DNA of 64,000 nucleotides, from contig JAMCRJ010000076.1 in assembly GCA_023381645.1 (NCBI GenBank), positions 62,001 through 126,000 of the forward strand. Reading direction: 5' to 3'. A program made the translations under genes and the position numbers. The stretch is from Gammaproteobacteria bacterium. GTDB taxonomy: Bacteria; Pseudomonadota; Gammaproteobacteria; Acidithiobacillales; Acidithiobacillaceae. The notes below the pieces were generated by a model that was not told the origin of the DNA, made no database searches, and worked only from the letters and a program-made list of their open reading frames with translations. Shown here piece after piece: positions 1-64,000 of the stretch. Positions within the stretch are counted from its first letter, which is position 1. The number at the start of each line of letters is the position of its first letter.

Positions 1-47
1 ACGTCCGCCGTTCGTAAAAGAGCCCAGACAGGGCCGAAAAGGGAGCT

Positions 48-1388
48 ATGCATTCTGATTATCAACGTCGGCCTGCCCAAAGGGGGCCAGTGCGGTCGAA
101 TCCGCCATCGCCGCGCCGGTCCTCTCCCTTAAACGTCCTGACGCTGGCCGTGGGTGCCCTGTTGGCTGGTGCTGGTGACGCCGATGCCATGGATTGCAGC
201 CGGGCGTCAACGTCTGCCGAGCGGACCATTTGCGGAGACAAGAAACTCCTTATTTTGGACCGTGACCTGACGATTGTTTACCATAAGTTCATCCAGGTCT
301 TCTCCGACACCGGGCACTACACCCATCTGGTCGCCGACACGCGAACCGGCCAAAAGGCATGGCTTCGGAAGAGAAATGCCTGTGGCACCGACGCTGCCTG
401 CATCAAAGCCGCCTATGAAAAACGCCTCGCTCTTCTGCAGCGTCATGTCTGTTATCCGCGAGACGACAGCCCCATTTACCAGAAGCCGGCTCCAGTACCG
501 AAACCTGTGTCACAATCGGTTCCGCAGCCGAAGCAACCGCTGGAAACTGCATTTGATTGCACCTCGGCTTACAAGGTGGACTGGTCGTTTCTCTCGGTAA
601 GCGAAGGAGGCGTATGGGTGGAAGGATATGTTCCGGGATACCATAGAGAGGACAGCAACAATGCTGGGCATATCGACAAGACGAGGCATTATAATAGTCC
701 AGATGTAAATAGCGGGGTAACCATAGGGAAAGGCGTTGATCTTGCTCGGCAGACACCACAAAAGCTCCGGCAGGATTTCCAGATATATATAAAATCAAAT
801 GGTAATTCTGGAAATATTGACTATGAAGAAATTATTCGGAATCTTTCTCCTTATATGAATAAAAAACTCACAGGCTGGGCGGCGGTAGAGAAAGTCAAAA
901 GAGATTCTCCCTCTCTTTCCAAGGAGGAAGCTGACTTTCTCACCCGGGCGGTGGAGTTCCGGTTCGTAAGGCAGGTAGAGGGGCAGTTCAACAGGAAAAA
1001 CGAGATCGGCACTACATTCCAACAACTTCCTGCCGAGGCGCAAACCGTTCTTCTGGACTTTTCTTACAACTATGGAAGCAGTGATGCCATGGCCAAGAAG
1101 GAGAAGAAGACCAAACAGGACAGCACCAGGAATGTCACATGGTCCTCATACTACAGTGGAGACTGGCAGACGCTGGCAACAAAACTTCAGAATTTCGATA
1201 TTCCGGATCATCGCGCCATGTACAAAGAACGCAGGGCACGGGAGGGAAAGCTCCTGCAAAGAGCGGTAGATGAAAAGCGATTGCCCGATAAGGGAAACCC
1301 CTGCCCAACGAACGATCCCAAACGTACCGCCCTGTTTGAAAGACGTTACCTATTTTCTCGATACCCGGAAAGGAGCATGTGGTCATGA
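48..1388 (+). CDS. Secreted LprI-like / pesticin-like muramidase fusion protein
   Basis: A 446-residue protein. A basic N-terminus leads into a hydrophobic stretch (about residues 28-47, ending ADA), which I read as an export signal. Residues about 50-135 look like an LprI/DUF1311 domain with paired cysteines (AERTIC, RNACGTDAAC). A Pro-rich linker (145-165) follows. Residues about 180-400 resemble the T4-lysozyme-fold muramidase domain of pesticin: SEGG at 185-188, then SGVTIGKGVDL at 222-232. E186, T225 and D231 fit the Glu/Thr/Asp catalytic set of pesticin, including the T+6=D spacing. The likely role is cleavage of peptidoglycan glycan strands in the periplasm or outside the cell. The next gene, also LprI-like, overlaps its stop by ATGA, so the two are probably co-expressed. 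The domain calls are from motifs only; the LprI half could be a binding or regulatory module. Confidence 0.62.
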   Translation: MHSDYQRRPAQRGPVRSNPPSPRRSSPLNVLTLAVGALLAGAGDADAMDCSRASTSAERTICGDKKLLILDRDLTIVYHKFIQVFSDTGHYTHLVADTRTGQKAWLRKRNACGTDAACIKAAYEKRLALLQRHVCYPRDDSPIYQKPAPVPKPVSQSVPQPKQPLETAFDCTSAYKVDWSFLSVSEGGVWVEGYVPGYHREDSNNAGHIDKTRHYNSPDVNSGVTIGKGVDLARQTPQKLRQDFQIYIKSNGNSGNIDYEEIIRNLSPYMNKKLTGWAAVEKVKRDSPSLSKEEADFLTRAVEFRFVRQVEGQFNRKNEIGTTFQQLPAEAQTVLLDFSYNYGSSDAMAKKEKKTKQDSTRNVTWSSYYSGDWQTLATKLQNFDIPDHRAMYKERRAREGKLLQRAVDEKRLPDKGNPCPTNDPKRTALFERRYLFSRYPERSMWS

Positions 1389-2359
1389 CACATTCTTGGC
1401 AGAAACAGATTTTGGTGGCAACTGCCGCCTTGACATTGGCTATCCCTGCTGTCGCAGGGGATATTCCGCCTACGTCATCTGTACAATGTTCGAAATCAAC
1501 CGGTAGCTCTAAGGCAGTAATCTGCCATATCCAGGGTGACGCCCAGGCACCATTCCTGCAAGAAGACATGTATAACGCCGGGCTTTTTGGGCGCGCCTTG
1601 CGCAATACCCCTCCCGGCAGCCCGGAACAGGAACGCATCATCCAAAGCCAGCGGGAGTATCTCCGGCAGCGCGATGCCTGCGGCAACGACACCATCTGCA
1701 TCATGCGGGTGATGAAGGCGCGCCACCAGGAACTCATTGCGCTCAATGCGCGACTCCAGGTCGACCTTCCCGACGCGGAGATTGCCCGATTCGTCGGTAA
1801 TGCCTATGTTAAGCCCATAGGCGAAACGAATGGCGCAAAAAATACGCAGTACATCAATCTTACGGATCGTATTCTGGGTGCCTTCGAACAATACCCCCCA
1901 GCGCACGTCAAATTCGCCGACGGTAGCACCTTTTTCTGGGGGTTTCGGCAGGGCAACGGCAGCGTGCGTTCCATCGCCATCACCAATGGCCGGGGCCAGG
2001 TACAACTGGTTGGGGCGGTGGATGATCTGCCCGAAATCCACGATGACCTGAATCAGAAGGACCACAGCCTCGAATCCGGACGGATTGCGCTCTTCGTGAG
2101 AGATTCTGCGGCGTTGCAGCGCTATCTGTCGGCAGTACGAGCCTGGACCTGGGCCGATCTGTTGGGGTTCAATGTATCCTGTAACAAGGACGCGCAATGG
2201 CGGAGTCGCTGTGCTGCGGTACAACAATACCGACTTCCCGTCACTGCATATGATCTCCACTGCAAAGCCAGGGCTGGGCGGAAAGTCCTGGTGGAACGAT
2301 GTCCCTTACCGATCCCGGCAAGCAGTGGACACGTTTCTCTGGAGAATTTCCGACAATAG
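1385..2359 (+). CDS. Secreted LprI-like domain protein
   Basis: About 324 residues with a clear signal peptide (hydrophobic run ending PAVAGD). An LprI/DUF1311-like segment follows, with the spaced pattern RDACGNDTICIMRVMKAR at about residues 95-112, like the upstream protein. The remaining ~200 residues, with six or more cysteines, match nothing I recognise. I chose ATG 1385 over GTG 1379 because AGGAG at 1371-1375 sits 9 bases before it, and the start overlaps the upstream stop (ATGA). LprI-family proteins are known as lysozyme inhibitors, so this could protect against, or partner, the muramidase encoded just before it; that pairing is inference. The gene ends 37 bases from the converging sulfur-reductase operon. 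Confidence 0.55.
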   Translation: MTHSWQKQILVATAALTLAIPAVAGDIPPTSSVQCSKSTGSSKAVICHIQGDAQAPFLQEDMYNAGLFGRALRNTPPGSPEQERIIQSQREYLRQRDACGNDTICIMRVMKARHQELIALNARLQVDLPDAEIARFVGNAYVKPIGETNGAKNTQYINLTDRILGAFEQYPPAHVKFADGSTFFWGFRQGNGSVRSIAITNGRGQVQLVGAVDDLPEIHDDLNQKDHSLESGRIALFVRDSAALQRYLSAVRAWTWADLLGFNVSCNKDAQWRSRCAAVQQYRLPVTAYDLHCKARAGRKVLVERCPLPIPASSGHVSLENFRQ

Positions 2360-2396
2360 TTGGGCCTCCGTGTCGGCCCGCGGTTCACGCGATTGC

Positions 2397-2933
2397 TCAT
2401 GGCTCCCTGGGCGCAGGTATCAGCCGCCGCAGAAAATCGCGGCGATCACACCGCTGTTGTTCCTGCATGCTGGCGCGAGTTTTGCGGCGGTGGTCGATCA
2501 CGCCCTCCCAGGCCGCAAACACGGCAGCGGCGTCAGGATAGCGGCGCAGGTTCTGGACCAGCGGTTGCCAGAGAAAATGCCCGATCTCCGGCAGGTATTG
2601 GAGGTGGCCTTGCCCGAGCACGCCGGGAATCTTCAGGCTCAGGGCGGGGGGACCAAGGCCGGTACAGGGCTGATCCACCCGTGCGGCGGCAGACCAGCCT
2701 TCAGGCAGGGGAATATCGGGGGCTTTGAGGGGAATCGCCAGGCGATAGAGGGCGATGGGCGTCAGAAGATAGGCCAGATACCAGTCTTGCACTTTTTGCA
2801 AATCCCGTATCTCGACAGAGAGCCCCGGATGGACGTTGGGGCTATTTGCAAAGCAGCGTTGATGCCAGTCGGCAAACACCTCCTCCAGGGTCTGCGCCAT
2901 ATTGTCGCGATCCGTCATGAGTCGCCAATTCAT
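2397..2933 (-). CDS. HybE-like assembly chaperone
   Basis: A 178-residue soluble protein. The order LEEVF, hydrophobic core WYLAYLLTPIALYRLAIP, LPEIGHFLWQPLV and DAAAVFAAW resembles HybE, the chaperone of NiFe-hydrogenase assembly that checks the cofactor-bearing subunit before Tat export. It is the last gene of the sulfur-reductase operon, and its ATG overlaps the TorD-like stop (ATGA). No hydrogenase is encoded nearby, so it more likely acts on the Tat-exported molybdoenzyme of this operon. The similarity is moderate; another TorD-like or unrelated redox-enzyme maturation protein is possible. Confidence 0.5.
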   Translation of the reverse strand: MNWRLMTDRDNMAQTLEEVFADWHQRCFANSPNVHPGLSVEIRDLQKVQDWYLAYLLTPIALYRLAIPLKAPDIPLPEGWSAAARVDQPCTGLGPPALSLKIPGVLGQGHLQYLPEIGHFLWQPLVQNLRRYPDAAAVFAAWEGVIDHRRKTRASMQEQQRCDRRDFLRRLIPAPREP

Positions 2934-3457
2934 GGGCGCAATCCTTTAGCCTGACGGCGGATTTCGCCAGCCAGCTCCCGATAAAATGTGAACTCGGCAT
3001 GCCCTTCCAGACAGTCGCAGAAACGATCCAGCCAGTCCGCCAGATATTCCCGGTAAAAATCTGCTGCCGCGGACGTATCGTCCTTCTCCAGAAAAAAGCT
3101 GATAAACTCCGCCATGGTGCCTAGGTAATCTGCAGGCAGCCCTTGAATGGCGAGCTCAAACTGTCCATAAAAACGTTCCAGTTCGCCGGCGCGGTGACCG
3201 TCCAGCACTCCGTCCTCCAGGAAAGGGGAAGCGAAGGGGGGACAGACGGCAGGGAAGGTGAATAGCCGGGTATGCTCACCCTGCCAGGCATCCAGGGCCA
3301 CTGTAGCCAATTCCCCCAGGGCGGGCGTCAACCACTCCGGCTGATAGGGTTGTTCGCTGATCAACTCCATGGAGTCGGCGGCGGGCTCGGCCAGGGCCAT
3401 GGCGATAAAGCGCCAGGCCTCCGCATGCACACCCGCTTCAGTGGCTGGTGAGGACAT
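2930..3457 (-). CDS. TorD/DmsD-family molybdoenzyme chaperone
   Basis: About 175 residues, all-helical in appearance. It shows the TorD-family layout EHTRLFTFPAVCPPFASPF (compare E-x-x-R-L-F ... P-P-x-x-S) and a conserved C-terminal helix with YREYLADWLDRFC. Such proteins bind the Tat signal of a molybdopterin catalytic subunit and hold it until the cofactor is inserted. I start at ATG 3457; the upstream extension to 3556 lies inside the NrfD gene and has unrelated Ser/Pro-rich composition. The start overlaps the nrfD-like gene by 20 bases and the stop overlaps the next gene, so it is translationally coupled in the operon. Confidence 0.75.
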   Translation of the reverse strand: MSSPATEAGVHAEAWRFIAMALAEPAADSMELISEQPYQPEWLTPALGELATVALDAWQGEHTRLFTFPAVCPPFASPFLEDGVLDGHRAGELERFYGQFELAIQGLPADYLGTMAEFISFFLEKDDTSAAADFYREYLADWLDRFCDCLEGHAEFTFYRELAGEIRRQAKGLRP

Positions 3458-4472
3458 GATAGATACCCGCACCGAGGACGCCGTCGTGGCCGGCATTGGC
3501 CCAGGGGAAGACATACACCCCGCTGGCGAGGAAGTAATGGCGGAGCAGGAAGCCACCCAGCAGCACCATACAGGCAGTGAGGATCACCGGAGCGCTGCCC
3601 TTCCAACCCTTGAACGTGCCTTTGATCTCCAGCAGGAAGGGCAGAATCAGACCGATAATCAAGAAGCCTATAATCCAACCCCAACTGTGCAGGAGGATAT
3701 GCAGTGTGGCCTGACCGCTGAGATTGCCCGGCAAAATGACCAGCATGATGCTGAAAATCAGCACGATTTCAATGGCGATGAGGAGCATGTCCAGACGCTC
3801 ATACCAGCGGGCCATGGCGTCATGCTGATGCAGTACGCCGTACAGCACCAGCAATTGAAAAGCGAGTGCCGTAGAGAAAGCGGAAACGGTGAACAAGGGC
3901 GGCACCAGGTCATTGGCCCAGAGGGTTGCCGCCGGGAAAGAGCGCAGCAGCAGCCCTGTATACACAGCGGTGCCTACTCCGCAGAGGATGGCCAGCCAGG
4001 CAATGGGGGTGCGCAGTTTCTGCGCCCAGACGCCCACCAGTTTGATCAGCGGCAGTTCGAACCAGAAATTCAGCCAGCGTCCCACCAGCGGCAGGCGGCG
4101 GAACCATGGTTCATCGATCATCAGTGGCCAAATGTAGAGCAGGCCGAAAACCATCGCCCAGACGATGAACTGGGTACCCCAGGCGATCCAGGACCAAGGC
4201 AGGAAGAAGGGATTCCAGGGCATCAGGATTTCCCAGACATTGAGGGGGTGAAGCAGATCGATCAGCAGCAGAGCGGAGCCAACGCCCAGAAAAGCCTCTC
4301 CCGCCAGGGTACCCCAGAGGGTGACGGCCCGGTTGGCGCGGAAATGGAGATGACTGAAGAGACTCAGGGCAATGAGGGCTGCACCCAGACCGCCGAGGAA
4401 AAGATAGGCCGCGACCAGCGTCGCCCAGCGGTCCTGAACAATGAGACTGGTGGCAAAATGGACCGAGTTCAT
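3438..4472 (-). CDS. NrfD/PsrC-type quinol-binding membrane subunit
   Basis: A 344-residue integral membrane protein with about eight to ten hydrophobic helices. It begins with the NrfD-family pattern WATLVAAYLFLGGLGAAL and contains PWSWIAWG and HSWGWIIGF segments. In polysulfide, thiosulfate and sulfur reductases this subunit anchors the catalytic and iron-sulfur subunits on the outer face of the inner membrane and oxidises quinol. It overlaps the iron-sulfur subunit gene by ATGA (4469-4472). The context makes it the anchor of the reductase encoded at 5103-7853. Confidence 0.85.
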   Translation of the reverse strand: MNSVHFATSLIVQDRWATLVAAYLFLGGLGAALIALSLFSHLHFRANRAVTLWGTLAGEAFLGVGSALLLIDLLHPLNVWEILMPWNPFFLPWSWIAWGTQFIVWAMVFGLLYIWPLMIDEPWFRRLPLVGRWLNFWFELPLIKLVGVWAQKLRTPIAWLAILCGVGTAVYTGLLLRSFPAATLWANDLVPPLFTVSAFSTALAFQLLVLYGVLHQHDAMARWYERLDMLLIAIEIVLIFSIMLVILPGNLSGQATLHILLHSWGWIIGFLIIGLILPFLLEIKGTFKGWKGSAPVILTACMVLLGGFLLRHYFLASGVYVFPWANAGHDGVLGAGIYHVLTSH

Positions 4473-5092
4473 ACGAGATCCTCCGGAAGCTTGTGGATGT
4501 AGTAAATATTGGGGCCGGTGCCCAGTTCGGTGAGCAGACCCTGAGCCTTGCCGGTGGCGACCACCTTGGTGATGAGATCGTTGGGGTTGTCCAGGTCACC
4601 AAAAATACGGGAGTGGGCCACACAGGTTTCCACGCAGGCGGGCTCCAGACCTTGCTGCAGGCGGCCGTAGCAGAAGTCGCATTTGTCGATGCTGGGCACC
4701 GTACGCTTGAGAAAATCCTTGCCGTAATAGCCTAGGCCCTTGTCGATATCGTTGCTGTCGGCAGGGTAGCGGGCATCGTAAGGACAGGCCATGGCGCAGG
4801 CCTGGCAACCCATGCAGATGTCGGGGTTGACGCGGACGATGCCATTGGCCTCCTTCCAGGTGGCGCCAGTCGGGCAGACGCTCACACAGGGCGGGTTATC
4901 GCAATGGTTACAGAGTTTGGGAAAAAACTGGCGGAGGAACTTGTCCCCGATTTCAATTTCTTCGTCGTACACATAGGTGCGGTACTTTTCCGGATTCCAC
5001 ACCGGCGTCTGGTTTTCCATGGCGCAAGCGGCCATACAGGCATTGCAGCCGACGCAGGTATCCAGATTGATGAGCATGGCATATTTGGTCAT
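4469..5092 (-). CDS. Four-[4Fe-4S] electron-transfer subunit (PsrB/PhsB-like)
   Basis: A 207-residue ferredoxin-like protein with four cysteine clusters: CVGCNACMAAC (C13, C16, C19, C23), CNHCDNPPCVSVCP, CMGCQACAMACP and CDFCYGRL...CVETCV. This is the standard DmsB/PsrB/PhsB arrangement that carries electrons from the NrfD anchor to the molybdopterin subunit. There is no Tat signal of its own; partners of this type are co-exported with the catalytic subunit. It lies 10 bases downstream of the catalytic gene and overlaps the NrfD gene. Confidence 0.88.
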   Translation of the reverse strand: MTKYAMLINLDTCVGCNACMAACAMENQTPVWNPEKYRTYVYDEEIEIGDKFLRQFFPKLCNHCDNPPCVSVCPTGATWKEANGIVRVNPDICMGCQACAMACPYDARYPADSNDIDKGLGYYGKDFLKRTVPSIDKCDFCYGRLQQGLEPACVETCVAHSRIFGDLDNPNDLITKVVATGKAQGLLTELGTGPNIYYIHKLPEDLV

Positions 5093-5102
5093 GACAGATT
5101 CC

Positions 5103-7853
5103 TCAGGCGCGTTCGAGGCGCACGGTGAATTCCTGGGAGCGGAAACCGCCGCTCACCGGTTCGATGAAGTTGGGCGTGATTTTGTTCAGGGCCGTGCCCA
5201 TGCGATAGCCATGGGTGAGGGCTGGATTCTGGTCGCCATAGCCACTGTAGAGAAAGACGGTATCTTCCCGGACGAGGCGGGTGACATGAACCGATGCCTC
5301 GGCCTTCTGCTGCGTGAGTTGGTTGGTCACCCATACCTTGTCGCCTTCCTTGAGTCCGAGTTTGCCGGCACGCTGACTGTGCACCCATAGGCCCGTATAA
5401 ATCTCGCCGCGGAACTTGCTGATGCTCACCAGGGGTTGGAAATCGTTGTTGGGCGAACAATGGGAAACCACGGGCACCATGCCGAAGGTAAAATAGAACT
5501 CGTCATCGGCCATGGGTGCCTTGCTGCCCGGCCGACAGTCGGCGGGAATGTGGGTGGCCAGTACCGAAAAATAAGGGTCATCCCAGAGGCCGAACTGCTC
5601 GCGCAATTGCCCGTAGAGGTTGCTGTAGAACTCGGCGCGCCCGCTGGGCGTCGGCAAGGCCATCTTGCGCGGCATCCCGTAGTTGGCGATGAGTTCGTCC
5701 GCCTTGGCCACCGGATAGACCCCGTTCTTTCGCAGATCTGCGTCGAGTTTTTGCGGAGTGATGCCGAGGCCTTTGGCTTTGGCTTCAAAATCCATTTGGC
5801 GGAGGGCCATGGTGAAGGGATTCTGGATGCCCTTGGCGCGCTTTTCCTCGGTAAGGGCCTTGAGCCGCGCCGCGGGAATACCCATCAAATCCTGCACGGA
5901 CTGGTAATAGGGCTCGGAACTGCCGGTCAGCACTTCCGTCAATTTCAGGAAGGCGTCGGTCAGGATAACGTTGTCATAGGCCGGTGGAATAGCCTGATAG
6001 CGGGTGATGAGCATGTTGTCGGGATTGACGCCGTTGCCGTAAATGGAAGGTTCGTCCCGTTCCAGATACGTGAGCTCCGGCAGCACCACGTCGGCATAGG
6101 CGACGGTGTCTGCGGGCATGACGTCCATGACCACCACCAGTTCCATGTTGGGGTGGGTGAACGCCTCCTGCCAGAAGCCCTCCGGCGCATCGCGCATGGG
6201 ATTGGTACCGTTCAGGAGTATCGCCTTGCACAGGTAGGGCGCACCCTTCCAGGTGAGCTTCCCCCTGATGGCGGAATCCAACCCTACCTCCGTGGTGAAG
6301 GGGAAGGCCGCCCAGTCCGGAGAGTTCTTGGGGGTCTGGTCGCGGTGCACCGCCGCCCAGGCCGGGTAACCGTGGTCATGAGTACCCGGATTGGCCGCCG
6401 CATTGGCGGCCCAGTAGACGAAAGGCATGCCTGCAAGGCTCGCCAGTGGCGGAGCCTTGGGGTTGTCCTTTTGGGCCCACATGTTGCGCACCTGTTCGCG
6501 GTAATCACCGCCGAAGATCCAGCCACCGGGCACATCCAGTCTACCTTTCAGGGTCTGGATCATGGCCTGCACCCTGCGCAGCATCTGGATGTTGCCGTAA
6601 CGGGCGCCGGACCAGCCGGGGATGACGATGGGGGATTTGGCTGTAGAGAACTCCCGGGCGATTTTGCGGATATCGTCGGCGCTGATGCCGGTATTGGCCG
6701 CTGCCCATTCCGGGGTGTAGGGCTGGAGCTCCTGATGCTGGGCGTCAAAGACCGTCAGCATGGCTTCGCCGTCGTGCTGAAAGCCCTTGGGGGTGTGCAG
6801 CAGGGGCGTGACGCTGGCTCCGGCGCTGCTTTGCAGGTTATGGTTGCTGAAGGCAGGCAGAAACACCACCTGTCCGCTGTGCGCATCGATGACAGCGGGT
6901 TCTTTTTTGTCGGAAAGATAGAGTGCCCAGGCGTTGTGCTGGTTTTTGCGGACCAGGAAAGGCATGTTGCTGTGGCGGATGAGGAAGTCCTCGTCATACC
7001 AGCCGTTATCCATCATCTCGCGGAGCATGGCCAGGGTGAAATCGAGATCGGTACCGGGTCTGATGGCGTACCACTCATCCGCCTTGGCCGCTGTCTCCGA
7101 GGCGCGCGGGTCCAGAACGACGACCTTGGCACCTTTTTCCTTGCCTGCGGAAAAGCGCACGGCCCGGCAGGTGGAAACGCCGCCGATGCAGGCATTGCCG
7201 ATGATGGAGAGGATGTAATCGCTGTTTTCGTAGTCCTCGATGTTTTCACCATGCACGACAAAGTTGCCGATCATGGAATTGGTGCCGAGGTGACCGTCAA
7301 AGACGCAGTTTTGGGTGGGCGAGGTGATGAGGTTGGGGCACTGGATGGCAGAGGTGAAGGCAATGGTATGGGGCACGTAGAAGGAGCAGGTGCTCCAGCC
7401 GCCGTAAACCGTCCACTCCCAGGGCTTGATGTTTTTGTTCTTCTGGGCAATGTAGTCCCAGGCTTCTTCCCAGGTTGCCGAACGGAATTTCATCTCGCCG
7501 CGCTTGCTGCCGGCTATGCGGATCAGTGGTGTTTTAATGCGGTTGGCGCTGTATACCTGGCGCAACCCGGACTGGCCGCGGGCGCAGATCTTGTCGCCAT
7601 TGAGGGTGGAATTGGGATTGCCGCCGAGTTTCATGATGCGCTGCTTGCCTTTTTTTTCCGCGACGGTAATGCGCAGCGAGCAAAAGGAAGAGCAGTAATT
7701 GCAGATGGAGTGGGCGAAGTGGTCGGCAGTGTCAGGATGCGTGGGACCGGCCAGTCTGATCCAGTCGGGATGGTAGAGAGTCGCGCCCACGGCACTGACG
7801 CTGGTGCTTTTAAGAAAGGTACGGCGGGTCATTTTTGGAAACTGCCAAGCCAT
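5103..7853 (-). CDS. Tat-exported molybdopterin oxidoreductase, probable sulfur/polysulfide reductase catalytic subunit
   Basis: About 916 residues. A Tat signal (TRRTFLKS at residues 9-16) is followed by an N-terminal [4Fe-4S] motif (CNYCSSFC ... KICARG), and then the long molybdopterin-guanine-dinucleotide domain and C-terminal dinucleotide-binding domain (GMVPVVSHCSPNNDFQP, GDKVWVTNQ). Family: PsrA/PhsA/SreA group of the DMSO-reductase superfamily. It would reduce sulfur, polysulfide or thiosulfate in the periplasm using quinol electrons. I chose ATG 7853 because AGGAGG lies 7 bases before it; a start at 7874 would precede that Shine-Dalgarno. At 916 residues it is longer than typical PsrA (~750), nearer tetrathionate-reductase size, so the exact substrate is uncertain. 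It is the first gene of a five-gene operon behind an FNR-type site. Confidence 0.78.
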   Translation of the reverse strand: MAWQFPKMTRRTFLKSTSVSAVGATLYHPDWIRLAGPTHPDTADHFAHSICNYCSSFCSLRITVAEKKGKQRIMKLGGNPNSTLNGDKICARGQSGLRQVYSANRIKTPLIRIAGSKRGEMKFRSATWEEAWDYIAQKNKNIKPWEWTVYGGWSTCSFYVPHTIAFTSAIQCPNLITSPTQNCVFDGHLGTNSMIGNFVVHGENIEDYENSDYILSIIGNACIGGVSTCRAVRFSAGKEKGAKVVVLDPRASETAAKADEWYAIRPGTDLDFTLAMLREMMDNGWYDEDFLIRHSNMPFLVRKNQHNAWALYLSDKKEPAVIDAHSGQVVFLPAFSNHNLQSSAGASVTPLLHTPKGFQHDGEAMLTVFDAQHQELQPYTPEWAAANTGISADDIRKIAREFSTAKSPIVIPGWSGARYGNIQMLRRVQAMIQTLKGRLDVPGGWIFGGDYREQVRNMWAQKDNPKAPPLASLAGMPFVYWAANAAANPGTHDHGYPAWAAVHRDQTPKNSPDWAAFPFTTEVGLDSAIRGKLTWKGAPYLCKAILLNGTNPMRDAPEGFWQEAFTHPNMELVVVMDVMPADTVAYADVVLPELTYLERDEPSIYGNGVNPDNMLITRYQAIPPAYDNVILTDAFLKLTEVLTGSSEPYYQSVQDLMGIPAARLKALTEEKRAKGIQNPFTMALRQMDFEAKAKGLGITPQKLDADLRKNGVYPVAKADELIANYGMPRKMALPTPSGRAEFYSNLYGQLREQFGLWDDPYFSVLATHIPADCRPGSKAPMADDEFYFTFGMVPVVSHCSPNNDFQPLVSISKFRGEIYTGLWVHSQRAGKLGLKEGDKVWVTNQLTQQKAEASVHVTRLVREDTVFLYSGYGDQNPALTHGYRMGTALNKITPNFIEPVSGGFRSQEFTVRLERA

Positions 7854-7928
7854 TTGAAGGCCTCCTGTGCACAATAAGCGCTATGTTTTTAATAATATAA
7901 TGAGTTTAGTATGTCATTATATGGTGAT

Positions 7929-7971
7929 ATGCTACGCGCCTTGGTGCCGAGGAGGAATTGATAAAAATCAA
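7929..7971 (-). promoter_or_regulatory. FNR/ANR-type operator and candidate -10 of the sulfur-reductase operon
   Basis: TTGATAAAAATCAA at 7958-7971 is an exact TTGAT-N4-ATCAA FNR consensus. On the minus strand a -10-like TAGCAT lies at 7929-7934. The box centre is about 33 bases from the hexamer centre, which is the geometry of an FNR class II promoter (activator near -41.5). The molybdoenzyme ATG is about 75 bases further on. This indicates induction under oxygen limitation. The whole 7854-8045 gap is very AT-rich. Confidence 0.75.
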
Positions 7972-8045
7972 TTTATTTATTGCAATGTTCTATATAGATA
8001 TATAATATTATAATATATTGGCGCGGTGTGCCCAGTGCTTCATTC

Positions 8046-9077
8046 TCAGCGCGGTAACTGCATGGTTACGCAGTGCAGGCTGCCATGCTGGCGGGCCAGT
8101 TCGATGCAGGGAATGGCGATGACTTCCCGATCGGGGAAGGCGCGTTGCAGGCGATCCTGTGCCACCGAGTCGGCAGGGTCGTCGTAAGTCGGCAGGAGCA
8201 GGGCAGAGTTGAGAATGAGAAAGTTGGCATAGCTGAGAGGCAGGCGGGCGCCGTCACCGTCCCACTGCGCCTGTGCCCAGGGCAGGGGAATCAGGTGATA
8301 CGGTGCATCATCCCGGTTGCGGAAAGCGCTGAGTTCAGCAGCCATTTGCTGGAGCGGGACGAAATGACTGTCGTCAGGATCGTCGCAACTCTGGTAGGCG
8401 ATGGTATGGGGGTTACAGAAGCGGGCAAGGGTGTCGATGTGGGCATCCGTGTCGTCTCCTTCCAGATGGCCACTATGCAGCCAGAGGACACGTTCTACGC
8501 CGAGCTGGGCGCACAGGGCGTCTGCGATCTGTGCCGCGGACCATTGCGGATTGCGGTTGGGCGAGAGCAGGCACGCACTCGTGGTCAGCAAGGTGCCCTG
8601 GCCGTCGCTTTCAATGCTGCCACCTTCCAGCACCATGCCAGAAATTTCCAGCGCCGCCGCACCAAAGGCACCCTGAGCATGCAGGTGACGGGTGATCTGA
8701 TTATCTAAATCAGCGCGAAATTTCAGGCCCCAGGCGTTAAAGGCAAAATCCATCAGTTTATGCTGTCCAGCCGCATTTTTCAGGGTAACGGGACCGTGGT
8801 CCCGCGCCCAGGAGTCATTGCTGGGGACTGTGTGCAGGTGGCAGCGGAACAGGTTGGCACCGGCCTGTTGCAGATATTGCCTGCAGACCTCGATGCTGGC
8901 CGGGTCATGGCAGGCAATGAGCACGTCTTCACGCAGGCTGATTTCACGGGCAATGCGGGCGAAGACGGGCAGCACGCTCCCCAGGCGTGGCCCCCAGTCG
9001 GTATCGGGGTGCGGCCAGGTGAGTTGTATCGACTGCTGCGGGGCCCACTCCGGGGGAAGGGTGTATTCATTCGCCAT
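8046..9077 (-). CDS. aguA: Agmatine deiminase (peptidyl-arginine deiminase family)
   Basis: 343 residues with the family's motif order: LTWPHPDTDWG near the N-terminus, NDSWARDHGP (~residue 88), LEGGSIESDGQGTLLTT, GHLEGDDTDAHIDTLARF, and the C-terminal nucleophile GSLHCVTMQ (C336). The enzyme hydrolyses agmatine to N-carbamoylputrescine and ammonia in the cytoplasm, a step in putrescine synthesis. It lacks an adjacent N-carbamoylputrescine amidase gene. It is transcribed away from the rsuA-like gene and its stop lies 192 bases from the sulfur-reductase start. Confidence 0.87.
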   Translation of the reverse strand: MANEYTLPPEWAPQQSIQLTWPHPDTDWGPRLGSVLPVFARIAREISLREDVLIACHDPASIEVCRQYLQQAGANLFRCHLHTVPSNDSWARDHGPVTLKNAAGQHKLMDFAFNAWGLKFRADLDNQITRHLHAQGAFGAAALEISGMVLEGGSIESDGQGTLLTTSACLLSPNRNPQWSAAQIADALCAQLGVERVLWLHSGHLEGDDTDAHIDTLARFCNPHTIAYQSCDDPDDSHFVPLQQMAAELSAFRNRDDAPYHLIPLPWAQAQWDGDGARLPLSYANFLILNSALLLPTYDDPADSVAQDRLQRAFPDREVIAIPCIELARQHGSLHCVTMQLPR

Positions 9078-9119
9078 GGTCTGCTCCGTTGTCCGTCACC
9101 CCGACATCATAGGAGCTTA

Positions 9120-9875
9120 ATGGCTTTTCGTCAGCCTGTCCGGCAGGCTAAACTGCGTCCTATGCAAAAATCTGCCGAACGTATGGATCATTTACTGTCC
9201 CGCCTGGGGTATTGCAGCCGCTCCGAAGTGCGCGACCTGTTGCGCGAGGGGCGCGTGCGCGTGGCTGGGGAACCTCTGCGCAAGGCCTCTGCCAGGGTGA
9301 ACGCGGCCGAGGTTTGGGTGGATGAGGAGCCCATTGATCATCCCCATGCCATTTATCTACTTTATCATAAACCTCTGGGGAAGGTCTGTGCTCATGATGA
9401 TCCCCGCGCCATCTATCGGGATTTTCCCTTGCGTTGGCGCTATCGGCGGCCAGCGCTGAGCAGTGTCGGTCGGCTTGACCGGGAGACCAGCGGGGTCTTG
9501 CTGCTCTCCGATGACGGCGACTGGCTGCACCATTGGACGAGCCCGCGTCGTGCCATTCCCCGGGTATATCGGGTGACCCTGCAGGAGCCGTTGCGGGGTG
9601 ACGCGGCGAACATCCTGGCCGCGGGAACCCTGATGCTGGACGGTGAAGACACACCCTGTCGCCCCGCCGCGTTGCACTGTCTGACAGAGCGCGAGGTTCT
9701 GCTGACCCTGACGGAGGGGCGTTACCATGAAGTCCGCCGGATGTTCGCGGCTCTGGATAATCTCGTGCTGACTCTGCATCGGGAGGCTTACGGCCCTTTT
9801 GTGCTGGACGATCTCCCAGCCGGTCAGTGGCGTGAACTCACGGTGGCAGAGCGCATGAGGGAGGAAATTCCATGA
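9120..9875 (+). CDS. rsuA: RsuA-type 16S rRNA pseudouridine synthase
   Basis: About 251 residues. An S4-like RNA-binding domain (MDHLLSRLGYCSRSEVRDLL...GRVRVAG in two parts, residues ~22-65) precedes the catalytic domain with GRLDRETSGVLLLSDDGD, whose Asp is the nucleophile. The motifs EGRYHEVRRMFAA and LHRE are those of RsuA rather than RluE. It isomerises a uridine in 16S rRNA (U516 in E. coli). ATG 9120 has AGGAG at 9111-9115; ATG 9162 and 9183 are alternatives and give a length closer to RsuA. The stop overlaps the nudJ-like gene by ATGA. Confidence 0.82.
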   Translation: MAFRQPVRQAKLRPMQKSAERMDHLLSRLGYCSRSEVRDLLREGRVRVAGEPLRKASARVNAAEVWVDEEPIDHPHAIYLLYHKPLGKVCAHDDPRAIYRDFPLRWRYRRPALSSVGRLDRETSGVLLLSDDGDWLHHWTSPRRAIPRVYRVTLQEPLRGDAANILAAGTLMLDGEDTPCRPAALHCLTEREVLLTLTEGRYHEVRRMFAALDNLVLTLHREAYGPFVLDDLPAGQWRELTVAERMREEIP

Positions 9876-10315
9876 TCTGGACACCCCATGTGACGGTGGC
9901 CGCTGTCGCAGAGGAGAACGGCCGTTTCCTGTTGGTGGAAGAGGTGGTAGATGGGCGGCGCTGTTTCAATCAGCCTGCCGGCCACTGGGATCCTGGTGAA
10001 ACGCTGCTGGAGGCGGTTGTCCGCGAAACCCTGGAGGAAACGGGCCACCTCTTCCGGCCGGAATATCTGACCGGTATTTATCATTGGGAATATCCTGCGA
10101 AAAACCTGACTTACCTGCGCTTCGCCTTCGGCGGACGCCTCGGCACCAGGGACACGAGCCGCTCCCTGGATGCGGGTATCATCGGTCCGGTGTGGCTGAC
10201 CCCGGAGGAGATGGCGGCGCGCGAGGGAGAGATGCGCAGTGTCATGGTCCAGCGCTGCATGGCGGATTATCGGGCGGGCCAACGCTATCCGCTGGAACTG
10301 CTTCACATGGTCTGA
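9872..10315 (+). CDS. nudJ: NudJ-like Nudix phosphatase
   Basis: 147 residues with a full Nudix box ([22 protein letters not shown]; residues ~37-58) and the NudJ-type start TPHVTVAAV and end LELLHMV. NudJ hydrolyses thiamine- and nucleoside-pyrophosphates. It overlaps the pseudouridine synthase gene by four bases. A pseudouridine synthase next to nudJ is also found in E. coli (there rluE), which supports the call. Confidence 0.8.
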
Positions 10316-10339
10316 AGGTGCCCCGGAGGCCGAATTGGA

Positions 10340-10368
10340 CTGACGCTGGCCCTGCAGCGTGTTATATT
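10340..10368 (+). promoter_or_regulatory. Candidate sigma-70 promoter for rppH
   Basis: CTGACG (10340-10345) and TATATT (10363-10368) are separated by 17 bases, just upstream of the rppH start at 10402. The -10 matches 5 of 6 and the -35 matches 4 of 6 consensus bases. Confidence 0.4.
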
Positions 10369-10401
10369 GCCAACATAAAGGCATCGGCAGAGACGATGAA
10401 C

Positions 10402-10926
10402 ATGATAGACGCAGACGGCTATCGCCCCAATGTGGGCATGATCATTTGTAACGAACAGAATCAGGTGTTGTGGGCCAAACGCCGGGGTGAAAATGCCTGG
10501 CAGTTTCCCCAGGGCGGCATCGATTATGCAGAAACCCCGGAGCAGGCGATGTTCCGTGAACTGGAAGAAGAAGTGGGGACCGCCAAGGTCTGCATCATCG
10601 GAAGGACGCGGGGTTGGCTGCGCTATGAAGTGCCCTGCGCCCGCCATCGCGTCTCGCGGCGCCGCTACCGCGGGCAGAAGCAGATCTGGTTTTTACTCCG
10701 TTTTGAGGGCGAAGAGGCAGAAATCAATCTGCGCACCCGGCAGCCGGAGTTCGAGGACTGGCGCTGGGTGGATTACTGGATGCCAGTGAATGAAATCATT
10801 TCCTTCAAACGCCGCGTCTACTGGCAGGCGTTGCAGGAACTGGCGCCGCTGATCAACATGAATCCGCCGCCCATGACCGATCCCTGCCGTTCCGAGGACC
10901 GATATCCGGTTGGTGGACGCCGCTGA
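10402..10926 (+). CDS. rppH: RNA pyrophosphohydrolase RppH
   Basis: 174 residues starting [16 protein letters not shown], then WQFPQGGI and the Nudix box with RELEEEVG, and GQKQIWFLL and [11 protein letters not shown], all typical of RppH. The enzyme removes pyrophosphate from the 5' end of mRNAs and so triggers RNase E decay. An ATG six bases upstream (10396) is an alternative start. The C-terminal tail after LINMN is short and not conserved. It follows the nudJ-like gene by 86 bases and has its own candidate promoter. Confidence 0.9.
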
Positions 10927-10950
10927 CCGCCTTACTCGGTAACGGACGAT

Positions 10951-12309
10951 CTATCCACTCACTGGACGATTACCCGGAAACTTCTGCACATGGTGGCGTT
11001 TCCGGCCTCCCATGCCGGTTTGCACATTGCCCGGCTCCACATCTGGCCGGTTTACCAGCGTATAATAGCGGCCAAGGCGCGGACGGCTGGCCTCCACCTC
11101 GGCGTCAGTCAGGGGGCCGAGATGGGAAGAAAGCAGTTGGACCACCGCTTCCCTGAGAGGGCCGGCGTTGCCTTTGCCGAAGGGATAGACACGGTTCGTC
11201 AGGATGATCACGAAGGTCCTGGATACCGGGTCGATCCACAGGAGCGTCCCGGTAAATCCGGTATGATCATAGGCGCCTACGGGGAGCAGGTCGTCACGGT
11301 CGGGGGCGAAGGGGGCGGTCAGGTCCCAGCCCAGCCCGCGCAGTCGCACCTTTCCGGGCGGAGATTGGGGGATGGTCATCTGCCCCACAGAACGCCGGTC
11401 CAATATTCGAATGTCATGCAGGGCGCCACCGTTCAGAAGCATCTGCGCAAAAATCGCAAGATCACCGGCGGTGGAAAACAGCCCGGCATGCCCAGAAACC
11501 CCTCCCATGCGGTAGGCCGTGGGATCATGCACCTTGCCCCAGCGCAGCTTACCACCCAGATATTCCGTGGGCGCAATGCGATATCGTTCCCATGCGGGTG
11601 GACGAAAGGCCGTTTGCAGCATGCCCAGCGGTCTGAAGATGTGCTTTGCGCAGTAGACATCGAGTGACTCGCCCGAAACCCGCTGAACGATCGCGCCGAG
11701 GGCCTCGAAATTGATATCGCTGTAAAGATAACGGCTGCCGGGCGCAGCCACCGGCTTTTCTGCGACGATTGCCCCAAGCGCTCCCCGATAACCGCGCCAT
11801 GGGATTCTCGGGTTGAGGTCTGGGGCCAGCCCCGAGTAATGGGTGAGCAGTTCCCGTACCGTGATGGCTTCCTTACCGTTCTCCCCGAAGGCCGGCCAGT
11901 ACCGGGCCACAGGGGCGTCAAGCGCCAGCTTTCCCTGTTCCACGAGTTGCATCACGGCGGTGGTGGTCGCGACGACCTTGGTGAGAGAGGCCAGATCGAA
12001 CAGTGTCCCGACGCGCATGGGGATGCTTACTGGTCCCAGCGCGGCATAGCCGAAGGCCTGGCGGTAGACGATCCGGCCCTCGTTGCCCACGAGTATGACG
12101 GCTCCGGGAATCCTGCCGCTCTGGATCTCCTTCTGAACGATCTGCGCGATACCGGACAAGTCCGCCCGATGAAGCCTTTCCGGGTCAGTATCCGCCTGGG
12201 CGGACAAGATGCCCGTGCACGGCAAGGCGAAGAACGCCAGAGTCCATAGGGCGCCTTTCCAGGTCAGCGCGCGAGTTGCGCTACTTTTTTGGGCGTATCG
12301 TGCGAACAT
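10951..12309 (-). CDS. Secreted serine hydrolase (class C beta-lactamase / penicillin-binding fold)
   Basis: 452 residues. N-terminal hydrophobic signal (residues ~17-39, ending SAQA). Serine nucleophile motif SLTK (~residue 108), second motif YSD (~196; YxN-like) and a HTGFTG motif near residue 345 in the place of KTG. This is the family of class C beta-lactamases, D-aminopeptidases and esterases; the substrate cannot be read from sequence. The start overlaps the upstream glycoside-hydrolase gene by 46 bases. It is the last of three minus-strand genes for secreted carbohydrate- or wall-active enzymes. The last ~35 residues are Arg/Gly-rich and may be a non-conserved extension. Confidence 0.75.
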   Translation of the reverse strand: MFARYAQKSSATRALTWKGALWTLAFFALPCTGILSAQADTDPERLHRADLSGIAQIVQKEIQSGRIPGAVILVGNEGRIVYRQAFGYAALGPVSIPMRVGTLFDLASLTKVVATTTAVMQLVEQGKLALDAPVARYWPAFGENGKEAITVRELLTHYSGLAPDLNPRIPWRGYRGALGAIVAEKPVAAPGSRYLYSDINFEALGAIVQRVSGESLDVYCAKHIFRPLGMLQTAFRPPAWERYRIAPTEYLGGKLRWGKVHDPTAYRMGGVSGHAGLFSTAGDLAIFAQMLLNGGALHDIRILDRRSVGQMTIPQSPPGKVRLRGLGWDLTAPFAPDRDDLLPVGAYDHTGFTGTLLWIDPVSRTFVIILTNRVYPFGKGNAGPLREAVVQLLSSHLGPLTDAEVEASRPRLGRYYTLVNRPDVEPGNVQTGMGGRKRHHVQKFPGNRPVSG

Positions 12310-13631
12310 ATTCCCGTCCCGATCCCTCCCGGATTGCTCGGGAGGCCTTCGCGAAGAGTCGTCACCATCCCCGACTTCGGCCGGAGTCCTGCCGTAGTAT
12401 AGACATTACGGGGGTTCCACAGCATCCATCCGTCCGACCCGAAAGTCTGCGCCGCATCGATCTGCGCCGCAATCTCCTCGCCCCCGAAGGGTTTCCCGCC
12501 AAAGGCGTAGTCACGAAATGCCTGCAGCCAGGGGCGGAAGCGCACTGCCGGCAACCCCGTTCTTTCTTCGGCCTTGCGCAGCGAGAGGTACACAATCTGG
12601 TGCGGATGGAGAACGGGGTTGGGGTAGCCGGGGATACCGTACTGAAAACCCGATGGATAGAGCATGGGAGAGATATAATCGACCTGCTGCGCCATCTCCT
12701 CCAGGTTCTGGCCGATCCCGGTGTCGTTGCGGTTCCAGATCACATAACCAAAGATATCCGCAGAAAGAAAGACATTGTACGGGATCAAGCGCTTGCGGGC
12801 CTCCGCGAGAAAGCCGGAAATTGCCGAGACCCGGCTTTCCTGGGTAGTCGACCGGGAAAACACCAGGCCCTTGGCGTCGGGAAAGCGGACGTAGTCGAAC
12901 TGGATCTCGTCGAAGCCGTCCTTGGCGGCCTCGACGGCGATGTCGATGTTGTAGTCCCATACCTGTTTGCTGAAAGGGTCGGTCCAGGCGAGGCCCTCCC
13001 GATCCCTCCAGATGGCACCGCCCGCGGTCCTGACGGCCAGATCCGGTCGCGCCAATGCGAGGACGTTGTCCTTGAAAACCACGATCCTGGCAATGGTGTA
13101 GATGCCTTCTTTGTGCAAATCGTCCATTAGCCGCTTGATATGTTTAATGGTGATAATTTTTTGGGCGCCGATCTCCGTCGCCAGAGGAATGTCGGTCTTG
13201 TACGCAATCATTCCCCGGTCGCTTTTCACGTCGATCACTACGGCGTTGAGGTCTGTCTTGCCGATGATATCAAGAGCGGATTCCCGCAGACGCGTGCTGG
13301 CCGCTCCGTAGGAAGACAAATAAAGGGCCTTGGGTTTGAAAGGTGCGATGGATAGGGTTTCATCCGTTTTGAGATCTCCGACGGGGACCTCGCGACGCCT
13401 GTAACCGTAGGCCCTGAGGCCAAGCACCGTCCCTTGCCCGCTGATTTCAAAACGGCCATCCTGGGATGTGCGTACGACCGAATCACCCAAGGTTACAAAT
13501 GCCCCTGGGATCGGTTTGCACGTCCAGGCGTCCACGACCATCCCGCTGTAGGCGGCAGCGCTCTCCGAGACGAGCCACAAGACTGCAAGTAACGAAGCGC
13601 ATATGTTTTTTATGTTTTTATAACCCTTCAC
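12264..13631 (-). CDS. Secreted putative glycoside hydrolase (DUF4015 type)
   Basis: 455 residues. Signal peptide (ICASLLAVLWLVSESAAA), then a short carboxypeptidase-regulatory-like beta domain (~residues 30-95: GMVVDAWTCKPIPGAFVTLG). A TIM-barrel-like domain follows from ~100, with VVIDVKSDRG, FDEIQFDYVRFPD and QVDYISPMLYPSGF, which are hallmarks of the DUF4015 putative glycosyl hydrolase family. Acidic residues in QFDYVRFPD and DYISPMLYP are the likely active site. The substrate is probably a surface polysaccharide, given the polysaccharide deacetylase immediately upstream. It lies 12 bases downstream of that gene. Confidence 0.75.
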   Translation of the reverse strand: MKGYKNIKNICASLLAVLWLVSESAAAYSGMVVDAWTCKPIPGAFVTLGDSVVRTSQDGRFEISGQGTVLGLRAYGYRRREVPVGDLKTDETLSIAPFKPKALYLSSYGAASTRLRESALDIIGKTDLNAVVIDVKSDRGMIAYKTDIPLATEIGAQKIITIKHIKRLMDDLHKEGIYTIARIVVFKDNVLALARPDLAVRTAGGAIWRDREGLAWTDPFSKQVWDYNIDIAVEAAKDGFDEIQFDYVRFPDAKGLVFSRSTTQESRVSAISGFLAEARKRLIPYNVFLSADIFGYVIWNRNDTGIGQNLEEMAQQVDYISPMLYPSGFQYGIPGYPNPVLHPHQIVYLSLRKAEERTGLPAVRFRPWLQAFRDYAFGGKPFGGEEIAAQIDAAQTFGSDGWMLWNPRNVYTTAGLRPKSGMVTTLREGLPSNPGGIGTGICSHDTPKKVAQLAR

Positions 13632-13643
13632 AACTCACCTCGT

Positions 13644-14480
13644 TTATCTGGTGTCCGTGGTCAATAGTCTTCCCAATGTCTTGCCCGTATCCTGGTCCGT
13701 GACCAGATAGCGCGGGAGGGCCATCACGTTGTCCGATGGCCCGGCAGGCGCCCTTACCATGGTGAAGGCGGCGATATATCCCGCCGTCGCGGCGCTCTTG
13801 ATCAGATCCTCATTGTAGATCCCGAATGGCCAGGCGAGCATGTCCACTTTGATCCCCAGTTCCTGATCGAGCTTCGCCCTGGATTTTTCCAACTGCATGG
13901 CCACGAACTTCTCGTATGCCTGGGGGGCAAGACGTTTCTTTTCCATCTTGAAGTTCGGATGCCAGTAGGTGTGGGACTGGAGATCCACGAGCCCTGAATC
14001 GTGCATGATCCGCAACTCGTCCCAGGTCAGGGCGTAAGACGCCCGGGATATGGCGGAGGGATAGATGAAAAGTGTCACCGGGATATGGTAGCGCTGCACC
14101 AGGGGAAACATGTCCGTGTACACCGACTGATGCCCGTCATCCGCGGTGATCACCACGGAATGGGGAGGGGGAGGGGGTCCAACGCCACGAATATATGCCA
14201 CGACCTCCCTGAGCGGGACAATCTGGTAGCCATGGCTCCTCAGGTATTCAATCTGTGCCGCGAAAACCGCCGTGCGAACGGTCATGGCATCTCGCAGCAC
14301 GGGACCAAAACGATGATAGAGCAGGATGGGCACGACGCGCTCCGTCCCTGACCCCCAAGCCGGCACGGCGAAAAATATGGCGAGTAAAGACACGATTTGC
14401 CAAACAATACGCGTGCCTGGTTTTTCGGCCCGCCGCGCCCTGTCGGCCTGGAGAAACGACCCCCACTTCCCAAGTTCCAT
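13644..14480 (-). CDS. Secreted polysaccharide deacetylase (NodB fold)
   Basis: About 278 residues with an N-terminal membrane or signal helix (IVWQIVSLLAIFFAVPAWG). The NodB domain shows LLYHRFG, VITADDGHQS (metal-binding Asp pair), SHTYWHPNF (metal His) and WPFGIYN. It removes N- or O-acetyl groups from a periplasmic or surface polysaccharide. ATG 14480 has GAAGG seven bases upstream; ATG 14513 is an alternative start. First gene of the three-gene cluster; with the following glycoside hydrolase it recalls the two activities of PgaB, here on separate proteins. Confidence 0.8.
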   Translation of the reverse strand: MELGKWGSFLQADRARRAEKPGTRIVWQIVSLLAIFFAVPAWGSGTERVVPILLYHRFGPVLRDAMTVRTAVFAAQIEYLRSHGYQIVPLREVVAYIRGVGPPPPPHSVVITADDGHQSVYTDMFPLVQRYHIPVTLFIYPSAISRASYALTWDELRIMHDSGLVDLQSHTYWHPNFKMEKKRLAPQAYEKFVAMQLEKSRAKLDQELGIKVDMLAWPFGIYNEDLIKSAATAGYIAAFTMVRAPAGPSDNVMALPRYLVTDQDTGKTLGRLLTTDTR

Positions 14481-14554
14481 GCGCTCGCCTTCAAAAATCG
14501 TCCGGGGCTGCATTAATTTATCCCAAGTTTACAATGGTTTGCCATGGTTCAACT

Positions 14555-15097
14555 TCACATATCTTCCGATGATTTACCATGATCATTTCTAAAACGCAAA
14601 TGACGTCGTAGCCGATATAGCAACAATAATGGCCCAGTCACCGCTATTGAAGCATCCTCTGTGTTATCAAAAATCAATTGCCCGTATGCGCACGCCTTTA
14701 GCCTGCTTCTAGCTCTTGGATAAAATACCCGGATCGTTCCTGTGGTTGACTCCTTTTCGTGTAATCCGAGTTGTGCCAATACCACGTCCACATGGTCACC
14801 CCAATAAACCTTTGGCAATTCAGTACCAATTGTCATTTTAACCGGGAATGCCATGAATACAGCCACTGGAGCATATACAAAAAGCACGAAAATAACCAAA
14901 ACAAAAAGAACTGCAGAATATTGCGAAACCACCGCGAACAGCAAGTCATGGAGATGTCCCGTGACTGCTTCCATAATAACAACTAACAAGAATAATCCAC
15001 CTATTCCAGCTATTGGACAAGCGGCGGCGTTTAGCACGTTATAGACGCTATAGACGCTCCAAATCGGTTTGATCCGAGATATCTCCACTTCTTCCAT
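14555..15097 (-). CDS. Unknown two-helix membrane protein
   Basis: 180 residues, preceded by a good Shine-Dalgarno (AGGAG, 6 bases before ATG). Two long hydrophobic helices at ~residues 28-48 and 55-85, followed by a ~95-residue soluble C-terminal part that ends in basic residues. I recognise no family. The gene is visibly lower in GC than its neighbours, as is the next one, suggesting acquired DNA. Not obviously in an operon: 41 bases separate its stop from the deacetylase ORF region and 85 bases lie upstream. Confidence 0.55.
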   Translation of the reverse strand: MEEVEISRIKPIWSVYSVYNVLNAAACPIAGIGGLFLLVVIMEAVTGHLHDLLFAVVSQYSAVLFVLVIFVLFVYAPVAVFMAFPVKMTIGTELPKVYWGDHVDVVLAQLGLHEKESTTGTIRVFYPRARSRLKACAYGQLIFDNTEDASIAVTGPLLLLYRLRRHLRFRNDHGKSSEDM

Positions 15098-15182
15098 GTT
15101 GCTCTCCTGGATTGTAAGCTATATGCGTAATTTAGCACCCATTGCTCATCTCCAATGGGAACATTGTCCCTTCCGATAGAAC

Positions 15183-15770
15183 TCAATAATCGTGGCGCAA
15201 CAGTTTCCATACGCCAACACCTGACAAGGAGGCTAGGGGTAATGCCAGAAACAAGGACACCAGGTAGAACGCATTGATCAGCAAACTGTTTTCAGAGCTC
15301 TTGGCTAAGAGAAATACCGAAACGATCAACACATAGGATTCTACCAGAAATATGAACACGGATAGAACGTTTGGATAATAGGTAAAGCCGCAATCCTTTG
15401 AAAATGGGTTCAGAAACTTGAAGGATATTTTTTTATACGGCATGTATAAGTTTAAAATTTGGCGAACCGTGTCAACAACATTAGCAATGTCTGCGGGGAA
15501 GTACAGATACAAGATAGGGTGGTTATATACGTATGAACCTACCGATGACACATGAAGAAGCCAAAAAATAATCACCGGAGTCAAAGAAGATATCCCTGTT
15601 AAGTTTTTAAGCCAGTAGCTGTAGGATTCATCGAAAAGGGCCAGATCGTTTCTATCTATTGCGACACAAAATGGCAGAATGAAGCTGTTATAGAAATAAA
15701 TTTTCTCACCGCGTTCCAACAATATCCTCCAGTGATAAAGCCCCTTCTTGAAAACATTTGTCTGATTCAT
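15183..15770 (-). CDS. Unknown membrane protein, AT-rich gene
   Basis: 195 residues, rich in aromatic and aliphatic residues. Likely membrane segments at ~60-80 (LTPVIIFWLLHVSSVGSYVY), ~132-155 (NVLSVFIFLVESYVLIVSVF) and ~165-190. No family recognised. Codon use is strongly AT-biased compared with the rest of the window. It reads in the same direction as the preceding unknown membrane protein gene, and the two may have arrived together. Confidence 0.5.
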   Translation of the reverse strand: MNQTNVFKKGLYHWRILLERGEKIYFYNSFILPFCVAIDRNDLALFDESYSYWLKNLTGISSLTPVIIFWLLHVSSVGSYVYNHPILYLYFPADIANVVDTVRQILNLYMPYKKISFKFLNPFSKDCGFTYYPNVLSVFIFLVESYVLIVSVFLLAKSSENSLLINAFYLVSLFLALPLASLSGVGVWKLLRHDY

Positions 15771-16183
15771 GATGCCTGCCTGCCAAAGCGCGTTAGGTTT
15801 GTCAAATGATGCACGAAGCCATAAATGGGAAAGCTAGGCTTCTAAGCCCAATATGTGCTAGGCGCATGGATCTGGTGACTTCCAGTTTGTCCGGGGACGG
15901 CAGGTGTATTTTTTTCGTCAAAAACACCCGCACTGTTTTAATCGGCAGTCCTTCGCTGGCGGCCTGGGCCAGTGGGGTAAAAATTGCGCCAAGGCCGCTT
16001 AAAATCCGTTGCTACGGAATATTATATCAGGGTAATGTTGCACTTTTATGAACCTCAGGTGACGGAAACATGACAATGTGCATCCATTCACTCGGGTCGT
16101 CCGGGATTGGAGCACCCAGGTCCGCCTGACTTTGGCACGACCTTTTAGTAGCGGCGGAAGCCTCTGAGGATGAAACGGAAAAC
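15771..16183. other. Gene-free stretch
   Basis: No open frame here has convincing codon use, a family match or a ribosome site. An 81-codon frame at 15806-16051 looks spurious. The stretch separates two unknown membrane genes from a decayed spermidine-synthase-like gene and may be decayed insertion DNA. Confidence 0.4.
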
Positions 16184-16614
16184 ATGAATGAACTTGTCGA
16201 CAAGTTACTCGGGGAAATGGACGCACCGCCACCGACATTGACTGGGAACCCCTTTGCCCATGATGGGAATCGCGAGATAACGCTGCGCTTCGACTTTTCG
16301 GCACACAAGGTGTTGTGCACAAAGCGTATCTTGACGAGCCCGTTCTGGGATATACCCGAACCATGACGGGGTTCCTGATGTTCCGGCCAAGCCCCACGCG
16401 GATCGCGATGATCGGTTTGGGCGGCGGCGTGCTGGCAAAAATATTGTCTGCGCCATATCCCGGATGTACACTTCACGGCTATGGAGGCCAACCCCAGGTT
16501 TTTTGCCCTGCGCGACAAGTTCAGAATTCCTCCGGATGGTCCCAAGTTCCAAATCGCCCGAACTCGTGTGGGTTTCACGACCATGTCATTGCTGTCGCGG
16601 TGGAATTGTTTGGG
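16184..16614 (+). pseudogene. Frameshifted, truncated spermidine-synthase-like methyltransferase-fold gene
   Basis: Three consecutive pieces in two frames read as one protein. Frame A from 16184 gives MNELVDKLLGEMDAPPPTL...FDFSAHKVL. Frame B (~16315-16440) gives VLGYTRTMTGFLMF and the nucleotide-binding loop MIGLGGGVLAK. Frame A resumes at 16442 with YCLRHIPDVHFTAMEANP and FFALRDKFRIPPDGPKF, then stops at 16612-16614. The second break fits one extra A in the A5 run near 16438-16443. The C-terminal half of a normal spermidine synthase-like domain is missing or scrambled. No active product is expected. Confidence 0.7.
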
Positions 16615-16702
16615 AACAGGATAGTGTTTGCGTATACGGAACATTCATATTTTGGTCCACAAGATGCTGTTGTTATCAATAACCACTAAGGAAGGCTTAT
16701 CT

Positions 16703-17044
16703 ATGGGCACTATGCCGAGTTGTCCAAAATGCAGTTCAAATTACGTCTATGAAGATGGCAATCTTTATATATGTCCAGAGTGCGCACAGGAATGGCCAAA
16801 AGAAAACAATCTGGAAAATATTGACTCCCGTCGCGCTTCTGATGCAAATGGCAGTGCCATCAATGATGGAGATACCGTGGTCGTGGTGAAAGATCTCAAG
16901 ATAAAAGGTTCGTCATCAATAATAAAAGTTGGAACAAAAATAAAAAACGTCCGCATTGTTGATGGCGATCATAACATTGATTGCAAGGTGGATGGCGTTG
17001 GTGCGATACAGTTGAAGTCGGAGTTTCTGCGAAAAGCGCCATGA
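16703..17044 (+). CDS. PhnA/YjdM-type zinc-ribbon protein
   Basis: 113 residues. N-terminal zinc ribbon CPKCSSNYVYEDGNLYICPEC (CxxC twice), then a compact beta domain with INDGDTVVVVKDLKIKGSSS and GDHNIDCKVDGVGAIQLKSEFL. This is the PhnA/YjdM family, annotated historically as alkylphosphonate-utilisation protein PhnA although it is not itself a phosphonate enzyme in E. coli. ATG 16703 has GGAAGG 7 bases upstream; an upstream in-frame extension to 16628 has no support. Its stop overlaps the cbbR start by ATGA. Confidence 0.85.
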   Translation: MGTMPSCPKCSSNYVYEDGNLYICPECAQEWPKENNLENIDSRRASDANGSAINDGDTVVVVKDLKIKGSSSIIKVGTKIKNVRIVDGDHNIDCKVDGVGAIQLKSEFLRKAP

Positions 17045-17952
17045 ACATGCATCTCACCTTTCGCCAGCTGCAGGTGTTTACCGCCGTGGCGAAACATCAG
17101 AGCTTTACCCGCGCCGCGCAGGCGCTCTATCTCAGCCAGCCCGCGGTATCCATGCAGGTCCGGCAGATGGAAGAGCAGGTCGGGCTGCCGCTCTTTGAAC
17201 AACTGGGGCGCCGGATTTATCTCACGGAAGCGGGGCGGGAAATGGCGCGCTACAGTACCGCCATTACCCAGCAACTCGAAGAGGCGGTGCAGGTGATCAA
17301 CGACCTCAAGGGGTTGGCAGGGGGGCATATTCATATCAGTGTGGCCACTACCGGGGCTTATATTGCGCCCTATCTGCTCGCGGCGTTCAGCAAATTACAT
17401 CCGCAGGTGACGGTCAGCATGGATGTCACCAACCGGGAGACCCTGCTGCATCAACTCGCGGAGAACGAAGTGGATATTGCCATCATGGGGCGGCCGCCTG
17501 CGGGGCTGGCGCTGGAGGCTACAGCCTTTCTGGAAAATCCGCTGGTGATTATTGCAGCACCGGATCATCCCTTGGCGCGGATCAAGGCGATTACTCTGGA
17601 CATGCTGGCAACTTACTCCTTCATCATGCGGGAGCCAGGTTCAGGGACGCGGATCGCGGTGGAACAATTTTTCGAAAAGGCCGGGGTTGCGCTGCACGCG
17701 AGCATCGAAGTCAGCAGCCACGAGGCGATCAAGCACGCGGTGCGCGCCGGTATGGGGCTGGGCGTCGCGTCTCTGCATACGGTGCGGGAAGAGTTGCTGG
17801 CGGGACACCTGGCGGTGCTGGATGTGCAGGGCATGCCTATCGAACGCCATTGGTATCTGGTGCATCGTCAGGGTAAGCGCCTCTCGGCGGCTGCTCAGGC
17901 CTTCCGGGATTTTTTGCTGAACCAGGATGCGGCGCGGTTGCTGCCCGCATAG
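17041..17952 (+). CDS. cbbR: LysR-family regulator CbbR
   Basis: About 303 residues. N-terminal winged helix-turn-helix (residues ~3-62: LTFRQLQVFTAVAKHQSFTR, AARALYLSQPAVSMQVRQ-like) followed by the two-lobed effector domain, closest in appearance to CbbR regulators (DLKGLAGGHIHISVATTGAYIAPYLLAAF). It probably activates the RuBisCO operon in response to metabolites. ATG 17041 overlaps the stop of the PhnA-like gene; ATG 17047 is an alternative. It converges on cbbO with only six bases between stops, unlike the usual divergent cbbR-cbb arrangement. Confidence 0.83.
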   Translation: MNMHLTFRQLQVFTAVAKHQSFTRAAQALYLSQPAVSMQVRQMEEQVGLPLFEQLGRRIYLTEAGREMARYSTAITQQLEEAVQVINDLKGLAGGHIHISVATTGAYIAPYLLAAFSKLHPQVTVSMDVTNRETLLHQLAENEVDIAIMGRPPAGLALEATAFLENPLVIIAAPDHPLARIKAITLDMLATYSFIMREPGSGTRIAVEQFFEKAGVALHASIEVSSHEAIKHAVRAGMGLGVASLHTVREELLAGHLAVLDVQGMPIERHWYLVHRQGKRLSAAAQAFRDFLLNQDAARLLPA

Positions 17953-17958
17953 GGGCCC

Positions 17959-20238
17959 CTACCGGGTCAGGGCGATAAACAGTTCCGGCAGCTTTTCCGG
18001 CAGTCTGGCAATGTGGTCGATGACGGTATACTGACGGCCGAAGATGTCGGCGACATAGGCGTCGGCATGGGGATCGAGGCTGATACAGTAGGTGAAGATG
18101 CCGTCGCGATCCAGCTCATTGACCGCCTGGCGGGCGTCTTCGATCAGGAGACGATCGTCCTGCACATCGACGTCGGAGGGTCGGCCATCGGTGAGTACCA
18201 GCAGGAGTTTCTTGTCGGCCTTGCGTGCCGACAGATAGTGTCCCGCGTGGCGCATGGCGGCGCCCATCCGGGTCGAGTAACCGGCCTGGAGTGCCGCCAG
18301 GCGGCCCTTGACGGTGTCTCCCCAGGGTTCGGAGAAACCCTTGATGTGCTGATAGCGCACTTCATGGCGGGTGTTGGAATTAAAGCCGGCAACGGCCAGC
18401 GGATCGCCGAGTTGTTCAATGGACCAGGCGAGCAGTGATACCGCTTCCTGCGACAGTTGCAACACCGTCTGGCCGTCGCCGCCGCCGGTTTTGACGGGCT
18501 CGTTCAGTGATTCGGACAAGTCCAGCAGCAGGGTCACGGCGATATCGCGGCCGGCCGTGCGATGGCTCATGTTGATGCGTGGGTCGGGGGTGCTGCCGCT
18601 CTTGAAATCGATCCAGGAAAGCAGGGCGACGTCCAGATCCAGTTCGCTGCCTTCTTCCTGATAGCGGATGCGCACCTTGTCCTGCGGTTTGAGCAGATCG
18701 AGCAGGCGTTTGAGGTGCTTGGCGAGCGCCGCATGCTTGAGGAGCAGTTGATCGATGGTCGCTGCGGCCGCCGAAGCGTGCAGCCCTTCATAGAGGCTGA
18801 CCCAATCGGGCCGGTAACTCTGACTCTGATAATCCCATTCGGGATAGTGGCGCGGCGGCAGGCCTTGGGCTTCCAGATCGGGCGCCTTGCGCTGTTCAGT
18901 GTCAAAGACCTCTTCCTCATCACCGGATTCGATGAAGCGCCATAAGCCGCGGTTGTCGTCGCGGTAGCTGATCTCGGTATCGGCGAAATGCACTTTGGCG
19001 AACTGATCGCTCTGGCGGCGTGTGGTGGTGACATAATCCAGCGCCAGCCGGGCCATGGTCGGCGTATCGGCATTGCCGCCCGCGAGTTCCCGGTGAAAAC
19101 GGCCGACAAAGTCATGGAGCACGGGATTGCGGTACCCATGTGTCGGGTCGAGCAGCGCCCGCGACAGCATCGCCAGACGATGACGCAGGCAGGAGGTCGT
19201 CTCCGGGTCGCAGGCGCCTTCGGCGGGTTTGGGGTGCAGGGCGAGGAGGATCGCGCGCAGGCCGGGATAGGTCCGGATGAGCAGAGTGTCGATGCGGGCG
19301 TCCTCGAAAAACTCCACCGCCAGGCGCTGAAACGGACTCCAGTTGTCGGCTGTTTGCGGGCTTGACCAGCGCCGGTGACCGACCATATGCGCCAGGATCG
19401 CGCGGTAGTGGTCCAGCGCGCTGACGCCCGGCAGATCATCGAGCACATCCGGCAACCGCATGCCGAGCGCGTCGTAGTAGGGCTGCGGTGTGCGCAGCGT
19501 GGCAAAGGCTGTGGAATAGGGGACCAATACTTCGCTGTCCTGCCAGAGCCCGTGCAGGTACAGGTCGAGTTTGCGTTCGACGTCCGCCAGCAGGGTGCCG
19601 TGTCGTTCGCGCTGCAGCACCGCCCGGCTGTCGGCCGACTGTAGCGAGAAGAAGTCTTTTTGACGTTCGGGGTGGTGGAGATAATTGCGCACGCCATAGT
19701 CGACCCAATTGCGCAAGCCATCCACGGTCAGGCTCTGCAACAGGGTGGGTGCCTGGCGCAGGAGCGCCGGCAGACCGGGACTGGGGTGGGTCTGGTGATG
19801 GCCGTGGATGGAGCCGGTGGTGCGTTCCATCATGTCGCGCAGCACGTTCAGGTAATCTCTCAGCAACTCGCGGCTCTGCAGGGCGCGGCTGACCGGCGCC
19901 AGGGTTTGCAGAAATCCGCCAATGGCGTTGCCGTTGGGCGAGCGCTGCATGTGCTGCACCATCTGCATGACCATTTCCAGCGTATCGTCGCCCAGCGCGG
20001 CACCGACGTCCGGCCACTCTTCGAGGAAAATCAGGACCGGCTCTTCACCTCGCCCGAGTTTGCAAAGGGTACGCGCCGCATCAACATAGGCACTCACGCC
20101 CGACGGGCTGAGGCGGGCGCTGGCTTGGGCGATACAGTCGGGGAACACCTCGCCGACCCGGGGAAAGCGACAGTCGAGCTGATTCCGGTAGGTCGCCAGG
20201 CGGGACGGCAGGGAGGCGTCGTGCGGATGATCCATCAT
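17959..20238 (-). CDS. cbbO: RuBisCO activase subunit CbbO (VWA domain)
   Basis: About 759 residues. Long helical N-terminal region, then a C-terminal von Willebrand A domain (~residues 560-755) with MIDAS DLSES (D-x-S-x-S), TRMGAAMRHAG and VLTDGRPSDVD. CbbO binds RuBisCO, and with hexameric CbbQ remodels inhibited active sites using ATP. A TTG nine bases upstream (20247) would also be in frame; I use the first ATG (20238). It follows cbbQ closely, and its stop codon is part of a 12-base palindrome shared with the cbbR stop. Confidence 0.9.
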   Translation of the reverse strand: MMDHPHDASLPSRLATYRNQLDCRFPRVGEVFPDCIAQASARLSPSGVSAYVDAARTLCKLGRGEEPVLIFLEEWPDVGAALGDDTLEMVMQMVQHMQRSPNGNAIGGFLQTLAPVSRALQSRELLRDYLNVLRDMMERTTGSIHGHHQTHPSPGLPALLRQAPTLLQSLTVDGLRNWVDYGVRNYLHHPERQKDFFSLQSADSRAVLQRERHGTLLADVERKLDLYLHGLWQDSEVLVPYSTAFATLRTPQPYYDALGMRLPDVLDDLPGVSALDHYRAILAHMVGHRRWSSPQTADNWSPFQRLAVEFFEDARIDTLLIRTYPGLRAILLALHPKPAEGACDPETTSCLRHRLAMLSRALLDPTHGYRNPVLHDFVGRFHRELAGGNADTPTMARLALDYVTTTRRQSDQFAKVHFADTEISYRDDNRGLWRFIESGDEEEVFDTEQRKAPDLEAQGLPPRHYPEWDYQSQSYRPDWVSLYEGLHASAAAATIDQLLLKHAALAKHLKRLLDLLKPQDKVRIRYQEEGSELDLDVALLSWIDFKSGSTPDPRINMSHRTAGRDIAVTLLLDLSESLNEPVKTGGGDGQTVLQLSQEAVSLLAWSIEQLGDPLAVAGFNSNTRHEVRYQHIKGFSEPWGDTVKGRLAALQAGYSTRMGAAMRHAGHYLSARKADKKLLLVLTDGRPSDVDVQDDRLLIEDARQAVNELDRDGIFTYCISLDPHADAYVADIFGRQYTVIDHIARLPEKLPELFIALTR

Positions 20239-20256
20239 GGAGGTCAATGCCGCGCT

Positions 20257-21075
20257 TCAGGCGAAGGTCATGTCGATGGCGTGTTCCAGCGTCGCGCGGA
20301 TGTCGGCGTCATCGGTGATCGGCTGCACCAAAGCCATGCGGCAGGCCGCGTGCGGTGCCACCCCATCGTCCATCAGCATGGCGGCATAGACCAGTAGCCG
20401 GGTGGAGATGCCCTCATCCAGACCATGACCCTTGAGGCGACGGGCGGTAGCGGCCACGGCGACCAATTGGGCGGCTATGGCCGGCGCCACACCGGTTTCC
20501 TGCACCAGAATCCCGGTTTCCAGTTCGGCGTTGGGATAATCGAACTCGAAGCCGGTAAAGCGCTGCTTGGTGGACTGTTTGAGATCCTTCATCAGCGACT
20601 GATAGCCGGGATTGTAGGAAATCACCAGTTGAAAGTCGGGGTGCGCCCGGATCAGTTCGCCCTTCTTGTCCAGCGGCAGGGTACGGCGATGGTCGGTAAG
20701 CGGGTGGATCACCACGGTGGTGTCCTGACGGGCCTCGACTATTTCGTCCAGATAGCAGATCGCGCCGTAGCGCGCCGCCACTGTGAGGGGGCCGTCCTGC
20801 CAGCGGGTACCGTTCTTGTCGAGCAGCCAGCGGCCGACCAGATCGGCGGCGGTCATGTCCTCGTTACAGGCTACGGTGACCAGCGGTTTGCCGAGGCGCC
20901 AGGCCATGAATTCGACAAAGCGGGATTTGCCGCAGCCGGTCGGCCCCTTGACCATCACCGGCAGCCGCTTGCGGTAGGCGGCTTCAAACAGGGCGACTTC
21001 GTCGTGCTGAGGCTGGTAGAACGGTTCCTTGCCTACCAGGTACTGGTTCAGGATGGAGGAATCTGTTGCAGTCAT
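20257..21075 (-). CDS. cbbQ: RuBisCO activase ATPase CbbQ (MoxR-type AAA+)
   Basis: 272 residues. Walker A GPTGCGKS at 44-51, Walker B AICYLDE with D110-E111, sensor and arginine-finger region around STKQRFTGFEFDYP. MoxR-family AAA+ ATPase that works with CbbO to reactivate form II or form I RuBisCO. GGAG lies 7 bases before the ATG. It sits 143 bases downstream of cbbM, with a strong hairpin terminator in between, so it is expected to be expressed below cbbM. Confidence 0.92.
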   Translation of the reverse strand: MTATDSSILNQYLVGKEPFYQPQHDEVALFEAAYRKRLPVMVKGPTGCGKSRFVEFMAWRLGKPLVTVACNEDMTAADLVGRWLLDKNGTRWQDGPLTVAARYGAICYLDEIVEARQDTTVVIHPLTDHRRTLPLDKKGELIRAHPDFQLVISYNPGYQSLMKDLKQSTKQRFTGFEFDYPNAELETGILVQETGVAPAIAAQLVAVAATARRLKGHGLDEGISTRLLVYAAMLMDDGVAPHAACRMALVQPITDDADIRATLEHAIDMTFA

Positions 21076-21133
21076 GCGGTGCTCCGTGTGCGGTTTGCCG
21101 CCGGAGGCGGCGAAACAGGGAATGGGTCGGTCT

Positions 21134-21184
21134 GAAAGCGGGCTGCCGCTTTCAACAAAAGCGCCCCCGGACGGGGGCGCTTTT
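21134..21184 (-). terminator. Tandem hairpins between cbbM and cbbQ
   Basis: AAAAGCGCCCCC (21157-21168) pairs perfectly with GGGGGCGCTTTT (21173-21184) around a 4-base loop, giving an A/T-flanked GC-rich intrinsic terminator that works in either direction. A second perfect 8-bp hairpin, GAAAGCGG/CCGCTTTC (21134-21153), follows in the cbbQ direction. Together they should end most cbbM transcripts, or protect the cbbM 3' end while allowing some read-through into cbbQO. Confidence 0.8.
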
Positions 21185-21218
21185 ACCAGGTTGACCGGAA
21201 CCGGTTTGAGTCAGAGGC

Positions 21219-22598
21219 TTACCGGTGTACGCCCAGCTTTTCGCGCCAGCCCGGGTAGAGCTTGTCGGCATCGCCCGGGAAGGATTCGAAGGCCCGTGCG
21301 AATTCCTTGTGCTCCCTGGCGTACTCAATGGGATCAGCACCCGCCTTCCAGCACTCGTAAGCCTGACGCAGGGAGACCGCGCCGGCCGCCGGGCTGTCGA
21401 TATGGCCGTAGGAGCCACCACCTGCCGTGTTGATCACGTTGCCGTGCCCCAGGTTCTCGAAGAAGCCGGGCAGACGCAGGGCATTCATGCCGCCGGAGAT
21501 GATGGGCGTGGTGGGTTTCATGCCATACCACTCCTGATGGTAAACGGGGCCGTCACAACTGTCGCGTTCGATCATGTAGGCGATGTTACGGTCGTCGGCA
21601 CCGCCTTCCATCTTGCCGTAGCCCATGGTGCCCACATGAATACCGGACGCACCCTGCAGGCGGGACATCTTGGCCAGCACGAAGGCGGTGTAGCCGCGCT
21701 TGGCGCTGGGTGAGGTGATCATGCCGTGGCCGGCGCGGTGATAGTGCAGGTACTGGCCGGCATACTGGCGGCGTGCCGTGGTGATCATGCCTGGCCCACC
21801 GACGAAGCCATCTACCAGAAAGGCCAGTTTGTCGGCGTCGGGACCGAAGGTTTCCAGGGCGAAGTCAGCGCGGGCGCACATTTCGTAATGGTCGTCGGCG
21901 GTGATGTTCATGGAGAACAGTTTGGCCTCACCCGTTTCGTCCATGGCGCGTTTCATGGCGTCATACACCAGCGGGATGGTCTTTTTCACCGGGGCGAAGA
22001 CCTGGTTACCCTGGGGCTCGTCATTCTTGATGAAGTCGCCCCCGAGCCAGAACTGATAGGCCGCTGCGGCAAAGGGTTCGGGGCGCAGACCCAGCTTGGG
22101 TTTGATGATGGTGCCGGCAATATAGCCGCCGTCCTTGATTGGGCGGCCGAGGATGCGCCACAGATCAGAGATATCCTTGGCCGGGCCGTCAAACAACTGA
22201 ATGGCGCGCGGGGGCATGAAAAAGTCGATCATCTGGCCGTGCTCGATGTCGCCCATGCCCTGGTTGTTGCCGATGACCAGCGTCAGGAAGGAGACAATCA
22301 TCATGCGGCCATCGGTGACGTTGCGGTCGAACAGCTCCAGCGGATAGGCGATACGCATATCCTCGGTGGCTTCGTCGATATGATACACCAGCGCGTCCAC
22401 ACCCTTGGTGAAGTCGTCGGTGGTCGACACCTCGACGTTGGTGCCGGTGGACGATTCCGCGGCAAAGTGGGCGGCAGCCTCGAGATAACCGTGGCCACCC
22501 TTGGGCTTCATTTTGTAGGCCACCAGAATGTGTTTGCCGCCAGAGATAAGGTCTTCCTCTTTCAGGGAAAGGTCGGCATAGCGATTAGATTGATCCAT
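21219..22598 (-). CDS. cbbM: Form II RuBisCO CbbM
   Basis: 459 residues, the usual length of form II. Catalytic K166 in GTIIKPKLG and carbamylated K191 in [10 protein letters not shown] fall exactly at the Rhodospirillum rubrum positions; the C-terminal phosphate site [14 protein letters not shown] is intact. It carboxylates ribulose-1,5-bisphosphate in the Calvin cycle. Form II has low CO2/O2 specificity and suits high CO2 or low O2. AGAGGA lies 7 bases before the ATG. First gene of cbbM-cbbQ-cbbO. Confidence 0.97.
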
Positions 22599-22854
22599 GG
22601 TTATTCCTCTTGTGCATATTGCATATGGATAATGAAAAGTCCGATGTTGCGGTTGACATCCCGCCGGATCCGGCCGATGGACCGTGCAAGCAGCGCGTTT
22701 CCCGCAACAAAATAAAAAACCCTAGACATTGTAGCATTGTCAAACCGACCCATATACCAGAAGAATCTTATTGGACAGGTAAGCATCAGCTTATGGATCG
22801 TTTCACCCCGTTTTTGCGGGACTGCGTCAGGTTTTCGGTGCCGGAGTCCGTCGG
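22599..22854 (-). promoter_or_regulatory. cbbM promoter region
   Basis: This 256-base gap between the Ehr-type operon and cbbM must hold the cbbM promoter and CbbR site. On the minus strand a TTGACA (22737-22742) is followed closely by TACAAT (about 22728-22733), an overlap too tight to be one sigma-70 promoter; TACAAT is a good -10 but lacks a matching -35, as expected for a LysR-activated promoter. T-N11-A LysR half-motifs are present but not unique. I see no convincing terminator for the upstream operon, so read-through into cbbM is possible. Confidence 0.4.
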
Positions 22855-23355
22855 TCAGCCGTTTATTCGTTCCCCGGACACCTGCAAAAGTCCCCGTAGC
22901 AGCGCGCCTGGGTCCGGCGGACAGCCCGGTATCTGCAGATCCACCGGCAAGACCTCCGCGACGCCGCCCATGACCGCATAACTGCCCCGGAACACGCCGC
23001 CACCACAGGCGCAGTCGCCAACGGCGATGACCCGCCGCGGTTCGGGCGTGGCATTATGGCAGTCCTGCAAAGCCGCGACCATGTGGCGGGTCACTGGTCC
23101 AGTCACTGTCAGCACATCCGCGTGACGCGGCGAGGCAGTGAAGTGGAAGCCTGCCTGCTCCAGGCCATAATGTGGGCCGCCCAGGGCATTCAGCTCCAGC
23201 TCGCAACCATTACAGGATCCCGCATCCACATGGCGGATGCCGAGGCTGTGGCGAAAAACAAGGGGGCTGGCGGAGGATGGGTCCCGCTCCGTCCGCGGCG
23301 GTGTCTCTCCCGCCCTTCCCAGCCGCAGCAGCTCACGCAATATCCGGTACATCAC
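22855..23355 (-). CDS. Ehr-type complex small subunit (HyfI/HycG/NuoB-like)
   Basis: 166 residues. It has the NuoB/hydrogenase-4 small-subunit motifs SCNGCELEL, GDCACGGG and PGCPPDP, so the four cysteines that ligate the proximal [4Fe-4S] cluster (N2 equivalent) are kept. It would transfer electrons to or from the large subunit at 23389-24936, at the membrane face of the peripheral arm. Last gene of the six-gene complex; 33 bases follow the large-subunit gene. Confidence 0.85.
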   Translation of the reverse strand: MMYRILRELLRLGRAGETPPRTERDPSSASPLVFRHSLGIRHVDAGSCNGCELELNALGGPHYGLEQAGFHFTASPRHADVLTVTGPVTRHMVAALQDCHNATPEPRRVIAVGDCACGGGVFRGSYAVMGGVAEVLPVDLQIPGCPPDPGALLRGLLQVSGERING

Positions 23356-23388
23356 CGCCTCCTTCCGGGAACCGTCCCCGTGCCGTGC

Positions 23389-24936
23389 TCACAGATCATG
23401 ACCGCTGTAACTCAGGTTGAAAGATTTGTTGATGAGCGGAAAATCGGCGACGATATCGCGCAGGACCGCCTCTTCCAGTGCCGGCCAGAGGGTCCACGAC
23501 GGGTCCTGGGGATGACAGCGGCGAATATGTCCCTGCTCCAGGCGCAACCAGAAAAATACCTCTCCCCGCCAGCCCTCCACCCAACCAACACCCTCTCCCA
23601 CAGCATCCCGGAGATCCGGCGGTTGGCGCACGTTCCCGCCGGGCAGTTTGCGGAGGATTTCCTCCTGCAGGCGCAGCGACTCGAAAATCTCGAGAAAGCG
23701 CACCGCCATGCGTGCCGCGACGTCACCCTCTGTGGCGGTGGTCATGCGTACCTGAATCTGATCGTAAGGGGGTTGGGGAAATTGTATGCGTTGGTCCCAG
23801 GGTTGGCCGCTGGCGCGACCGGCGACCCCCATGAGTCCCAGTTGCGCCGCCCGTTCCGGAGGAATCATGCCCAGCCGCACCACGCGGTCGCGCAGACCGC
23901 CATGTTCGGCAAGAATTTCCTGTAGACGCTCGACGGCGGTTCCAAGCGCTTGCCCCGCACTGCGGAGGGCCGCGACGGCCACAGCCGTAAGGTCAAAGTC
24001 CACTCCACCGGGCAAGATCCGGTCCATAAGGTAGCGATGCCCGATATAGCGCTGATTCTCCCGCAGCAGATCCTCCTTGAGAGCCTGAAACTGGGTCAGG
24101 GCGAAGGCCAGTCCGGCGTCGTTGCCGAGGGCGCCGATGTCACCGAGGTGATTGGCGAGGCGCTCCCGTTCCAGGCAGAGGGCGCGCAGCCATTGGGCGC
24201 GTTCTGGGACCTGCATCGCGGCGATCTGCTCCACCGCCTGGGCATAACTCCATGCATACGCCACTGTGCTGTCGCCGCTGATCCGTCCGGCTAGACGTGC
24301 GCCTGACTCCACATCCAGGCCCTGGAGCAGGCGTTCCACCCCTTTGTGTGTATAACCGAAGCGTTCCTCCAGGTGGAGAATCTCTTCTCCCAGGACCTGG
24401 AAGCGGAAGTGCCCCGGCTCGATGATGCCGGCATGTATGGGGCCCACCGGAATCTCATGGGCATCCGGGCTAGCCGCAGACACGAAGGCATAGTCTCCGT
24501 CTCCGGCGGTAGAGAGGTTTTCAGCGCGAAAATCCGTGCGTAGAGGAAACTGATCCGCAGGCCATGCGGCATGCCGCAGCCAGGGACGGGTGTCGCCGTT
24601 CCCCGCGCGAATGCCCAGCAGGTCGTATAGGGCGCGTTCCATGCGCAGCGCGCCCGGAAAAATGGCGGTCAGGCTCGGGCAGGATGCCACAGCTGGGTCT
24701 ACGATCATCTCCGTATGCACGATGCCCGTCTCCGACAAAAAGGCCGCATGGACGAGATGACCGGGTTCTTCGGTACGGCGGTCCTCGCCCCAGAGAGCCA
24801 GCAGGCGACCCCCCTGCGCATGGATGTTTTCGGCGGCAAGGAGCCAATACTCTTTGCAGAGGCGACCGGACCACACCGGCAATGTCGTACCCCATTGCCG
24901 GAAATCGGTCAGTACGCGCAGTGCGGGGTTGGGCAT
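23389..24936 (-). CDS. Ehr-type complex large subunit (HyfG/HycE/NuoCD-like) without NiFe ligands
   Basis: 515 residues. Residues ~1-150 are NuoC-like (FPGALRMERALYDLLG); the rest is NuoD/HycE-like, with the hallmark GPIHAGIIEPGHFRF, LEERFGYTHKG. The first metal motif of true hydrogenases (R-x-C-G-x-C) reads RISGDS, and the C-terminal DPCxxC reads DPSWTL. All four nickel-iron cysteines are therefore missing and hydrogen chemistry is not expected. The family is the energy-converting-hydrogenase-related (Ehr) group, between complex I and group 4 hydrogenases. Conserved NKSFNLSYSG ends the protein. The substrate is unknown. Confidence 0.85.
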   Translation of the reverse strand: MPNPALRVLTDFRQWGTTLPVWSGRLCKEYWLLAAENIHAQGGRLLALWGEDRRTEEPGHLVHAAFLSETGIVHTEMIVDPAVASCPSLTAIFPGALRMERALYDLLGIRAGNGDTRPWLRHAAWPADQFPLRTDFRAENLSTAGDGDYAFVSAASPDAHEIPVGPIHAGIIEPGHFRFQVLGEEILHLEERFGYTHKGVERLLQGLDVESGARLAGRISGDSTVAYAWSYAQAVEQIAAMQVPERAQWLRALCLERERLANHLGDIGALGNDAGLAFALTQFQALKEDLLRENQRYIGHRYLMDRILPGGVDFDLTAVAVAALRSAGQALGTAVERLQEILAEHGGLRDRVVRLGMIPPERAAQLGLMGVAGRASGQPWDQRIQFPQPPYDQIQVRMTTATEGDVAARMAVRFLEIFESLRLQEEILRKLPGGNVRQPPDLRDAVGEGVGWVEGWRGEVFFWLRLEQGHIRRCHPQDPSWTLWPALEEAVLRDIVADFPLINKSFNLSYSGHDL

Positions 24937-24946
24937 GGTGGCGTCC

Positions 24947-26404
24947 CTATCCGTGAAGAAGTTGGGCGGCGTGCTGCATCCACTGGACCAGCGTCAAGGG
25001 GATGAACACCCCGAGCACAGCGACGAGGGTCAATTGGATGAAGACGGGAATGATGCCGACGACGGACACGCGCGCAACGCCTTCCAGAGGCGCCCCGAAG
25101 ACCATGCTCTGCATGCGCGGGAAAATCCCGGCGAAAGCTACACCCAACCCCAGCAGGAGCAGGGGCGTGAGCCAGGGCTGGGCCTGCAGGGTACTGGTGA
25201 TGATCAGGAATTCGCTCAAGAAAAGCCCGCTGGGGGGCATTCCCAGGATGAACAGCACCGCCAGCATGAACGCCCAGCCCAGCAAGGGGCTGAATTCCAG
25301 CAAGCCGCGGATGCGCTGGATTTCGCGGCTGCCGATGTCCTGCACCGCTTGCCCGACCGAGAAAAACACCGAGGATTTGGTCAGGCTGTGGCTGACCATG
25401 TGCAGCAAGCCCGCAAAGCTCGCTAGTGGTCCGCCGATCCCGAAGGCGAAGGTGGCCAGCCCCATATGCTCGATGGAGGAGTAGGCAAAAAGCCGCTTCA
25501 CATCTCGTTGCCGCAGCATGGAAAAGCCTGCCACCAGCAGGGAGAGCAAACCGAAACCCATCAGCAGGTGGCTGGCGAAGTCCCGACCCAGAGCGCCATC
25601 CACCAGTACCTTGGCGCGCAGGATGGCGTAGAGGGCGACATTGAGCAACAGACCGGAGAGCACCGCCGAAACCGAACTGGGGCCGCTGGCGTGGGCATCC
25701 GGCAGCCAGTTGTTGAGTGGGGTCAGGCCGATTTTGGTTCCGTAGCCCACCAGCATGAAGATGAAGGCGATGGCCATGACCTGCGGATCCAACTGATGGC
25801 GCACGATCGCCAGATGCGTCCACAACAATGCGTCCGCACCGTGTCCCATGATTTTCTGGGCGGCGAAATACAGCAGGATCGTACCGAATAGCGCCATCGC
25901 CAGGCCGACGCCGCAGAGAATGAAATACTTCCAGGCCGCCTCCAGGCCCTCAGCGGTGCGGAAGAGGCTCACCAGCAGTACCGTGGACAGGGTGGCGCCT
26001 TCCATGGCCACCCAGAGGATGCCCATGTTGTTGGTCAGCAGGGCCAGCAGCATGGTGGCGAGAAAGGTCTGGAACATGACGTGATAAAGGCGGACACGCC
26101 GGCGGGAGAGCGACCAGTGCACCGTTTCGTGCAGCATATAGTTGCGGGAGAACCACGCCGTACTGAGCCCCACCACGCCATCCACCAGTACCAGCACGAT
26201 ACTGAGATCATCCACCATGAATTCCCCGCCACCCGCGGTAAGTGCACCGTCTTGCAGCACCTGAAGGGCCAGGGCCAGGATGGCCAGCAGCGTCAGCGTA
26301 TTGAAGCCGATGAACAGCGCCGCCCCCCGGCGTCCGTCGCCCCACAGGGCAAGCAGGGGGATGCCCATCGCTGCACAAGCCAGAACCAGCAGAATCAGCA
26401 TCAT
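24947..26404 (-). CDS. HyfF-like antiporter-type membrane subunit (NuoL/M/N family)
   Basis: 485 residues, about 14 transmembrane helices. Proton-channel family signatures: a conserved helix with HAMEGATLSTVLLVSLF-type sequence (WVAMEGATLS), YGTKIGLTPLNNWLPDAHASGPSSVSAVLSG and YSSIEHMG. The TKxGLxPxxxWLPDAH motif is that of HyfF and complex I antiporter-like subunits, with Lys and Glu for ion transfer. Overlaps the HyfE-like gene by ATGA; 10 bases precede the large-subunit gene. Confidence 0.87.
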   Translation of the reverse strand: MMLILLVLACAAMGIPLLALWGDGRRGAALFIGFNTLTLLAILALALQVLQDGALTAGGGEFMVDDLSIVLVLVDGVVGLSTAWFSRNYMLHETVHWSLSRRRVRLYHVMFQTFLATMLLALLTNNMGILWVAMEGATLSTVLLVSLFRTAEGLEAAWKYFILCGVGLAMALFGTILLYFAAQKIMGHGADALLWTHLAIVRHQLDPQVMAIAFIFMLVGYGTKIGLTPLNNWLPDAHASGPSSVSAVLSGLLLNVALYAILRAKVLVDGALGRDFASHLLMGFGLLSLLVAGFSMLRQRDVKRLFAYSSIEHMGLATFAFGIGGPLASFAGLLHMVSHSLTKSSVFFSVGQAVQDIGSREIQRIRGLLEFSPLLGWAFMLAVLFILGMPPSGLFLSEFLIITSTLQAQPWLTPLLLLGLGVAFAGIFPRMQSMVFGAPLEGVARVSVVGIIPVFIQLTLVAVLGVFIPLTLVQWMQHAAQLLHG

Positions 26405-27078
26405 TCCTCCCGGATATGTTCCAGATTCTGGAGATCCATGCTGTCGAAGGTCTCCCGTATCTGAAAAAAGAACACGCCGAGAATGACGAAGCCGATCAGG
26501 GCATCCAGGGCTACGCCCAGTTCCACGATCATCGGCATGCCCAGGGTGGCGCTGGTCGCGGCGAAGAAGAGACCGTTATCGACGGCCAGAAAACCCACCA
26601 CCTGAGAAATGGCCTTGCGCCGCGTGATCATCATCAGGAAAGCGAGCAGCACGGCGGCGAGGGCAATGCCGACCATGCCGCGGGTCACGGGGCCGGTCAG
26701 GGCGGTGATGGGGGCGGCAAGGGAGAAAGCGAAGATCACCAGCGCGATGCCGGCGAGCAGGGTCAGGGGGATGTTGAGCACGGCCTCCACATCGCCATGC
26801 ACCTGCAGGCGTCGTAACAGACGATGCAGTACCGTCGGGATCAGAATGGCCTTCAGCCCCAGGGTCAGGGCTGCGGAAAACCACAATTCCGTCTGCCCGG
26901 TCAGCAGCGCCACCAGCGCCGTGCCGGCCGCGAGGACTACTCCCTGCCAAGCGAGGAGATGGATCAGGGTGAGGAGACGCCGTTGCGCCAGCATGGCGAA
27001 AGCGAGCAGCAGGAGGAGGGCGGCGAGGAGCCTCAGCAGGGGGGTGCCCCAGGCGAGTCCCTGTGCGGTGATGATCAT
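26401..27078 (-). CDS. HyfE-like membrane subunit
   Basis: 225 residues, about six to seven hydrophobic helices. The closing segment QVVGFLAVDNGLFFAATSATLGMPMIVELGVALDALIGFVI is typical of hydrogenase-4 component E, whose C-terminal part corresponds to NuoK, including buried acidic residues (VELGVALD). Between the HyfC-like and HyfF-like genes, as expected in hyf-type operons. Confidence 0.85.
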   Translation of the reverse strand: MIITAQGLAWGTPLLRLLAALLLLLAFAMLAQRRLLTLIHLLAWQGVVLAAGTALVALLTGQTELWFSAALTLGLKAILIPTVLHRLLRRLQVHGDVEAVLNIPLTLLAGIALVIFAFSLAAPITALTGPVTRGMVGIALAAVLLAFLMMITRRKAISQVVGFLAVDNGLFFAATSATLGMPMIVELGVALDALIGFVILGVFFFQIRETFDSMDLQNLEHIREE

Positions 27079-27079
27079 G

Positions 27080-28021
27080 TCATGCCCCCAGCATGAAAAA
27101 AGTCAGAAGCCCGATGACCCCGAGCAGAAAGGCGGTGGCCATGAACTCCGGGGCGCGGAAAAGCCTGAGCTTGGCGAGCAGGGTTTCGACCAGTGCCAGG
27201 ATCACGGCGGCACCCGCGAATTTCAGCAGCAGGACTGGCAGGGTCACGGGCAGTGACGCGATTTCTGCGGTGGGCACGATACCCCAGGGCAGGAACAGCG
27301 CAATACCGATGGCCACATAGAGCGTCAGCTTGATCTGCGCCCCCCACTCCATGAGTGCGAGGTGCCGTCCCGAGTACTCCAGGAGCATGGCTTCGTGAAT
27401 CATGGTCAGTTCCAGGTGAGTAGCGGGATTGTCCACGGGAATCCGCGCATTTTCCGCCAGCAGCACGATGAAAAAGGCGGTGGCCGCGAAAACCATGCTG
27501 GGGTGCAGGGCGAAGCGCAGTTGCTCCAGGTGGGCCACGATCACGCTCAGCGAAGTGGACCGGGAGAGCAGGGACGCCGTAAAGAGTGTGGCCAGCAGGG
27601 CGGGCTCCGCGAGCCCGGCGATCAGCATTTCCCGATGGGCGCCCAGGGTGGCGAAGGGTGTCCCCGTGTCCATGGCCGCCAGCACCTGAAGAACCCGTGC
27701 CAGGGCGAACAAACCCACCAGGGCGATGACGTCGGCGGCCGGCGCCAGAGGCAGGCCGGTGGCAAGGATGGGGATGATCGCCGCCGCCAGACAGAGCGCC
27801 CCGAAAATCCCGTAAGGGGCAAAGCGGAAGAGCCAGGACGTGCCCTCCGCCTGTAGAGATTCTTTATGGAACAGGCGATACAGATCACGGTAGTTCTGCC
27901 AGCAGCCTGCCGGTCGCCGGTTTTGCAGGATCGCCCGCAAGGCCCGCAGCAACCCCGCAAAGAGTGGCGCCAGAAATGCCACCAGCAGTACCTGTGCCAG
28001 TTCCAGCAGTATGCCGGTCAT
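27080..28021 (-). CDS. HyfC/HycD-like membrane subunit (NuoH family)
   Basis: 313 residues, about eight helices. NuoH-family features: LLRALRAILQNRRPAGCWQNYRDLYRLFHKE in the N-terminal loop and ENARIPVDNPATHLELTMIHEAMLLEYSG in the C-terminal half, carrying the acidic residues that line the E-channel. This subunit links the peripheral arm to the antiporter-like subunits. Start overlaps the HyfB-like stop by ATGA. Confidence 0.87.
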   Translation of the reverse strand: MTGILLELAQVLLVAFLAPLFAGLLRALRAILQNRRPAGCWQNYRDLYRLFHKESLQAEGTSWLFRFAPYGIFGALCLAAAIIPILATGLPLAPAADVIALVGLFALARVLQVLAAMDTGTPFATLGAHREMLIAGLAEPALLATLFTASLLSRSTSLSVIVAHLEQLRFALHPSMVFAATAFFIVLLAENARIPVDNPATHLELTMIHEAMLLEYSGRHLALMEWGAQIKLTLYVAIGIALFLPWGIVPTAEIASLPVTLPVLLLKFAGAAVILALVETLLAKLRLFRAPEFMATAFLLGVIGLLTFFMLGA

Positions 28022-30000
28022 CGCCAGACCGCCAGCAGGATCAGCAGGGTCAGGAAGCTGTAGAGCAGATACAGGGTGATGCGACCCTGCTGCAGGCGCA
28101 GCACCTGAGCCGAGAGCCAGAAGGCAAGAAGGCTCAGGGGTTGATAGAAGCCACGGTACAGGGGTTCTCCGATCCGCATTCGCCAGCGGCCGGCGCCGTC
28201 TACCTCCCGTTCCGCCTGATACAGCGGGGCGAAGATGCGCAGCAGGGGTTGCGCAAACCCCAGTGCGCTATCCTGCATGTCCGGCGTCCGGACGGGAAAA
28301 CCGCAGGCCCAGACTGACACACGCCTCAGGGGCCGGCCAAAGAAACTCCAGATGAGGAGAAAACTCAGCCCTAGGGCGGCGGCCATGCCGAGGAAGAAAA
28401 TGACCGGACTGTAACTGGCGCGTTGCGCGGAGACCGGGGTTAGCCACAGCCCCTGCTGGGCGGCGAAGCCTTGGCCGAGCATTTCCTGCAGCACGGGATG
28501 CAGCAGATTCAACAGGACACCCGGAAAGAGTCCGAGGAAAATACAGGCGACACTCAGCAGGGCCATGGCCGAGTGTTCCCAGCGTCCGGCCTCGTGGGCA
28601 TGCCGTGCGCCGCGCGCCTGACCGAGAAAGGCGATACCGTAAAACTTGACCATGGCATAGGCCGCCAGAGCTACCGCCAACACGACGCCGGAGGCCGCCA
28701 GGGGCAATACCGCGCTGAGGGTGCTTTGGGGCAGAGCGGGCGACAGCAGAAACGCCTGCAGGAGCAGCCATTCGGAAACGAAGCCGTTGAGGGGAGGCAG
28801 TCCGGCGATGGCGAGGGTGCCGAAGAGCATGAAAAATGCGGTTAGAGGCATCTGCCGGATCAGGCCGCCCAGTCGATCCATGGCCACGCTGCCCGCTCCG
28901 TGCAGTACGCTGCCGCTGCCGAGAAAAAGCAGGCCCTTGAAGAAGGCGTGGTTCAGGGCGTGATACAGGGCGGCGGCCAGAGCCAAGGCCGCCAGGGCAC
29001 CGAGTCCATGCGTGCGGAAGATCAGGGCGAGGCCGAAGGCTACCATGATCAACCCCATGTTTTCTATGGAGGAATAGGCCAGCAGGCGTTTCATGTCCGT
29101 CTGGACGGCAGCGAAAAGCACACCGAAGAGGGCCGTCGCCAGCCCCACCCCCAGTACAAAGGGACCCCACCACGAGGCCGGCTTGCCGAGAAAGAGGAAG
29201 TCCACCCGCAACATGCCATAGAAGGCCATCTGCAGCATTGCCCCGCTCATCAGCGCGGAGACCGGGGCGGGAGCCGCGGGATGGGCGTCCGGCAGCCAGA
29301 TGTGGAGGGGAAGCAAGCCCGCCTTGGCACTGAATCCGAAAAAGGTCAGGAGAAAGGCGGCCGATGCCCAGAACGGATCGAGGGGCGCGTGCAGCATGGC
29401 GCTGAACGGCCCGCCCTGGGCTATGGCCGTTCCGGCGAGGAGGACGAAGCCCAGCAAGATGGCCAGCGCCCCAAGGTGGGCGATGAGCAGATAGAGGAAA
29501 CCGGCATGACGGCTGCTCGCCTCTTCATGCTCCGTCACCACCAGGAAATACGAGGCCAGCGCCATGATTTCCCAGGCGACCAGGAAAGTGAAGGCATTGG
29601 CCGCCAGCAGAACCAGTCCCATCCCCAGCAGAAAGGTGTGGTATTGGAGCATGAACCGACGCAGTGCCGGTCCCGACAGGGCGCGGAAATAGCCGGCGGC
29701 AAACAGGGTTACCGCGAAGGCCAGCAACCCCAGCAGAATCAGGAAAAATCCCGAGAGGGGATCGATCTGGAAAGACCAGGGCAAGGCGGGCAGGGACCCG
29801 CGCAGTTGCAGTTGGTCCGGAGGTGCCATCAGCGCGCTGAATCCGGCTACGGCCAGCAGCAGGGCAACCACGCTGCTGAGGGGGAAGATCAACCGGCAGG
29901 CGGCGGTTGGCGATCCGCCCAGCAGAAATCCCAGCAGCCCCAGACCCAGCCAGAGCAGTAATGCCCCAGTGGCGAGATCCAGAGGCAGGCAGGAAATCAC
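28018..30000 (-). CDS. HyfB-like antiporter-type membrane subunit (NuoL/N family)
   Basis: 660 residues, about 15-16 helices. Contains WEIMALASYFLVVTEHE, GFSAKAGLLPLHIWLPDAHPAAPAPVSALMSG and YSSIENMG, the antiporter-like proton-channel signatures, and a longer C-terminal region as in HyfB/HycC. GTG start at 30000 forms a GTGA overlap with the stop of the XRE-cupin regulator, so it is translationally coupled to that gene. Ion-translocating arm of the Ehr-type complex. Confidence 0.87.
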   Translation of the reverse strand: MISCLPLDLATGALLLWLGLGLLGFLLGGSPTAACRLIFPLSSVVALLLAVAGFSALMAPPDQLQLRGSLPALPWSFQIDPLSGFFLILLGLLAFAVTLFAAGYFRALSGPALRRFMLQYHTFLLGMGLVLLAANAFTFLVAWEIMALASYFLVVTEHEEASSRHAGFLYLLIAHLGALAILLGFVLLAGTAIAQGGPFSAMLHAPLDPFWASAAFLLTFFGFSAKAGLLPLHIWLPDAHPAAPAPVSALMSGAMLQMAFYGMLRVDFLFLGKPASWWGPFVLGVGLATALFGVLFAAVQTDMKRLLAYSSIENMGLIMVAFGLALIFRTHGLGALAALALAAALYHALNHAFFKGLLFLGSGSVLHGAGSVAMDRLGGLIRQMPLTAFFMLFGTLAIAGLPPLNGFVSEWLLLQAFLLSPALPQSTLSAVLPLAASGVVLAVALAAYAMVKFYGIAFLGQARGARHAHEAGRWEHSAMALLSVACIFLGLFPGVLLNLLHPVLQEMLGQGFAAQQGLWLTPVSAQRASYSPVIFFLGMAAALGLSFLLIWSFFGRPLRRVSVWACGFPVRTPDMQDSALGFAQPLLRIFAPLYQAEREVDGAGRWRMRIGEPLYRGFYQPLSLLAFWLSAQVLRLQQGRITLYLLYSFLTLLILLAVWR

Positions 30001-30542
30001 TGGGCTACCACCACCAACAGGGTCGTTGCGGAGTGGCCGCGGTTGTGCCAGTTGTGGGGCAGCCGCGGATCATAGTAAATGGCGTCGCCTTCCCCCAGTT
30101 CCGTGATCACCCCGGATTGCTCAAAAGCGGCTGTCCCACGGATGACGATGGTGAATTCTTCTCCCTCGGCACTGGTATAGGGGTGCTCACCACACTCCCC
30201 GCCCGGTTCAAGTACCATCAGCAGCGGTTGCATTTTCTTTTGCGGCAGGCCGCGGGCCAGCGGCTCCAGTGAAGCGTGGGAACCGGCACTGTAAAACTTG
30301 CGCCGGTCACCGCTGCGCATGATCCATGGCAAACCCGCCGTTTCACCGTCATCGAAAATCGCGGCGATGGGAATCTGCAGCGCCGCGCAGATTTTTTCCA
30401 GCGTGGCGATGGAGGGGGAGTTCTGCCCGGCCTCGATCTGCGAGAGGGCACTGGGCGAAATTTCGGCACGCGCCGCCAGTCCGCGCACGGACCATCCCTT
30501 ATCCTCGCGAAGTTGCCGAATTTTTTTGCAGACCTGTTCCAT
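29997..30542 (-). CDS. XRE-family regulator with C-terminal cupin domain
   Basis: 181 residues. Helix-turn-helix of XRE/SinR type at ~5-60 (IRQLREDKGWSVRGLAARAE, SPSALSQIEAGQNSPSIATL), then a cupin at ~95-178 (HPYTSAEGEEFTIVIRGTA, LGEGDAIYYDPRLPHNWHN) with His/Glu residues that could bind a metal or small ligand. It overlaps the first structural gene of the Ehr-type complex, so it is probably the operon's own regulator. The ligand is unknown. Confidence 0.85.
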   Translation of the reverse strand: MEQVCKKIRQLREDKGWSVRGLAARAEISPSALSQIEAGQNSPSIATLEKICAALQIPIAAIFDDGETAGLPWIMRSGDRRKFYSAGSHASLEPLARGLPQKKMQPLLMVLEPGGECGEHPYTSAEGEEFTIVIRGTAAFEQSGVITELGEGDAIYYDPRLPHNWHNRGHSATTLLVVVAQ

Positions 30543-30599
30543 GGACGGAGAGTGTACGTTAAAACACGCGCCATGTAATCTATTTTGGACGGCATTCCC

Positions 30600-31691
30600 C
30601 TACACGTTGAACAAAAAGTTCAGCACATCTCCGTCCTGCACCACATATTCCTTTCCTTCCGCGCGCATCTTGCCCGCCTCCTTCGCCCCCTGTTCGCCTT
30701 TGTACCGGATAAAATCGTCATAGGCGATGGTCTGGGCGCGGATGAAGCCGCGTTCGAAATCGCTGTGGATCACGCCCGCTGCCTGTGGCGCCGTGGCGCC
30801 CACCGGGATGGTCCAGGCGCGGACCTCCTTGACGCCGGCAGTGAAGTAGGTCTGCAGACCCAGTAAACGGTAAGCCGCACGGATGATGCGGTTGAGGCCG
30901 GGCTCCGCCAGTCCCAAGTCCTGCAGGAAAGCGCTTTGTTCCTCCGGTTCCAGTTCTGCCAGCTCTGATTCTATGGCGGCGCAGACAGGCACCACACTCG
31001 CATGCCGTTCGGCCGCCCAGGCTTCCAGGGGTACACGCCAGGGGCCACCCTGCGACTCGTCCTCCGCGACATTGGCAATAATCATGAGGGGTTTCATGGT
31101 CAGCAGACAGAGGCTGCGCAGATGCTCTTGCTCCTCACTGTTCAGGTTCAGGCTGGCGGCTGGCTTTCCTTCATTCAGATGGGGCAGGAGGCGGGCCATG
31201 GCGGCGACTTCGGCCACCGCATCCTTGTTGCCGCCCTTGGCCTGTCGCGCCACCCGCGCCTGGGCCTTCTCCACGGTGCCGAGATCGGCCAGAATCAGCT
31301 CCGTCAGCACCACCTCCAGATCTGCCACGGGATCCACGTGACCGCTTACATGCACCACGTTGGGGTCCACAAAGCAGCGGGTGACCAAGGCAATGGCGTC
31401 AGTCTCGCGAATATGGGCGAGAAACTGGTTGCCCAAACCCTCACCCTGCGCTGCACCGGCCACCAGCCCGGCGATGTCCACGAACTCCATGGTGGCGTGC
31501 TGTACCTTCTGTGGTTTGACGATCTCTGACAAGGCCTCAAGACGGGGATCCGGCACGGCAACCAGCCCGACATTGGGCTCGATCGTACAGAAGGGATAGT
31601 TCTCCGCCGCGATGCCCGCCTTGGTGATGGCGTTGAAAAGGGTGGATTTGCCGACGTTGGGTAAGCCGACGATGCCGCAGGCCAAAGCCAT
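30600..31691 (-). CDS. ychF: Ribosome-associated P-loop ATPase/GTPase YchF
   Basis: 363 residues. Walker [10 protein letters not shown] at 9-17, G3 [20 protein letters not shown], and the C-terminal TGS domain ending DVLNFLFNV, as in all YchF/OLA1 proteins. NxxE-type specificity loop (IIANVAED) favours ATP. It binds ribosomes and affects stress responses. Follows pth by 9 bases in the conserved rplY-pth-ychF order. Confidence 0.96.
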
Positions 31692-31700
31692 AAGAAACTC

Positions 31701-32270
31701 CTAATCGCTGTGCAGGGTTTTTTGCGCCGCATCCGTGCGGCCGCAGAGAAAGTCGGGAAGTACGCCGAGGCTGCGTTCAATCGCCTCGTCAATCAGGGCC
31801 TTATCCGCTGTCGGCGGGGCGTTCAGCACATAAGGGATGACCGCGTCCTTGTGCCCCGGATGGCCGATGCCGATACGCAGTCGCCAGTAATCCCGTGTGC
31901 CCAGGGCACGGTCGAGGTCGCGGAGGCCGTTGTGGCCGCCATGACCGCCACCGCGTTTCAGCCGCGCCGTGCCCGGCGGCAGGTCCAGTTCGTCATGCAT
32001 CACCAGAATCCGTTCCGCGGGTACTTTATAAAAGGCCGCCATGGCCTGCACCGGGCCGCCGCTGCGGTTCATGAAATCCTGGGGCATACACAGCCCCAGT
32101 TCCAGTCCGGAAGCCCGCGCCGTAGCGGCCAGACAATGCCAGCGCTTCTCCATACGCAAAGACGCCCCGACCCGATCTGCAAGGGTCTGGAGCGTCCAGA
32201 AGCCGGCATTGTGGCGGGTCCGGGCGTATTCCGCGCCGGGGTTACCCAGGCCCGCCAACAACCAGTCCAT
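31701..32270 (-). CDS. pth: Peptidyl-tRNA hydrolase
   Basis: 189 residues with GLGNPGAEYARTRHNAGF (catalytic His20), KPQ-equivalent MPQDFMNRSGG, HDELDLPPG and GGGHGGHNGLR. It releases peptides from prematurely dropped peptidyl-tRNA. Sits between rplY and ychF with gaps below 10 bases, so one transcript is likely. Confidence 0.96.
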   Translation of the reverse strand: MDWLLAGLGNPGAEYARTRHNAGFWTLQTLADRVGASLRMEKRWHCLAATARASGLELGLCMPQDFMNRSGGPVQAMAAFYKVPAERILVMHDELDLPPGTARLKRGGGHGGHNGLRDLDRALGTRDYWRLRIGIGHPGHKDAVIPYVLNAPPTADKALIDEAIERSLGVLPDFLCGRTDAAQKTLHSD

Positions 32271-32276
32271 AAGGCC

Positions 32277-32885
32277 TCAGGCGGTGGTCTCCGGGGCCTC
32301 TTCCGCCTCGGCACCGGTACGCGGATTGTGGATGGAGACGACTTCCTTGTCGTCCTCATGCAGCAAAGGCACCAGTGTCACGCCGGCGGGCACACTGATC
32401 TGCGACAGATGCAGGCTGTCACCAATGTGCAGCCCGGCGATATCCACCTGGAGGGCTTCCGGCAGACGATCCACCGGCGCTTCCACTTCTACTTCCACCA
32501 GGGCGCGATGCAATACCCCGCCTGCCTTGATGCCGGCGCAGGTGCTTTCGTTCAGGAAGTGGACGGGCACATGCAAGCGTACCTGTTCGCCGGCGTGAAC
32601 GCGCAGGAAGTCCATGTGCAGGACCTCTTCCTTATAAGGATGCATCTGAATATCGCGGATCAGGGCCGTCTCATTGCTGCCAGGGAGCTGCAGCGTGATG
32701 ATGTGGGTATACGCGCGCTCGTCGGGCAACAACTTGCGCAGCAGGCGGGCTTCGATGCTGATGCCCATCGCGGCCTTGCCGTCCCCGTAGAGCACAGCGG
32801 GTACCATGCCGGTGCGGCGCAGGCGGCGGCTGGCACGACGGCCGATATCTTCGCGCGGCTGGGCCGCAATCGCAAAATCTGTCAT
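32277..32885 (-). CDS. rplY: 50S ribosomal protein L25/general stress protein Ctc
   Basis: 202 residues, the long CTC-type form. N-terminal 5S rRNA-binding domain (REDIGRRASRRLRRTGMVPAVLYG, HPYKEEVLHMDF) plus the C-terminal beta domain and an acidic tail (AEAEEAPETTA). Immediately precedes pth, the usual arrangement. Confidence 0.95.
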   Translation of the reverse strand: MTDFAIAAQPREDIGRRASRRLRRTGMVPAVLYGDGKAAMGISIEARLLRKLLPDERAYTHIITLQLPGSNETALIRDIQMHPYKEEVLHMDFLRVHAGEQVRLHVPVHFLNESTCAGIKAGGVLHRALVEVEVEAPVDRLPEALQVDIAGLHIGDSLHLSQISVPAGVTLVPLLHEDDKEVVSIHNPRTGAEAEEAPETTA

Positions 32886-32897
32886 TTTCTGGACTCC

Positions 32898-34808
32898 TTA
32901 AGGTATCGCGGGTTGAGCGGGGCGAGGGTTGACAGAACCTTTCTCCCCAATGGCAAGGGGCGCATCATAATGCGCCGCGGTTTTTTCGGCAACCGTTTCC
33001 GGCATTTTTTCATCGCGCTGCAAATAGGCATTGATCACCGCGCGGGCTACCGGCAGGGCTTGCCAGGCATTATGCCCACCATATTCCACCACGACGGCGA
33101 CGGCGATTTTGGGGTGATGTACCGGTGCCCAGCCGATAAAAAGAGAGTCGTTGTTATAGACGGTGTGGCCATTTTTGTACCCTACCGGGACTTGCGCAGT
33201 GCCCGTCTTCCCGGCAATGGTGATGCCGGGGATGCTGACCGTATGGCAGGTTCCGCTGGTGACACAGGCCTCCATGCCTTTATGCACCGCCTGCATGGCC
33301 TCCGCCGAAATGTGGAGGTCGATGGGCGGTGCATTGGGGATGGGCTCCACCCTGCCGTTGTCCGGATTGATGAAGGCTTTGGCCACCTGGGGCTGGACCA
33401 GATAGCCGCCGTTGGCGAGCGCGGAGACCGCCCGCGCCAATTGCAGGGGGGTCTCCAGAAGATACCCCTGGCCGATTCCGAGAATGATGGAGTCCCCGGT
33501 GTACCACGGGGCATGCAGATGCGCCAGCTTCCAAGCGGGGGTGGGCACCAGACCACTGGCCCCGCCCGGCAGATCGATGGGTGGTTTGCTGCCGAAGCCA
33601 AATCGCCACAGGGTCTTGTCCTGCAGGGCGATGCCCATCTTCACCGCGAGTTTGTAGTAGAAAACATCCACCGACCAGGTCAGTGCCTTGGTCAGGCCGG
33701 TGTTGCCGAATCCTCCCCGGTTCCAGTCCCAGTAGGTATGGCCGCCAAGCTGATAATTTCCCGCGCAGAAGGTATGGTAATCGGGCGCGATGACGCCTTC
33801 CTGTATCGCCTCTACGGAATAAAAGGGCTTGGCGCAGGAGCCTGGCGGGTAGAGGCCATTGTCGGCGCGATTCATCAATGGGCGGCCCGGATTGTCCAGG
33901 AGACTCTGCCAGTGGGCCGTGCTGATGCCATCCACGAACCAGTTGGCATTGAAGCTGGGGCTGGTCACCATGGCCAGTATGGCGCCATTGTTCGGGTTCA
34001 TGGCGACGACCGCGCCGCGATACCCCTTACCCTGCAGGGCCAGTGCCCCCGCCTCCTGCACCCGCACCCGCAGGTGGGTGAGCAAATTTTCACCAGGGCG
34101 CGCCGGGATCTCGCGCAGGGTGCCCACCTGCAGGCCGCGCGCATTGATGTCCTTGATCTGATAACCCATGGTGCCGCGGAGCTGGCGTTCGTAATAACGT
34201 TCCAGGCCATCCTTGCCGATGTAGTTGCGTCCGACATACTTGCTGGCGCGAAAATCCTTGAGGTCGGTGGCGGTAATCGGGCCGACATAGCCGACGACGT
34301 GTGAAAAGAGCGCGTCGTAGGGATAATGGCGGTGAAGCATGGCGACCACCTGCACCCCGGGCAGATCCAGCGCGCGCACGGCCACCGCGGCGATCTGTGC
34401 CGGTGTCAGACCGGCCTTGAGCACTACCGGATCGAAATCCGGTTTGCCCATGCGCAGTTCCCGAAAGCGGCGCATATCGTTCGCGTCCAGCCCGAGCAGT
34501 TGCTGCAGGCGCTGCAATGTGTCCTGCAGGTCGGGCACCTGGTCGGGGGTGATTTCCAGGGCATAGGTGGGCTCATTTTCGGCCAGCACCGCACCGTGAT
34601 CGGCCAGCACCAGGCCACGGGGCGGGGCGACGGGCACGAGAGCCACATGATTATCGTAGGCCAGGGTGCGAAATTTGGAATAGTGCAGCACCTGCAGGTC
34701 CACGACGCGCAGCACCACGACCAGTATCGCCAGCCACATCAGACCGGCCGCCACCCCCAGTCGGAAGCGGAAGCTGCGAATACGTTTCTCGTGATCAGAA
34801 AGGGACAT
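32898..34808 (-). CDS. mrdA: Penicillin-binding protein 2 (elongasome transpeptidase)
   Basis: 636 residues. N-terminal membrane anchor (~residues 18-38), PBP dimerisation domain with RGLVLADHGAVLAENEP, and a transpeptidase domain with the active-site SxxK as SCAK (S324-K327), SVD in place of SxN, and KTGTAQV. It cross-links peptidoglycan during side-wall growth. Family members usually read GSTFKP around the serine; here PGSCAKP. mreBCD and rodA are not adjacent in this window. It lies 12 bases upstream of rplY in the same direction. Confidence 0.92.
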   Translation of the reverse strand: MSLSDHEKRIRSFRFRLGVAAGLMWLAILVVVLRVVDLQVLHYSKFRTLAYDNHVALVPVAPPRGLVLADHGAVLAENEPTYALEITPDQVPDLQDTLQRLQQLLGLDANDMRRFRELRMGKPDFDPVVLKAGLTPAQIAAVAVRALDLPGVQVVAMLHRHYPYDALFSHVVGYVGPITATDLKDFRASKYVGRNYIGKDGLERYYERQLRGTMGYQIKDINARGLQVGTLREIPARPGENLLTHLRVRVQEAGALALQGKGYRGAVVAMNPNNGAILAMVTSPSFNANWFVDGISTAHWQSLLDNPGRPLMNRADNGLYPPGSCAKPFYSVEAIQEGVIAPDYHTFCAGNYQLGGHTYWDWNRGGFGNTGLTKALTWSVDVFYYKLAVKMGIALQDKTLWRFGFGSKPPIDLPGGASGLVPTPAWKLAHLHAPWYTGDSIILGIGQGYLLETPLQLARAVSALANGGYLVQPQVAKAFINPDNGRVEPIPNAPPIDLHISAEAMQAVHKGMEACVTSGTCHTVSIPGITIAGKTGTAQVPVGYKNGHTVYNNDSLFIGWAPVHHPKIAVAVVVEYGGHNAWQALPVARAVINAYLQRDEKMPETVAEKTAAHYDAPLAIGEKGSVNPRPAQPAIP

Positions 34809-34895
34809 AACCGGGAATGACCTGATTCAGTTTGCAAATGGCTGGGACGCTTCGTACACTCGAAAGCAAAATCCTTTGAGAGATGGGGTGGCGCA

Positions 34896-35132
34896 GTGGT
34901 GGAGTCCCGTTTTGAATCCCTGTTCACAGAGCTGGAGAGCATTATAACGGATTATCGTGGCCTGCGTCGTCATTTCGAGGGCGACGGTCGCGACAGGCGT
35001 TCCCTGCAGGCGCTGCAGAAGCAAATCCAGATGCTGGATGCAGAAAATACCCTGCTGCGGGAGCGTCAGGAGGCAATATGTCTGCGACTCAGCGAATTGC
35101 TCACGCAGGTGAGTCGTTGGGAAAACGAATAA
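34896..35132 (+). CDS. Small coiled-coil protein (TIGR02449/ZapB-like)
   Basis: 78 residues, nearly all coiled coil (LQALQKQIQMLDAENTLLRERQ). It precedes zapA by 15 bases, where gammaproteobacteria encode a small ZapB-like protein of the TIGR02449 family. Presumably it works with ZapA at the division ring; inferred from position and coiled coil only. Confidence 0.7.
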   Translation: MVESRFESLFTELESIITDYRGLRRHFEGDGRDRRSLQALQKQIQMLDAENTLLRERQEAICLRLSELLTQVSRWENE

Positions 35133-35147
35133 AGAACACCCAGACAG

Positions 35148-35474
35148 ATGGAGAAGACCGTGCCTGAAGCGACCCGTAATTCCACCACCAAACGCGTCAA
35201 CATCAATCTGATGGGGCAAAGTTATCAGGTACCCTGTCTGCCCGAAGAGCAGACGCTGCTCCTAGAGGCGGTGGCTCTGCTCAATCAACATCTCGACGCC
35301 GCCCGCGCGCAGGGGCGGACGATCAGCAAGGAGCGCACTGCTCTGATGGTGGCGGTCAATCTGGCCGCAGACCTGCAGCGCGCCCGCCAGGAAGTGCAGG
35401 CACGCGATGAACAGCTCGATCGGCTGGAGAACCGCCTGCGCCGGCTGGTTGACATGGGTAAGGGGGCAGAGTAG
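35148..35474 (+). CDS. zapA: Cell division protein ZapA
   Basis: 108 residues: beta N-terminal part (KRVNINLMGQSYQVPCLPEEQ), then a long coiled coil (AADLQRARQEVQARDEQLDRLE). ZapA tetramers bundle FtsZ filaments. The neighbourhood coiled-coil protein - zapA - 6S RNA - formyl-THF ligase is conserved in proteobacteria. The 3' end of the gene contains the 6S RNA promoter. Confidence 0.9.
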   Translation: MEKTVPEATRNSTTKRVNINLMGQSYQVPCLPEEQTLLLEAVALLNQHLDAARAQGRTISKERTALMVAVNLAADLQRARQEVQARDEQLDRLENRLRRLVDMGKGAE

Positions 35475-35477
35475 CTT
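35449..35477 (+). promoter_or_regulatory. Promoter of 6S RNA inside zapA
   Basis: Exact TTGACA at 35449-35454, 17-base spacer, -10 TAGCTT at 35472-35477. Transcription would start about seven bases further on, at ~35484, which is exactly where the closing stem of the 6S RNA begins. Confidence 0.65.
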
Positions 35478-35483
35478 GGTTAT

Positions 35484-35663
35484 TGCCTCCTGCGGGGCTC
35501 GAGTGGCCGAGATGATTCCTGAACCAACATTGTCTATCCAGGGTGTCCCCAGTCATCGCCGTGGTGTGCCGCTCCTTTGCGGAGTAGCCTGAAGCGGTGT
35601 GTGGATTCCCACCTGTACATCAGGTTCATGGGGTAGCGGGCTGCACGACCCAGGCGGGGGGTA
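35484..35663 (+). ncRNA. ssrS: 6S RNA
   Basis: About 180 bases between zapA and the formyl-THF ligase gene, the conserved location of ssrS. The ends pair over ten bases (35484-35493, TGCCTCCTGC, with 35654-35663, GCGGGGGGTA, allowing G-U). Inner arms such as GGGGCTCGAGTGGCC and the CTGTACATCAGGTTCATGGGGTAGCGGG type 3' half resemble 6S, giving the long, bulged rod that mimics an open promoter and sequesters sigma-70 RNA polymerase. Called from synteny and structure; ends are approximate. Confidence 0.8.
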
Positions 35664-35686
35664 CCTTATTTCCAGGGCAGGATGAT

Positions 35687-36280
35687 CTGCCGACCAAAAG
35701 TCAGTTGCGCCAGCGGATACGTCAGCAGCGACGTGTGCTATCGTCAGAGGCGCTGCACTATGCTGCCACGGCCCTCGCCGGTCACCTCGTGCGTCTCAAC
35801 CACTTCCGGCGGGCCCGGCATATCGGACTCTACTGGCCCATGCAGGGCGAAATCAGCCCCTTGCCGCTCATGCAGCATCCCGTCGCCGTCAACAAGCATT
35901 TTTATCTGCCGGTGCTGGCCGGGCACTTTGCGCGCAACCTCCGCTTTGCGCCTTTTCGTCCGCATATGAACCTGCGCAGCAACCGCTTTCACATCCCGGA
36001 ACCGCAGGTGCCCCCCGGCTGTCAGCGGTCGGTACGTGAGCTGGATCTGCTGATCCTGCCGCTGGTTGCCTTCGACGCGGAGGGGTACCGTCTGGGGATG
36101 GGCGGCGGTTTCTATGATCGCAGCCTGGCGCATTTGCCCCATCGCCGCAGATGGCGGCGCCCGCGTTTGATTGGCGTGGGGCATGCCTTTCAGGAGGTGC
36201 CCCGGCTGCCCAGAGAGCCCTGGGATATCCCAATGGGCATCGTCTGTACAGAAAAAGGCTGTTACCGGATCGGATCATGA
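35687..36280 (+). CDS. ygfA: 5-formyltetrahydrofolate cyclo-ligase
   Basis: About 198 conserved residues from SQLRQRIRQQRR onward, with LYWPMQGEISP, LDLLILPLVAFDAEGYRLGMGGGFYDRSL and EPWDIPMG. It makes 5,10-methenyl-THF from 5-formyl-THF using ATP. The frame is open from GTG 35597, but that lies inside the 6S RNA. I place the start near CTG 35687 (AGGA just upstream) or TTG 35705; there is no in-frame ATG before the conserved part. Stop overlaps ymdB. Confidence 0.85.
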   Translation: MPTKSQLRQRIRQQRRVLSSEALHYAATALAGHLVRLNHFRRARHIGLYWPMQGEISPLPLMQHPVAVNKHFYLPVLAGHFARNLRFAPFRPHMNLRSNRFHIPEPQVPPGCQRSVRELDLLILPLVAFDAEGYRLGMGGGFYDRSLAHLPHRRRWRRPRLIGVGHAFQEVPRLPREPWDIPMGIVCTEKGCYRIGS

Positions 36281-37080
36281 TGGCACAAATATTGTTTGCC
36301 GGTGATGTGATGGGGTCCGCAGGAAGGCGTGCCCTGCGGTTGGCGCTGACGCGGCTGCGGCAGGAGGGGCCGCTGGACGCGGTGGTGGTGAACGGGGAGA
36401 ATGCCGCCGGCGGTATGGGGATCACGGCGGCCATCGTCCGGGAATTCCGCAGTTGGGGTGTGGACGTGATTACCGCCGGGAACCATGTCTGGGACCAGCG
36501 GGAGGCGCTGACCTTCATCCGGGAGGAGCCGCGCCTGCTGCGGCCCTGCAATGCGCCACCGGGCACTCCTGGAGCGGGCTGGGTGGTGGTGGAGACGCAG
36601 GGCGGCTGGCGTCTGGGGGTGCTCAATCTCATGGGACGGCTATTCATGCATCCGGTGTATGACTGCCCGTTCCGCACTGCGGATGCCGTGCTGGCGCAAA
36701 AGGCGACGGATTGCGATGTTGTCCTCGTCGATATGCACGCCGAAGCCACCAGTGAGAAGACGGCCATGGGCTGGCATCTGGCGGGCCGTGTGGCCGGCGT
36801 CGTGGGCAGCCACACCCATGTGCCTACGGCGGATGAGCGAGTGCTCCCCGGCGGCACGGCCTACCAGAGCGATGCGGGCATGTGCGGTTGCTACGACTCG
36901 GTGATCGGCGTGGACAGGGACGCCGCCATTCGCCGCTTCATTACCGCCCTGCCCGGCCACGGAGAAGCGGTGGACGGCGTGGCCACCTTTTGCGGCCTGC
37001 TGATGACGGTGGATACGGGTACCGGCCGATGCAGCACCGTGCGTCGTGTGCGTTACGACTTTCCGCAGGAAATATCCTGA
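36277..37080 (+). CDS. YmdB-family metallophosphoesterase
   Basis: 267 residues. Dinuclear-metal phosphoesterase motifs: FAGDVMGSAG, VVNGENAAGG, TAGNHVWDQRE, VDMHAEATSEK and GSHTHVPTAD. TIGR00282/YmdB family; B. subtilis YmdB is a cyclic-nucleotide phosphodiesterase affecting biofilm and development. Starts with ATGATG, the first ATG overlapping the upstream stop. Confidence 0.87.
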   Translation: MMAQILFAGDVMGSAGRRALRLALTRLRQEGPLDAVVVNGENAAGGMGITAAIVREFRSWGVDVITAGNHVWDQREALTFIREEPRLLRPCNAPPGTPGAGWVVVETQGGWRLGVLNLMGRLFMHPVYDCPFRTADAVLAQKATDCDVVLVDMHAEATSEKTAMGWHLAGRVAGVVGSHTHVPTADERVLPGGTAYQSDAGMCGCYDSVIGVDRDAAIRRFITALPGHGEAVDGVATFCGLLMTVDTGTGRCSTVRRVRYDFPQEIS

Positions 37081-37082
37081 GC

Positions 37083-38906
37083 CTATCCCCCGTCCGGCAG
37101 GAAAGCGCACCGGGACGCTTCATTGGCCGCGCCCGTTCCCTCCAGCCAGGCGCGGCGACGCGCGAGGACCACATCATCCACGTCCTCCAGCAATTCCAGC
37201 CAGGCGGTATCCGGTGGCGGCGGGGTAGGGGTCACGCGGGTTTCCCGGAGGATGTCGTCACGGAAGAACTGAATGCGCAGCGCCGCACCCACCGGAACCG
37301 CATCCAGTTGCTCCGGCAATTGTTCCGCCGTGGTCCGGACGCCATCCAAGGCGACGAGAATGTCATCCGGCGACAGACCCGCCTGCTCTGCAGGGCTGTC
37401 CGTCTGCACATGGCGCAACTGCACACCCAGCGCATGGGGCAACCACTGCGCGCCAAGCCATGCGCGCAGGGTTTTCTCTGCGGGCTGTCCACCCTCATCC
37501 TGCGGGCCGCTGGCCGCACGCAGGCGCAGCGCAATGCCCATTTCCGCGAGCAGCGCCGGCAACGGTAAGTCGGTCCTCGCGGTGATCCAGTCCTGCAGAC
37601 GCCCGGCGAGCGCAGGCCCGGCGAGGTCTTCGACTATCCCGACACACCGGCCTTCCGGCAGGGGAAGGCCGGTGCGTCCGTAATCCTGCCACAGGCGTAC
37701 CAGTACCGTGTCCAGACTCAGGGCGCCGGCACTCTCCAGGCGCAGACTGAGGTCCAGGCAGAGGGCGAGCAGGGCGCCCTTGTTGTAATAGCTGATCTCA
37801 AAGTTGGCGCTGTTGACATGGGGGTGATAAAGCCTGATCCAGGCATCTTCACTGGATTCCGCCACGCTTTGCAGGAAACGTCCGGGGCGGCGCAGCAGGC
37901 GGGTGATCTCCTTCCCGACGCCGCACAGATATTGCGTGGGGGTCGTCAGACCGGCGCGACGCAGGCAGAGGTCGTCATAATAAGAGGTGATACCCTCGAA
38001 GACCCAGAGATCGCGGGTGAGCACCTCCCGGTCCAGTGCGCTGGCACCGAGCACGGCGGGACGGATGGCCTGCACCAGCCAGCCATGAAAATACTCGTGG
38101 CTGGCCAGACCCAGAAAACGCCGGTAGTGGTCTTCGTTGTGACCGCTCAGGTCGTCCCGGGCGCAGAGGAGGGCACTGGACGCACGGTGCTCCAGCCCGC
38201 CATAGCCGTCGGTGCCGGTCATGCACAGAAAGCGATAGCTGGCAAAGGCGGCATCCCCCCAGAAGCGCTGCTGCCAGTCGCAGATGCGGGTCAGGTCGGC
38301 ACCGAGACGTTGCAGATCCGCTTGGTGAGTGCCCTGGATATGCAGGTGATGGGGCCGTTCTCCCACCTGGAAATCCAGCAGGGTAAGGGACCCCATGAGC
38401 ACGGGATGATCGATGAGGGCATCATAGCCGGGGGCTTCAAAACCGCCCCAGCTCCACCCCGCACCGCTTTGGCGGGGGAGGGCGGTGGCTACCTGCCAGT
38501 CTTGGGGGCCTTCGAGGAGGACCGCATGCGTTTGTGTCTCCTGTCCGGACACTCGCAGGTAGATGGCCGGGCCATTGAAAAAGCCCCCCTGATCATCCAG
38601 ATATGCGGTCCGCACCGAGCGGTCGAAGGCGTAGATGGCGTAACGGACGACCACCGGGCCATGCCCTGGCGCAAGTCGCCAGCGGTCTTTGGCGATTTTG
38701 TGCAGGGCGATATCCTGTCCGTTGCGTTCTGCGCGAATTTGAGTCACATGGCGGGCAAGGTCGCGGATGGTGTAGCTGCCGGGCACCCAGGCCGGCAGGG
38801 CGAGGATCTGTCCTTCCGGGTCCGCTTCGGAAATGCTGAGGGTTACCCGGAAAAGATGGGCCTGCGGCTCGGCGCTGATCCGGTAACTCAGTGGGGCAAT
38901 GGTCAA
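37083..38906 (-). CDS. M61-family (glycyl) aminopeptidase with PDZ domain
   Basis: About 607 residues. N-terminal beta domain (YRISAEPQAHLFRVTL), gluzincin zinc site HEYFH at ~270-274 with GGLEH upstream and downstream Glu in WVFEGITSYYDD, and a PDZ domain at ~485-560 (GVQLRHVQTDSPAEQAGLSPDDILVALDG). I start at TTG 38906, which has AGGA nine bases upstream and lies 10 bases past the preceding stop; the frame extends to 39059 but would overlap the isochorismatase gene. No signal peptide, so probably cytoplasmic. Confidence 0.85.
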   Translation of the reverse strand: MTIAPLSYRISAEPQAHLFRVTLSISEADPEGQILALPAWVPGSYTIRDLARHVTQIRAERNGQDIALHKIAKDRWRLAPGHGPVVVRYAIYAFDRSVRTAYLDDQGGFFNGPAIYLRVSGQETQTHAVLLEGPQDWQVATALPRQSGAGWSWGGFEAPGYDALIDHPVLMGSLTLLDFQVGERPHHLHIQGTHQADLQRLGADLTRICDWQQRFWGDAAFASYRFLCMTGTDGYGGLEHRASSALLCARDDLSGHNEDHYRRFLGLASHEYFHGWLVQAIRPAVLGASALDREVLTRDLWVFEGITSYYDDLCLRRAGLTTPTQYLCGVGKEITRLLRRPGRFLQSVAESSEDAWIRLYHPHVNSANFEISYYNKGALLALCLDLSLRLESAGALSLDTVLVRLWQDYGRTGLPLPEGRCVGIVEDLAGPALAGRLQDWITARTDLPLPALLAEMGIALRLRAASGPQDEGGQPAEKTLRAWLGAQWLPHALGVQLRHVQTDSPAEQAGLSPDDILVALDGVRTTAEQLPEQLDAVPVGAALRIQFFRDDILRETRVTPTPPPPDTAWLELLEDVDDVVLARRRAWLEGTGAANEASRCAFLPDGG

Positions 38907-38916
38907 GGCAGCATTC

Positions 38917-39462
38917 CTAACGCCATGCGGCGGCAAGGCCGCGAAAGGTCGGGTGGGTCGCGTCCCCCAGCCACTCATAAAATACGGACTCGGCGACGGC
39001 GACCGTAACCCCGGCTTGTCGCAGCCGCTCCAAGGCAGGTTGCTGATGCCCGGCGTCACGACTGGCGCAGGCGTCGGCCACTACCACCGGTTGCCAGCCC
39101 GCCGCCTGCAGGTCCAGCGCCGTTTGCAGCACGCAGATGTGCAACTCCATGCCGGTCAGAATAACCTGACGCCGACCATCCTGTGCCGTCAGCCAGTGGC
39201 GGATGTCGTCGCCGCGCCAGCAGGAAAAGGCGGTCTTCTCCAGAACCTCCGCAGCATGGACGCAGATATCCTCTCGGGCCGGCCCCAGTCCCTGCGGATA
39301 TTGGGCGGTGGCAAGGACAGGCAGATCCAGGGCGGTGGCGGCTTTCAGCAGCCGGAAGACATTGTCCAGGAGCGGCGCCCGCCGCGCCGGCGCAAGTGTA
39401 CCGAGCAGGCGATCCTGCAGATCGATGGCAATGACGATGCTCTGCGCGGCCTCGATACGCAT
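38917..39462 (-). CDS. Isochorismatase-family hydrolase
   Basis: 181 residues. Catalytic triad of the cysteine-hydrolase family: Asp in VIAIDLQDRL (D14), Lys in VLEKTAFSCW, and Cys in TGMELHICVLQTALDL (~109). Resembles the YcaC/hydrolase group of unknown physiological substrate. Sits between pcm-like and M61 genes with 5-10 base gaps, so co-transcribed. Confidence 0.85.
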   Translation of the reverse strand: MRIEAAQSIVIAIDLQDRLLGTLAPARRAPLLDNVFRLLKAATALDLPVLATAQYPQGLGPAREDICVHAAEVLEKTAFSCWRGDDIRHWLTAQDGRRQVILTGMELHICVLQTALDLQAAGWQPVVVADACASRDAGHQQPALERLRQAGVTVAVAESVFYEWLGDATHPTFRGLAAAWR

Positions 39463-39468
39463 GACGGC

Positions 39469-40122
39469 TCAGAATACGAAGTGGGCCGGCAGCGGCTGAT
39501 GACGCAAAGGTGGGATCTCTGTCTCGAAAAGCTCCAAGCTCTCAAAAACACCAGGCCGGGAGTGCAGGATGCGCCGCACCCCCATGGCCGGACCGGTGCC
39601 GAGAATGGCGACCAGCCGCCCACCGATCGTCAGTTGCTGTTTGAAGATATCCGGCAGTACCGGCAGGGAGCCGGTGATGCAGATGGCATCATATGGGGCA
39701 TTGTCCGCCCAACCCTCGGAGCCGTCGCCAATGTGCAGGCAGACATTCTGAACACCTCGTGTGCGCAGATGATCTTCTGCCGTCCGGGAGAGATCGGCGC
39801 GGTCTTCAACGCTGTGTACCATTCCCGCGAGTTGTGCCATCAGGGCGGTCAGATAGCCGCTTCCGGTACCGATCTCCAGCACCCGGTCCTGTTCCCGCAA
39901 ATCCAGTTCCTGCACGACCCTAGCCTCCATTTTCGGCCACCACATGATTTCGCCGTGCTCCAGAGGCAGGGTAAAATCAGCGAAAGCCAGGTGCCGGTAG
40001 GGAGCTGCTACGAAGTCCTCGCGCTTCACCTGCGTAACAGCGTTCAGCACACGGGGGTCGAGCACATCCCAGGTGCGGATCTGAGTGTCGATCATGGTAC
40101 GGCGGAGGATGTCAAAGTCCAT
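39469..40122 (-). CDS. Protein-L-isoaspartate O-methyltransferase family protein
   Basis: 217 residues. SAM site VLEIGTGSGYLTALMAQL, N-terminal MIDTQIRTWDVLDPRVLNAV and REDFVAAPYRHLAFADFTLPLEHG, as in Pcm-like proteins. It may repair isoaspartate residues, although this alpha/gamma-proteobacterial subgroup is less well characterised than Pcm. First gene of the minus-strand trio ending with the M61 peptidase. Confidence 0.83.
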   Translation of the reverse strand: MDFDILRRTMIDTQIRTWDVLDPRVLNAVTQVKREDFVAAPYRHLAFADFTLPLEHGEIMWWPKMEARVVQELDLREQDRVLEIGTGSGYLTALMAQLAGMVHSVEDRADLSRTAEDHLRTRGVQNVCLHIGDGSEGWADNAPYDAICITGSLPVLPDIFKQQLTIGGRLVAILGTGPAMGVRRILHSRPGVFESLELFETEIPPLRHQPLPAHFVF

Positions 40123-40273
40123 AGAGCATCAGCGTTCCTGTGAATTTCCGACATTTAGGCATGGGTCTTGTGGCAAGTCAATCCGTGCGCCGGGGCCTGA
40201 ACGTGCCGGGTGGTCATTGGCTTGGCGCCCGTCCTGTGCTCCAATAGCCCAGGATACCGCAGAGGAGTTCCCC

Positions 40274-41212
40274 TTGGAGAGCCGTGCACACGCGCTGGTA
40301 GCACTTATCTTTCTGGCCGCTCTCGGCATTGGAATGGTGGTGGTCGGATTGTGGATGCACCACGGGCAGAGGCCGGGCGTGACCTTCGATGTCATATCCC
40401 CGTACAGCGTGGCGGGCCTGACTCTGCAGGCGCCGGTACGTTTCAAAGGCGTGCGGGTCGGAGACGTGACGGCGATTGGTCTGGATCCGGCGAATCCGCG
40501 CCTGATCAGGGTGCGGATCAAGGTGGATGAGGCGACGCCCATTACCCGGGCGACCTTTGCCGAACTGGCGCCGCAAGGAGTGACCGGGCTAAGTTATTTG
40601 TCCCTGACTGATCGTGGTACCGACTTCGCGCCTTTGCCGAGGGTGGACGGCCGACCGGCCGAAATTCCCATGCATCCCAGCTTTTTGGAGGTGCTGTCCC
40701 GCAAGGGCGAATCCCTGGTGAATCGCGGCAACGAGTTGGCCAGCCGTATGAATGTGCTGCTCAACAGCCAGAATCGCACACGTTTTGCGCAGACCCTTAC
40801 CCACCTGGACCAAGCCACGGATCATTTGGTGCAGATGGAGACAGCATTATTGCCGACCATCAGGGCCCTGCCCGGGATGGTCGCCGCTACCCGGTCCACC
40901 ATGGAAGCAAGCCAGCGAATGCTCAAACATCTGGATGCGCTGACGGTCGCCGCCCAGGCGCCACTGGCGGACACGGCGGCGGCCGCCAAATCCTTGCGGG
41001 GACTTGGTGTGGCCGGGGAGCGGGCGGTGAACACCCTCAATTACGACACGTTGCCGCAGGTGAATCGTCTGACACAAAGTCTGATCACCAGCAGTACGGC
41101 GGTGCAGAATCTCAGCCGCTCGTTGCAACGCTCCCCGCAATCGCTGCTCTACGGCGATCGTGGCCCGCCGCCGGGTCCGGGTGAACCGGGATTTTCCGCA
41201 GGAGGAAACTGA
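40274..41212 (+). CDS. MCE/MlaD-family lipid-transport protein
   Basis: About 312 residues. One N-terminal membrane helix (HALVALIFLAALGIGMVVVGLWM), then the MCE domain (VTFDVISPYSVAGLTLQAPVRFKGVRVGDV) and a helical C-terminal tail that would form a periplasmic tunnel. TTG 40274 is chosen because GAGGAG lies six bases upstream; an upstream ATG extension has unrelated composition. MlaE and MlaF genes are not adjacent here. The next gene is its lipoprotein partner. Confidence 0.82.
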   Translation: MESRAHALVALIFLAALGIGMVVVGLWMHHGQRPGVTFDVISPYSVAGLTLQAPVRFKGVRVGDVTAIGLDPANPRLIRVRIKVDEATPITRATFAELAPQGVTGLSYLSLTDRGTDFAPLPRVDGRPAEIPMHPSFLEVLSRKGESLVNRGNELASRMNVLLNSQNRTRFAQTLTHLDQATDHLVQMETALLPTIRALPGMVAATRSTMEASQRMLKHLDALTVAAQAPLADTAAAAKSLRGLGVAGERAVNTLNYDTLPQVNRLTQSLITSSTAVQNLSRSLQRSPQSLLYGDRGPPPGPGEPGFSAGGN

Positions 41213-41216
41213 GCGC

Positions 41217-41882
41217 ATGCGACACCTTTGTTCCAAATGTTCACCAGTCGGGAAGCGCATGGTACTGGCGGGTCTGGTCCTGCTCGCCGCAGGTTGTGCC
41301 ACCAGCGTTTCCTGGCAGGCACCCTACGATATTACGCCCCCGCATCCTGCCCCTCTGGCCAGCACTTCGGGCTCAACGGCGACGCTGCCCGTGCTGCGGC
41401 TGAGGCCGGTCAGCGCCCTGCACTGGCTGGAAACGGACAGTTATCAGTACCACCTGCTCTACCAGGACCCGCAGCGGCTGCTGGCCTACCGGGATGCCCG
41501 CTGGGTTGGCACCCCGCCGCAGATGATTGCCAGTCGCCTGCAACGGCAACTGGAAGAATCCGGCCAGTGGCGGGCCGTGTTGACGCCACTGTCGAGAGGC
41601 AGTTCCGTCTGGTTGCTACAGGTCAGGCTGACGGACTTCGTGGTGAATTTCAGCGGTCCGGATGCGGGTGCGGCGCTGGTCGCCGGTACGGCGACACTGG
41701 TGAAAACCGCCGATTATCAGGTGATCGCGCAGCGTCATTTCCGTTTTACGGCGACGCTTCCCAGTGCGAATGCACAGGGCGGCGCGACGGCGATGGCCAC
41801 GGCCAGCACGCGCTTCGTGAAGGCGGTAAGCAGTTGGGCGGCGCAGACGGCGGCTACGGAGCACTCCGCGCGCCAGCCCTGA
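41217..41882 (+). CDS. ABC-type transport auxiliary lipoprotein (PqiC-like)
   Basis: 221 residues with a lipoprotein signal (MVLAGLVLLAAGC, lipobox at the Cys) and a PqiC/YmbA-like domain: YQYHLLYQDPQRLLAYRDARWV, ASRLQRQLEESGQW, VQLTDF-like (QVRLTDFVVNF), ending in a Phe/Val helix. Such lipoproteins sit at the outer membrane next to MCE proteins. GGAGG precedes ATG 41217; it lies 4 bases after the MCE gene stop. Confidence 0.8.
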   Translation: MRHLCSKCSPVGKRMVLAGLVLLAAGCATSVSWQAPYDITPPHPAPLASTSGSTATLPVLRLRPVSALHWLETDSYQYHLLYQDPQRLLAYRDARWVGTPPQMIASRLQRQLEESGQWRAVLTPLSRGSSVWLLQVRLTDFVVNFSGPDAGAALVAGTATLVKTADYQVIAQRHFRFTATLPSANAQGGATAMATASTRFVKAVSSWAAQTAATEHSARQP

Positions 41883-41897
41883 CAATAATTCCCGGGC

Positions 41898-42374
41898 TCA
41901 CTCCTCCGACTGCTTGACCACCAGCACCGGGCAACGGGCGTAATGGACGATATCGTTGGCGACGGAACCCAGCAGCAACCGGCCAATGGCGCCGTGGCCG
42001 TGACTGCCCACCACCAGCATGTCCACTTCGTGGGCCTTGCCGAAGGCAATCACCGCCCTGCCGATATTTTCCCCACTTTCCACCATCTCCACCTGCGGCG
42101 TGATTCCACCTTCGGTTATCGACTGACGCAGCTTTTCCATTTCGGCATGGGCCATATGGAGCAGTTTTTCGCGCAGATCCAGGGTGGGGGGCAGGATTTC
42201 TTCCGGCATCTGCAGATTGAGCATCTGCGGATTGAATATATGCAGCAGGGTGAGGCGGGCGCCACGCAGTTGTGCCTCCTCTGCGGCCATCTGCGCGGTG
42301 ACCAGCGCCATGGGCGAAAAATCCACGGCCACCAGAATATGCTTTATGAGCGGTTTTACGGGCGATTTATCCAT
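41898..42374 (-). CDS. Universal stress protein (UspA family)
   Basis: 158 residues: [10 protein letters not shown] start, [37 protein letters not shown] end, with the G-2x-G-9x-G-S nucleotide-binding pattern, so probably ATP-binding. Start ATG 42374 overlaps the proS stop by 8 bases. The frame extends further upstream inside proS with non-homologous sequence. Confidence 0.87.
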
Positions 42375-44079
42375 GGGCATGCTCCTTGCGCAGGCGTTCC
42401 ATGAGTTGTGTTTCGTCAAGCAGCACGTTTTCCGTAGTCCGCCGGGCGCGATATTCCCACACGCCCTGCGCCAGCACCGTGTCACTGACCACGATGCGAT
42501 GGGGCAGGCCGACCAGGTCCATGGTGGCAAACTGCACTCCGGGACGCTCATCGCGGTCGTCGAGCAACACGCTGTAGCCCTCCGCCTCCAGGCGGTCGTG
42601 CAGGGCCTGGGCGGCGGCGGTCACGTCCGGTGACTTGCGCGCGTTGATGGCGACGATGCCCACCTCAAAGGGCGCGAGGGCCACCGGCCAGGTGATGCCC
42701 CGGTCGTCGAAATGCTGCTCCACCGCCGCCGCCACCACCCGCGACACCCCGATACCGTAGCAACCCATGGTGACCGTGGCGTCGCGACCGGTTTCGTCGA
42801 GCACGGTGATCCCCATGCTCTCGCTGTAGCGCTCGCCAAGCTGAAAGACGTGCCCCACCTCGATGCCGCGGCGGATGCTCAGGGTGCCCTCCGCACAATG
42901 GGGGCAGGCATCCCCGGCGCGGACATTGCGCAGATCGGCCGCCGCCGGGCGCGGCAGATCGCGGTCCCAGTTGAGGTTGATCCAGTGCAGATCCGCCGCA
43001 TTGGCGCCGGTGCTGAAATTGGCCACGCCAAGGGCGCGGTGATCCGCCAGGATGGGGACGGACAGCAGCGGCTCCTTGGGGCCGATGAAACCCAGAGGCG
43101 CACCCGTGGCCGATACGGCTTCCTCCGGTCTGGCCATTTGCACGTCCTGGGCATTCAGGGCGTGCCCCGCCTTGACCAGATTCAGTTCGTCGTCACCGCG
43201 CAGCAGCAGCATCACGGTCTTGCCGTCGGCCACCACCAATACGGTTTTGACGATTTTTGCGGTACTGATGCCCAGGTGCTCCGCCTGCTCCGCCACGGTA
43301 CGGATGCCCGGCGTCCGCACCTGCTCGGCGGCCAGCGGTAGCTCCGTTTCCGCCGGCTCGGGGCGACTCGCCGCCTTTTCCATGTTGGCGGCATAGTCGC
43401 AGTGGTGACAGGAGACGATGGCGTCTTCTCCCGAATCCGCCAGCACATGAAACTCATGGGAGCGCTTACCCCCGATGGCCCCATTGTCGGCTTCCACCGC
43501 ACGGAAGTTCAGCCCCAGGCGGGTAAATATTCGCTGGTAGGCCTCGTACATCGTCTGATAGGTGATTTCCAGGGAGGTATGATCCATGTGGAAGGAATAC
43601 GCGTCCTTCATGATGAACTCACGGCCGCGCATCAGCCCGAAGCGGGGCCGGATTTCATCGCGGAACTTGGTCTGGATCTGATAGAAATTGACCGGAAGCT
43701 GCCGGTAGGAGTGAATCTCCCGCCGCGCGAGATCGCTGATGACTTCCTCATGGGTAGGTCCCAGGCAAAACTCGCGGTCATGGCGGTCGCGCAGGCGCAG
43801 CAACTCCGGCCCGTATTGTTCCCAGCGGCCCGACTCCTGCCACAGTTCGGCAGGCTGCACCACCGGCATCAGCAATTCCTGCGCGCCGCTGCGATCCATC
43901 TCTTCACGCACCACCCGCTCCACCTTGCGCAACACCCGCAACCCCAGGGGCATCCAGATATATAAGCCGGAAGCCAGGCGGCGGATAAAGCCGCCGCGCA
44001 GCAGCAACTGGTGACTGACGAGTTCCGCCTCGGCGGGCGTCTCCTTGAGAGTGGGAATAAAAATCTGACTGGCGCGCAT
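42367..44079 (-). CDS. proS: Prolyl-tRNA synthetase
   Basis: 570 residues, the bacterial type. Class II motifs: motif 1 around [26 protein letters not shown], motif 2 [24 protein letters not shown], motif 3 [15 protein letters not shown]. It carries the editing insertion (INS, ~residues 225-390) and an anticodon-binding C-terminal domain. Charges tRNA-Pro. A 240-base gap with no gene separates it from the divergent aldehyde dehydrogenase. Confidence 0.97.
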
Positions 44080-44319
44080 AAAAATCCCTGTTTAGCTGAA
44101 GCGCACAGTGTAAGAAAGGGCGACGGACAAAGGAAGGGGCAAAACGCGGTCCGGGATCTGGGCGCATTTCTTCTCCACCCGTGGCCGATTCGCTCCATAC
44201 CGTTGCCGAGGCTTGGCACGGTGTGCTAGCTTTGAACGCACGGGCCCCTCCGCCGCCCGGCGGGTAATGCCCCCAAGTCAATATCATGACCCCGTATCCG
44301 CATTGGGTGAGGAAATAAC

Positions 44320-45840
44320 ATGCAATACGCAAATCCAAACACCGAAGGCGCAGTCGTCAACTTCAAAGAGTGCTATGACAACTTCATCGGCGGCCAGTGG
44401 GTTGCCCCAGTCAACGGTGAATACTTCGACAATATTTCCCCGGTCAACGGCAAGCCGTTCTGCCAAATCCCACGTTCCAGCGCAGAAGACATTGAACTGG
44501 CATTGGATGCCGCCCATGCTGCCAAAGATGCCTGGGGCAGAACTTCCGTTACTGCCCGTTCCAATATCCTGCTGAAAATCGCTGACCGCATTGACGCCAA
44601 TCTGGAAATGCTGGCTGTGGCTGAAACCTGGGATAACGGCAAAGCCGTGCGCGAAACCCTGAATGCTGACGTGCCCCTTTCCTCCGACCACTTCCGCTAC
44701 TTCGCAGGTTGCTTACGCGCTCAAGAAGGCACTATAGGCGAAATCGACGAAAATACCGTCGCTTACCACTTCCATGAGCCGCTGGGTGTTGTTGGTCAAA
44801 TCATTCCGTGGAACTTCCCACTGCTGATGGCGTGCTGGAAACTGGCTCCCGCATTGGCGGCAGGTAACTGCGTGGTACTGAAACCAGCAGAACAAACCCC
44901 GGCCTCCATTCTGGTAATGATGGAACTGATCGCTGACCTGTTGCCGGCAGGTGTGCTGAACGTGGTCAACGGCTACGGTGTGGAAGCAGGCAAAGCGCTG
45001 GCAACCAGCAAACGCATTGCCAAAATCGCCTTTACCGGCTCTACCCCAGTCGGTTCCCTGATTATGAAATACGCGGCGGAAAACATTATCCCGTCTACCG
45101 TGGAACTGGGTGGCAAATCCCCCAATATCTTCTTTGCCGACGTGCTGGATCAGGAAGATGCGTTTGTGAGCAAGGCGGTGGAAGGCGCGGTACTGGCATT
45201 CTTCAACCAAGGCGAAGTCTGCACTTGCCCTTCACGCCTGTTGATTCAAGAATCCATCTACGAAAAATTCATCGGCATGGTGGTCGAGCGTTCAGCGCAA
45301 ATCAAACGCGGCAACCCGTTGGATACTGAAGTCATGGTCGGTGCGCAAGCTTCCCAGGAACAGTACGACAAAATCCTCAGCTACATCCAGATCGGCAAGG
45401 ACGAAGGCGCTAAAGTCATTACCGGTGGCGCAGTGGAAACCATGTCTGCGGATTACTGCGAAGGTTACTACATCCAACCCACCCTGCTGAAAGGCACCAA
45501 CAACATGCGCGTGTTCCAAGAAGAAATCTTCGGGCCGGTCGTGTCTGTGGCAACCTTCAAGGATGAAGCGGAAGCATTGGCGATTGCCAACGACACCGAG
45601 TTTGGTCTGGGCGCAGGCGTGTGGACCCGCGACATGAACCGTGCCTACCGCATGGGCCGTGGCATTCAGGCCGGTCGTGTGTGGACCAACTGCTACCACT
45701 TGTACCCGGCACATGCTGCCTTCGGTGGTTACAAAAAATCCGGCGTAGGCCGTGAAACCCACAGAATGATGCTCGACCATTATCAGCAAACCAAAAACCT
45801 GCTGGTCAGCTACGACGTCAACCCGTTGGGCTTTTTCTAG
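44320..45840 (+). CDS. NAD-dependent aldehyde dehydrogenase (AldB/ExaC-like)
   Basis: 506 residues, a full-length aldehyde dehydrogenase. Rossmann GSTPVG, general base E262 in VELGGKSPN, catalytic C301 in [10 protein letters not shown], and PWNFPLL. Oxidises short-chain aldehydes to acids; closest in pattern to AldB/ExaC. GAGGAAATAAC precedes the ATG. Codon use differs from its neighbours (many GAA, AAA, ACC/CAA codons, lower GC by eye), and it sits beside a tRNA gene and an integrase remnant, so transfer is likely. A terminator hairpin follows. Confidence 0.88.
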
Positions 45841-45943
45841 GTTTCGTTTCCTTCTCCGAGCGACGTGATGTGGGTCAGGGTTTATTCCCTGACTCAAGGG
45901 GTCAGAGCCCTCTTGTATACCAACAGCGATCAGGAAGGTGCCA

Positions 45944-45979
45944 TATAGCCTACCGCTTGGCTATACTTGTTGTTTTATT
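45944..45979 (+). terminator. Intrinsic terminator after the aldehyde dehydrogenase gene
   Basis: Perfect 7-bp hairpin TATAGCC/GGCTATA (45944-45950, 45959-45965, 8-base loop) followed by a T-rich run (45966-45979, TTGTTGTTTTATTT). It ends directly at the tRNA-Glu 3' end. A second hairpin without T-run lies upstream: GTCAGGG/CCCTGAC at 45874-45893. Confidence 0.65.
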
Positions 45980-46055
45980 TGGCGTCCCCAGGGGGGTTCG
46001 AACCCCCGTTACCGCCGTGAAAGGGCGGTGTCCTAGGCCACTAGACGATGGGGAC
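45980..46055 (-). tRNA. tRNA-Glu (UUC)
   Basis: 76 bases with encoded CCA. Acceptor stem GTCCCCA/TGGGGAC, D arm GTCTAGTGGCCTAGGAC, anticodon loop CTTTCAC with anticodon UUC at 46021-46019, and T arm GGGGGTTCGAACCCCC. Nearly identical in plan to E. coli tRNA-Glu. A phage-integrase remnant begins 90 bases past its 5' end. Confidence 0.97.
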
Positions 46056-46071
46056 ATGGACAGCGCTGAGA

Positions 46072-46100
46072 ATCCTACACAGAACCGCGACACAGAGCAA
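46072..46100 (-). promoter_or_regulatory. Candidate promoter of tRNA-Glu
   Basis: On the minus strand TTGCTC (46095-46100) and TAGGAT (46072-46077) with a 17-base spacer, 16 bases upstream of the mature tRNA 5' end. The -35 is weak and the -10 moderate. Confidence 0.45.
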
Positions 46101-46143
46101 GTGCCCCCGGTGGAAGGACTTGTTCTGGGCAAGAACCCCAGTC

Positions 46144-46269
46144 GGCGTGCTCTTTGAGAAGAGCCTTAACCCCATGCAGGTGGCGGCCATCACCCGTCAC
46201 AGGACTTTGCAGATGCTGAAGCGCTATACTCGTTTGAAAGCTGAGGACTTGGCGAAAATGTTAGGATGA
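46144..46269 (+). pseudogene. C-terminal remnant of a tyrosine recombinase (phage-type integrase)
   Basis: The frame encodes FEKSLNPMQVAAIT, RHRTLQMLKRYTRLKAEDL and AKMLG. This is the C-terminus of a site-specific tyrosine integrase, with the HxxLxMLxRYxH-like block and its catalytic Tyr (KRYT). Everything upstream, including the Arg and His catalytic residues of boxes I-II, is missing; the open frame simply begins in the tRNA. It marks an old integration event at tRNA-Glu. Confidence 0.8.
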
Positions 46270-46274
46270 AGACA

Positions 46275-46424
46275 ATGAAGATATGGCCAATCTTAATGGA
46301 TGCCATGGATGCTCTTACAGACCTGCCATGGTTTCCACCATCCGTCAGGGATGTTCGGACCTTCCAGGTGGAGCAATGGTCCAATTCCACCGACAGGGTG
46401 AAGCGCCAGGGCATAGCAAAATGA
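46275..46424 (+). CDS. Unrecognised 49-residue ORF coupled to the next gene
   Basis: ATG 46275 to TGA 46422-46424, product MKIWPILMDAMDALTDLPW... rich in Trp and Pro in its first half. No family recognised. Its stop overlaps the ATG of the next ORF by ATGA, which argues for translation. It may equally be a fragment left by the integrated element. Confidence 0.3.
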   Translation: MKIWPILMDAMDALTDLPWFPPSVRDVRTFQVEQWSNSTDRVKRQGIAK

Positions 46425-46849
46425 GCGGCATCACTGTTTTACCTCATGACGGCCCCTCACCGGCAGGCGGAGAACCCGGTAAGACCAGGCCATCTGCCCA
46501 GGCCCATCTGGCGGTCACAAGACAGAAGGATACCAAAGATCGTGTGGGCAATGGCGCCGGTTATACGTCAGACTTGAAACCGCCAGTTGCCGAAATCGGC
46601 GAGGCTGCGAGAGGGGCCAGCTTGCTTGCGCAGAAAAATCGCAAATACTCAGAACCTGTCGTGGCGATGATCGTTGGCATACTTGCCCTTGCCGGACTCA
46701 ACATAGCGATTTATGGCACCGAAAGCCTAAATTTTTTCATCTATGGCACCATTGGAATTGGGCTAACCTTTGAGTACGGTTGGATTAGTGTGATACTCCG
46801 TGCTGCAGTTGCAGGTGGTGATCATGATTACGAGGATGCACACGAGTGA
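46421..46849 (+). CDS. Unknown small membrane protein
   Basis: 142 residues. Hydrophilic N-terminal ~75 residues (Gly/Pro/Lys-rich), then two hydrophobic helices (PVVAMIVGILALAGLNIAIY and IYGTIGIGLTFEYGWISVIL) and an acidic tail. No family recognised. An upstream ATG (46283) also opens this frame, but the 46421 start fits the ATGA overlap with the preceding ORF. It lies in the mosaic stretch next to the integrase remnant. Confidence 0.45.
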   Translation: MSGITVLPHDGPSPAGGEPGKTRPSAQAHLAVTRQKDTKDRVGNGAGYTSDLKPPVAEIGEAARGASLLAQKNRKYSEPVVAMIVGILALAGLNIAIYGTESLNFFIYGTIGIGLTFEYGWISVILRAAVAGGDHDYEDAHE

Positions 46850-46882
46850 AGTGGTGCCTTCGTCTGGACAATAGCAGACGTT

Positions 46883-47020
46883 CTCCCCGCCCCTAGCCTA
46901 CGGCTGCCGTTCTCAAGAGCGGGGAGTGCGGGGCTTCCACACCGCAAGCATTGGCTTTTGCACTTATTGACAGCACAAAAGCCAAGCACCCCGCTTTATC
47001 CCACCCTTGAAATGCAGGGG
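46883..47020. repeat. Hairpin-rich gene-free stretch, candidate IS200/IS605-type end or structured RNA
   Basis: No gene lies between 46850 and 47168. The stretch holds two perfect inverted repeats: CTCCCCGC/GCGGGGAG (46883-46890 and 46919-46926) and TTGGCTTTTG/CAAAAGCCAA (46951-46960 and 46976-46985). A third, weaker hairpin (CCCTTGAAATGCAGGG) lies near 47000-47020. Dense subterminal hairpins without a transposase fit a remnant end of an IS605-group element. A small structured RNA is an alternative. Confidence 0.35.
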
Positions 47021-47168
47021 GGTGTTGGCCCGTCGCTTTCAGGCCGTGGCGACCGAGTTACCTGTCCCTGCCAGATCATGAACCGCGCGTGACAGTGTGG
47101 GGGGGCGTAGCCCGGCGGGGGGGAATTCAGTTAGACTACGGCTACCCACAACCCAAGAAGAAGGACTT

Positions 47169-47618
47169 ATGGACGAACAGGAAGCAGTTTTCATGATCGA
47201 GCGCATCTACGTGAAGGACATCTCTTTTGAGTCGCCCAACGCGCCCCTCAGTTTTGTGCAGACCGAGGCGCCGACCGTAGATGTGGGGCTGAACACCGCC
47301 AGTACAGTCGTGGAAGGCATGGAAGGACTTACTGAAGTAACGCTGACGGTGACCGTCAAGGCCAAGGCGGGTGAGAGCACCTACTTTGCCGTAGAAGTTC
47401 AGCAGTCGGGTCTGTTCCGGGTTCAGAACATCCCGGAAGAGCACATGCCCGCCCTATTGGCCGTGCATTGCCCGACCATCCTGTTCCCATATGCGCGGGA
47501 AGTGGTTGCGGATCTGGTCGGTCGCGGCGGTTTCCAGCCATTGCACCTGCACCCGGTGAATTTCGAGGCACTGTATCAGCAGGCGCAGACCCAGCAGCAG
47601 AACTATACGACGCAATAA
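47169..47618 (+). CDS. secB: Preprotein translocase chaperone SecB
   Basis: 149 residues: IERIYVKDISFESPNAP start and the conserved ILFPYAREVVADLVGRGGFQPLHLHPVNFEALY block. SecB tetramers keep exported proteins unfolded and pass them to SecA. AAGGACTT precedes ATG 47169. Four bases upstream of gpsA, the usual secB-gpsA order. Confidence 0.96.
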   Translation: MDEQEAVFMIERIYVKDISFESPNAPLSFVQTEAPTVDVGLNTASTVVEGMEGLTEVTLTVTVKAKAGESTYFAVEVQQSGLFRVQNIPEEHMPALLAVHCPTILFPYAREVVADLVGRGGFQPLHLHPVNFEALYQQAQTQQQNYTTQ

Positions 47619-47621
47619 TCC

Positions 47622-48656
47622 ATGCGTTGGGCAGTGCTGGGTGGCGGTCACTGGGGGACGGCGCTGGCCGTATATCTGCTGCGCCAGAGGCAGATCGTGC
47701 GGCTTTGGGGACGGCGCGCCGAGCACCTGCCCTGTCAGCCCGCCCGGACGGACCTTTTTCCCGTATTTCCAGAGTGCGCGCGGCCGGAAGGATTGCACTG
47801 CACGGTGGACCTCGCCGCGGCAGTACGGGGCAGCGAGGGCATTGTCCTTGCGGTGCCCAGTCATGCGTTGCGTGGCCTGCTGACGCATCTGCTCCCCTGT
47901 CTGCCGCCCACCGCACTGCTCGTCCTCGCCAGCAAAGGACTGGAAGTGCCGAGCGCCTTGCGCCTCGACCAGGTATTGCGGGAAATCTTGCCGGAGGCGC
48001 CTCTGGTAGTGCTTTCCGGCCCGAGTTTCGCTCATGACCTGATGCTCGGCAAACCACTGGCGATGACGGCGGCGTCTACCGATCCGACCCATGCCCAGCG
48101 GGTGGCCGAGGCCTTTGGCAGTGCGCAGATGCGGGTCTACACCAGTGATGATGTAGCGGGCGTCTGTCTGGGCGGGGCGATCAAGAATGTGCTGGCCATT
48201 GCCGCCGGTATTTCCGATGGTCTGGGCAATGGCGACAGCGCCCGTGCCGCGCTCATCACTCGCGGGATAGTGGAGTTGCATCGCCTGGGAACGGCGCTGG
48301 GGGGGCGAACCGAGACCTTCATGGGTCTGGCCGGTGCCGGTGACCTGATCCTCACGTCCTGCAGCGATCTCTCGCGGAACCGGCGGGTGGGGCTGGGCCT
48401 GGGCGGCGGGCTGAGCCTGGAAGCGGTGCTGCGCGAGATTGGCGAGGAGGCCGAGGGGGTACGCACGGCGCAGGCTTTGTTTCAGCTTGCGCGAAGCCTG
48501 GGGGTGGATATGCCGATTACCGAACAGGTCTACCGCGTGCTGTTCGAGGGCGCCACGCCGCGCGCCGCAAGCGATGAGCTGATGCGCCGCGCCCTGCGTT
48601 CCGAGTTGCATGTTTCAGATGGTGGCGCCCCTGGGGGTGCCGCCAGGACCGAGTGA
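47622..48656 (+). CDS. gpsA: NAD(P)-dependent glycerol-3-phosphate dehydrogenase
   Basis: 344 residues. Rossmann GGGHWGTALA at the N-terminus, VVLSGPSFAHDL, and the catalytic-lysine block GGAIKNVLAIAAGISDG (K in GAIKN). Makes sn-glycerol-3-phosphate from DHAP for phospholipid synthesis. Directly follows secB. Its 3' end runs into the region upstream of the squalene synthase gene. Confidence 0.95.
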   Translation: MRWAVLGGGHWGTALAVYLLRQRQIVRLWGRRAEHLPCQPARTDLFPVFPECARPEGLHCTVDLAAAVRGSEGIVLAVPSHALRGLLTHLLPCLPPTALLVLASKGLEVPSALRLDQVLREILPEAPLVVLSGPSFAHDLMLGKPLAMTAASTDPTHAQRVAEAFGSAQMRVYTSDDVAGVCLGGAIKNVLAIAAGISDGLGNGDSARAALITRGIVELHRLGTALGGRTETFMGLAGAGDLILTSCSDLSRNRRVGLGLGGGLSLEAVLREIGEEAEGVRTAQALFQLARSLGVDMPITEQVYRVLFEGATPRAASDELMRRALRSELHVSDGGAPGGAARTE

Positions 48657-48805
48657 CGGCGACGGGTCGCGGTGCGCCACCCGGGTGGGCGGCATAAGGC
48701 TGCATATGGGGCTGCAAGACTTGCAGAATGGGCTCGGGATCGTTACATTGCCGCCAGATGACGGGGTATTAATGCACACCCGGACTAACACAATAAGGAG
48801 TTTGG

Positions 48806-48832
48806 ATGTCACCAGACAGGACCGCACGTTGA
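48806..48832 (+). CDS. Possible 8-codon leader ORF before squalene synthase
   Basis: ATG 48806 encodes MSPDRTAR and its TGA (48830-48832) overlaps the squalene synthase ATG as TGATG. The best Shine-Dalgarno of the region, AAGGAG at 48795-48800, sits five bases before this ORF and not before the synthase. It could couple synthase translation to ribosomes finishing the leader. Confidence 0.3.
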   Translation: MSPDRTAR

Positions 48833-49869
48833 TGGCGGCGTTGGAGCGGGCCTTGGCGTACCAGGCACAAAGCCTCCAGGCTGTTTCCAGGACCTTTGCC
48901 CTGACCATCCCCCAGTTGCCGGAGGCGCTCCGGGACGCGGTCGGCAACGGTTATCTGTTGTGCCGCATTGCCGACACCATTGAAGACGATCCGGATATGC
49001 CCTGGGAAAAAAAGGCCTGCTGGCAGGCGAAATTTCTTGGGGTAGTAGAGGGTGCGGGCGATCCCGCCGCCTTTGCTGCCGCATTGGGCGCGGACCTGTC
49101 GCCGGCGATGCCCGAAGCCGAGCACGATCTGATTCGCCACACTCCGGAAGTCGTCGCCATCACCCACAGCCTCAACCTCATCCAGCAGGCGGCGTTGTCC
49201 CGCTGCGTGCGGATCATGGGCATGGGGATGGCGGAGTTTCAGCAGCATGCTTCGTTGCAGGGGCTGGCGGACATGGCGGCCCTGGATCGTTACTGCTATG
49301 TGGTCGCGGGTGTCGTCGGTGAAATGCTCACCAGTCTTTTTGTCGAGTTTGAACCGCTGCTGGCGGAGCGTGATGCGGAGATGCAGCGTTTGGCGGTATC
49401 CTTCGGGCAAGGCCTGCAGATGACCAATATTCTCAAGGACATCTGGGATGACTGGCAGCGCGGTGTGAGTTGGATGCCACGCGCGCTATTTCAGCGTCAT
49501 GGCTGCGATATTGCCGGAGTGCGTCCCGGCAGTCGGGACCCCGCGTTCCGGGCGGGCCTCACCGAACTGCTGGGCATTGCCGCGGACCATCTGCAAAATG
49601 CGCTGCGCTATACCCTGCTGATACCGGCCGGGCAGACGGGGATGCGGGATTTTTGCCTCTGGGCCATCGCCATGGCGGTGCTCACCCTGCGACGGATTGC
49701 CGAAAATCCGGCTTTCGCCTCCGGGAGCGAGGTGAAAATCAGCCGCAGCAGCGTACATCGGGTGGTATTTTTGTCGCGTCTCCTGCATCGCTCCGATGCG
49801 CTCCTGCAGTGGAGTTTCCGGGTGGGCGTCAAACCATTGCCTCTATCTTCCGCCGTCGCGCAACCATGA
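48832..49869 (+). CDS. Squalene/phytoene-synthase family protein (squalene synthase)
   Basis: 345 residues from ATG 48832. Aspartate-rich motifs LCRIADTIEDDPD and NILKDIWDDW bind the magnesium-diphosphates; FALTIPQLP and YCYVVAGVVGEML are typical of squalene synthases. It joins two farnesyl diphosphates, the first step of the hopanoid pathway. No HpnC/D/E set is present, so this single enzyme probably makes squalene. An in-frame ATG at 48772 gives a longer N-terminus without a ribosome site. Its stop overlaps shc (ATGA). Confidence 0.87.
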   Translation: MAALERALAYQAQSLQAVSRTFALTIPQLPEALRDAVGNGYLLCRIADTIEDDPDMPWEKKACWQAKFLGVVEGAGDPAAFAAALGADLSPAMPEAEHDLIRHTPEVVAITHSLNLIQQAALSRCVRIMGMGMAEFQQHASLQGLADMAALDRYCYVVAGVVGEMLTSLFVEFEPLLAERDAEMQRLAVSFGQGLQMTNILKDIWDDWQRGVSWMPRALFQRHGCDIAGVRPGSRDPAFRAGLTELLGIAADHLQNALRYTLLIPAGQTGMRDFCLWAIAMAVLTLRRIAENPAFASGSEVKISRSSVHRVVFLSRLLHRSDALLQWSFRVGVKPLPLSSAVAQP

Positions 49870-51797
49870 ATCGTATGCTGCAACCGGTGCGCTCTGGCGC
49901 GGGCATTTTTCGTTCGTCACTGGATCGGGTGATCACGCAGGCGCGTCAGGCGCTGGGCGACCGGCAGGCGGAGGATGGTCACTGGTGTTTCGAGTTTGAG
50001 GCCGATTGCACCATTCCCGCCGAATATATTCTGATGCAGCATTACATGGATGAGCGGGACGAGACTCTGGAGGCCGGGATTGCGGTCTATCTGCGCGGCA
50101 AGCAGGCGGATCACGGGGGCTGGCCCCTCTATTACGGCGGCCATTTTGACCTGAGTGCGTCGGTAAAGGTCTATTTCGCCCTGAAACTCGCGGGCGATGA
50201 CCCCGAACTGCCGCACATGCGGCGCGCACGGGAGGCGATCCTCGCCCATGGCGGAGCGGAACGCAGCAATGTGTTCACGCGCATTACCCTGGCGCTTTTT
50301 GCCCAGTTACCATGGCGGGCGGTGCCCTTCATTCCGGTGGAAATCATGCTGCTGCCGCGCTGGTTTCCCTTCCATATCTACAAAGTCGCTTCTTGGTCGC
50401 GCACGGTGATGGTGCCCCTGTTTATTCTGTGCAGCCTCAAGGCACGCGCCAAAAATCCCCTGCAGGTGCATATCCGGGAGTTGTTCCGTCGACCGCCCGA
50501 ACAGATTACGGATTATTTCAGCCATGCCCGGCAAGGGGTTGTGGCACACTTCTTTCTGTTTCTGGATCGATTCTGGCGGTTGATGGAGGGCCGGATACCG
50601 CACGGTATCCGGCGCCGTGCCCTGAAGAAGGCGGAGGCGTGGTTCACCGCGCGGATCAATGGGGAAGATGGCCTGAACGGCATTTTCCCTGCCATGGTGA
50701 ACGCCCACGAGGCCCTGGAGCTGCTCGGCTATCCGCCGGATCATGATTATCGTCGGCAAACCGGGGCGGCGCTGCGCAAGTTGGTGGTGGAGCGGGCGAA
50801 CGACGCCTATTGTCAGCCCTGTGTATCACCCGTCTGGGATACCTGTCTCGCGCTCCACGCCCTGCTGGAGCAGGATGGCGAAGTCTCTCCGGCGGTGCAA
50901 AACGGTATCCGCTGGCTCAAGGACCGGCAGATCGGTGCCGAACCCGGCGACTGGCGGGAGTCACGGCCCCATTTGGCGGGCGGTGGCTGGGCGTTTCAAT
51001 ATGCCAATCCGTATTATCCGGATCTGGATGACACGGCGGCGGTGGGCTGGGCCCTGGCGCGGGCCGGGCGTGCGGAGGATCGTGACAGCATCGAGAAGGC
51101 GGCGAACTGGCTGGCGGGCATGCAATCCAGAAACGGCGGTTTCGGCGCCTATGATGTGGACAATACCCACTACTACCTGAACGAAATTCCCTTTGCCGAC
51201 CACAAGGCCCTGCTGGACCCGCCGACGGCCGATGTCACCGGGCGGGTGGTGGCCTTTCTGGCGCATCTGGCGCGGCCACGGGACCGCGATGTGCTGCGGC
51301 GTGCCGTGGCTTATCTGCTGCGTGAACAGGAGTCTTCGGGCGCTTGGTTCGGGCGCTGGGGAACCAACTACATCTACGGGACCTGGTCCGTGCTCATGGC
51401 ACTGGCCGAACTGAATGATCCTTCCCTGAAGCCCACCATGGAACGCGCGGCGTACTGGCTGCGCGCGGTACAGCAGAGCGACGGCGGTTGGGGTGAAAGC
51501 AACGATTCCTACAGTGACCCCGGTCTTGCCGGGGTGGGCCAGACCTCTACCGCAGTGCAGACGGCTTGGGCCTGCCTGGGTCTGATGGCGGCGGGAGACC
51601 GGGATAGTGTTGCCCTGCATCGTGGCATGGCCTGGCTGCAGATGCATCAGGAAGTGGATGGATGCTGGCAGGCGCCCTTTTTTAACGCACCGGGATTCCC
51701 GAAGGTTTTTTACCTGATTTATCATGGATATGCGTTTTATTTCCCGCTCTGGGCGCTGGCCCGCTACCGGAACTTGGGATGCGTGGCGCACGAATAG
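49866..51797 (+). CDS. shc: Squalene-hopene cyclase
   Basis: 643 residues. The protonating DxDD motif is DLDD at 386-389 (YPDLDDTAAVGWA). Repeated QW motifs are visible (QAEDGHWCFE, QSRNGGFGAYD, QESSGAWFGRWG, QQSDGGWGESN, QEVDGCW). It cyclises squalene to hopene or hopanol at the membrane face. Overlaps the squalene synthase stop (ATGA) and the next gene by 19 bases. Confidence 0.96.
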   Translation: MNRMLQPVRSGAGIFRSSLDRVITQARQALGDRQAEDGHWCFEFEADCTIPAEYILMQHYMDERDETLEAGIAVYLRGKQADHGGWPLYYGGHFDLSASVKVYFALKLAGDDPELPHMRRAREAILAHGGAERSNVFTRITLALFAQLPWRAVPFIPVEIMLLPRWFPFHIYKVASWSRTVMVPLFILCSLKARAKNPLQVHIRELFRRPPEQITDYFSHARQGVVAHFFLFLDRFWRLMEGRIPHGIRRRALKKAEAWFTARINGEDGLNGIFPAMVNAHEALELLGYPPDHDYRRQTGAALRKLVVERANDAYCQPCVSPVWDTCLALHALLEQDGEVSPAVQNGIRWLKDRQIGAEPGDWRESRPHLAGGGWAFQYANPYYPDLDDTAAVGWALARAGRAEDRDSIEKAANWLAGMQSRNGGFGAYDVDNTHYYLNEIPFADHKALLDPPTADVTGRVVAFLAHLARPRDRDVLRRAVAYLLREQESSGAWFGRWGTNYIYGTWSVLMALAELNDPSLKPTMERAAYWLRAVQQSDGGWGESNDSYSDPGLAGVGQTSTAVQTAWACLGLMAAGDRDSVALHRGMAWLQMHQEVDGCWQAPFFNAPGFPKVFYLIYHGYAFYFPLWALARYRNLGCVAHE

Positions 51798-52492
51798 GAG
51801 TGGTGGCGGCGCTGGACGCGGAGGCGCACGTTTTTTCCTTTGTGGGCGCGCTGTCGCACGATGCGCCGATAGAGGTGGGTGAGCAGATCTTGCTGTGTGT
51901 TTCCGGCATGGGGCCGGAGCGGGCGACGGCCGCAACGTATAGGCTGATTGCTGCGGGTGTTGATGGGCTGGTTTCGTGGGGCACTGCGGGCGCCTTGCGG
52001 CCGGAACGGAAGCCGGGGGATTTGCTCCTGCCGGAAACCGTGTTCTGGGCGGGGCAGTGCTGGCCGGTGGATGTGGCATGGCGCGGGAGCCTCGCGAAAT
52101 CGCTGCCCATCCCATTCCATGCCGGGGGGGTGCTTTCGGTGGACGAACCCTGCGGCTCCAGGGTTGCGAAGGCGGCTTTTCTGGTGGATTACCCGTCGGC
52201 ACAGGCGGTGGATATGGAAAGTGGTGCCATTGCCGCTGCCGCGCGTGGGGCGGATACCCCCTTCATCGTCATCCGCAGTGTCGTGGACCCTGCGGATCAG
52301 TCGCTGCCGGCGGTGGCCACGTCGAGTGTCGACGCCTATGGGCGGCCGCAGGCCCTCAGCCTGGCGCGCGGGTTGTTGCGCCATCCTGCCGAGCTGTCCG
52401 CTTTGCTGGGCTTGGGCGGGCAGATGCAGAAGGCGCTGAGAACGCTCCGCACCGTGGCGCCGGGCCTTCTTCAGGCGGGAAGAGCGACATGA
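51779..52492 (+). CDS. hpnG: Hopanoid-associated phosphorylase HpnG
   Basis: 237 residues of the MTA/SAH-nucleosidase-phosphorylase fold: VSGMGPERATAAT, VSWGTAGALRPERKPGDLLLP, AVDMESGAIAAAA. HpnG cleaves adenosylhopane to remove adenine and give ribosylhopane-1-phosphate. The start lies within the shc 3' end; GTG codons at ~51800 are alternatives. Its stop overlaps hpnA (ATGA). Confidence 0.9.
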   Translation: MRGARIGVVAALDAEAHVFSFVGALSHDAPIEVGEQILLCVSGMGPERATAATYRLIAAGVDGLVSWGTAGALRPERKPGDLLLPETVFWAGQCWPVDVAWRGSLAKSLPIPFHAGGVLSVDEPCGSRVAKAAFLVDYPSAQAVDMESGAIAAAARGADTPFIVIRSVVDPADQSLPAVATSSVDAYGRPQALSLARGLLRHPAELSALLGLGGQMQKALRTLRTVAPGLLQAGRAT

Positions 52493-53478
52493 AGGCGCTG
52501 CTGACCGGGGCATCGGGTTTCGTCGGTGGTGCGGTGCTGCGCCGCCTGCTCGCCGAAGGTCTGGAGGTACGAGTGCTCCACCGCACCGGCGCCGATCCGA
52601 CCAACTGGGAAGGGCTGGACGTGGAGCCGGTGGTCGGGGATCTCACCGACGGCCCGGCCCTGGATGGCGCGGTGGCTGGCTGTCAGGCGGTTTTTCATGT
52701 GGCTGCGGACTACCGGCTCTGGGTACCCGATCCGCACGCCATGTATGCCGCCAATGTGGGCGGCAGCGAACGTCTGGTGCGCGCGGCGCTCGACGCCGGG
52801 GTGGAGCGCATCGTCTATACCAGCAGCGTTGCCGTGCTCGGTCATTACGCCGATGGCCGGGAAGCCGATGAAGACACCACTGCGCAACTGGAAGACATGG
52901 TCGGTCACTACAAGCGCTCCAAATATCTCGCCGAGGAGGCCCTGCGGACCCTTTGCCGGGAGGAGGGTGCGCCCATCGTCATCGTCAATCCGTCGACGCC
53001 CATAGGTCCGGCGGATCGCAAGCCGACTCCCACCGGGCGGATGGTGCGCGATGCTGCGGCGGGCCGCATGCCGGCGTATGTCGATACCGGTCTGAACGTG
53101 GTGCATGTGGATGATGTGGCCATGGGCCATTGGCAGGCATTTACGGACGGCGAGGTTGGAGAACGCTATATTCTTGGTGGCGACAACCTCCCCCTGGCGG
53201 CAATCCTCACCCGTATTGCCGGTCTGACCGGGCATCGTTCGCCGTGGCTGCGTATCCCCCGCCGCCTGCTCTATCCCCTGGCGTGGGGGGCGGAGGGGAT
53301 GGTGCGCCTGCGGGGCAGGGGGACGCCGCTGGTAACGGTGGATGAACTGCGCATGGCCGCCCACAAGATGTATTTTTCGTCTGCCAAGGCGGAGCGGGTT
53401 CTGCATTACACCCATCGTCCTGCGGAGGAGGCCTTGCGGGACGCGGTACGATGGTTTGCTGAGCATCGCTATCTGTAG
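52489..53478 (+). CDS. hpnA: Hopanoid-associated sugar epimerase HpnA
   Basis: 329 residues, extended short-chain dehydrogenase. NAD site TGASGFVGGAVLRRLL, active-site Ser/Tyr/Lys in VYTSSVAVLG and YKRSKYLAEE, and NPSTPIGPADRKPTPTG typical of HpnA. Presumed to act on the sugar or ribose part of the hopanoid side chain. Four-base overlap with hpnG. Confidence 0.92.
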   Translation: MKALLTGASGFVGGAVLRRLLAEGLEVRVLHRTGADPTNWEGLDVEPVVGDLTDGPALDGAVAGCQAVFHVAADYRLWVPDPHAMYAANVGGSERLVRAALDAGVERIVYTSSVAVLGHYADGREADEDTTAQLEDMVGHYKRSKYLAEEALRTLCREEGAPIVIVNPSTPIGPADRKPTPTGRMVRDAAAGRMPAYVDTGLNVVHVDDVAMGHWQAFTDGEVGERYILGGDNLPLAAILTRIAGLTGHRSPWLRIPRRLLYPLAWGAEGMVRLRGRGTPLVTVDELRMAAHKMYFSSAKAERVLHYTHRPAEEALRDAVRWFAEHRYL

Positions 53479-53520
53479 TCTGCTGGCCCGCCGTCTGGCG
53501 GTTGCCGCCGCCGGGGCCTT

Positions 53521-54681
53521 ATGTACTGGTGGATAGGTGGCCCTGCGGCGCTGCTTTCCCTGGCCGCCGTGGTCTATCTGCTGTTGGCGCTTCGGACGAT
53601 CGCGCGCTGGCATCCGGTATTGGCGGAGCGCGATGCCGCCGTCAGCGGAGATATCCTGTGCGACGGGCCCGGTGTCAGTGTGCTCAAGCCTCTGCATGGG
53701 GATGAGGGTGGTCTCTACGCCGCCCTGCGCAGTTTCTGCGTGCAGGACTATCCGGCATTTGAAATGGTTTTTGGCGTGCAGCACCCCGATGATCCGGCCG
53801 TCGCCGTGGTACAGCGGCTACAGGCCGAGTTTCCGGCCCTGGCGTTGCGCTGGGTGTGTACGGAAACGCGTATCGGCAGTAATCCCAAGGTCAATAATCT
53901 GGCGGGCATCCTCGCCGCCTGTCGTTACGACACCCTGGTGATCAGCGACGCGGACATTTCCGTCGGCCCCCGTTACCTGCACCAGATCTGTGCTTCCCTG
54001 CAAAACAGGAACGTGGGTGTGGTGACCTGCCTCTACCGGGCCAGGCCCATAGCCACCTTCTGGTCGCGGGTGCTGGCCGGTCAGGTGAACAGTCTCTTTC
54101 TGCCTTCGGTGCTGTTGGCGGCGCGCCTGGGTCCGAACATCTTCTGCGGCGGGGCGACCATGGCCCTGCGTCGCCGGACGCTGGAGGCCGTCGGCGGCCT
54201 GCCGCGCCTGGCGAACCAACTGGCTGACGATTACTGGCTCGGCGCCTACAGCCGCCAGTTGGGGCAAGCCACCCTGCTCGCGGATTATGTGGTGGACACC
54301 GAGGTCCGGGAGGCGAATTTCCGCGCCTTTTACCAGCATGCGCTGCGCTGGTCGCGTACCACGCGATCTGTACAGCCGCTGGGTCACGCCTTTTCTTTTT
54401 TGACTTATCCGCTACCCCTGGTGCTGCTGCTCGCGCCCTGGATGGGTCTCTGGGGCGGGGTGCCGCTGGGTGTGGTTCTCCTCTTGCGCCTCGTGTACCA
54501 TAAGCAAATTGTGCACAAACTTGGTGCAGACGGTTCGTTTGGTGTGGCCCTGCTGGGGGATTTTCTGGGCCTGTGGATCTGGTTTCACGCCCTTTTCGCA
54601 CGGCACGTCGCCTGGCGGGGGTCACAATTTGCCATCGGCGCCGACGGGCGGATGGATGGCCATGACGGAGCAAAACGATGA
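53521..54681 (+). CDS. hpnI: Hopanoid glycosyltransferase HpnI
   Basis: 386 residues. N-terminal membrane helix, a GT21/ceramide-glucosyltransferase-like catalytic domain (SVLKPLHGDEGGLYAALRSF, LVISDADISVG, FCGGATMALRR, LADDYWLG and a QHALRWSRT motif in the place of QxxRW), then two C-terminal helices. HpnI transfers N-acetylglucosamine to bacteriohopanetetrol. Overlaps hpnJ by ATGA. Confidence 0.9.
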   Translation: MYWWIGGPAALLSLAAVVYLLLALRTIARWHPVLAERDAAVSGDILCDGPGVSVLKPLHGDEGGLYAALRSFCVQDYPAFEMVFGVQHPDDPAVAVVQRLQAEFPALALRWVCTETRIGSNPKVNNLAGILAACRYDTLVISDADISVGPRYLHQICASLQNRNVGVVTCLYRARPIATFWSRVLAGQVNSLFLPSVLLAARLGPNIFCGGATMALRRRTLEAVGGLPRLANQLADDYWLGAYSRQLGQATLLADYVVDTEVREANFRAFYQHALRWSRTTRSVQPLGHAFSFLTYPLPLVLLLAPWMGLWGGVPLGVVLLLRLVYHKQIVHKLGADGSFGVALLGDFLGLWIWFHALFARHVAWRGSQFAIGADGRMDGHDGAKR

Positions 54682-56108
54682 CGATGAAAACCCTGTTCTT
54701 GCAAGCCCCTTCCTTTGAGGGATTCGATGGTGGTGCCGGTTCGCGCTATCAGGCCAAGCGGGAAATTCGCTCTTTCTGGTTCCCCACCTGGCTGGCCCAG
54801 CCCGCCGCCATGATCCCCGGCAGTCGCTTGCTCGACGCCCCCCCCGCAGATGTCAGTGTCGAAGAAACCCTGCAGGTTGCCGCGGGGTATGAGCTCTGCA
54901 TCATTCACACCAGTACCCCGTCTTTTCCTTCCGATGTGCGTATGGCTGAAGTGCTCAAGGAGCACTACCCGAAATTGCTCATTGGCATGGTCGGCGCCAA
55001 AGTGGCGGTGGAGCCCGAAGAATCCCTGCAGCAGGCCGCAACGGCGGTCGACTTCGTGGCCCGCGAGGAGTTCGATTACACCCTCAAAGAGATAGCCGAA
55101 GGTCGGCCCCTGAGTGAGGTGGACGGCATCACCTACCGCTCCAGCAATGGTCAGATCATCCACAATCCCGATCGCACCATGATCGAAGACATGGATGCCT
55201 TGCCCTTCGTCTCCGAAGTGTACAAGCGCGATCTGCACATCGAGGACTACTTCATCGGTTATCTCAAGCACCCCTATATTTCCTTCTACACCGGGCGTGG
55301 CTGCCGTTCGCAGTGCACCTTCTGTCTCTGGCCGCAGACGGTGGGTGGCCATCGCTATCGCACCCGCAGTGCCGCCAGCGTCATTGAAGAGGTGCGCTAC
55401 ATCCAGAAGAACTTCCCCCAGGTCAAAGAAATCTTCTTTGACGATGACACGTTTACCGATGACCGTCCCCGTGCGGAAGAAATCGCCCGAGGTCTGGGCA
55501 AGCTGGGTGTGACCTGGTCCTGCAACGCCAAGGCCAACGTGCCCTACGATACCCTCAAGGTGCTCCACGAGAATGGCCTGCGCCTGTTGCTGGTGGGCTA
55601 TGAATCGGGCGACCAGCAGATCCTCAACAATATCAAGAAGGGCCTCAAGGTCGAGGCTGCGCGCAAATTCACGGCCGACTGTCACAAGCTGGGGATCGTG
55701 ATTCACGGCACCTTTATTCTCGGCCTGCCGGGCGAGACGAAAGAGACCATTCAGAAGACCATCGACTTCGCCAAGGAAATCAATCCCCATACCATTCAGG
55801 TGTCGCTGGCGGCGCCGTATCCCGGCACTTTCCTGTATAATCAGGCCAAGCAGGAAGGCTGGCTGACGGACGAAGATGAGGCCCATCTGGTCAACGACCG
55901 CGGCGTGCAGATCAGCCCCATGAGTTACCCGCACCTCAACCATACGGAAATCTTCGACTCCGTGGAGGTGATGTACAAGCGCTTCTATTTCCGCGCCGGC
56001 AAAATTGCCGAAATCACGGGAGAGATGCTCAAGAGCACGCAAATGATGAAACGTCGTTTGCGCGAAGGCGTGGAATTCGTGCGCTTCCTCCGACAGCGCC
56101 ACGGCTGA
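54678..56108 (+). CDS. hpnJ: Hopanoid radical-SAM protein HpnJ
   Basis: 476 residues with an N-terminal B12-binding-like domain and a radical-SAM core, CRSQCTFC (C209, C213, C216). FFDDDTFTDD, GYESGDQQIL and GLPGETKETI are conserved. HpnJ acts late, converting the glycosylated hopanoid to the cyclitol ether. Shares a four-base overlap with hpnI and abuts hpnK. Confidence 0.93.
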   Translation: MTMKTLFLQAPSFEGFDGGAGSRYQAKREIRSFWFPTWLAQPAAMIPGSRLLDAPPADVSVEETLQVAAGYELCIIHTSTPSFPSDVRMAEVLKEHYPKLLIGMVGAKVAVEPEESLQQAATAVDFVAREEFDYTLKEIAEGRPLSEVDGITYRSSNGQIIHNPDRTMIEDMDALPFVSEVYKRDLHIEDYFIGYLKHPYISFYTGRGCRSQCTFCLWPQTVGGHRYRTRSAASVIEEVRYIQKNFPQVKEIFFDDDTFTDDRPRAEEIARGLGKLGVTWSCNAKANVPYDTLKVLHENGLRLLLVGYESGDQQILNNIKKGLKVEAARKFTADCHKLGIVIHGTFILGLPGETKETIQKTIDFAKEINPHTIQVSLAAPYPGTFLYNQAKQEGWLTDEDEAHLVNDRGVQISPMSYPHLNHTEIFDSVEVMYKRFYFRAGKIAEITGEMLKSTQMMKRRLREGVEFVRFLRQRHG

Positions 56109-56109
56109 A

Positions 56110-56985
56110 GTGGGGCAGGGCGGCGGCCGACGGGTCATCTTCAACGCCGACGACTTCGGCTTGGACATGGCAGTGAACGGGGCGGTGGAGTCAGCACACC
56201 GTGACGGTGTGCTGACCACGGCCAGTCTCATGGTCGCCGCTCCGGCCGCCGCGGATGCCGTCGCCCGTGCCAGGACGCTGCCCCGCCTGGGGGTAGGGCT
56301 GCATCTTACCCTGGTGGACGGCACGCCTCTGCTGCCTGCGGAGCAGGTGCCCGATCTGGTTGATGACCAGGGGCGGTTTGCTGCGGATCTCTGGCGGCGC
56401 GGGGTGCGCTATTTCTTTTTGCCACAGGTCAGAAGGCAACTGGCAGCGGAGATCCGTGCCCAGTTCGCCGCCTTTGCGGCCACCGGCCTGGAACTGGACC
56501 ATGCCAATGCTCATAAGCATCTGCATCTGCATCCTACGGTGCTGATGCAGATGCTGGATATCGGGAAGGAGTTTGGCCTGCGGGCGGTGCGGTTGCCCCG
56601 AGAGCCTCTACGGGCGGCACGCTGCAGCGGTGCCAGGGGGGTCGCGCCGGCATTCTCGTCCATCTTTCTGGCGCCGTGGCTGGCGCACATGCGCCGCCAA
56701 CTGGACCGCCGCCGGATCATGCATAACGACCAGCTCTACGGCCTGGACGCCACTGGCCACATGGACGAGGCGCGACTGCTCCGGATGCTCTGCTGCCTGC
56801 CGGCGGCGGGGGTTACGGAGATTTATCTGCATCCGGCCATGGTGCAGACGGCGGCACTGCACGCCCTCATGCCGGACTATGAACCGCACGCCGAGTGGGC
56901 GGCGCTGATGAGCCCCCGGGTAAAAGATTATTTGCGCGATCAGGACATCGCGAAGGGTACTTTCCGTGATTTTGTCGCTCGTTGA
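56110..56985 (+). CDS. hpnK: Hopanoid-associated deacetylase HpnK (YdjC-like)
   Basis: 291 residues, GTG start one base after the hpnJ stop. YdjC/ChbG-fold metal site FNADDFGLDMAVN near the N-terminus and NAHKHLHLHPTVL. HpnK removes the acetyl group from the N-acetylglucosaminyl hopanoid made by HpnI. Its 3' end overlaps hpnN by 20 bases. Confidence 0.9.
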   Translation: MGQGGGRRVIFNADDFGLDMAVNGAVESAHRDGVLTTASLMVAAPAAADAVARARTLPRLGVGLHLTLVDGTPLLPAEQVPDLVDDQGRFAADLWRRGVRYFFLPQVRRQLAAEIRAQFAAFAATGLELDHANAHKHLHLHPTVLMQMLDIGKEFGLRAVRLPREPLRAARCSGARGVAPAFSSIFLAPWLAHMRRQLDRRRIMHNDQLYGLDATGHMDEARLLRMLCCLPAAGVTEIYLHPAMVQTAALHALMPDYEPHAEWAALMSPRVKDYLRDQDIAKGTFRDFVAR

Positions 56986-59668
56986 CCGTTTTCTTCAGCG
57001 CACCGGCGCGCGTATCTCCCAGGGTCTGGTGGCCTTGGTGGACCTCTCGGTGCGGCGCGCCACCTGGATGCTGGCGGCCATCGTGCTGGCCACACTGCTG
57101 GCCCTGGGCTACTCGGTCGGTCATTTTTCCGTGGATACCGATACCAGCCATGCCTTGTCCCGTGATCTGCCTTTTCAGAAGCGTGAAGTGGCTTACCAGA
57201 AGGCGTTTCCGCAGGACAAAAACACGATTGTGGTGGTCCTCCAGGGCGCTGACCGAAATCTTACGGATACAGCCGTTGATCGTCTCAGCACTTGGCTGCG
57301 CGCCCGGCCACAATCTTTCCACGACGTGTATGTGCCGGGTGGCGGGCCTTTTTTTCAGCGCAACGGCCTCCTGTATCTCTCTTCCAAAGAAGTACAGGAC
57401 TTTGCCAACCGCATCACCGATGCGCAGCCGCTCATCGCCAGGCTCTCTGCCGAACCGAGCCTCAACGGCCTCAGCAGCCTGTTGAGCATGGCGATTGGGC
57501 AACGCCTGACCAATGGGGTGCAACTGCCCGGATTGACGGCCATTTTTTCTGCCCTGGATCGGGCGCTCACGGCGCAGATGCAGGGCAAATCCTATACCGT
57601 TTCGTGGGGTACACTCATGGGCGGCGATCTGACCCGAATGGGGCCGTCGCAACGCTTCGTCATTATTCAACCTGCCCTGAATTATAAGTCTCTGGAGCCT
57701 GCTGCTGCGGCTATACATACTTTGCGCGCCGGCCTCACCGCGCTCAACCTGAATGCCGCTCACGGGGTGGACGTTGGGGTGACCGGCGGCGCGGTACTGG
57801 ATGCGGAACAATTGAAAACCGTGAGTCAGGGTGCCGCTGTTTCTCTGGCGCTGACTTTCACGCTCGAAATCATTTTGCTGATCATAGCATTGCGCTCGAT
57901 GCAACTGGTTTTCGGCGTGCTGATGGGGCTGATCGCCGGAATGATCCTGACTACCGCCTGGGCGCTGTTTTTTATCGGTCCCTTCAATCTTATTTCCGTG
58001 GCTTTTGCCATTCTCTTTATCGGTCTGGGCGTCGATTTTGGCATTCAGTTCTGCCTGCGCTATCGGGAAGAAGTGTTTAACGGCGCCGCTCACCGACAGG
58101 CCATGCAGCGGGTGACGCAAGGTATGGGTGGCGCCTTGGCCCTTGCCGCCGTTGCGGCTGCTTTCAGTTTTTATGCTTTCGTGCCTACCAGTTACGCTGG
58201 TATCGTCGATCTCGGACTGATTTCTGGCACCAGCATGCTGGTAGCCCTGTTCATGACCCTTACTTTCCTGCCCGCTTTTTTGACCCTCTGGCCTATGGCG
58301 ATCACGGGTACAAGGCCGACGTACTATCCGCATCTGCGCCAAATTCCTACCTTGGTGCGTCACCCCATCCACCGTTATGCATACTATGTACTGGGCGTGG
58401 TGGCCCTGCTGGCGCTGGTGTCCGTGCCGCTGGTATTGCGTGCCTCTTTTGACTTCAATCCACTGCATATGATCGACCGCCATGCGGAGGGGGTGCGCAT
58501 TTTCGAGAAGCTCCTCGCGGATCCACAGACGGCGCCCTATCGTATGGAGGTGCTCACTCCGGATGTTCCGGCGGCACAGGCCGTTGCCGCGCGGATAGCG
58601 CGGCTACCCACAGTGGCGCAGGCCCTGACGATTTCCAGCTATATTCCGGAACATCAAGCCGAGAAGCTGGCTATATTGCAGAACCTGCAGATTCTCGTGC
58701 CACCCTTTTCGCTGCTGATGCCCGCCGGGTTGCAGCCGCCGACGCCCGACACCACGAAAAATCTCGGGGAATTGGTAACCAAGTTGCGGGCCCTCGCGCA
58801 AAAAGACGGCGAGAATACACCCGACGGACGGGCGGCGGCGGCGCTGGCTGGCCATCTCGCGCAGTTTTTGGCGACTCGCGGTACGGATGCTCAGGCGATC
58901 GCCGATCTGCAAGCGCGGGTGATGGGCACCTTGCCCGGCGAATTGCAACGCCTCGGCATGGCGTTGTCCGCCACGCCGATAACCCTGCAGACTCTGCCGA
59001 AGTCCCTGCGGGACCGTTACGTGGCGGCCTCGGGCCAGGCGCGCGTGGAGATTTTTCCCAAGGCCAATCTGAGCAGTAATCAGGCGATGGCGACCTTTGT
59101 GCGAAGCGTGCTGAAGGTGGAGCCCAATGCCGTGGGTACCTCGGTGATGTTGGTCCAGGGCGGAGAGGCAGTGCTCGGCGCCTTTCAGGAGGCTACGTTT
59201 ATTGCGCTGATAGCCATCAGCCTACTGCTCCTCCTGGCCTTGCGCCGCTACCGGGATGTGTTGCTGATCATGATTCCGCTGCTGCTGGCGGCGCTGTTCA
59301 CGGTGGCGGCCATGTCTTTGTTCGGATTGAACTTCAATCTGGGCAACATCATCGTTCTGCCTCTACTCATCGGTCTCGGTGTGGCCTTTGCCATCTACAT
59401 AGTGGTGCGCTGGCGCAATGGTGTAGATGTGGCGCATCTGCTTGGGACATCCACCCCCATGGCGGTTTTTTTCAGCGGGCTTACGACCCTCAGCGCCTTT
59501 GGCAGCATGGCGGTTTCCCGCGATCCGGGTATGGCGAGCCTGGGCGAGGCGCTGAGCCTCGCGCTGGCTATCGTGCTGCTGTGCATCCTGATCGTGCTCC
59601 CGGCTTTGCTCTTGCTATTTACACCGTCACCCCGTGAAGAAGGCATTGCCCAGGATGAAGGCAGTTAA
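56966..59668 (+). CDS. hpnN: Hopanoid transporter HpnN (RND/MMPL family)
   Basis: 900 residues, GTG start. RND layout: one helix, large periplasmic loop (~60-285), five helices (~285-450, with FIGLGVDFGIQFCLRY), second periplasmic loop (~470-740), and a final helix bundle (~750-895, with LIGLGVAFAIYIVVRW). HpnN moves hopanoids from inner to outer membrane. GLGVDFGI and GLGVAFAI are the RND transmembrane-4/10-type motifs; only the first keeps the Asp. Confidence 0.93.
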   Translation: MILSLVDRFLQRTGARISQGLVALVDLSVRRATWMLAAIVLATLLALGYSVGHFSVDTDTSHALSRDLPFQKREVAYQKAFPQDKNTIVVVLQGADRNLTDTAVDRLSTWLRARPQSFHDVYVPGGGPFFQRNGLLYLSSKEVQDFANRITDAQPLIARLSAEPSLNGLSSLLSMAIGQRLTNGVQLPGLTAIFSALDRALTAQMQGKSYTVSWGTLMGGDLTRMGPSQRFVIIQPALNYKSLEPAAAAIHTLRAGLTALNLNAAHGVDVGVTGGAVLDAEQLKTVSQGAAVSLALTFTLEIILLIIALRSMQLVFGVLMGLIAGMILTTAWALFFIGPFNLISVAFAILFIGLGVDFGIQFCLRYREEVFNGAAHRQAMQRVTQGMGGALALAAVAAAFSFYAFVPTSYAGIVDLGLISGTSMLVALFMTLTFLPAFLTLWPMAITGTRPTYYPHLRQIPTLVRHPIHRYAYYVLGVVALLALVSVPLVLRASFDFNPLHMIDRHAEGVRIFEKLLADPQTAPYRMEVLTPDVPAAQAVAARIARLPTVAQALTISSYIPEHQAEKLAILQNLQILVPPFSLLMPAGLQPPTPDTTKNLGELVTKLRALAQKDGENTPDGRAAAALAGHLAQFLATRGTDAQAIADLQARVMGTLPGELQRLGMALSATPITLQTLPKSLRDRYVAASGQARVEIFPKANLSSNQAMATFVRSVLKVEPNAVGTSVMLVQGGEAVLGAFQEATFIALIAISLLLLLALRRYRDVLLIMIPLLLAALFTVAAMSLFGLNFNLGNIIVLPLLIGLGVAFAIYIVVRWRNGVDVAHLLGTSTPMAVFFSGLTTLSAFGSMAVSRDPGMASLGEALSLALAIVLLCILIVLPALLLLFTPSPREEGIAQDEGS

Positions 59669-60686
59669 TTTGCTGAAACAGAAAGTGATGATGCTGGCGG
59701 CCGGTCTGCTCGGTCTGAGTTTGACCGTCTTCCTGGTTGTGCATGCCGGTGTTTCCGACATCCTGAAATTGTTGGCTGTGGCGGGCTGGGGTCTGCTGTG
59801 GCTTCTCCCTTTTCACCTGCTGCCGCTGTCCCTGGACGTGTTGGGCTGGAAGTGGTTGCTGCGCGGTGAGGCGCGCGTCCGTTTCTGGTTTTTGCTATGG
59901 GTGGCGCTGGTCCGCGAAGCGGCCAACGGCCTCCTGCCGGTGGCGCGGGTGGGCGGGGAAGTACTCGGTGTACGCCTCCTGACACACTACGGCGTGCCCG
60001 GCTATGTCGCCGGGGCCAGTGTCATGGTGGAAGTCAGCCTGACCCTGCTGAGTCAGTTCATCTTCACGCTGGCGGGGTTCGTGGTGCTGATTTTCGCGGT
60101 CAGTGACCACCATCTGCAATTCCAGGTGGTATTTTTTCTGGCATTAATCCTGCCGTTGCTCATGGCCTTTATCTGGGTGCAGTATCGTTGGGGGCTGTTC
60201 ACGGTCTTGCAGATGCTGATGAAGAAGCTTCTGGGCGGCAAGGACCTGCTTGCGCTGATAGGAGAACCCCAGCGTCTGGATGCCGAAATCCGTCGGCTCT
60301 ACGCACGTCGCTGGGGTCTGCTCCCGGCGAATTTCTGGCAACTGAGCGGTCTGTTGGCGGGCACGGCGGAAGTCTGGTTCACCTTCTGGCTGATGGGTCA
60401 TCCCATTCCTTTCTGGGCAGCGCTACTCCTCGAAAGCCTCGGGCAGGCCCTGCGCAGTATGGCGTTTCTGGTGCCGGGCGGACTGGGGGTGCAGGAGGGC
60501 GGTTTCATTCTGTTCGGCAGCGCGATCGGTGTCGGACCTGATCTGGCACTGGCCTTTTCTCTGATACGCCGCTTCCGCGAAACGCTGATGGGTATTCCGG
60601 TACTCTTGTCATGGCAAGCATTGGAAGGCCATCATATGCACCGCCAGTGGCGGCAAATACGTTCTAACGGGGAGGGCATTTCATGA
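59655..60686 (+). CDS. hpnL: HpnL-like membrane protein
   Basis: 343 residues, about eight hydrophobic helices, of the lysylphosphatidylglycerol-synthase-like (UPF0104) family; [20 protein letters not shown] and [22 protein letters not shown] are the family's two hallmark blocks. Function in hopanoid clusters is unproven; probably lipid handling. GTG 59634 in the same frame is an alternative start inside hpnN. Overlaps the ferritin-like gene by ATGA. Confidence 0.87.
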
Positions 60687-61525
60687 CGGCGATGTCTTTG
60701 GATCCAGGGTCCGATGCCCATCGCGACCTGTTCTGCAAGTTCTTTCACGATACGCACATTCATTATGATCCGCAGCATATGGATTGGCCGGAACTGGACG
60801 CGGAGACTGCGCAGCGGGTGAAGTCCCTGCCGTTCTGGGGCGAAGCCGTCGCCACCGAAAGCGTGACGGCGCGTATGGTGCAAAGCATGGGTGAGCGGGA
60901 GCCGGACCCGGTGGTGCGAGCGGCGGTGGCCCTCGATGGGCAGGAGGAACAGCGCCATTCCGATCTGCTACGCGCCCTGGTACAGCATTATGGTATCGAA
61001 ATTCCGCCATTACCTGCCCCGCCACAGGTGCGCGATCCGTACTGGGAGTTTCTCTATACGGGTTATGGCGAATGCCTGGATTCCTACTTTGCTTTCGGGT
61101 TGTTCGCTGCCGCCAAAGACTCGGGTTTCTTTCCGCCTGACCTGGTGAAGATCTTCGAGCCGGTCATGCAGGAAGAGGCGCGTCATATCATATTTTTTGT
61201 CAACTGGCTGAGTTGGCACCGCCGGCGTCTGCCCTGGCGGAAAAAGGTGATGCTCGAGCTCCAGCGCGTTCAGGTGATTGCCTTGCAGGCCTGGGCGCGC
61301 ATACAGACTGCCCGGGGACTACATGCGCATGAGGAAGAAAATTTTACCCTGACCGGCCATGATCAGGTGAGTAAAGGCGTCAGCCTGAAGCAGCTTCTCG
61401 CGCTCTGCCGCCAGGAAAATGACCGGCGTTTTGCGACCTATGACGATCGTCTGTTGCGCCCGAAGCTGGCGCCGCGGATTGCCAACATGCTGTTTTTCTT
61501 TTTGTCTCGGAGCAGGGCCGCCTGA
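60683..61525 (+). CDS. Ferritin-like (di-iron) protein in the hopanoid operon
   Basis: 280 residues, helical. It carries two ExxRH-type pairs, [12 protein letters not shown] (~residue 85-97) and [13 protein letters not shown] (~159-171), plus further acids at [10 protein letters not shown] and [14 protein letters not shown]. These are the expected four-helix-bundle ligands of a di-iron carboxylate site. Such proteins can be oxygenases, oxidases or iron handlers. It is translationally coupled to hpnL and lies in the same direction as hpnH, so a role in modifying hopanoids is plausible but unproven. I know no named Hpn protein that matches it. Confidence 0.65.
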
Positions 61526-61629
61526 AAATTCGTCGCCTTGTCCCACATACGATTTGGTATGTTATACTAATCAAAATGTGTCGTTCATTGTCCATATACG
61601 CTGCGTTGCGGCCGAGGGGGTGTTTTGTC

Positions 61630-62733
61630 ATGGGTGTTCCTTTGATTCAGAGCTATCGGGTAGGACGCTACATCCTGGCGCAGAAGCTGCAGGGGCGTAA
61701 GCGCTATCCTTTGGTGCTGATGCTGGAGCCATTGTTTCGCTGCAACCTGGCCTGTTCGGGTTGCGGTAAGATCGACTATCCCGATGAAACACTCGACAGG
61801 CGGCTGTCCGTCGAGGAATGCATCGGCGCTGCCGAGGAGTGCGGGGCTCCCATTGTCTCCATCGCTGGAGGCGAACCACTCATTCACAAGGATATGCCCG
61901 CGGTCGTGGAAGGCCTTGTCGAGCGCAAGCGCTTCGTCTACCTCTGCACCAATGCGTTGCTCCTCAAGAAGCGTATGGACGATTACCGGCCTTCGCCTTA
62001 CCTGACTTTCTCAGTGCATCTGGACGGCAATGCGCATCGTCATGATGATTCCGTGTGCCAGCCGGGTACCTATCAACGTGCTACGGAAGCCATTCGCGAA
62101 GCGGTGGGGAGGGGCTTCCGGGTTACGGTAAACTGCACCCTGTTTCAGGGGGAGGGCGCCGACGAGGTGGCCGCTTTTCTGGATGACTGCAAAGCGCTGG
62201 GGGTGGAGGGGGTGACCATTTCGCCCGGATTCAATTATGAGCGCGCACCGCAGCAGGAGGTTTTTATCAAGCGTCGGGCCTCACGTCAGCTTTTCCGCGA
62301 CATCTTCCGCATCGGCAAAGAGCGGAAGTCGCACTGGAAGTTCAACCAGTCCAGCCTTTTTCTGGATTTCCTGGCGGGTAACCAAAATTATCAGTGCACA
62401 CCCTGGGGCAATCCGACACGCAATATTTTTGGCTGGCAGAAGCCTTGCTACCTCCTGGTCAGCGAGGGCTACGCGCAGACCTTTGATGAACTTATGGAAA
62501 CGACGCCATGGGATAAATATGGAGTGGGCGTGAATGGTAAATGCGACCAATGCCAGGTGCATTCCGGTTTCGAGCCAACGGCCGTCAACGATACCTTCGC
62601 CCACCCGCTGAAAGCCCTTAAAGTGGCCTTGCTGGGGCCACGCACGGCCGGTCCCATGGCACCGGATATGCCGGTAACGCCCCCTGCTCAGGATACCGAA
62701 CACCCAGTTTTCCCTTTGCATGTAGAGCGTTGA
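61630..62733 (+). CDS. hpnH: Hopanoid radical-SAM adenosyl transferase HpnH
   Basis: 367 residues. Radical-SAM cysteines C38, C42, C45 in RCNLACSGCGKIDYP, IAGGEPLIHKD, and the C-terminal block CTPWGNPTRNIFGWQKPCY. HpnH joins the 5'-deoxyadenosyl group to diploptene, giving adenosylhopane, the substrate of HpnG. ATG 61630 has an AGGGGG run upstream. A ~100-base gap with no gene precedes it. Confidence 0.95.
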   Translation: MGVPLIQSYRVGRYILAQKLQGRKRYPLVLMLEPLFRCNLACSGCGKIDYPDETLDRRLSVEECIGAAEECGAPIVSIAGGEPLIHKDMPAVVEGLVERKRFVYLCTNALLLKKRMDDYRPSPYLTFSVHLDGNAHRHDDSVCQPGTYQRATEAIREAVGRGFRVTVNCTLFQGEGADEVAAFLDDCKALGVEGVTISPGFNYERAPQQEVFIKRRASRQLFRDIFRIGKERKSHWKFNQSSLFLDFLAGNQNYQCTPWGNPTRNIFGWQKPCYLLVSEGYAQTFDELMETTPWDKYGVGVNGKCDQCQVHSGFEPTAVNDTFAHPLKALKVALLGPRTAGPMAPDMPVTPPAQDTEHPVFPLHVER

Positions 62734-62778
62734 AGGTAGTTCCGGAAAAATATCGGGTTCATGGTGAAGGGGGATTTC

Positions 62779-63438
62779 ATGCTCAGGAAAAGTCTGGTTG
62801 TACTGCTGGCCTGCACAGTCAGTGGGATCGCTCCGGCCCTGTCTGCCGCGGCGGTGACGGTGGCTGCACCTACCACATCGTCCCATGGAGCGCCAGCGGT
62901 CGGCGGCACCCCGGAGGCGACGATCGATACCCTGGATGGGGTACTGCTGAAATCCATGCAGGGTGGTCGTCGTCTGGGTTACAGCGGCCGTTACCGGATT
63001 GTGGCCCCGGTAGTACAGAAGGTTTTTGATTACCGGCGAATCGCCGCCTTGACGCTGGGTGACTATTGGCAAAAGCTAAGCCCGGAGCAACAAAACGAGT
63101 TTGTCGGGGTGCTCGCGGATTTTACCGCGGCCACCTATGCCGCGCGTTTCGACAGCTACAACGGCGAGCATTTTGCCATTGTGGGCAGTCAGACATTGCA
63201 GCCCGGTGCGGAGGGGGTGTTCAGTACCTTTACGGAGCATAACGGTAAGGTACACCGCTTTGATTATATCCTGCAGAAAGATGGAGATCACTGGCGTATC
63301 GTCAATGTCGTCGCCGACGGGGTCAGTGACCTTTCCCTGCGGCGGGCGGAATATACCGAAACCATGCAGAAAAAGGGTTTCGCCGCACTGATTGCGCACC
63401 TGAAAGCGCAGATTGCTGGGTACGCCAAAGGGTCCTGA
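62779..63438 (+). CDS. hpnM: HpnM (MlaC/Ttg2D-type periplasmic protein)
   Basis: 219 residues. Signal peptide (LVVLLACTVSGIAPALSAAA), then an MlaC-like lipid-binding domain: FDYRRIAALTLGDYWQKLSPEQQNEFV, YAARFDSYNGEHF and YILQKDGDHWRIVNVVADGVS. Likely ferries lipids or hopanoids across the periplasm. ATG 62779 has AAGGGGG five bases upstream. Stop overlaps the mlaA start (TGATG). Confidence 0.88.
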   Translation: MLRKSLVVLLACTVSGIAPALSAAAVTVAAPTTSSHGAPAVGGTPEATIDTLDGVLLKSMQGGRRLGYSGRYRIVAPVVQKVFDYRRIAALTLGDYWQKLSPEQQNEFVGVLADFTAATYAARFDSYNGEHFAIVGSQTLQPGAEGVFSTFTEHNGKVHRFDYILQKDGDHWRIVNVVADGVSDLSLRRAEYTETMQKKGFAALIAHLKAQIAGYAKGS

Positions 63439-64000
63439 TGATGCGATCAAGTATACATTTTACCGGGGTCGCACTGGCCATCGGCGTGTTGACCCTGTCG
63501 GGATGTGCCACGGTAAACGGGCCTCAGGGCGCTACGGGAAAACCCGTGGACCCGCTGGAGGCCGTCAACAAGCCGATGTTCCATCTGAATATGGGCCTTT
63601 ATGATTATGTGCTGAAGCCGGTAGCCACGGGGTACAAGACCGTGACCCCCGATTTTGTTCGCGAGGGCGTCAGCAATGTATTTGCCAATGTGGACATGCC
63701 CTACATTTTTATCAACGATTTTCTGCAGGGGCGCGGTCGGCAGGGGATGGAGGATCTCAGCCGGTTTCTGGTCAATTCCGTGTTCGGTCTTGGTGGAATC
63801 TTCGATGTGGCGAATCGTCTGGATTTGCCCAACCACGAGAACAGTCTGGGGGTGACGCTAGGTGTCTGGGGAGTGCCGCAGGGACCTTATCTGGTGCTGC
63901 CGTTTTATGGACCCAGTTCCTTGCGCAGCTTGCCCGGCCTGGCGATGACGGTTTTTACCGGGCCGGCATATTATCTGACTGTCAGTTCGGCTCAGTACGC
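63438..64000 (+). CDS. mlaA: MlaA/VacJ-family outer-membrane lipoprotein (cut by window end)
   Basis: The frame is open to the end of the window (187 codons seen). Lipoprotein signal with lipobox LSGC, then DPLEAVNKPMFHLN, YIFINDFLQGR, RFLVNSVFGLGGIFDVA and LGVWGVPQGPYLVLPFYGPSS, the MlaA hallmark. MlaA is the outer-membrane ring that returns phospholipids through MlaC. Directly follows hpnM, pairing MlaC- and MlaA-type proteins in the hopanoid operon. 3' end beyond the window. Confidence 0.9.
   Translation, partial: MMRSSIHFTGVALAIGVLTLSGCATVNGPQGATGKPVDPLEAVNKPMFHLNMGLYDYVLKPVATGYKTVTPDFVREGVSNVFANVDMPYIFINDFLQGRGRQGMEDLSRFLVNSVFGLGGIFDVANRLDLPNHENSLGVTLGVWGVPQGPYLVLPFYGPSSLRSLPGLAMTVFTGPAYYLTVSSAQY

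Follow-up and report, generated by a model that had tools for sequence, protein, structure and literature searches.

Gene clusters of the hyfBCEFGI set, described as Ehr or 'hyf-like', have been published from A. ferrooxidans, Cupriavidus, vent Epsilonproteobacteria and Nitrospira (PMC7735108, PMC2864759, PMC3958643, PMC5596200, PMC10284858). In this literature the CxxC ligand motifs of the Nitrospira complex are stated to be lost, the A. ferrooxidans orthologue has already been published as a non-hydrogenase, and the function of Ehr is described as unknown. A paper on A. caldus states that hyf co-occurs with carbon-fixation genes and, with a hyf cluster of that species located beside a beta-carbonic anhydrase, proposes a role in CO2/pH homeostasis (PMC3826726). 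Multisubunit complexes that act on CO2 are known. DAB/DAC is one of them (PMC10880623), and cyanobacterial NDH-1MS, a complex-I-like pump coupled to CO2 hydration, provides an analogy only (PMC6981117); neither CupA nor the quinone site of NDH-1MS is seen in the cluster described below, and A. ferrooxidans is reported to have no cupA or cupB (PMC6458275).

Here we describe a hyfBCEFGI cluster from a member of the Acidithiobacillaceae, located in a stretch of 64,000 nucleotides (the window). Like the published clusters it carries the same gene set. Unlike them it is coupled to an XRE-cupin regulator gene and adjoins the genes of form II RuBisCO, an adjacency of which we found no mention in the parts of the five studies available (PMC7735108, PMC2864759, PMC3958643, PMC5596200, PMC10284858).

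Results

The order on the minus strand is XRE-cupin, hyfBCEFGI, then cbbM-cbbQ-cbbO, followed by a LysR-type gene on the other strand. The XRE-cupin regulator (29997..30542; Pfam HTH_3 and Cupin_2) is the first gene of the cluster and overlaps hyfB by 4 bp. hyfB (28018..30000) encodes an antiporter-type subunit of 660 residues (PF00361) that matches NF005086, hydrogenase 4 subunit B, with 800 bits, above the NCBIfam cut-off; hyfC (27080..28021) a NuoH-type subunit of 313 residues (PF00146); hyfE (26401..27078) a small membrane subunit of 225 residues; and hyfF (24947..26404) a second antiporter-type subunit of 485 residues (PF00361; NF005045, hydrogenase 4 subunit F, 786 bits, above the NCBIfam cut-off). 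The peripheral core consists of hyfG (23389..24936), encoding a large subunit of 515 residues in which the 30-kDa and 49-kDa domains are fused (PF00329, PF00346, PF00374), and hyfI (22855..23355), encoding a small subunit of 166 residues with one [4Fe-4S] site (PF01058). An earlier note on this DNA had placed these six genes at 22855..30000, and all six reading frames are found there, on the minus strand. Five of the identities it gave are borne out by the expected Pfam families, whereas HyfE has no Pfam match and owes its name to a single NCBIfam model, NF008556 ('hydrogenase 4 membrane subunit'; E 2e-19), at 70 bits, below the model cut-off of 136.

Neither the open reading frame list nor the intergenic gaps of the cluster contain hyfA, hyfD or hyfH, as the note had claimed; adjacent hyf genes are spaced by -4 to +33 bp and therefore leave no space for them. 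Elsewhere in the window, ferredoxin-type motifs are confined to one gene (4469-5092), which is grouped with genes for a molybdopterin oxidoreductase and NrfD. The six genes occur in identical order in 59 of 80 named loci, an order conserved above chance, and the remaining 21 hold a partial set, many on short contigs.

Downstream, cbbM (21219..22598) encodes a form II RuBisCO of 459 residues (NF010002, 909 bits, above the cut-off) and cbbQ (20257..21075) the AAA+ subunit of the RuBisCO activase (PF07728, PF08406). The activase adaptor gene cbbO (17959..20247; VWA, PF00092) is named from its position 3' of cbbQ, on the basis of the published gene order cbbM-cbbQ-cbbO (PMC6458275). The LysR-type gene (16981..17952, plus strand; PF00126, PF03466) is convergent with cbbO and is probably the cbbR of this cluster; its position fits that of A. 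ferrooxidans cbbRm AFE_2158, which is placed after cbbO (PMC6458275).

Where hydrogenases have RxCGxC, HyfG reads RISGDS (residues 218-223; 24268..24285, minus strand), as the earlier note had it; the motif aligns to RVCGIC of HycE. The note's second assignment, DPSWTL (residues 478-483) in place of DPCxxC, is ruled out by the HycE alignment, in which HMMER sets SLDPCYSCTD of E. coli HycE (7z0s_E) opposite SFNLSYSGHD, HyfG residues 505-514. The true counterpart is NLSYSG (residues 507-512; 23401..23418, minus strand), with the ligand cysteines replaced by S509 and G512; the protein ends three residues further and has no cleavable tail. The residues at the four Ni-Fe cysteine positions are S220, S223, S509 and G512. 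As judged from alignment and conservation, HyfG lacks all four [NiFe] ligand cysteines, and the exclusion of nickel-iron chemistry in the note holds, with the second motif at other residues than claimed.

Conservation was read from 181 HyfG rows including the window, 137 of them distinct, with one match per locus per query (the sets of the other subunits also include repeats); rows had to span at least 80% of the length, be free of stops and X, and reach a bit-score floor. In the first motif D222 is present in 181/181 rows, S220 in 158 and S223 in 143, and cysteine occupies position 220 in 12 rows and position 223 in two. In the second, Y510 and D514 are present in 179/179 rows and N507 in 178, and cysteine occurs at 509 or 512 in none of the 179. 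HyfG retains the glutamate of EPGHFR and two arginines, one in the first motif and one in a (P/W)RG motif. A decayed, non-functional hydrogenase remnant would have lost its ligand cysteines, as the window protein has and, for positions 509 and 512, every row; such a remnant is nonetheless very improbable, given that all six frames are open, that the replacement residues D222, Y510 and D514 are invariant and that, of the 584 stretches matched, 583 code for relatives.

Among solved relatives HyfG scores highest with HycE (294 bits, compared with 171 for MbhL and 156 for NuoD-type proteins), and HycE is also its top Foldseek match (7z0s_E, E 4e-30, TM 0.81 by query length). The AlphaFold model of HyfG has a mean pLDDT of 75.7; part of the pocket falls in residues 140-189 and 494-515, where values are below 50, and for this reason we claim no pocket geometry. 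NuoD-type RLDYVS aligns opposite RVSGDS, so that the tyrosine of that motif, which we take to be the complex-I quinone tyrosine, falls on G221. In HyfI the cluster cysteines C48, C51 and C115 are found in 175/175 rows and C145 in 174/174; retention of the [4Fe-4S] cysteines, also asserted in the note, extends to every row with a letter there. The best solved relatives of HyfI are MbhJ (6cfw_J) and formate hydrogenlyase subunit 7 (7z0s_G). Charged residues of the membrane arm are likewise invariant: E144, K226, K304, K355 and E410 of HyfB (102/102 rows), E139, E190, D197, E204, E210 and E215 of HyfC (110/110) and K159, K224, K303 and K343 of HyfF (179/179).

On its sequence features, the cluster encodes an Ehr-type complex, complex-I-like and derived from group 4 hydrogenases, without a Ni-Fe site; the HyfG tree comprises relatives alone. 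The features are a large subunit homologous to group 4 [NiFe] hydrogenases and NuoD that has lost the four Ni-Fe cysteines, the proximal [4Fe-4S] cysteines of HyfI, and NuoH-type (PF00146) and antiporter-type (two PF00361) subunits. HyfG has neither the RxCGxC and DPCxxC ligands of group 4 [NiFe] hydrogenases (Hyf/FHL) nor the RLDYVS tyrosine of complex I-type quinone reductases. The complex resembles E. coli formate hydrogenlyase and hydrogenase-4 in the sequence and fold of its large subunit and in the HyfB and HyfF scores, and differs from them in the absence of Ni-Fe cysteines, of clustered polyferredoxin subunits and of a cleavable HyfG tail. With complex I it shares a homologous peripheral core (NuoB-NuoD) and pump arm, yet NuoB carries tandem N2 cysteines where HyfI has CNGC, the quinone tyrosine is absent from HyfG, and the cluster has no NADH module. 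The complex is probably proton-translocating.

Among 31 genomes of the Acidithiobacillaceae, 18 carry hyf and 13 do not, and RuBisCO of some form is present in 30. All 14 genomes with form II cbbM carry hyf, and none of the 13 hyf-less genomes has cbbM (p 2e-5, relatedness not corrected). This is not the random distribution relative to cbbM that the earlier note had named as grounds for abandoning its idea. RuBisCO genes adjoin hyf in 14 of the 16 hyf genomes with readable flanks (G013 and G014, with hyf at contig edges, are excluded), in three arrangements: hyf-cbbM in five, cbbMQO-XRE-hyf in seven and hyf-CbbR-form I cbbLQO in two. G007 and G024 have hyf without a RuBisCO gene beside it. The cbb-hyf cluster of G005 includes a SulP gene, 2.8 kb past cbbM. 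An XRE-cupin homologue lies beside hyf in family loci L190, L191, L193, L194, L195 (a partial match) and L196-L199, as well as in L203-L205, and the pairing is found with or without cbb genes; wherever the 5' side is readable, XRE-cupin and not CbbR is the constant partner of hyf in the family. This genomic linkage hints, short of proof, that the complex is tied to Calvin-cycle CO2 fixation in the Acidithiobacillaceae.

The gap between hyfI and cbbM measures 256 bp and carries a conserved block (22728..22793, minus strand) with a palindrome, TAAGCTGATGCTTA (22793-22780), and an extended -10-like element, TGCTACAAT (22736-22728). We regard the block as a putative cbbM promoter, reading the palindrome against what we take to be the LysR/CbbR consensus. 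In an alignment of six hyf-cbbM regions and four regions of other gene order, the palindrome is perfect in the window and G015 alone and looser in the remaining four hyf-cbbM regions; a generic promoter scan of the gap gave no minus-strand promoter-like site, which counts against this reading. The note had the operon running straight toward cbbM with no clear terminator, and indeed no terminator-like site was found in the gap. Read-through from hyf to cbbM is possible; because the promoter-like block is conserved before cbbM, co-transcription, and with it a simple hyf-cbbM operon, is not required.

Across the class, 369 evenly drawn genomes comprise 44 with hyf and 325 without. Form II RuBisCO is found in 14 of the former and 50 of the latter (p 0.011), whereas RuBisCO of any form, present in 23 and 147, has no association with hyf (p 0.42); incomplete RuBisCO genes may score below the thresholds (E 1e-75 for RuBisCO). 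The link between hyf and form II is thus weak at this scale, departing just slightly from random, and RuBisCO as a universal partner is ruled out by the 21 of 44 carriers without any at this threshold. Outside the family cbbM adjoins hyf in one of 13 genomes with both, several on short contigs. Single loci are nevertheless suggestive: cbbM-cbbQ-cbbO-SLAC1-hyf in G386, SulP-hyf-CsoSCA-like carbonic anhydrase-LysR (CbbR-like) in L006 of a Thiobacillus MAG, the same carbonic anhydrase-like gene (67% identical) adjoining hyf in G112, which makes two loci among 140 listed, and, in G339, a form I RuBisCO cluster separated from hyf by about 6 kb. In 9 of the 80 named loci SulP lies upstream of hyf in the same orientation, and it is adjacent in 1 of 44 class genomes, close to the figure of about 0.4 that a rough hand estimate gives for chance; it recurs in some beta- and gammaproteobacterial loci only and is rejected as a universal partner.

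Adjacency to RuBisCO might instead reflect shared regulation or an inherited block around a general Mrp-like proton or cation pump that serves the homeostasis of pH or pmf. The invariant charged residues of the two antiporter-type subunits, the class carriers without RuBisCO, the XRE-hyf locus of G024, where no cbb gene turned up in about 5 kb, and the constancy of XRE-cupin rather than CbbR all suit a pump of this kind, and proton translocation by HyfEF has been suggested as an acid adaptation in vent Epsilonproteobacteria (PMC10696704). We consider it unlikely, given the invariant pocket residues and Fe-S cysteines and a RuBisCO linkage retained through three gene orders.

Neighbours were clustered with hyf regions masked to avoid antisense ORFs, and the per-locus matches listed exclude L081-L139. 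Of the ORFs listed, family scans took in 88 of 99 on the upstream side and 91 of 125 on the downstream side, the choice being ours and concerning mostly long or doubtful ORFs; no family occurs in more than 3 of the 91 downstream ORFs. These neighbours bear on a formate-linked module, in which formate dehydrogenase feeds electrons to the complex and frees CO2, suitable for form II RuBisCO. It has been proposed for A. ferrooxidans (PMC2621215), for A. caldus, where the core hyf genes are said to be preceded, at a distance of a few genes, by a formate dehydrogenase (PMC3826726), for vent Epsilonproteobacteria (PMC3958643) and for Nitrospira (PMC5596200). The published models need a proton-reducing NiFe site, absent here. 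Formate dehydrogenase does not figure in the 25 most frequent Pfam families found in the neighbours scanned, and by eye no such large enzyme lies in the 15-17 kb upstream of three cbbMQO-XRE-hyf family loci (six ORFs family-scanned). The molybdopterin oxidoreductase of the window (5103-7874) pairs with NrfD, about 15 kb from hyfI. We regard a formate-linked role as improbable.

Discussion

What does an Ehr complex do beside RuBisCO? Our choice, to which we commit without holding it strongly, is that the complex handles inorganic carbon and protons at the membrane. A soluble low-potential carrier would dock on HyfI, and a small molecule handled in the HyfG pocket would be coupled to H+ movement; the complex may energise CO2/HCO3- interconversion or exchange, working with carbonic anhydrase or SulP-type anion transporters. 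Speaking for inorganic carbon are the linkage and co-distribution with RuBisCO in the family, the SulP gene of G005, the loci of G386, L006, G112 and G339, SulP in 9 of 80 loci, the intact cluster with its charged arm residues, and the published A. caldus cluster beside a beta-carbonic anhydrase (PMC3826726). Speaking against it are the class-wide RuBisCO null, SulP at 1/44, cbbM adjacency at 1/13, carbonic anhydrase-like genes at two loci, and G007 and G024; none of the six subunits matches a carbonic anhydrase family in Pfam. Form II RuBisCO is not known from carboxysomes, and as this form needs CO2, a pump making HCO3- would be of no obvious help. Published expression data do not speak for a low-CO2 pump expressed together with cbbM: it is at high CO2 that cbbM transcripts rise (PMC6458275), and in growth on H2, where CbbM exceeded the other RuBisCO forms in abundance, no subunit of a group 4 Hyf was identified (PMC7735108).

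Nearly as likely is a role in reductant balance, in which the complex would pass electrons from a ferredoxin-like carrier to the respiratory chain or back, with H+ flow coupled to the transfer, and so supply or vent reductant for form II RuBisCO when O2 is low and CO2 high. A pure ion exchanger would have no need of the [4Fe-4S] cysteines, which are invariant; it is form II that tracks hyf in a family where nearly every genome has some RuBisCO. The climb of cbbM transcripts with CO2 (PMC6458275) fits as well, A. ferrooxidans is said to power reverse electron flow by the proton gradient (PMC2621215), and in A. ferridurans a 'formate hydrogenlyase' protein, said to be Hyf-linked and only putatively corresponding to the window cluster, is up with proteins of anaerobic Fe3+ reduction (PMC12053936). 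However, the cluster has no NuoI-, HyfA- or HyfH-type electron input, the quinone tyrosine position is glycine, and the carbonic anhydrase and SulP neighbours are left unexplained. Of the earlier note's idea of a module for CO2 supply or reductant balance, the tie to CO2 fixation stands in the family and in single loci and is weak across the class.

Inorganic-carbon handling can be taken further, at the price of lower probability. DabB is an antiporter-type protein, and unlike DAB/DAC the cluster has no PF10070 (DabA) among the 10 proteins scanned. A doubtful though conceivable proposition adds hyfBCEFGI to NDH-1MS and DAB as a third kind of inorganic-carbon machine derived from complex I, with an evolutionary origin of its own. 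In it a Ser/Asp/Asn pocket would replace the Ni-Fe site, the hydrogenase proton path would be retained, and CO2/bicarbonate would be handled, among chemolithoautotrophs, in linkage with RuBisCO, carbonic anhydrase and SulP transporters.

Ehr complexes are widespread, with at least 583 relatives, and to our knowledge the RuBisCO linkage in the Acidithiobacillaceae offers a strong contextual handle on them together with a testable organism. For carbon uptake in acidophiles, passive CO2 diffusion plus SulP has been proposed (PMC6458275). If hyf handles inorganic carbon or balances reductant for CO2 fixation, models of this kind would have to be extended by one more component, and in many genomes the annotation hydrogenase-4 or formate hydrogenlyase would mislead.

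Gene organization and kind of complex

The hydrogenase-4-like cluster hyfBCEFGI occupies 30000..22855 on the minus strand, preceded by a gene for an XRE-cupin regulator (30542..29997, minus strand), and the intergenic distances, this gene included, range from -4 to +33 bp. A gap of 256 bp separates hyfI from cbbM, encoding form II RuBisCO, which is followed by the activase genes cbbQ and cbbO, all on the minus strand; a LysR gene (16981-17952) is convergent with the preceding cbb genes. HyfB and HyfF exceed the NCBIfam cut-offs for hydrogenase-4 subunits, and HyfE is weaker, scoring 70 bits vs. a cut-off of 136 and matching no Pfam family. The earlier note described a complex without HyfA/HyfH and HyfD, and the gene distances in the window confirm that the hyf cluster holds none of them. 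The sole further window gene with ferredoxin-type motifs lies at 4469-5092, between genes for a molybdopterin oxidoreductase and NrfD. In this stretch (3438-7874, minus strand) an NrfD-type membrane protein, a 4Fe-4S protein and a molybdopterin oxidoreductase of 923 aa are encoded consecutively; the set is polysulfide/tetrathionate-reductase-like and may correspond to the sulfur reductase cluster that PMC2621215 reports in A. ferrooxidans.

The window cluster is of the published Ehr (energy-converting hydrogenase-related) or "hyf-like" kind. A contig scan yielded at least 584 matched stretches, 583 of which encode relatives, and the complete order BCEFGI is found in 59 of the 80 named loci, the best 80 of these at least 584 stretches. 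The named large-subunit matches closest to the window are from Acidithiobacillus; from the nearest named matches and the A. ferrooxidans-like gene order we infer that the window-related genomes belong to the family Acidithiobacillaceae. As excerpts of the literature state, HydDB classes A. ferrooxidans hyfBCEFGI as non-hydrogenase (PMC7735108), the Ehr of Nitrospira lacks the CxxC motifs and its function is not known (PMC10284858), and hyfBCEFGI is present in C. metallidurans, vent Epsilonproteobacteria and Nitrospira (PMC2864759, PMC3958643, PMC5596200). The published A. ferrooxidans locus tags, as far as excerpted, are AFE_2149-54 for hyf and AFE_2155 for cbbM, also in the NFP31 table; being consecutive, they make the hyf-cbbM adjacency readable, and the window gene order agrees with them. 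No report of a family-wide hyf-RuBisCO linkage was found in the open-licence PMC literature.

The large-subunit pocket and the membrane arm

In a 24-sequence profile including the window's HyfG, aligned with E. coli HycE (7z0s_E, 294 bits), RVCGIC of HycE falls on the first [NiFe] ligand site (L1, RxCGxC), where the window reads RISGDS, and SLDPCYSCTD falls on SFNLSYSGHD. The earlier note had taken DPSWTL for the second motif (L2, DPCxxC); the HycE alignment places it 29 residues upstream of the real one. Across 181 aligned HyfG rows (137 distinct) D222 is found in 181/181, Y510 and D514 in 179/179 and N507 in 178/179. Cysteine occurs at position 220 in 12 and at 223 in 2 of the 181 rows, and at 509 or 512 in none of 179. 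The glutamate of EPGHFR (E173) is kept in 181/181 rows, the L1 arginine in 180/181 and the arginine of the (P/W)RG motif (R457) in 180/180, residues which we take to correspond to the proton-transfer glutamate and canopy arginines of hydrogenases. Since HyfG ends three residues past the second motif, it has no cleavable tail. NuoD-type RLDYVS, whose tyrosine is the complex-I quinone tyrosine, stands opposite RVSGDS, and thus HyfG lacks this tyrosine. A Foldseek search with a HyfG model, poor near the pocket, returned HycE first (E 4e-30, TM 0.81 by query length).

The small subunit HyfI had been said to retain its cluster cysteines, and indeed all four are present in 175/175 or 174/174 lettered rows. 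HyfB, HyfF and HyfC retain invariant Lys, Glu and Asp residues among aligned relatives; in complex I, residues of this sort form the lining of the proton channels.

Other hyf-like modules were seen. Three family genomes (loci L200, L201 and L202 in G006, G005 and G020) carry a second, distant module ordered hyfC-E-F-G-I-B, present in L202 as two tandem copies. Its large subunits likewise lack DPCxxC, the L202 C-termini reading ATWGLSIAENDR and ASFGLTIAGCDR. A 4Fe-4S ferredoxin domain is fused to the small subunit in L200, and CrcB and DUF190 genes follow one module of L202. Tandem hyf modules lie on single betaproteobacterial contigs (L026, L032), the extra copy being 37-56% identical to the window genes, and in L157 (genome G062) a hyfG match stands alone, no further hyf subunits being found in the surrounding 19 kb.

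Linkage to form II RuBisCO

In a class sample of 369 drawn genomes, with any RuBisCO called at E 1e-75, hyf was present in 44, any RuBisCO in 170 and form II in 64. Any RuBisCO occurs in 23/44 hyf genomes vs. 147/325 without hyf (p 0.42), and form II in 14/44 vs. 50/325 (p 0.011), or in 13/43 hyf genomes (p 0.029) when the family genome G001 is removed. Of the 13 that remain with both hyf and form II, cbbM was seen beside hyf in one, G386, which has the order cbbM-cbbQ-cbbO-SLAC1-hyf with 2.8 kb from cbbO to hyfB; several of the rest lie on short contigs. Elsewhere form I genes are about 6 kb (G339) or 24 kb (G112, G164) from hyf, cbbM about 66 kb (G091), and RuBisCO about 1 Mb (G155) or 2 Mb (G166).

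Within 31 genomes, 29 of the family and two of its order, hyf (E < 1e-140) is present in 18 and cbbM in 14, every one among those 18. None of the 13 hyf-less genomes has cbbM (Fisher p 2e-5, ignoring relatedness), nor do the 11 of the family alone (p 5e-5, likewise uncorrected). RuBisCO of some form occurs in 30/31 genomes, therefore hyf tracks form II and not RuBisCO generally. Flanks are readable in 16 of the 18 hyf genomes: five show hyf-cbbM (G001, G003, G009, G012, G015), seven cbbMQO-XRE-hyf (G002, G005, G006, G022, G023, G025, G027), two hyf, the LysR-type regulator gene cbbR and form I cbb genes (G018, G021), one hyf beside cbbR alone (G007), and one, G024, neither RuBisCO nor cbbR as a neighbor. 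Family HyfG forms a single clade, with the two main gene orders in separate subclades of a quick tree. The co-distribution would also arise from a linked block gained or lost whole, with no shared function.

Some loci show further features. In G012 (L193) hyfF, G and I are 95-96% identical to the window and cbbM only 90%, and from these identities cbbM may have been replaced there; the cbbM of G015 is 100% identical to that of the window, and G009 has two copies. A contig binned as Thiomonas sp. KUB_Bin09 (L001) bears an Acidithiobacillus-type hyf-cbbM locus inside the Acidithiobacillus HyfG clade and is probably mis-binned or misnamed.

Three elements recur 5' of cbbM in the six hyf-cbbM regions: the dyad ATAN..CTTA in loose form, the sequence AATAAGATTYT, and TGMTANAAT, which resembles an extended -10 site. 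The window and G015 alone have the dyad as a perfect palindrome, and a generic scan called no promoter in the hyfI-cbbM gap. Because of the conserved dyad and -10-like block, cbbM may be transcribed from a promoter of its own under LysR control, with XRE-cupin-hyf as a separate unit. Separate units would fit the excerpted reports that group 4 Hyf subunits are absent while CbbM is abundant (PMC7735108) and that cbbM rises at high CO2 (PMC6458275).

Neighboring genes and proposed role

Nine of the named loci, the best 80 of at least 584, have a SulP-family gene 5' of hyfB in the same orientation (L002, L006, L017, L040, L041, L046, L056, L066, L078); a CitMHS gene intervenes in L040, and SulP is cut by the contig end in L041 and L078. 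Other orientations occur in L008 and L073. In the class sample SulP is beside hyf only in G206. In the family, G005 has SulP 2.8 kb past cbbM, beyond the LysR gene, and none was seen by eye upstream of cbbM in the stretches read of G027 and G023. Other anion-transporter types immediately upstream of hyfB are a CitMHS/TrkA-C protein (L040) and a SLAC1 channel (L140). Cytochrome bd genes lie upstream of hyf in L066, a Methylothermaceae MAG (CydB by Pfam), and possibly, by sight only, in L203 (G024).

Locus L006, from a Thiobacillus MAG, reads SulP, hyf, then a gene for a CsoSCA-like carbonic anhydrase (PF20686, E 1.6e-5, above the cut-off), followed by a LysR gene with 50% identity to a CbbR. 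The carbonic anhydrase-like protein contains CMDGR and a downstream H...C, presumably compatible with a beta-type zinc site; among the 140 loci listed, the only other one to have its gene next to hyf is that of G112. In A. caldus, according to PMC3826726, the core hyf genes are found together with carbon-fixation genes, formate dehydrogenase lies a few genes upstream of them, and a beta-carbonic anhydrase neighbors a second hyf cluster; the paper proposes a role in CO2/pH homeostasis, assuming H2 production.

As to how the complex would serve CO2 fixation, inorganic-carbon and proton handling is a tentative first choice, and reductant balance is almost equally likely. The hyf complex itself would most likely be a proton pump coupled to redox chemistry, with a metal-free pocket, working in the service of CO2 fixation in the Acidithiobacillaceae.
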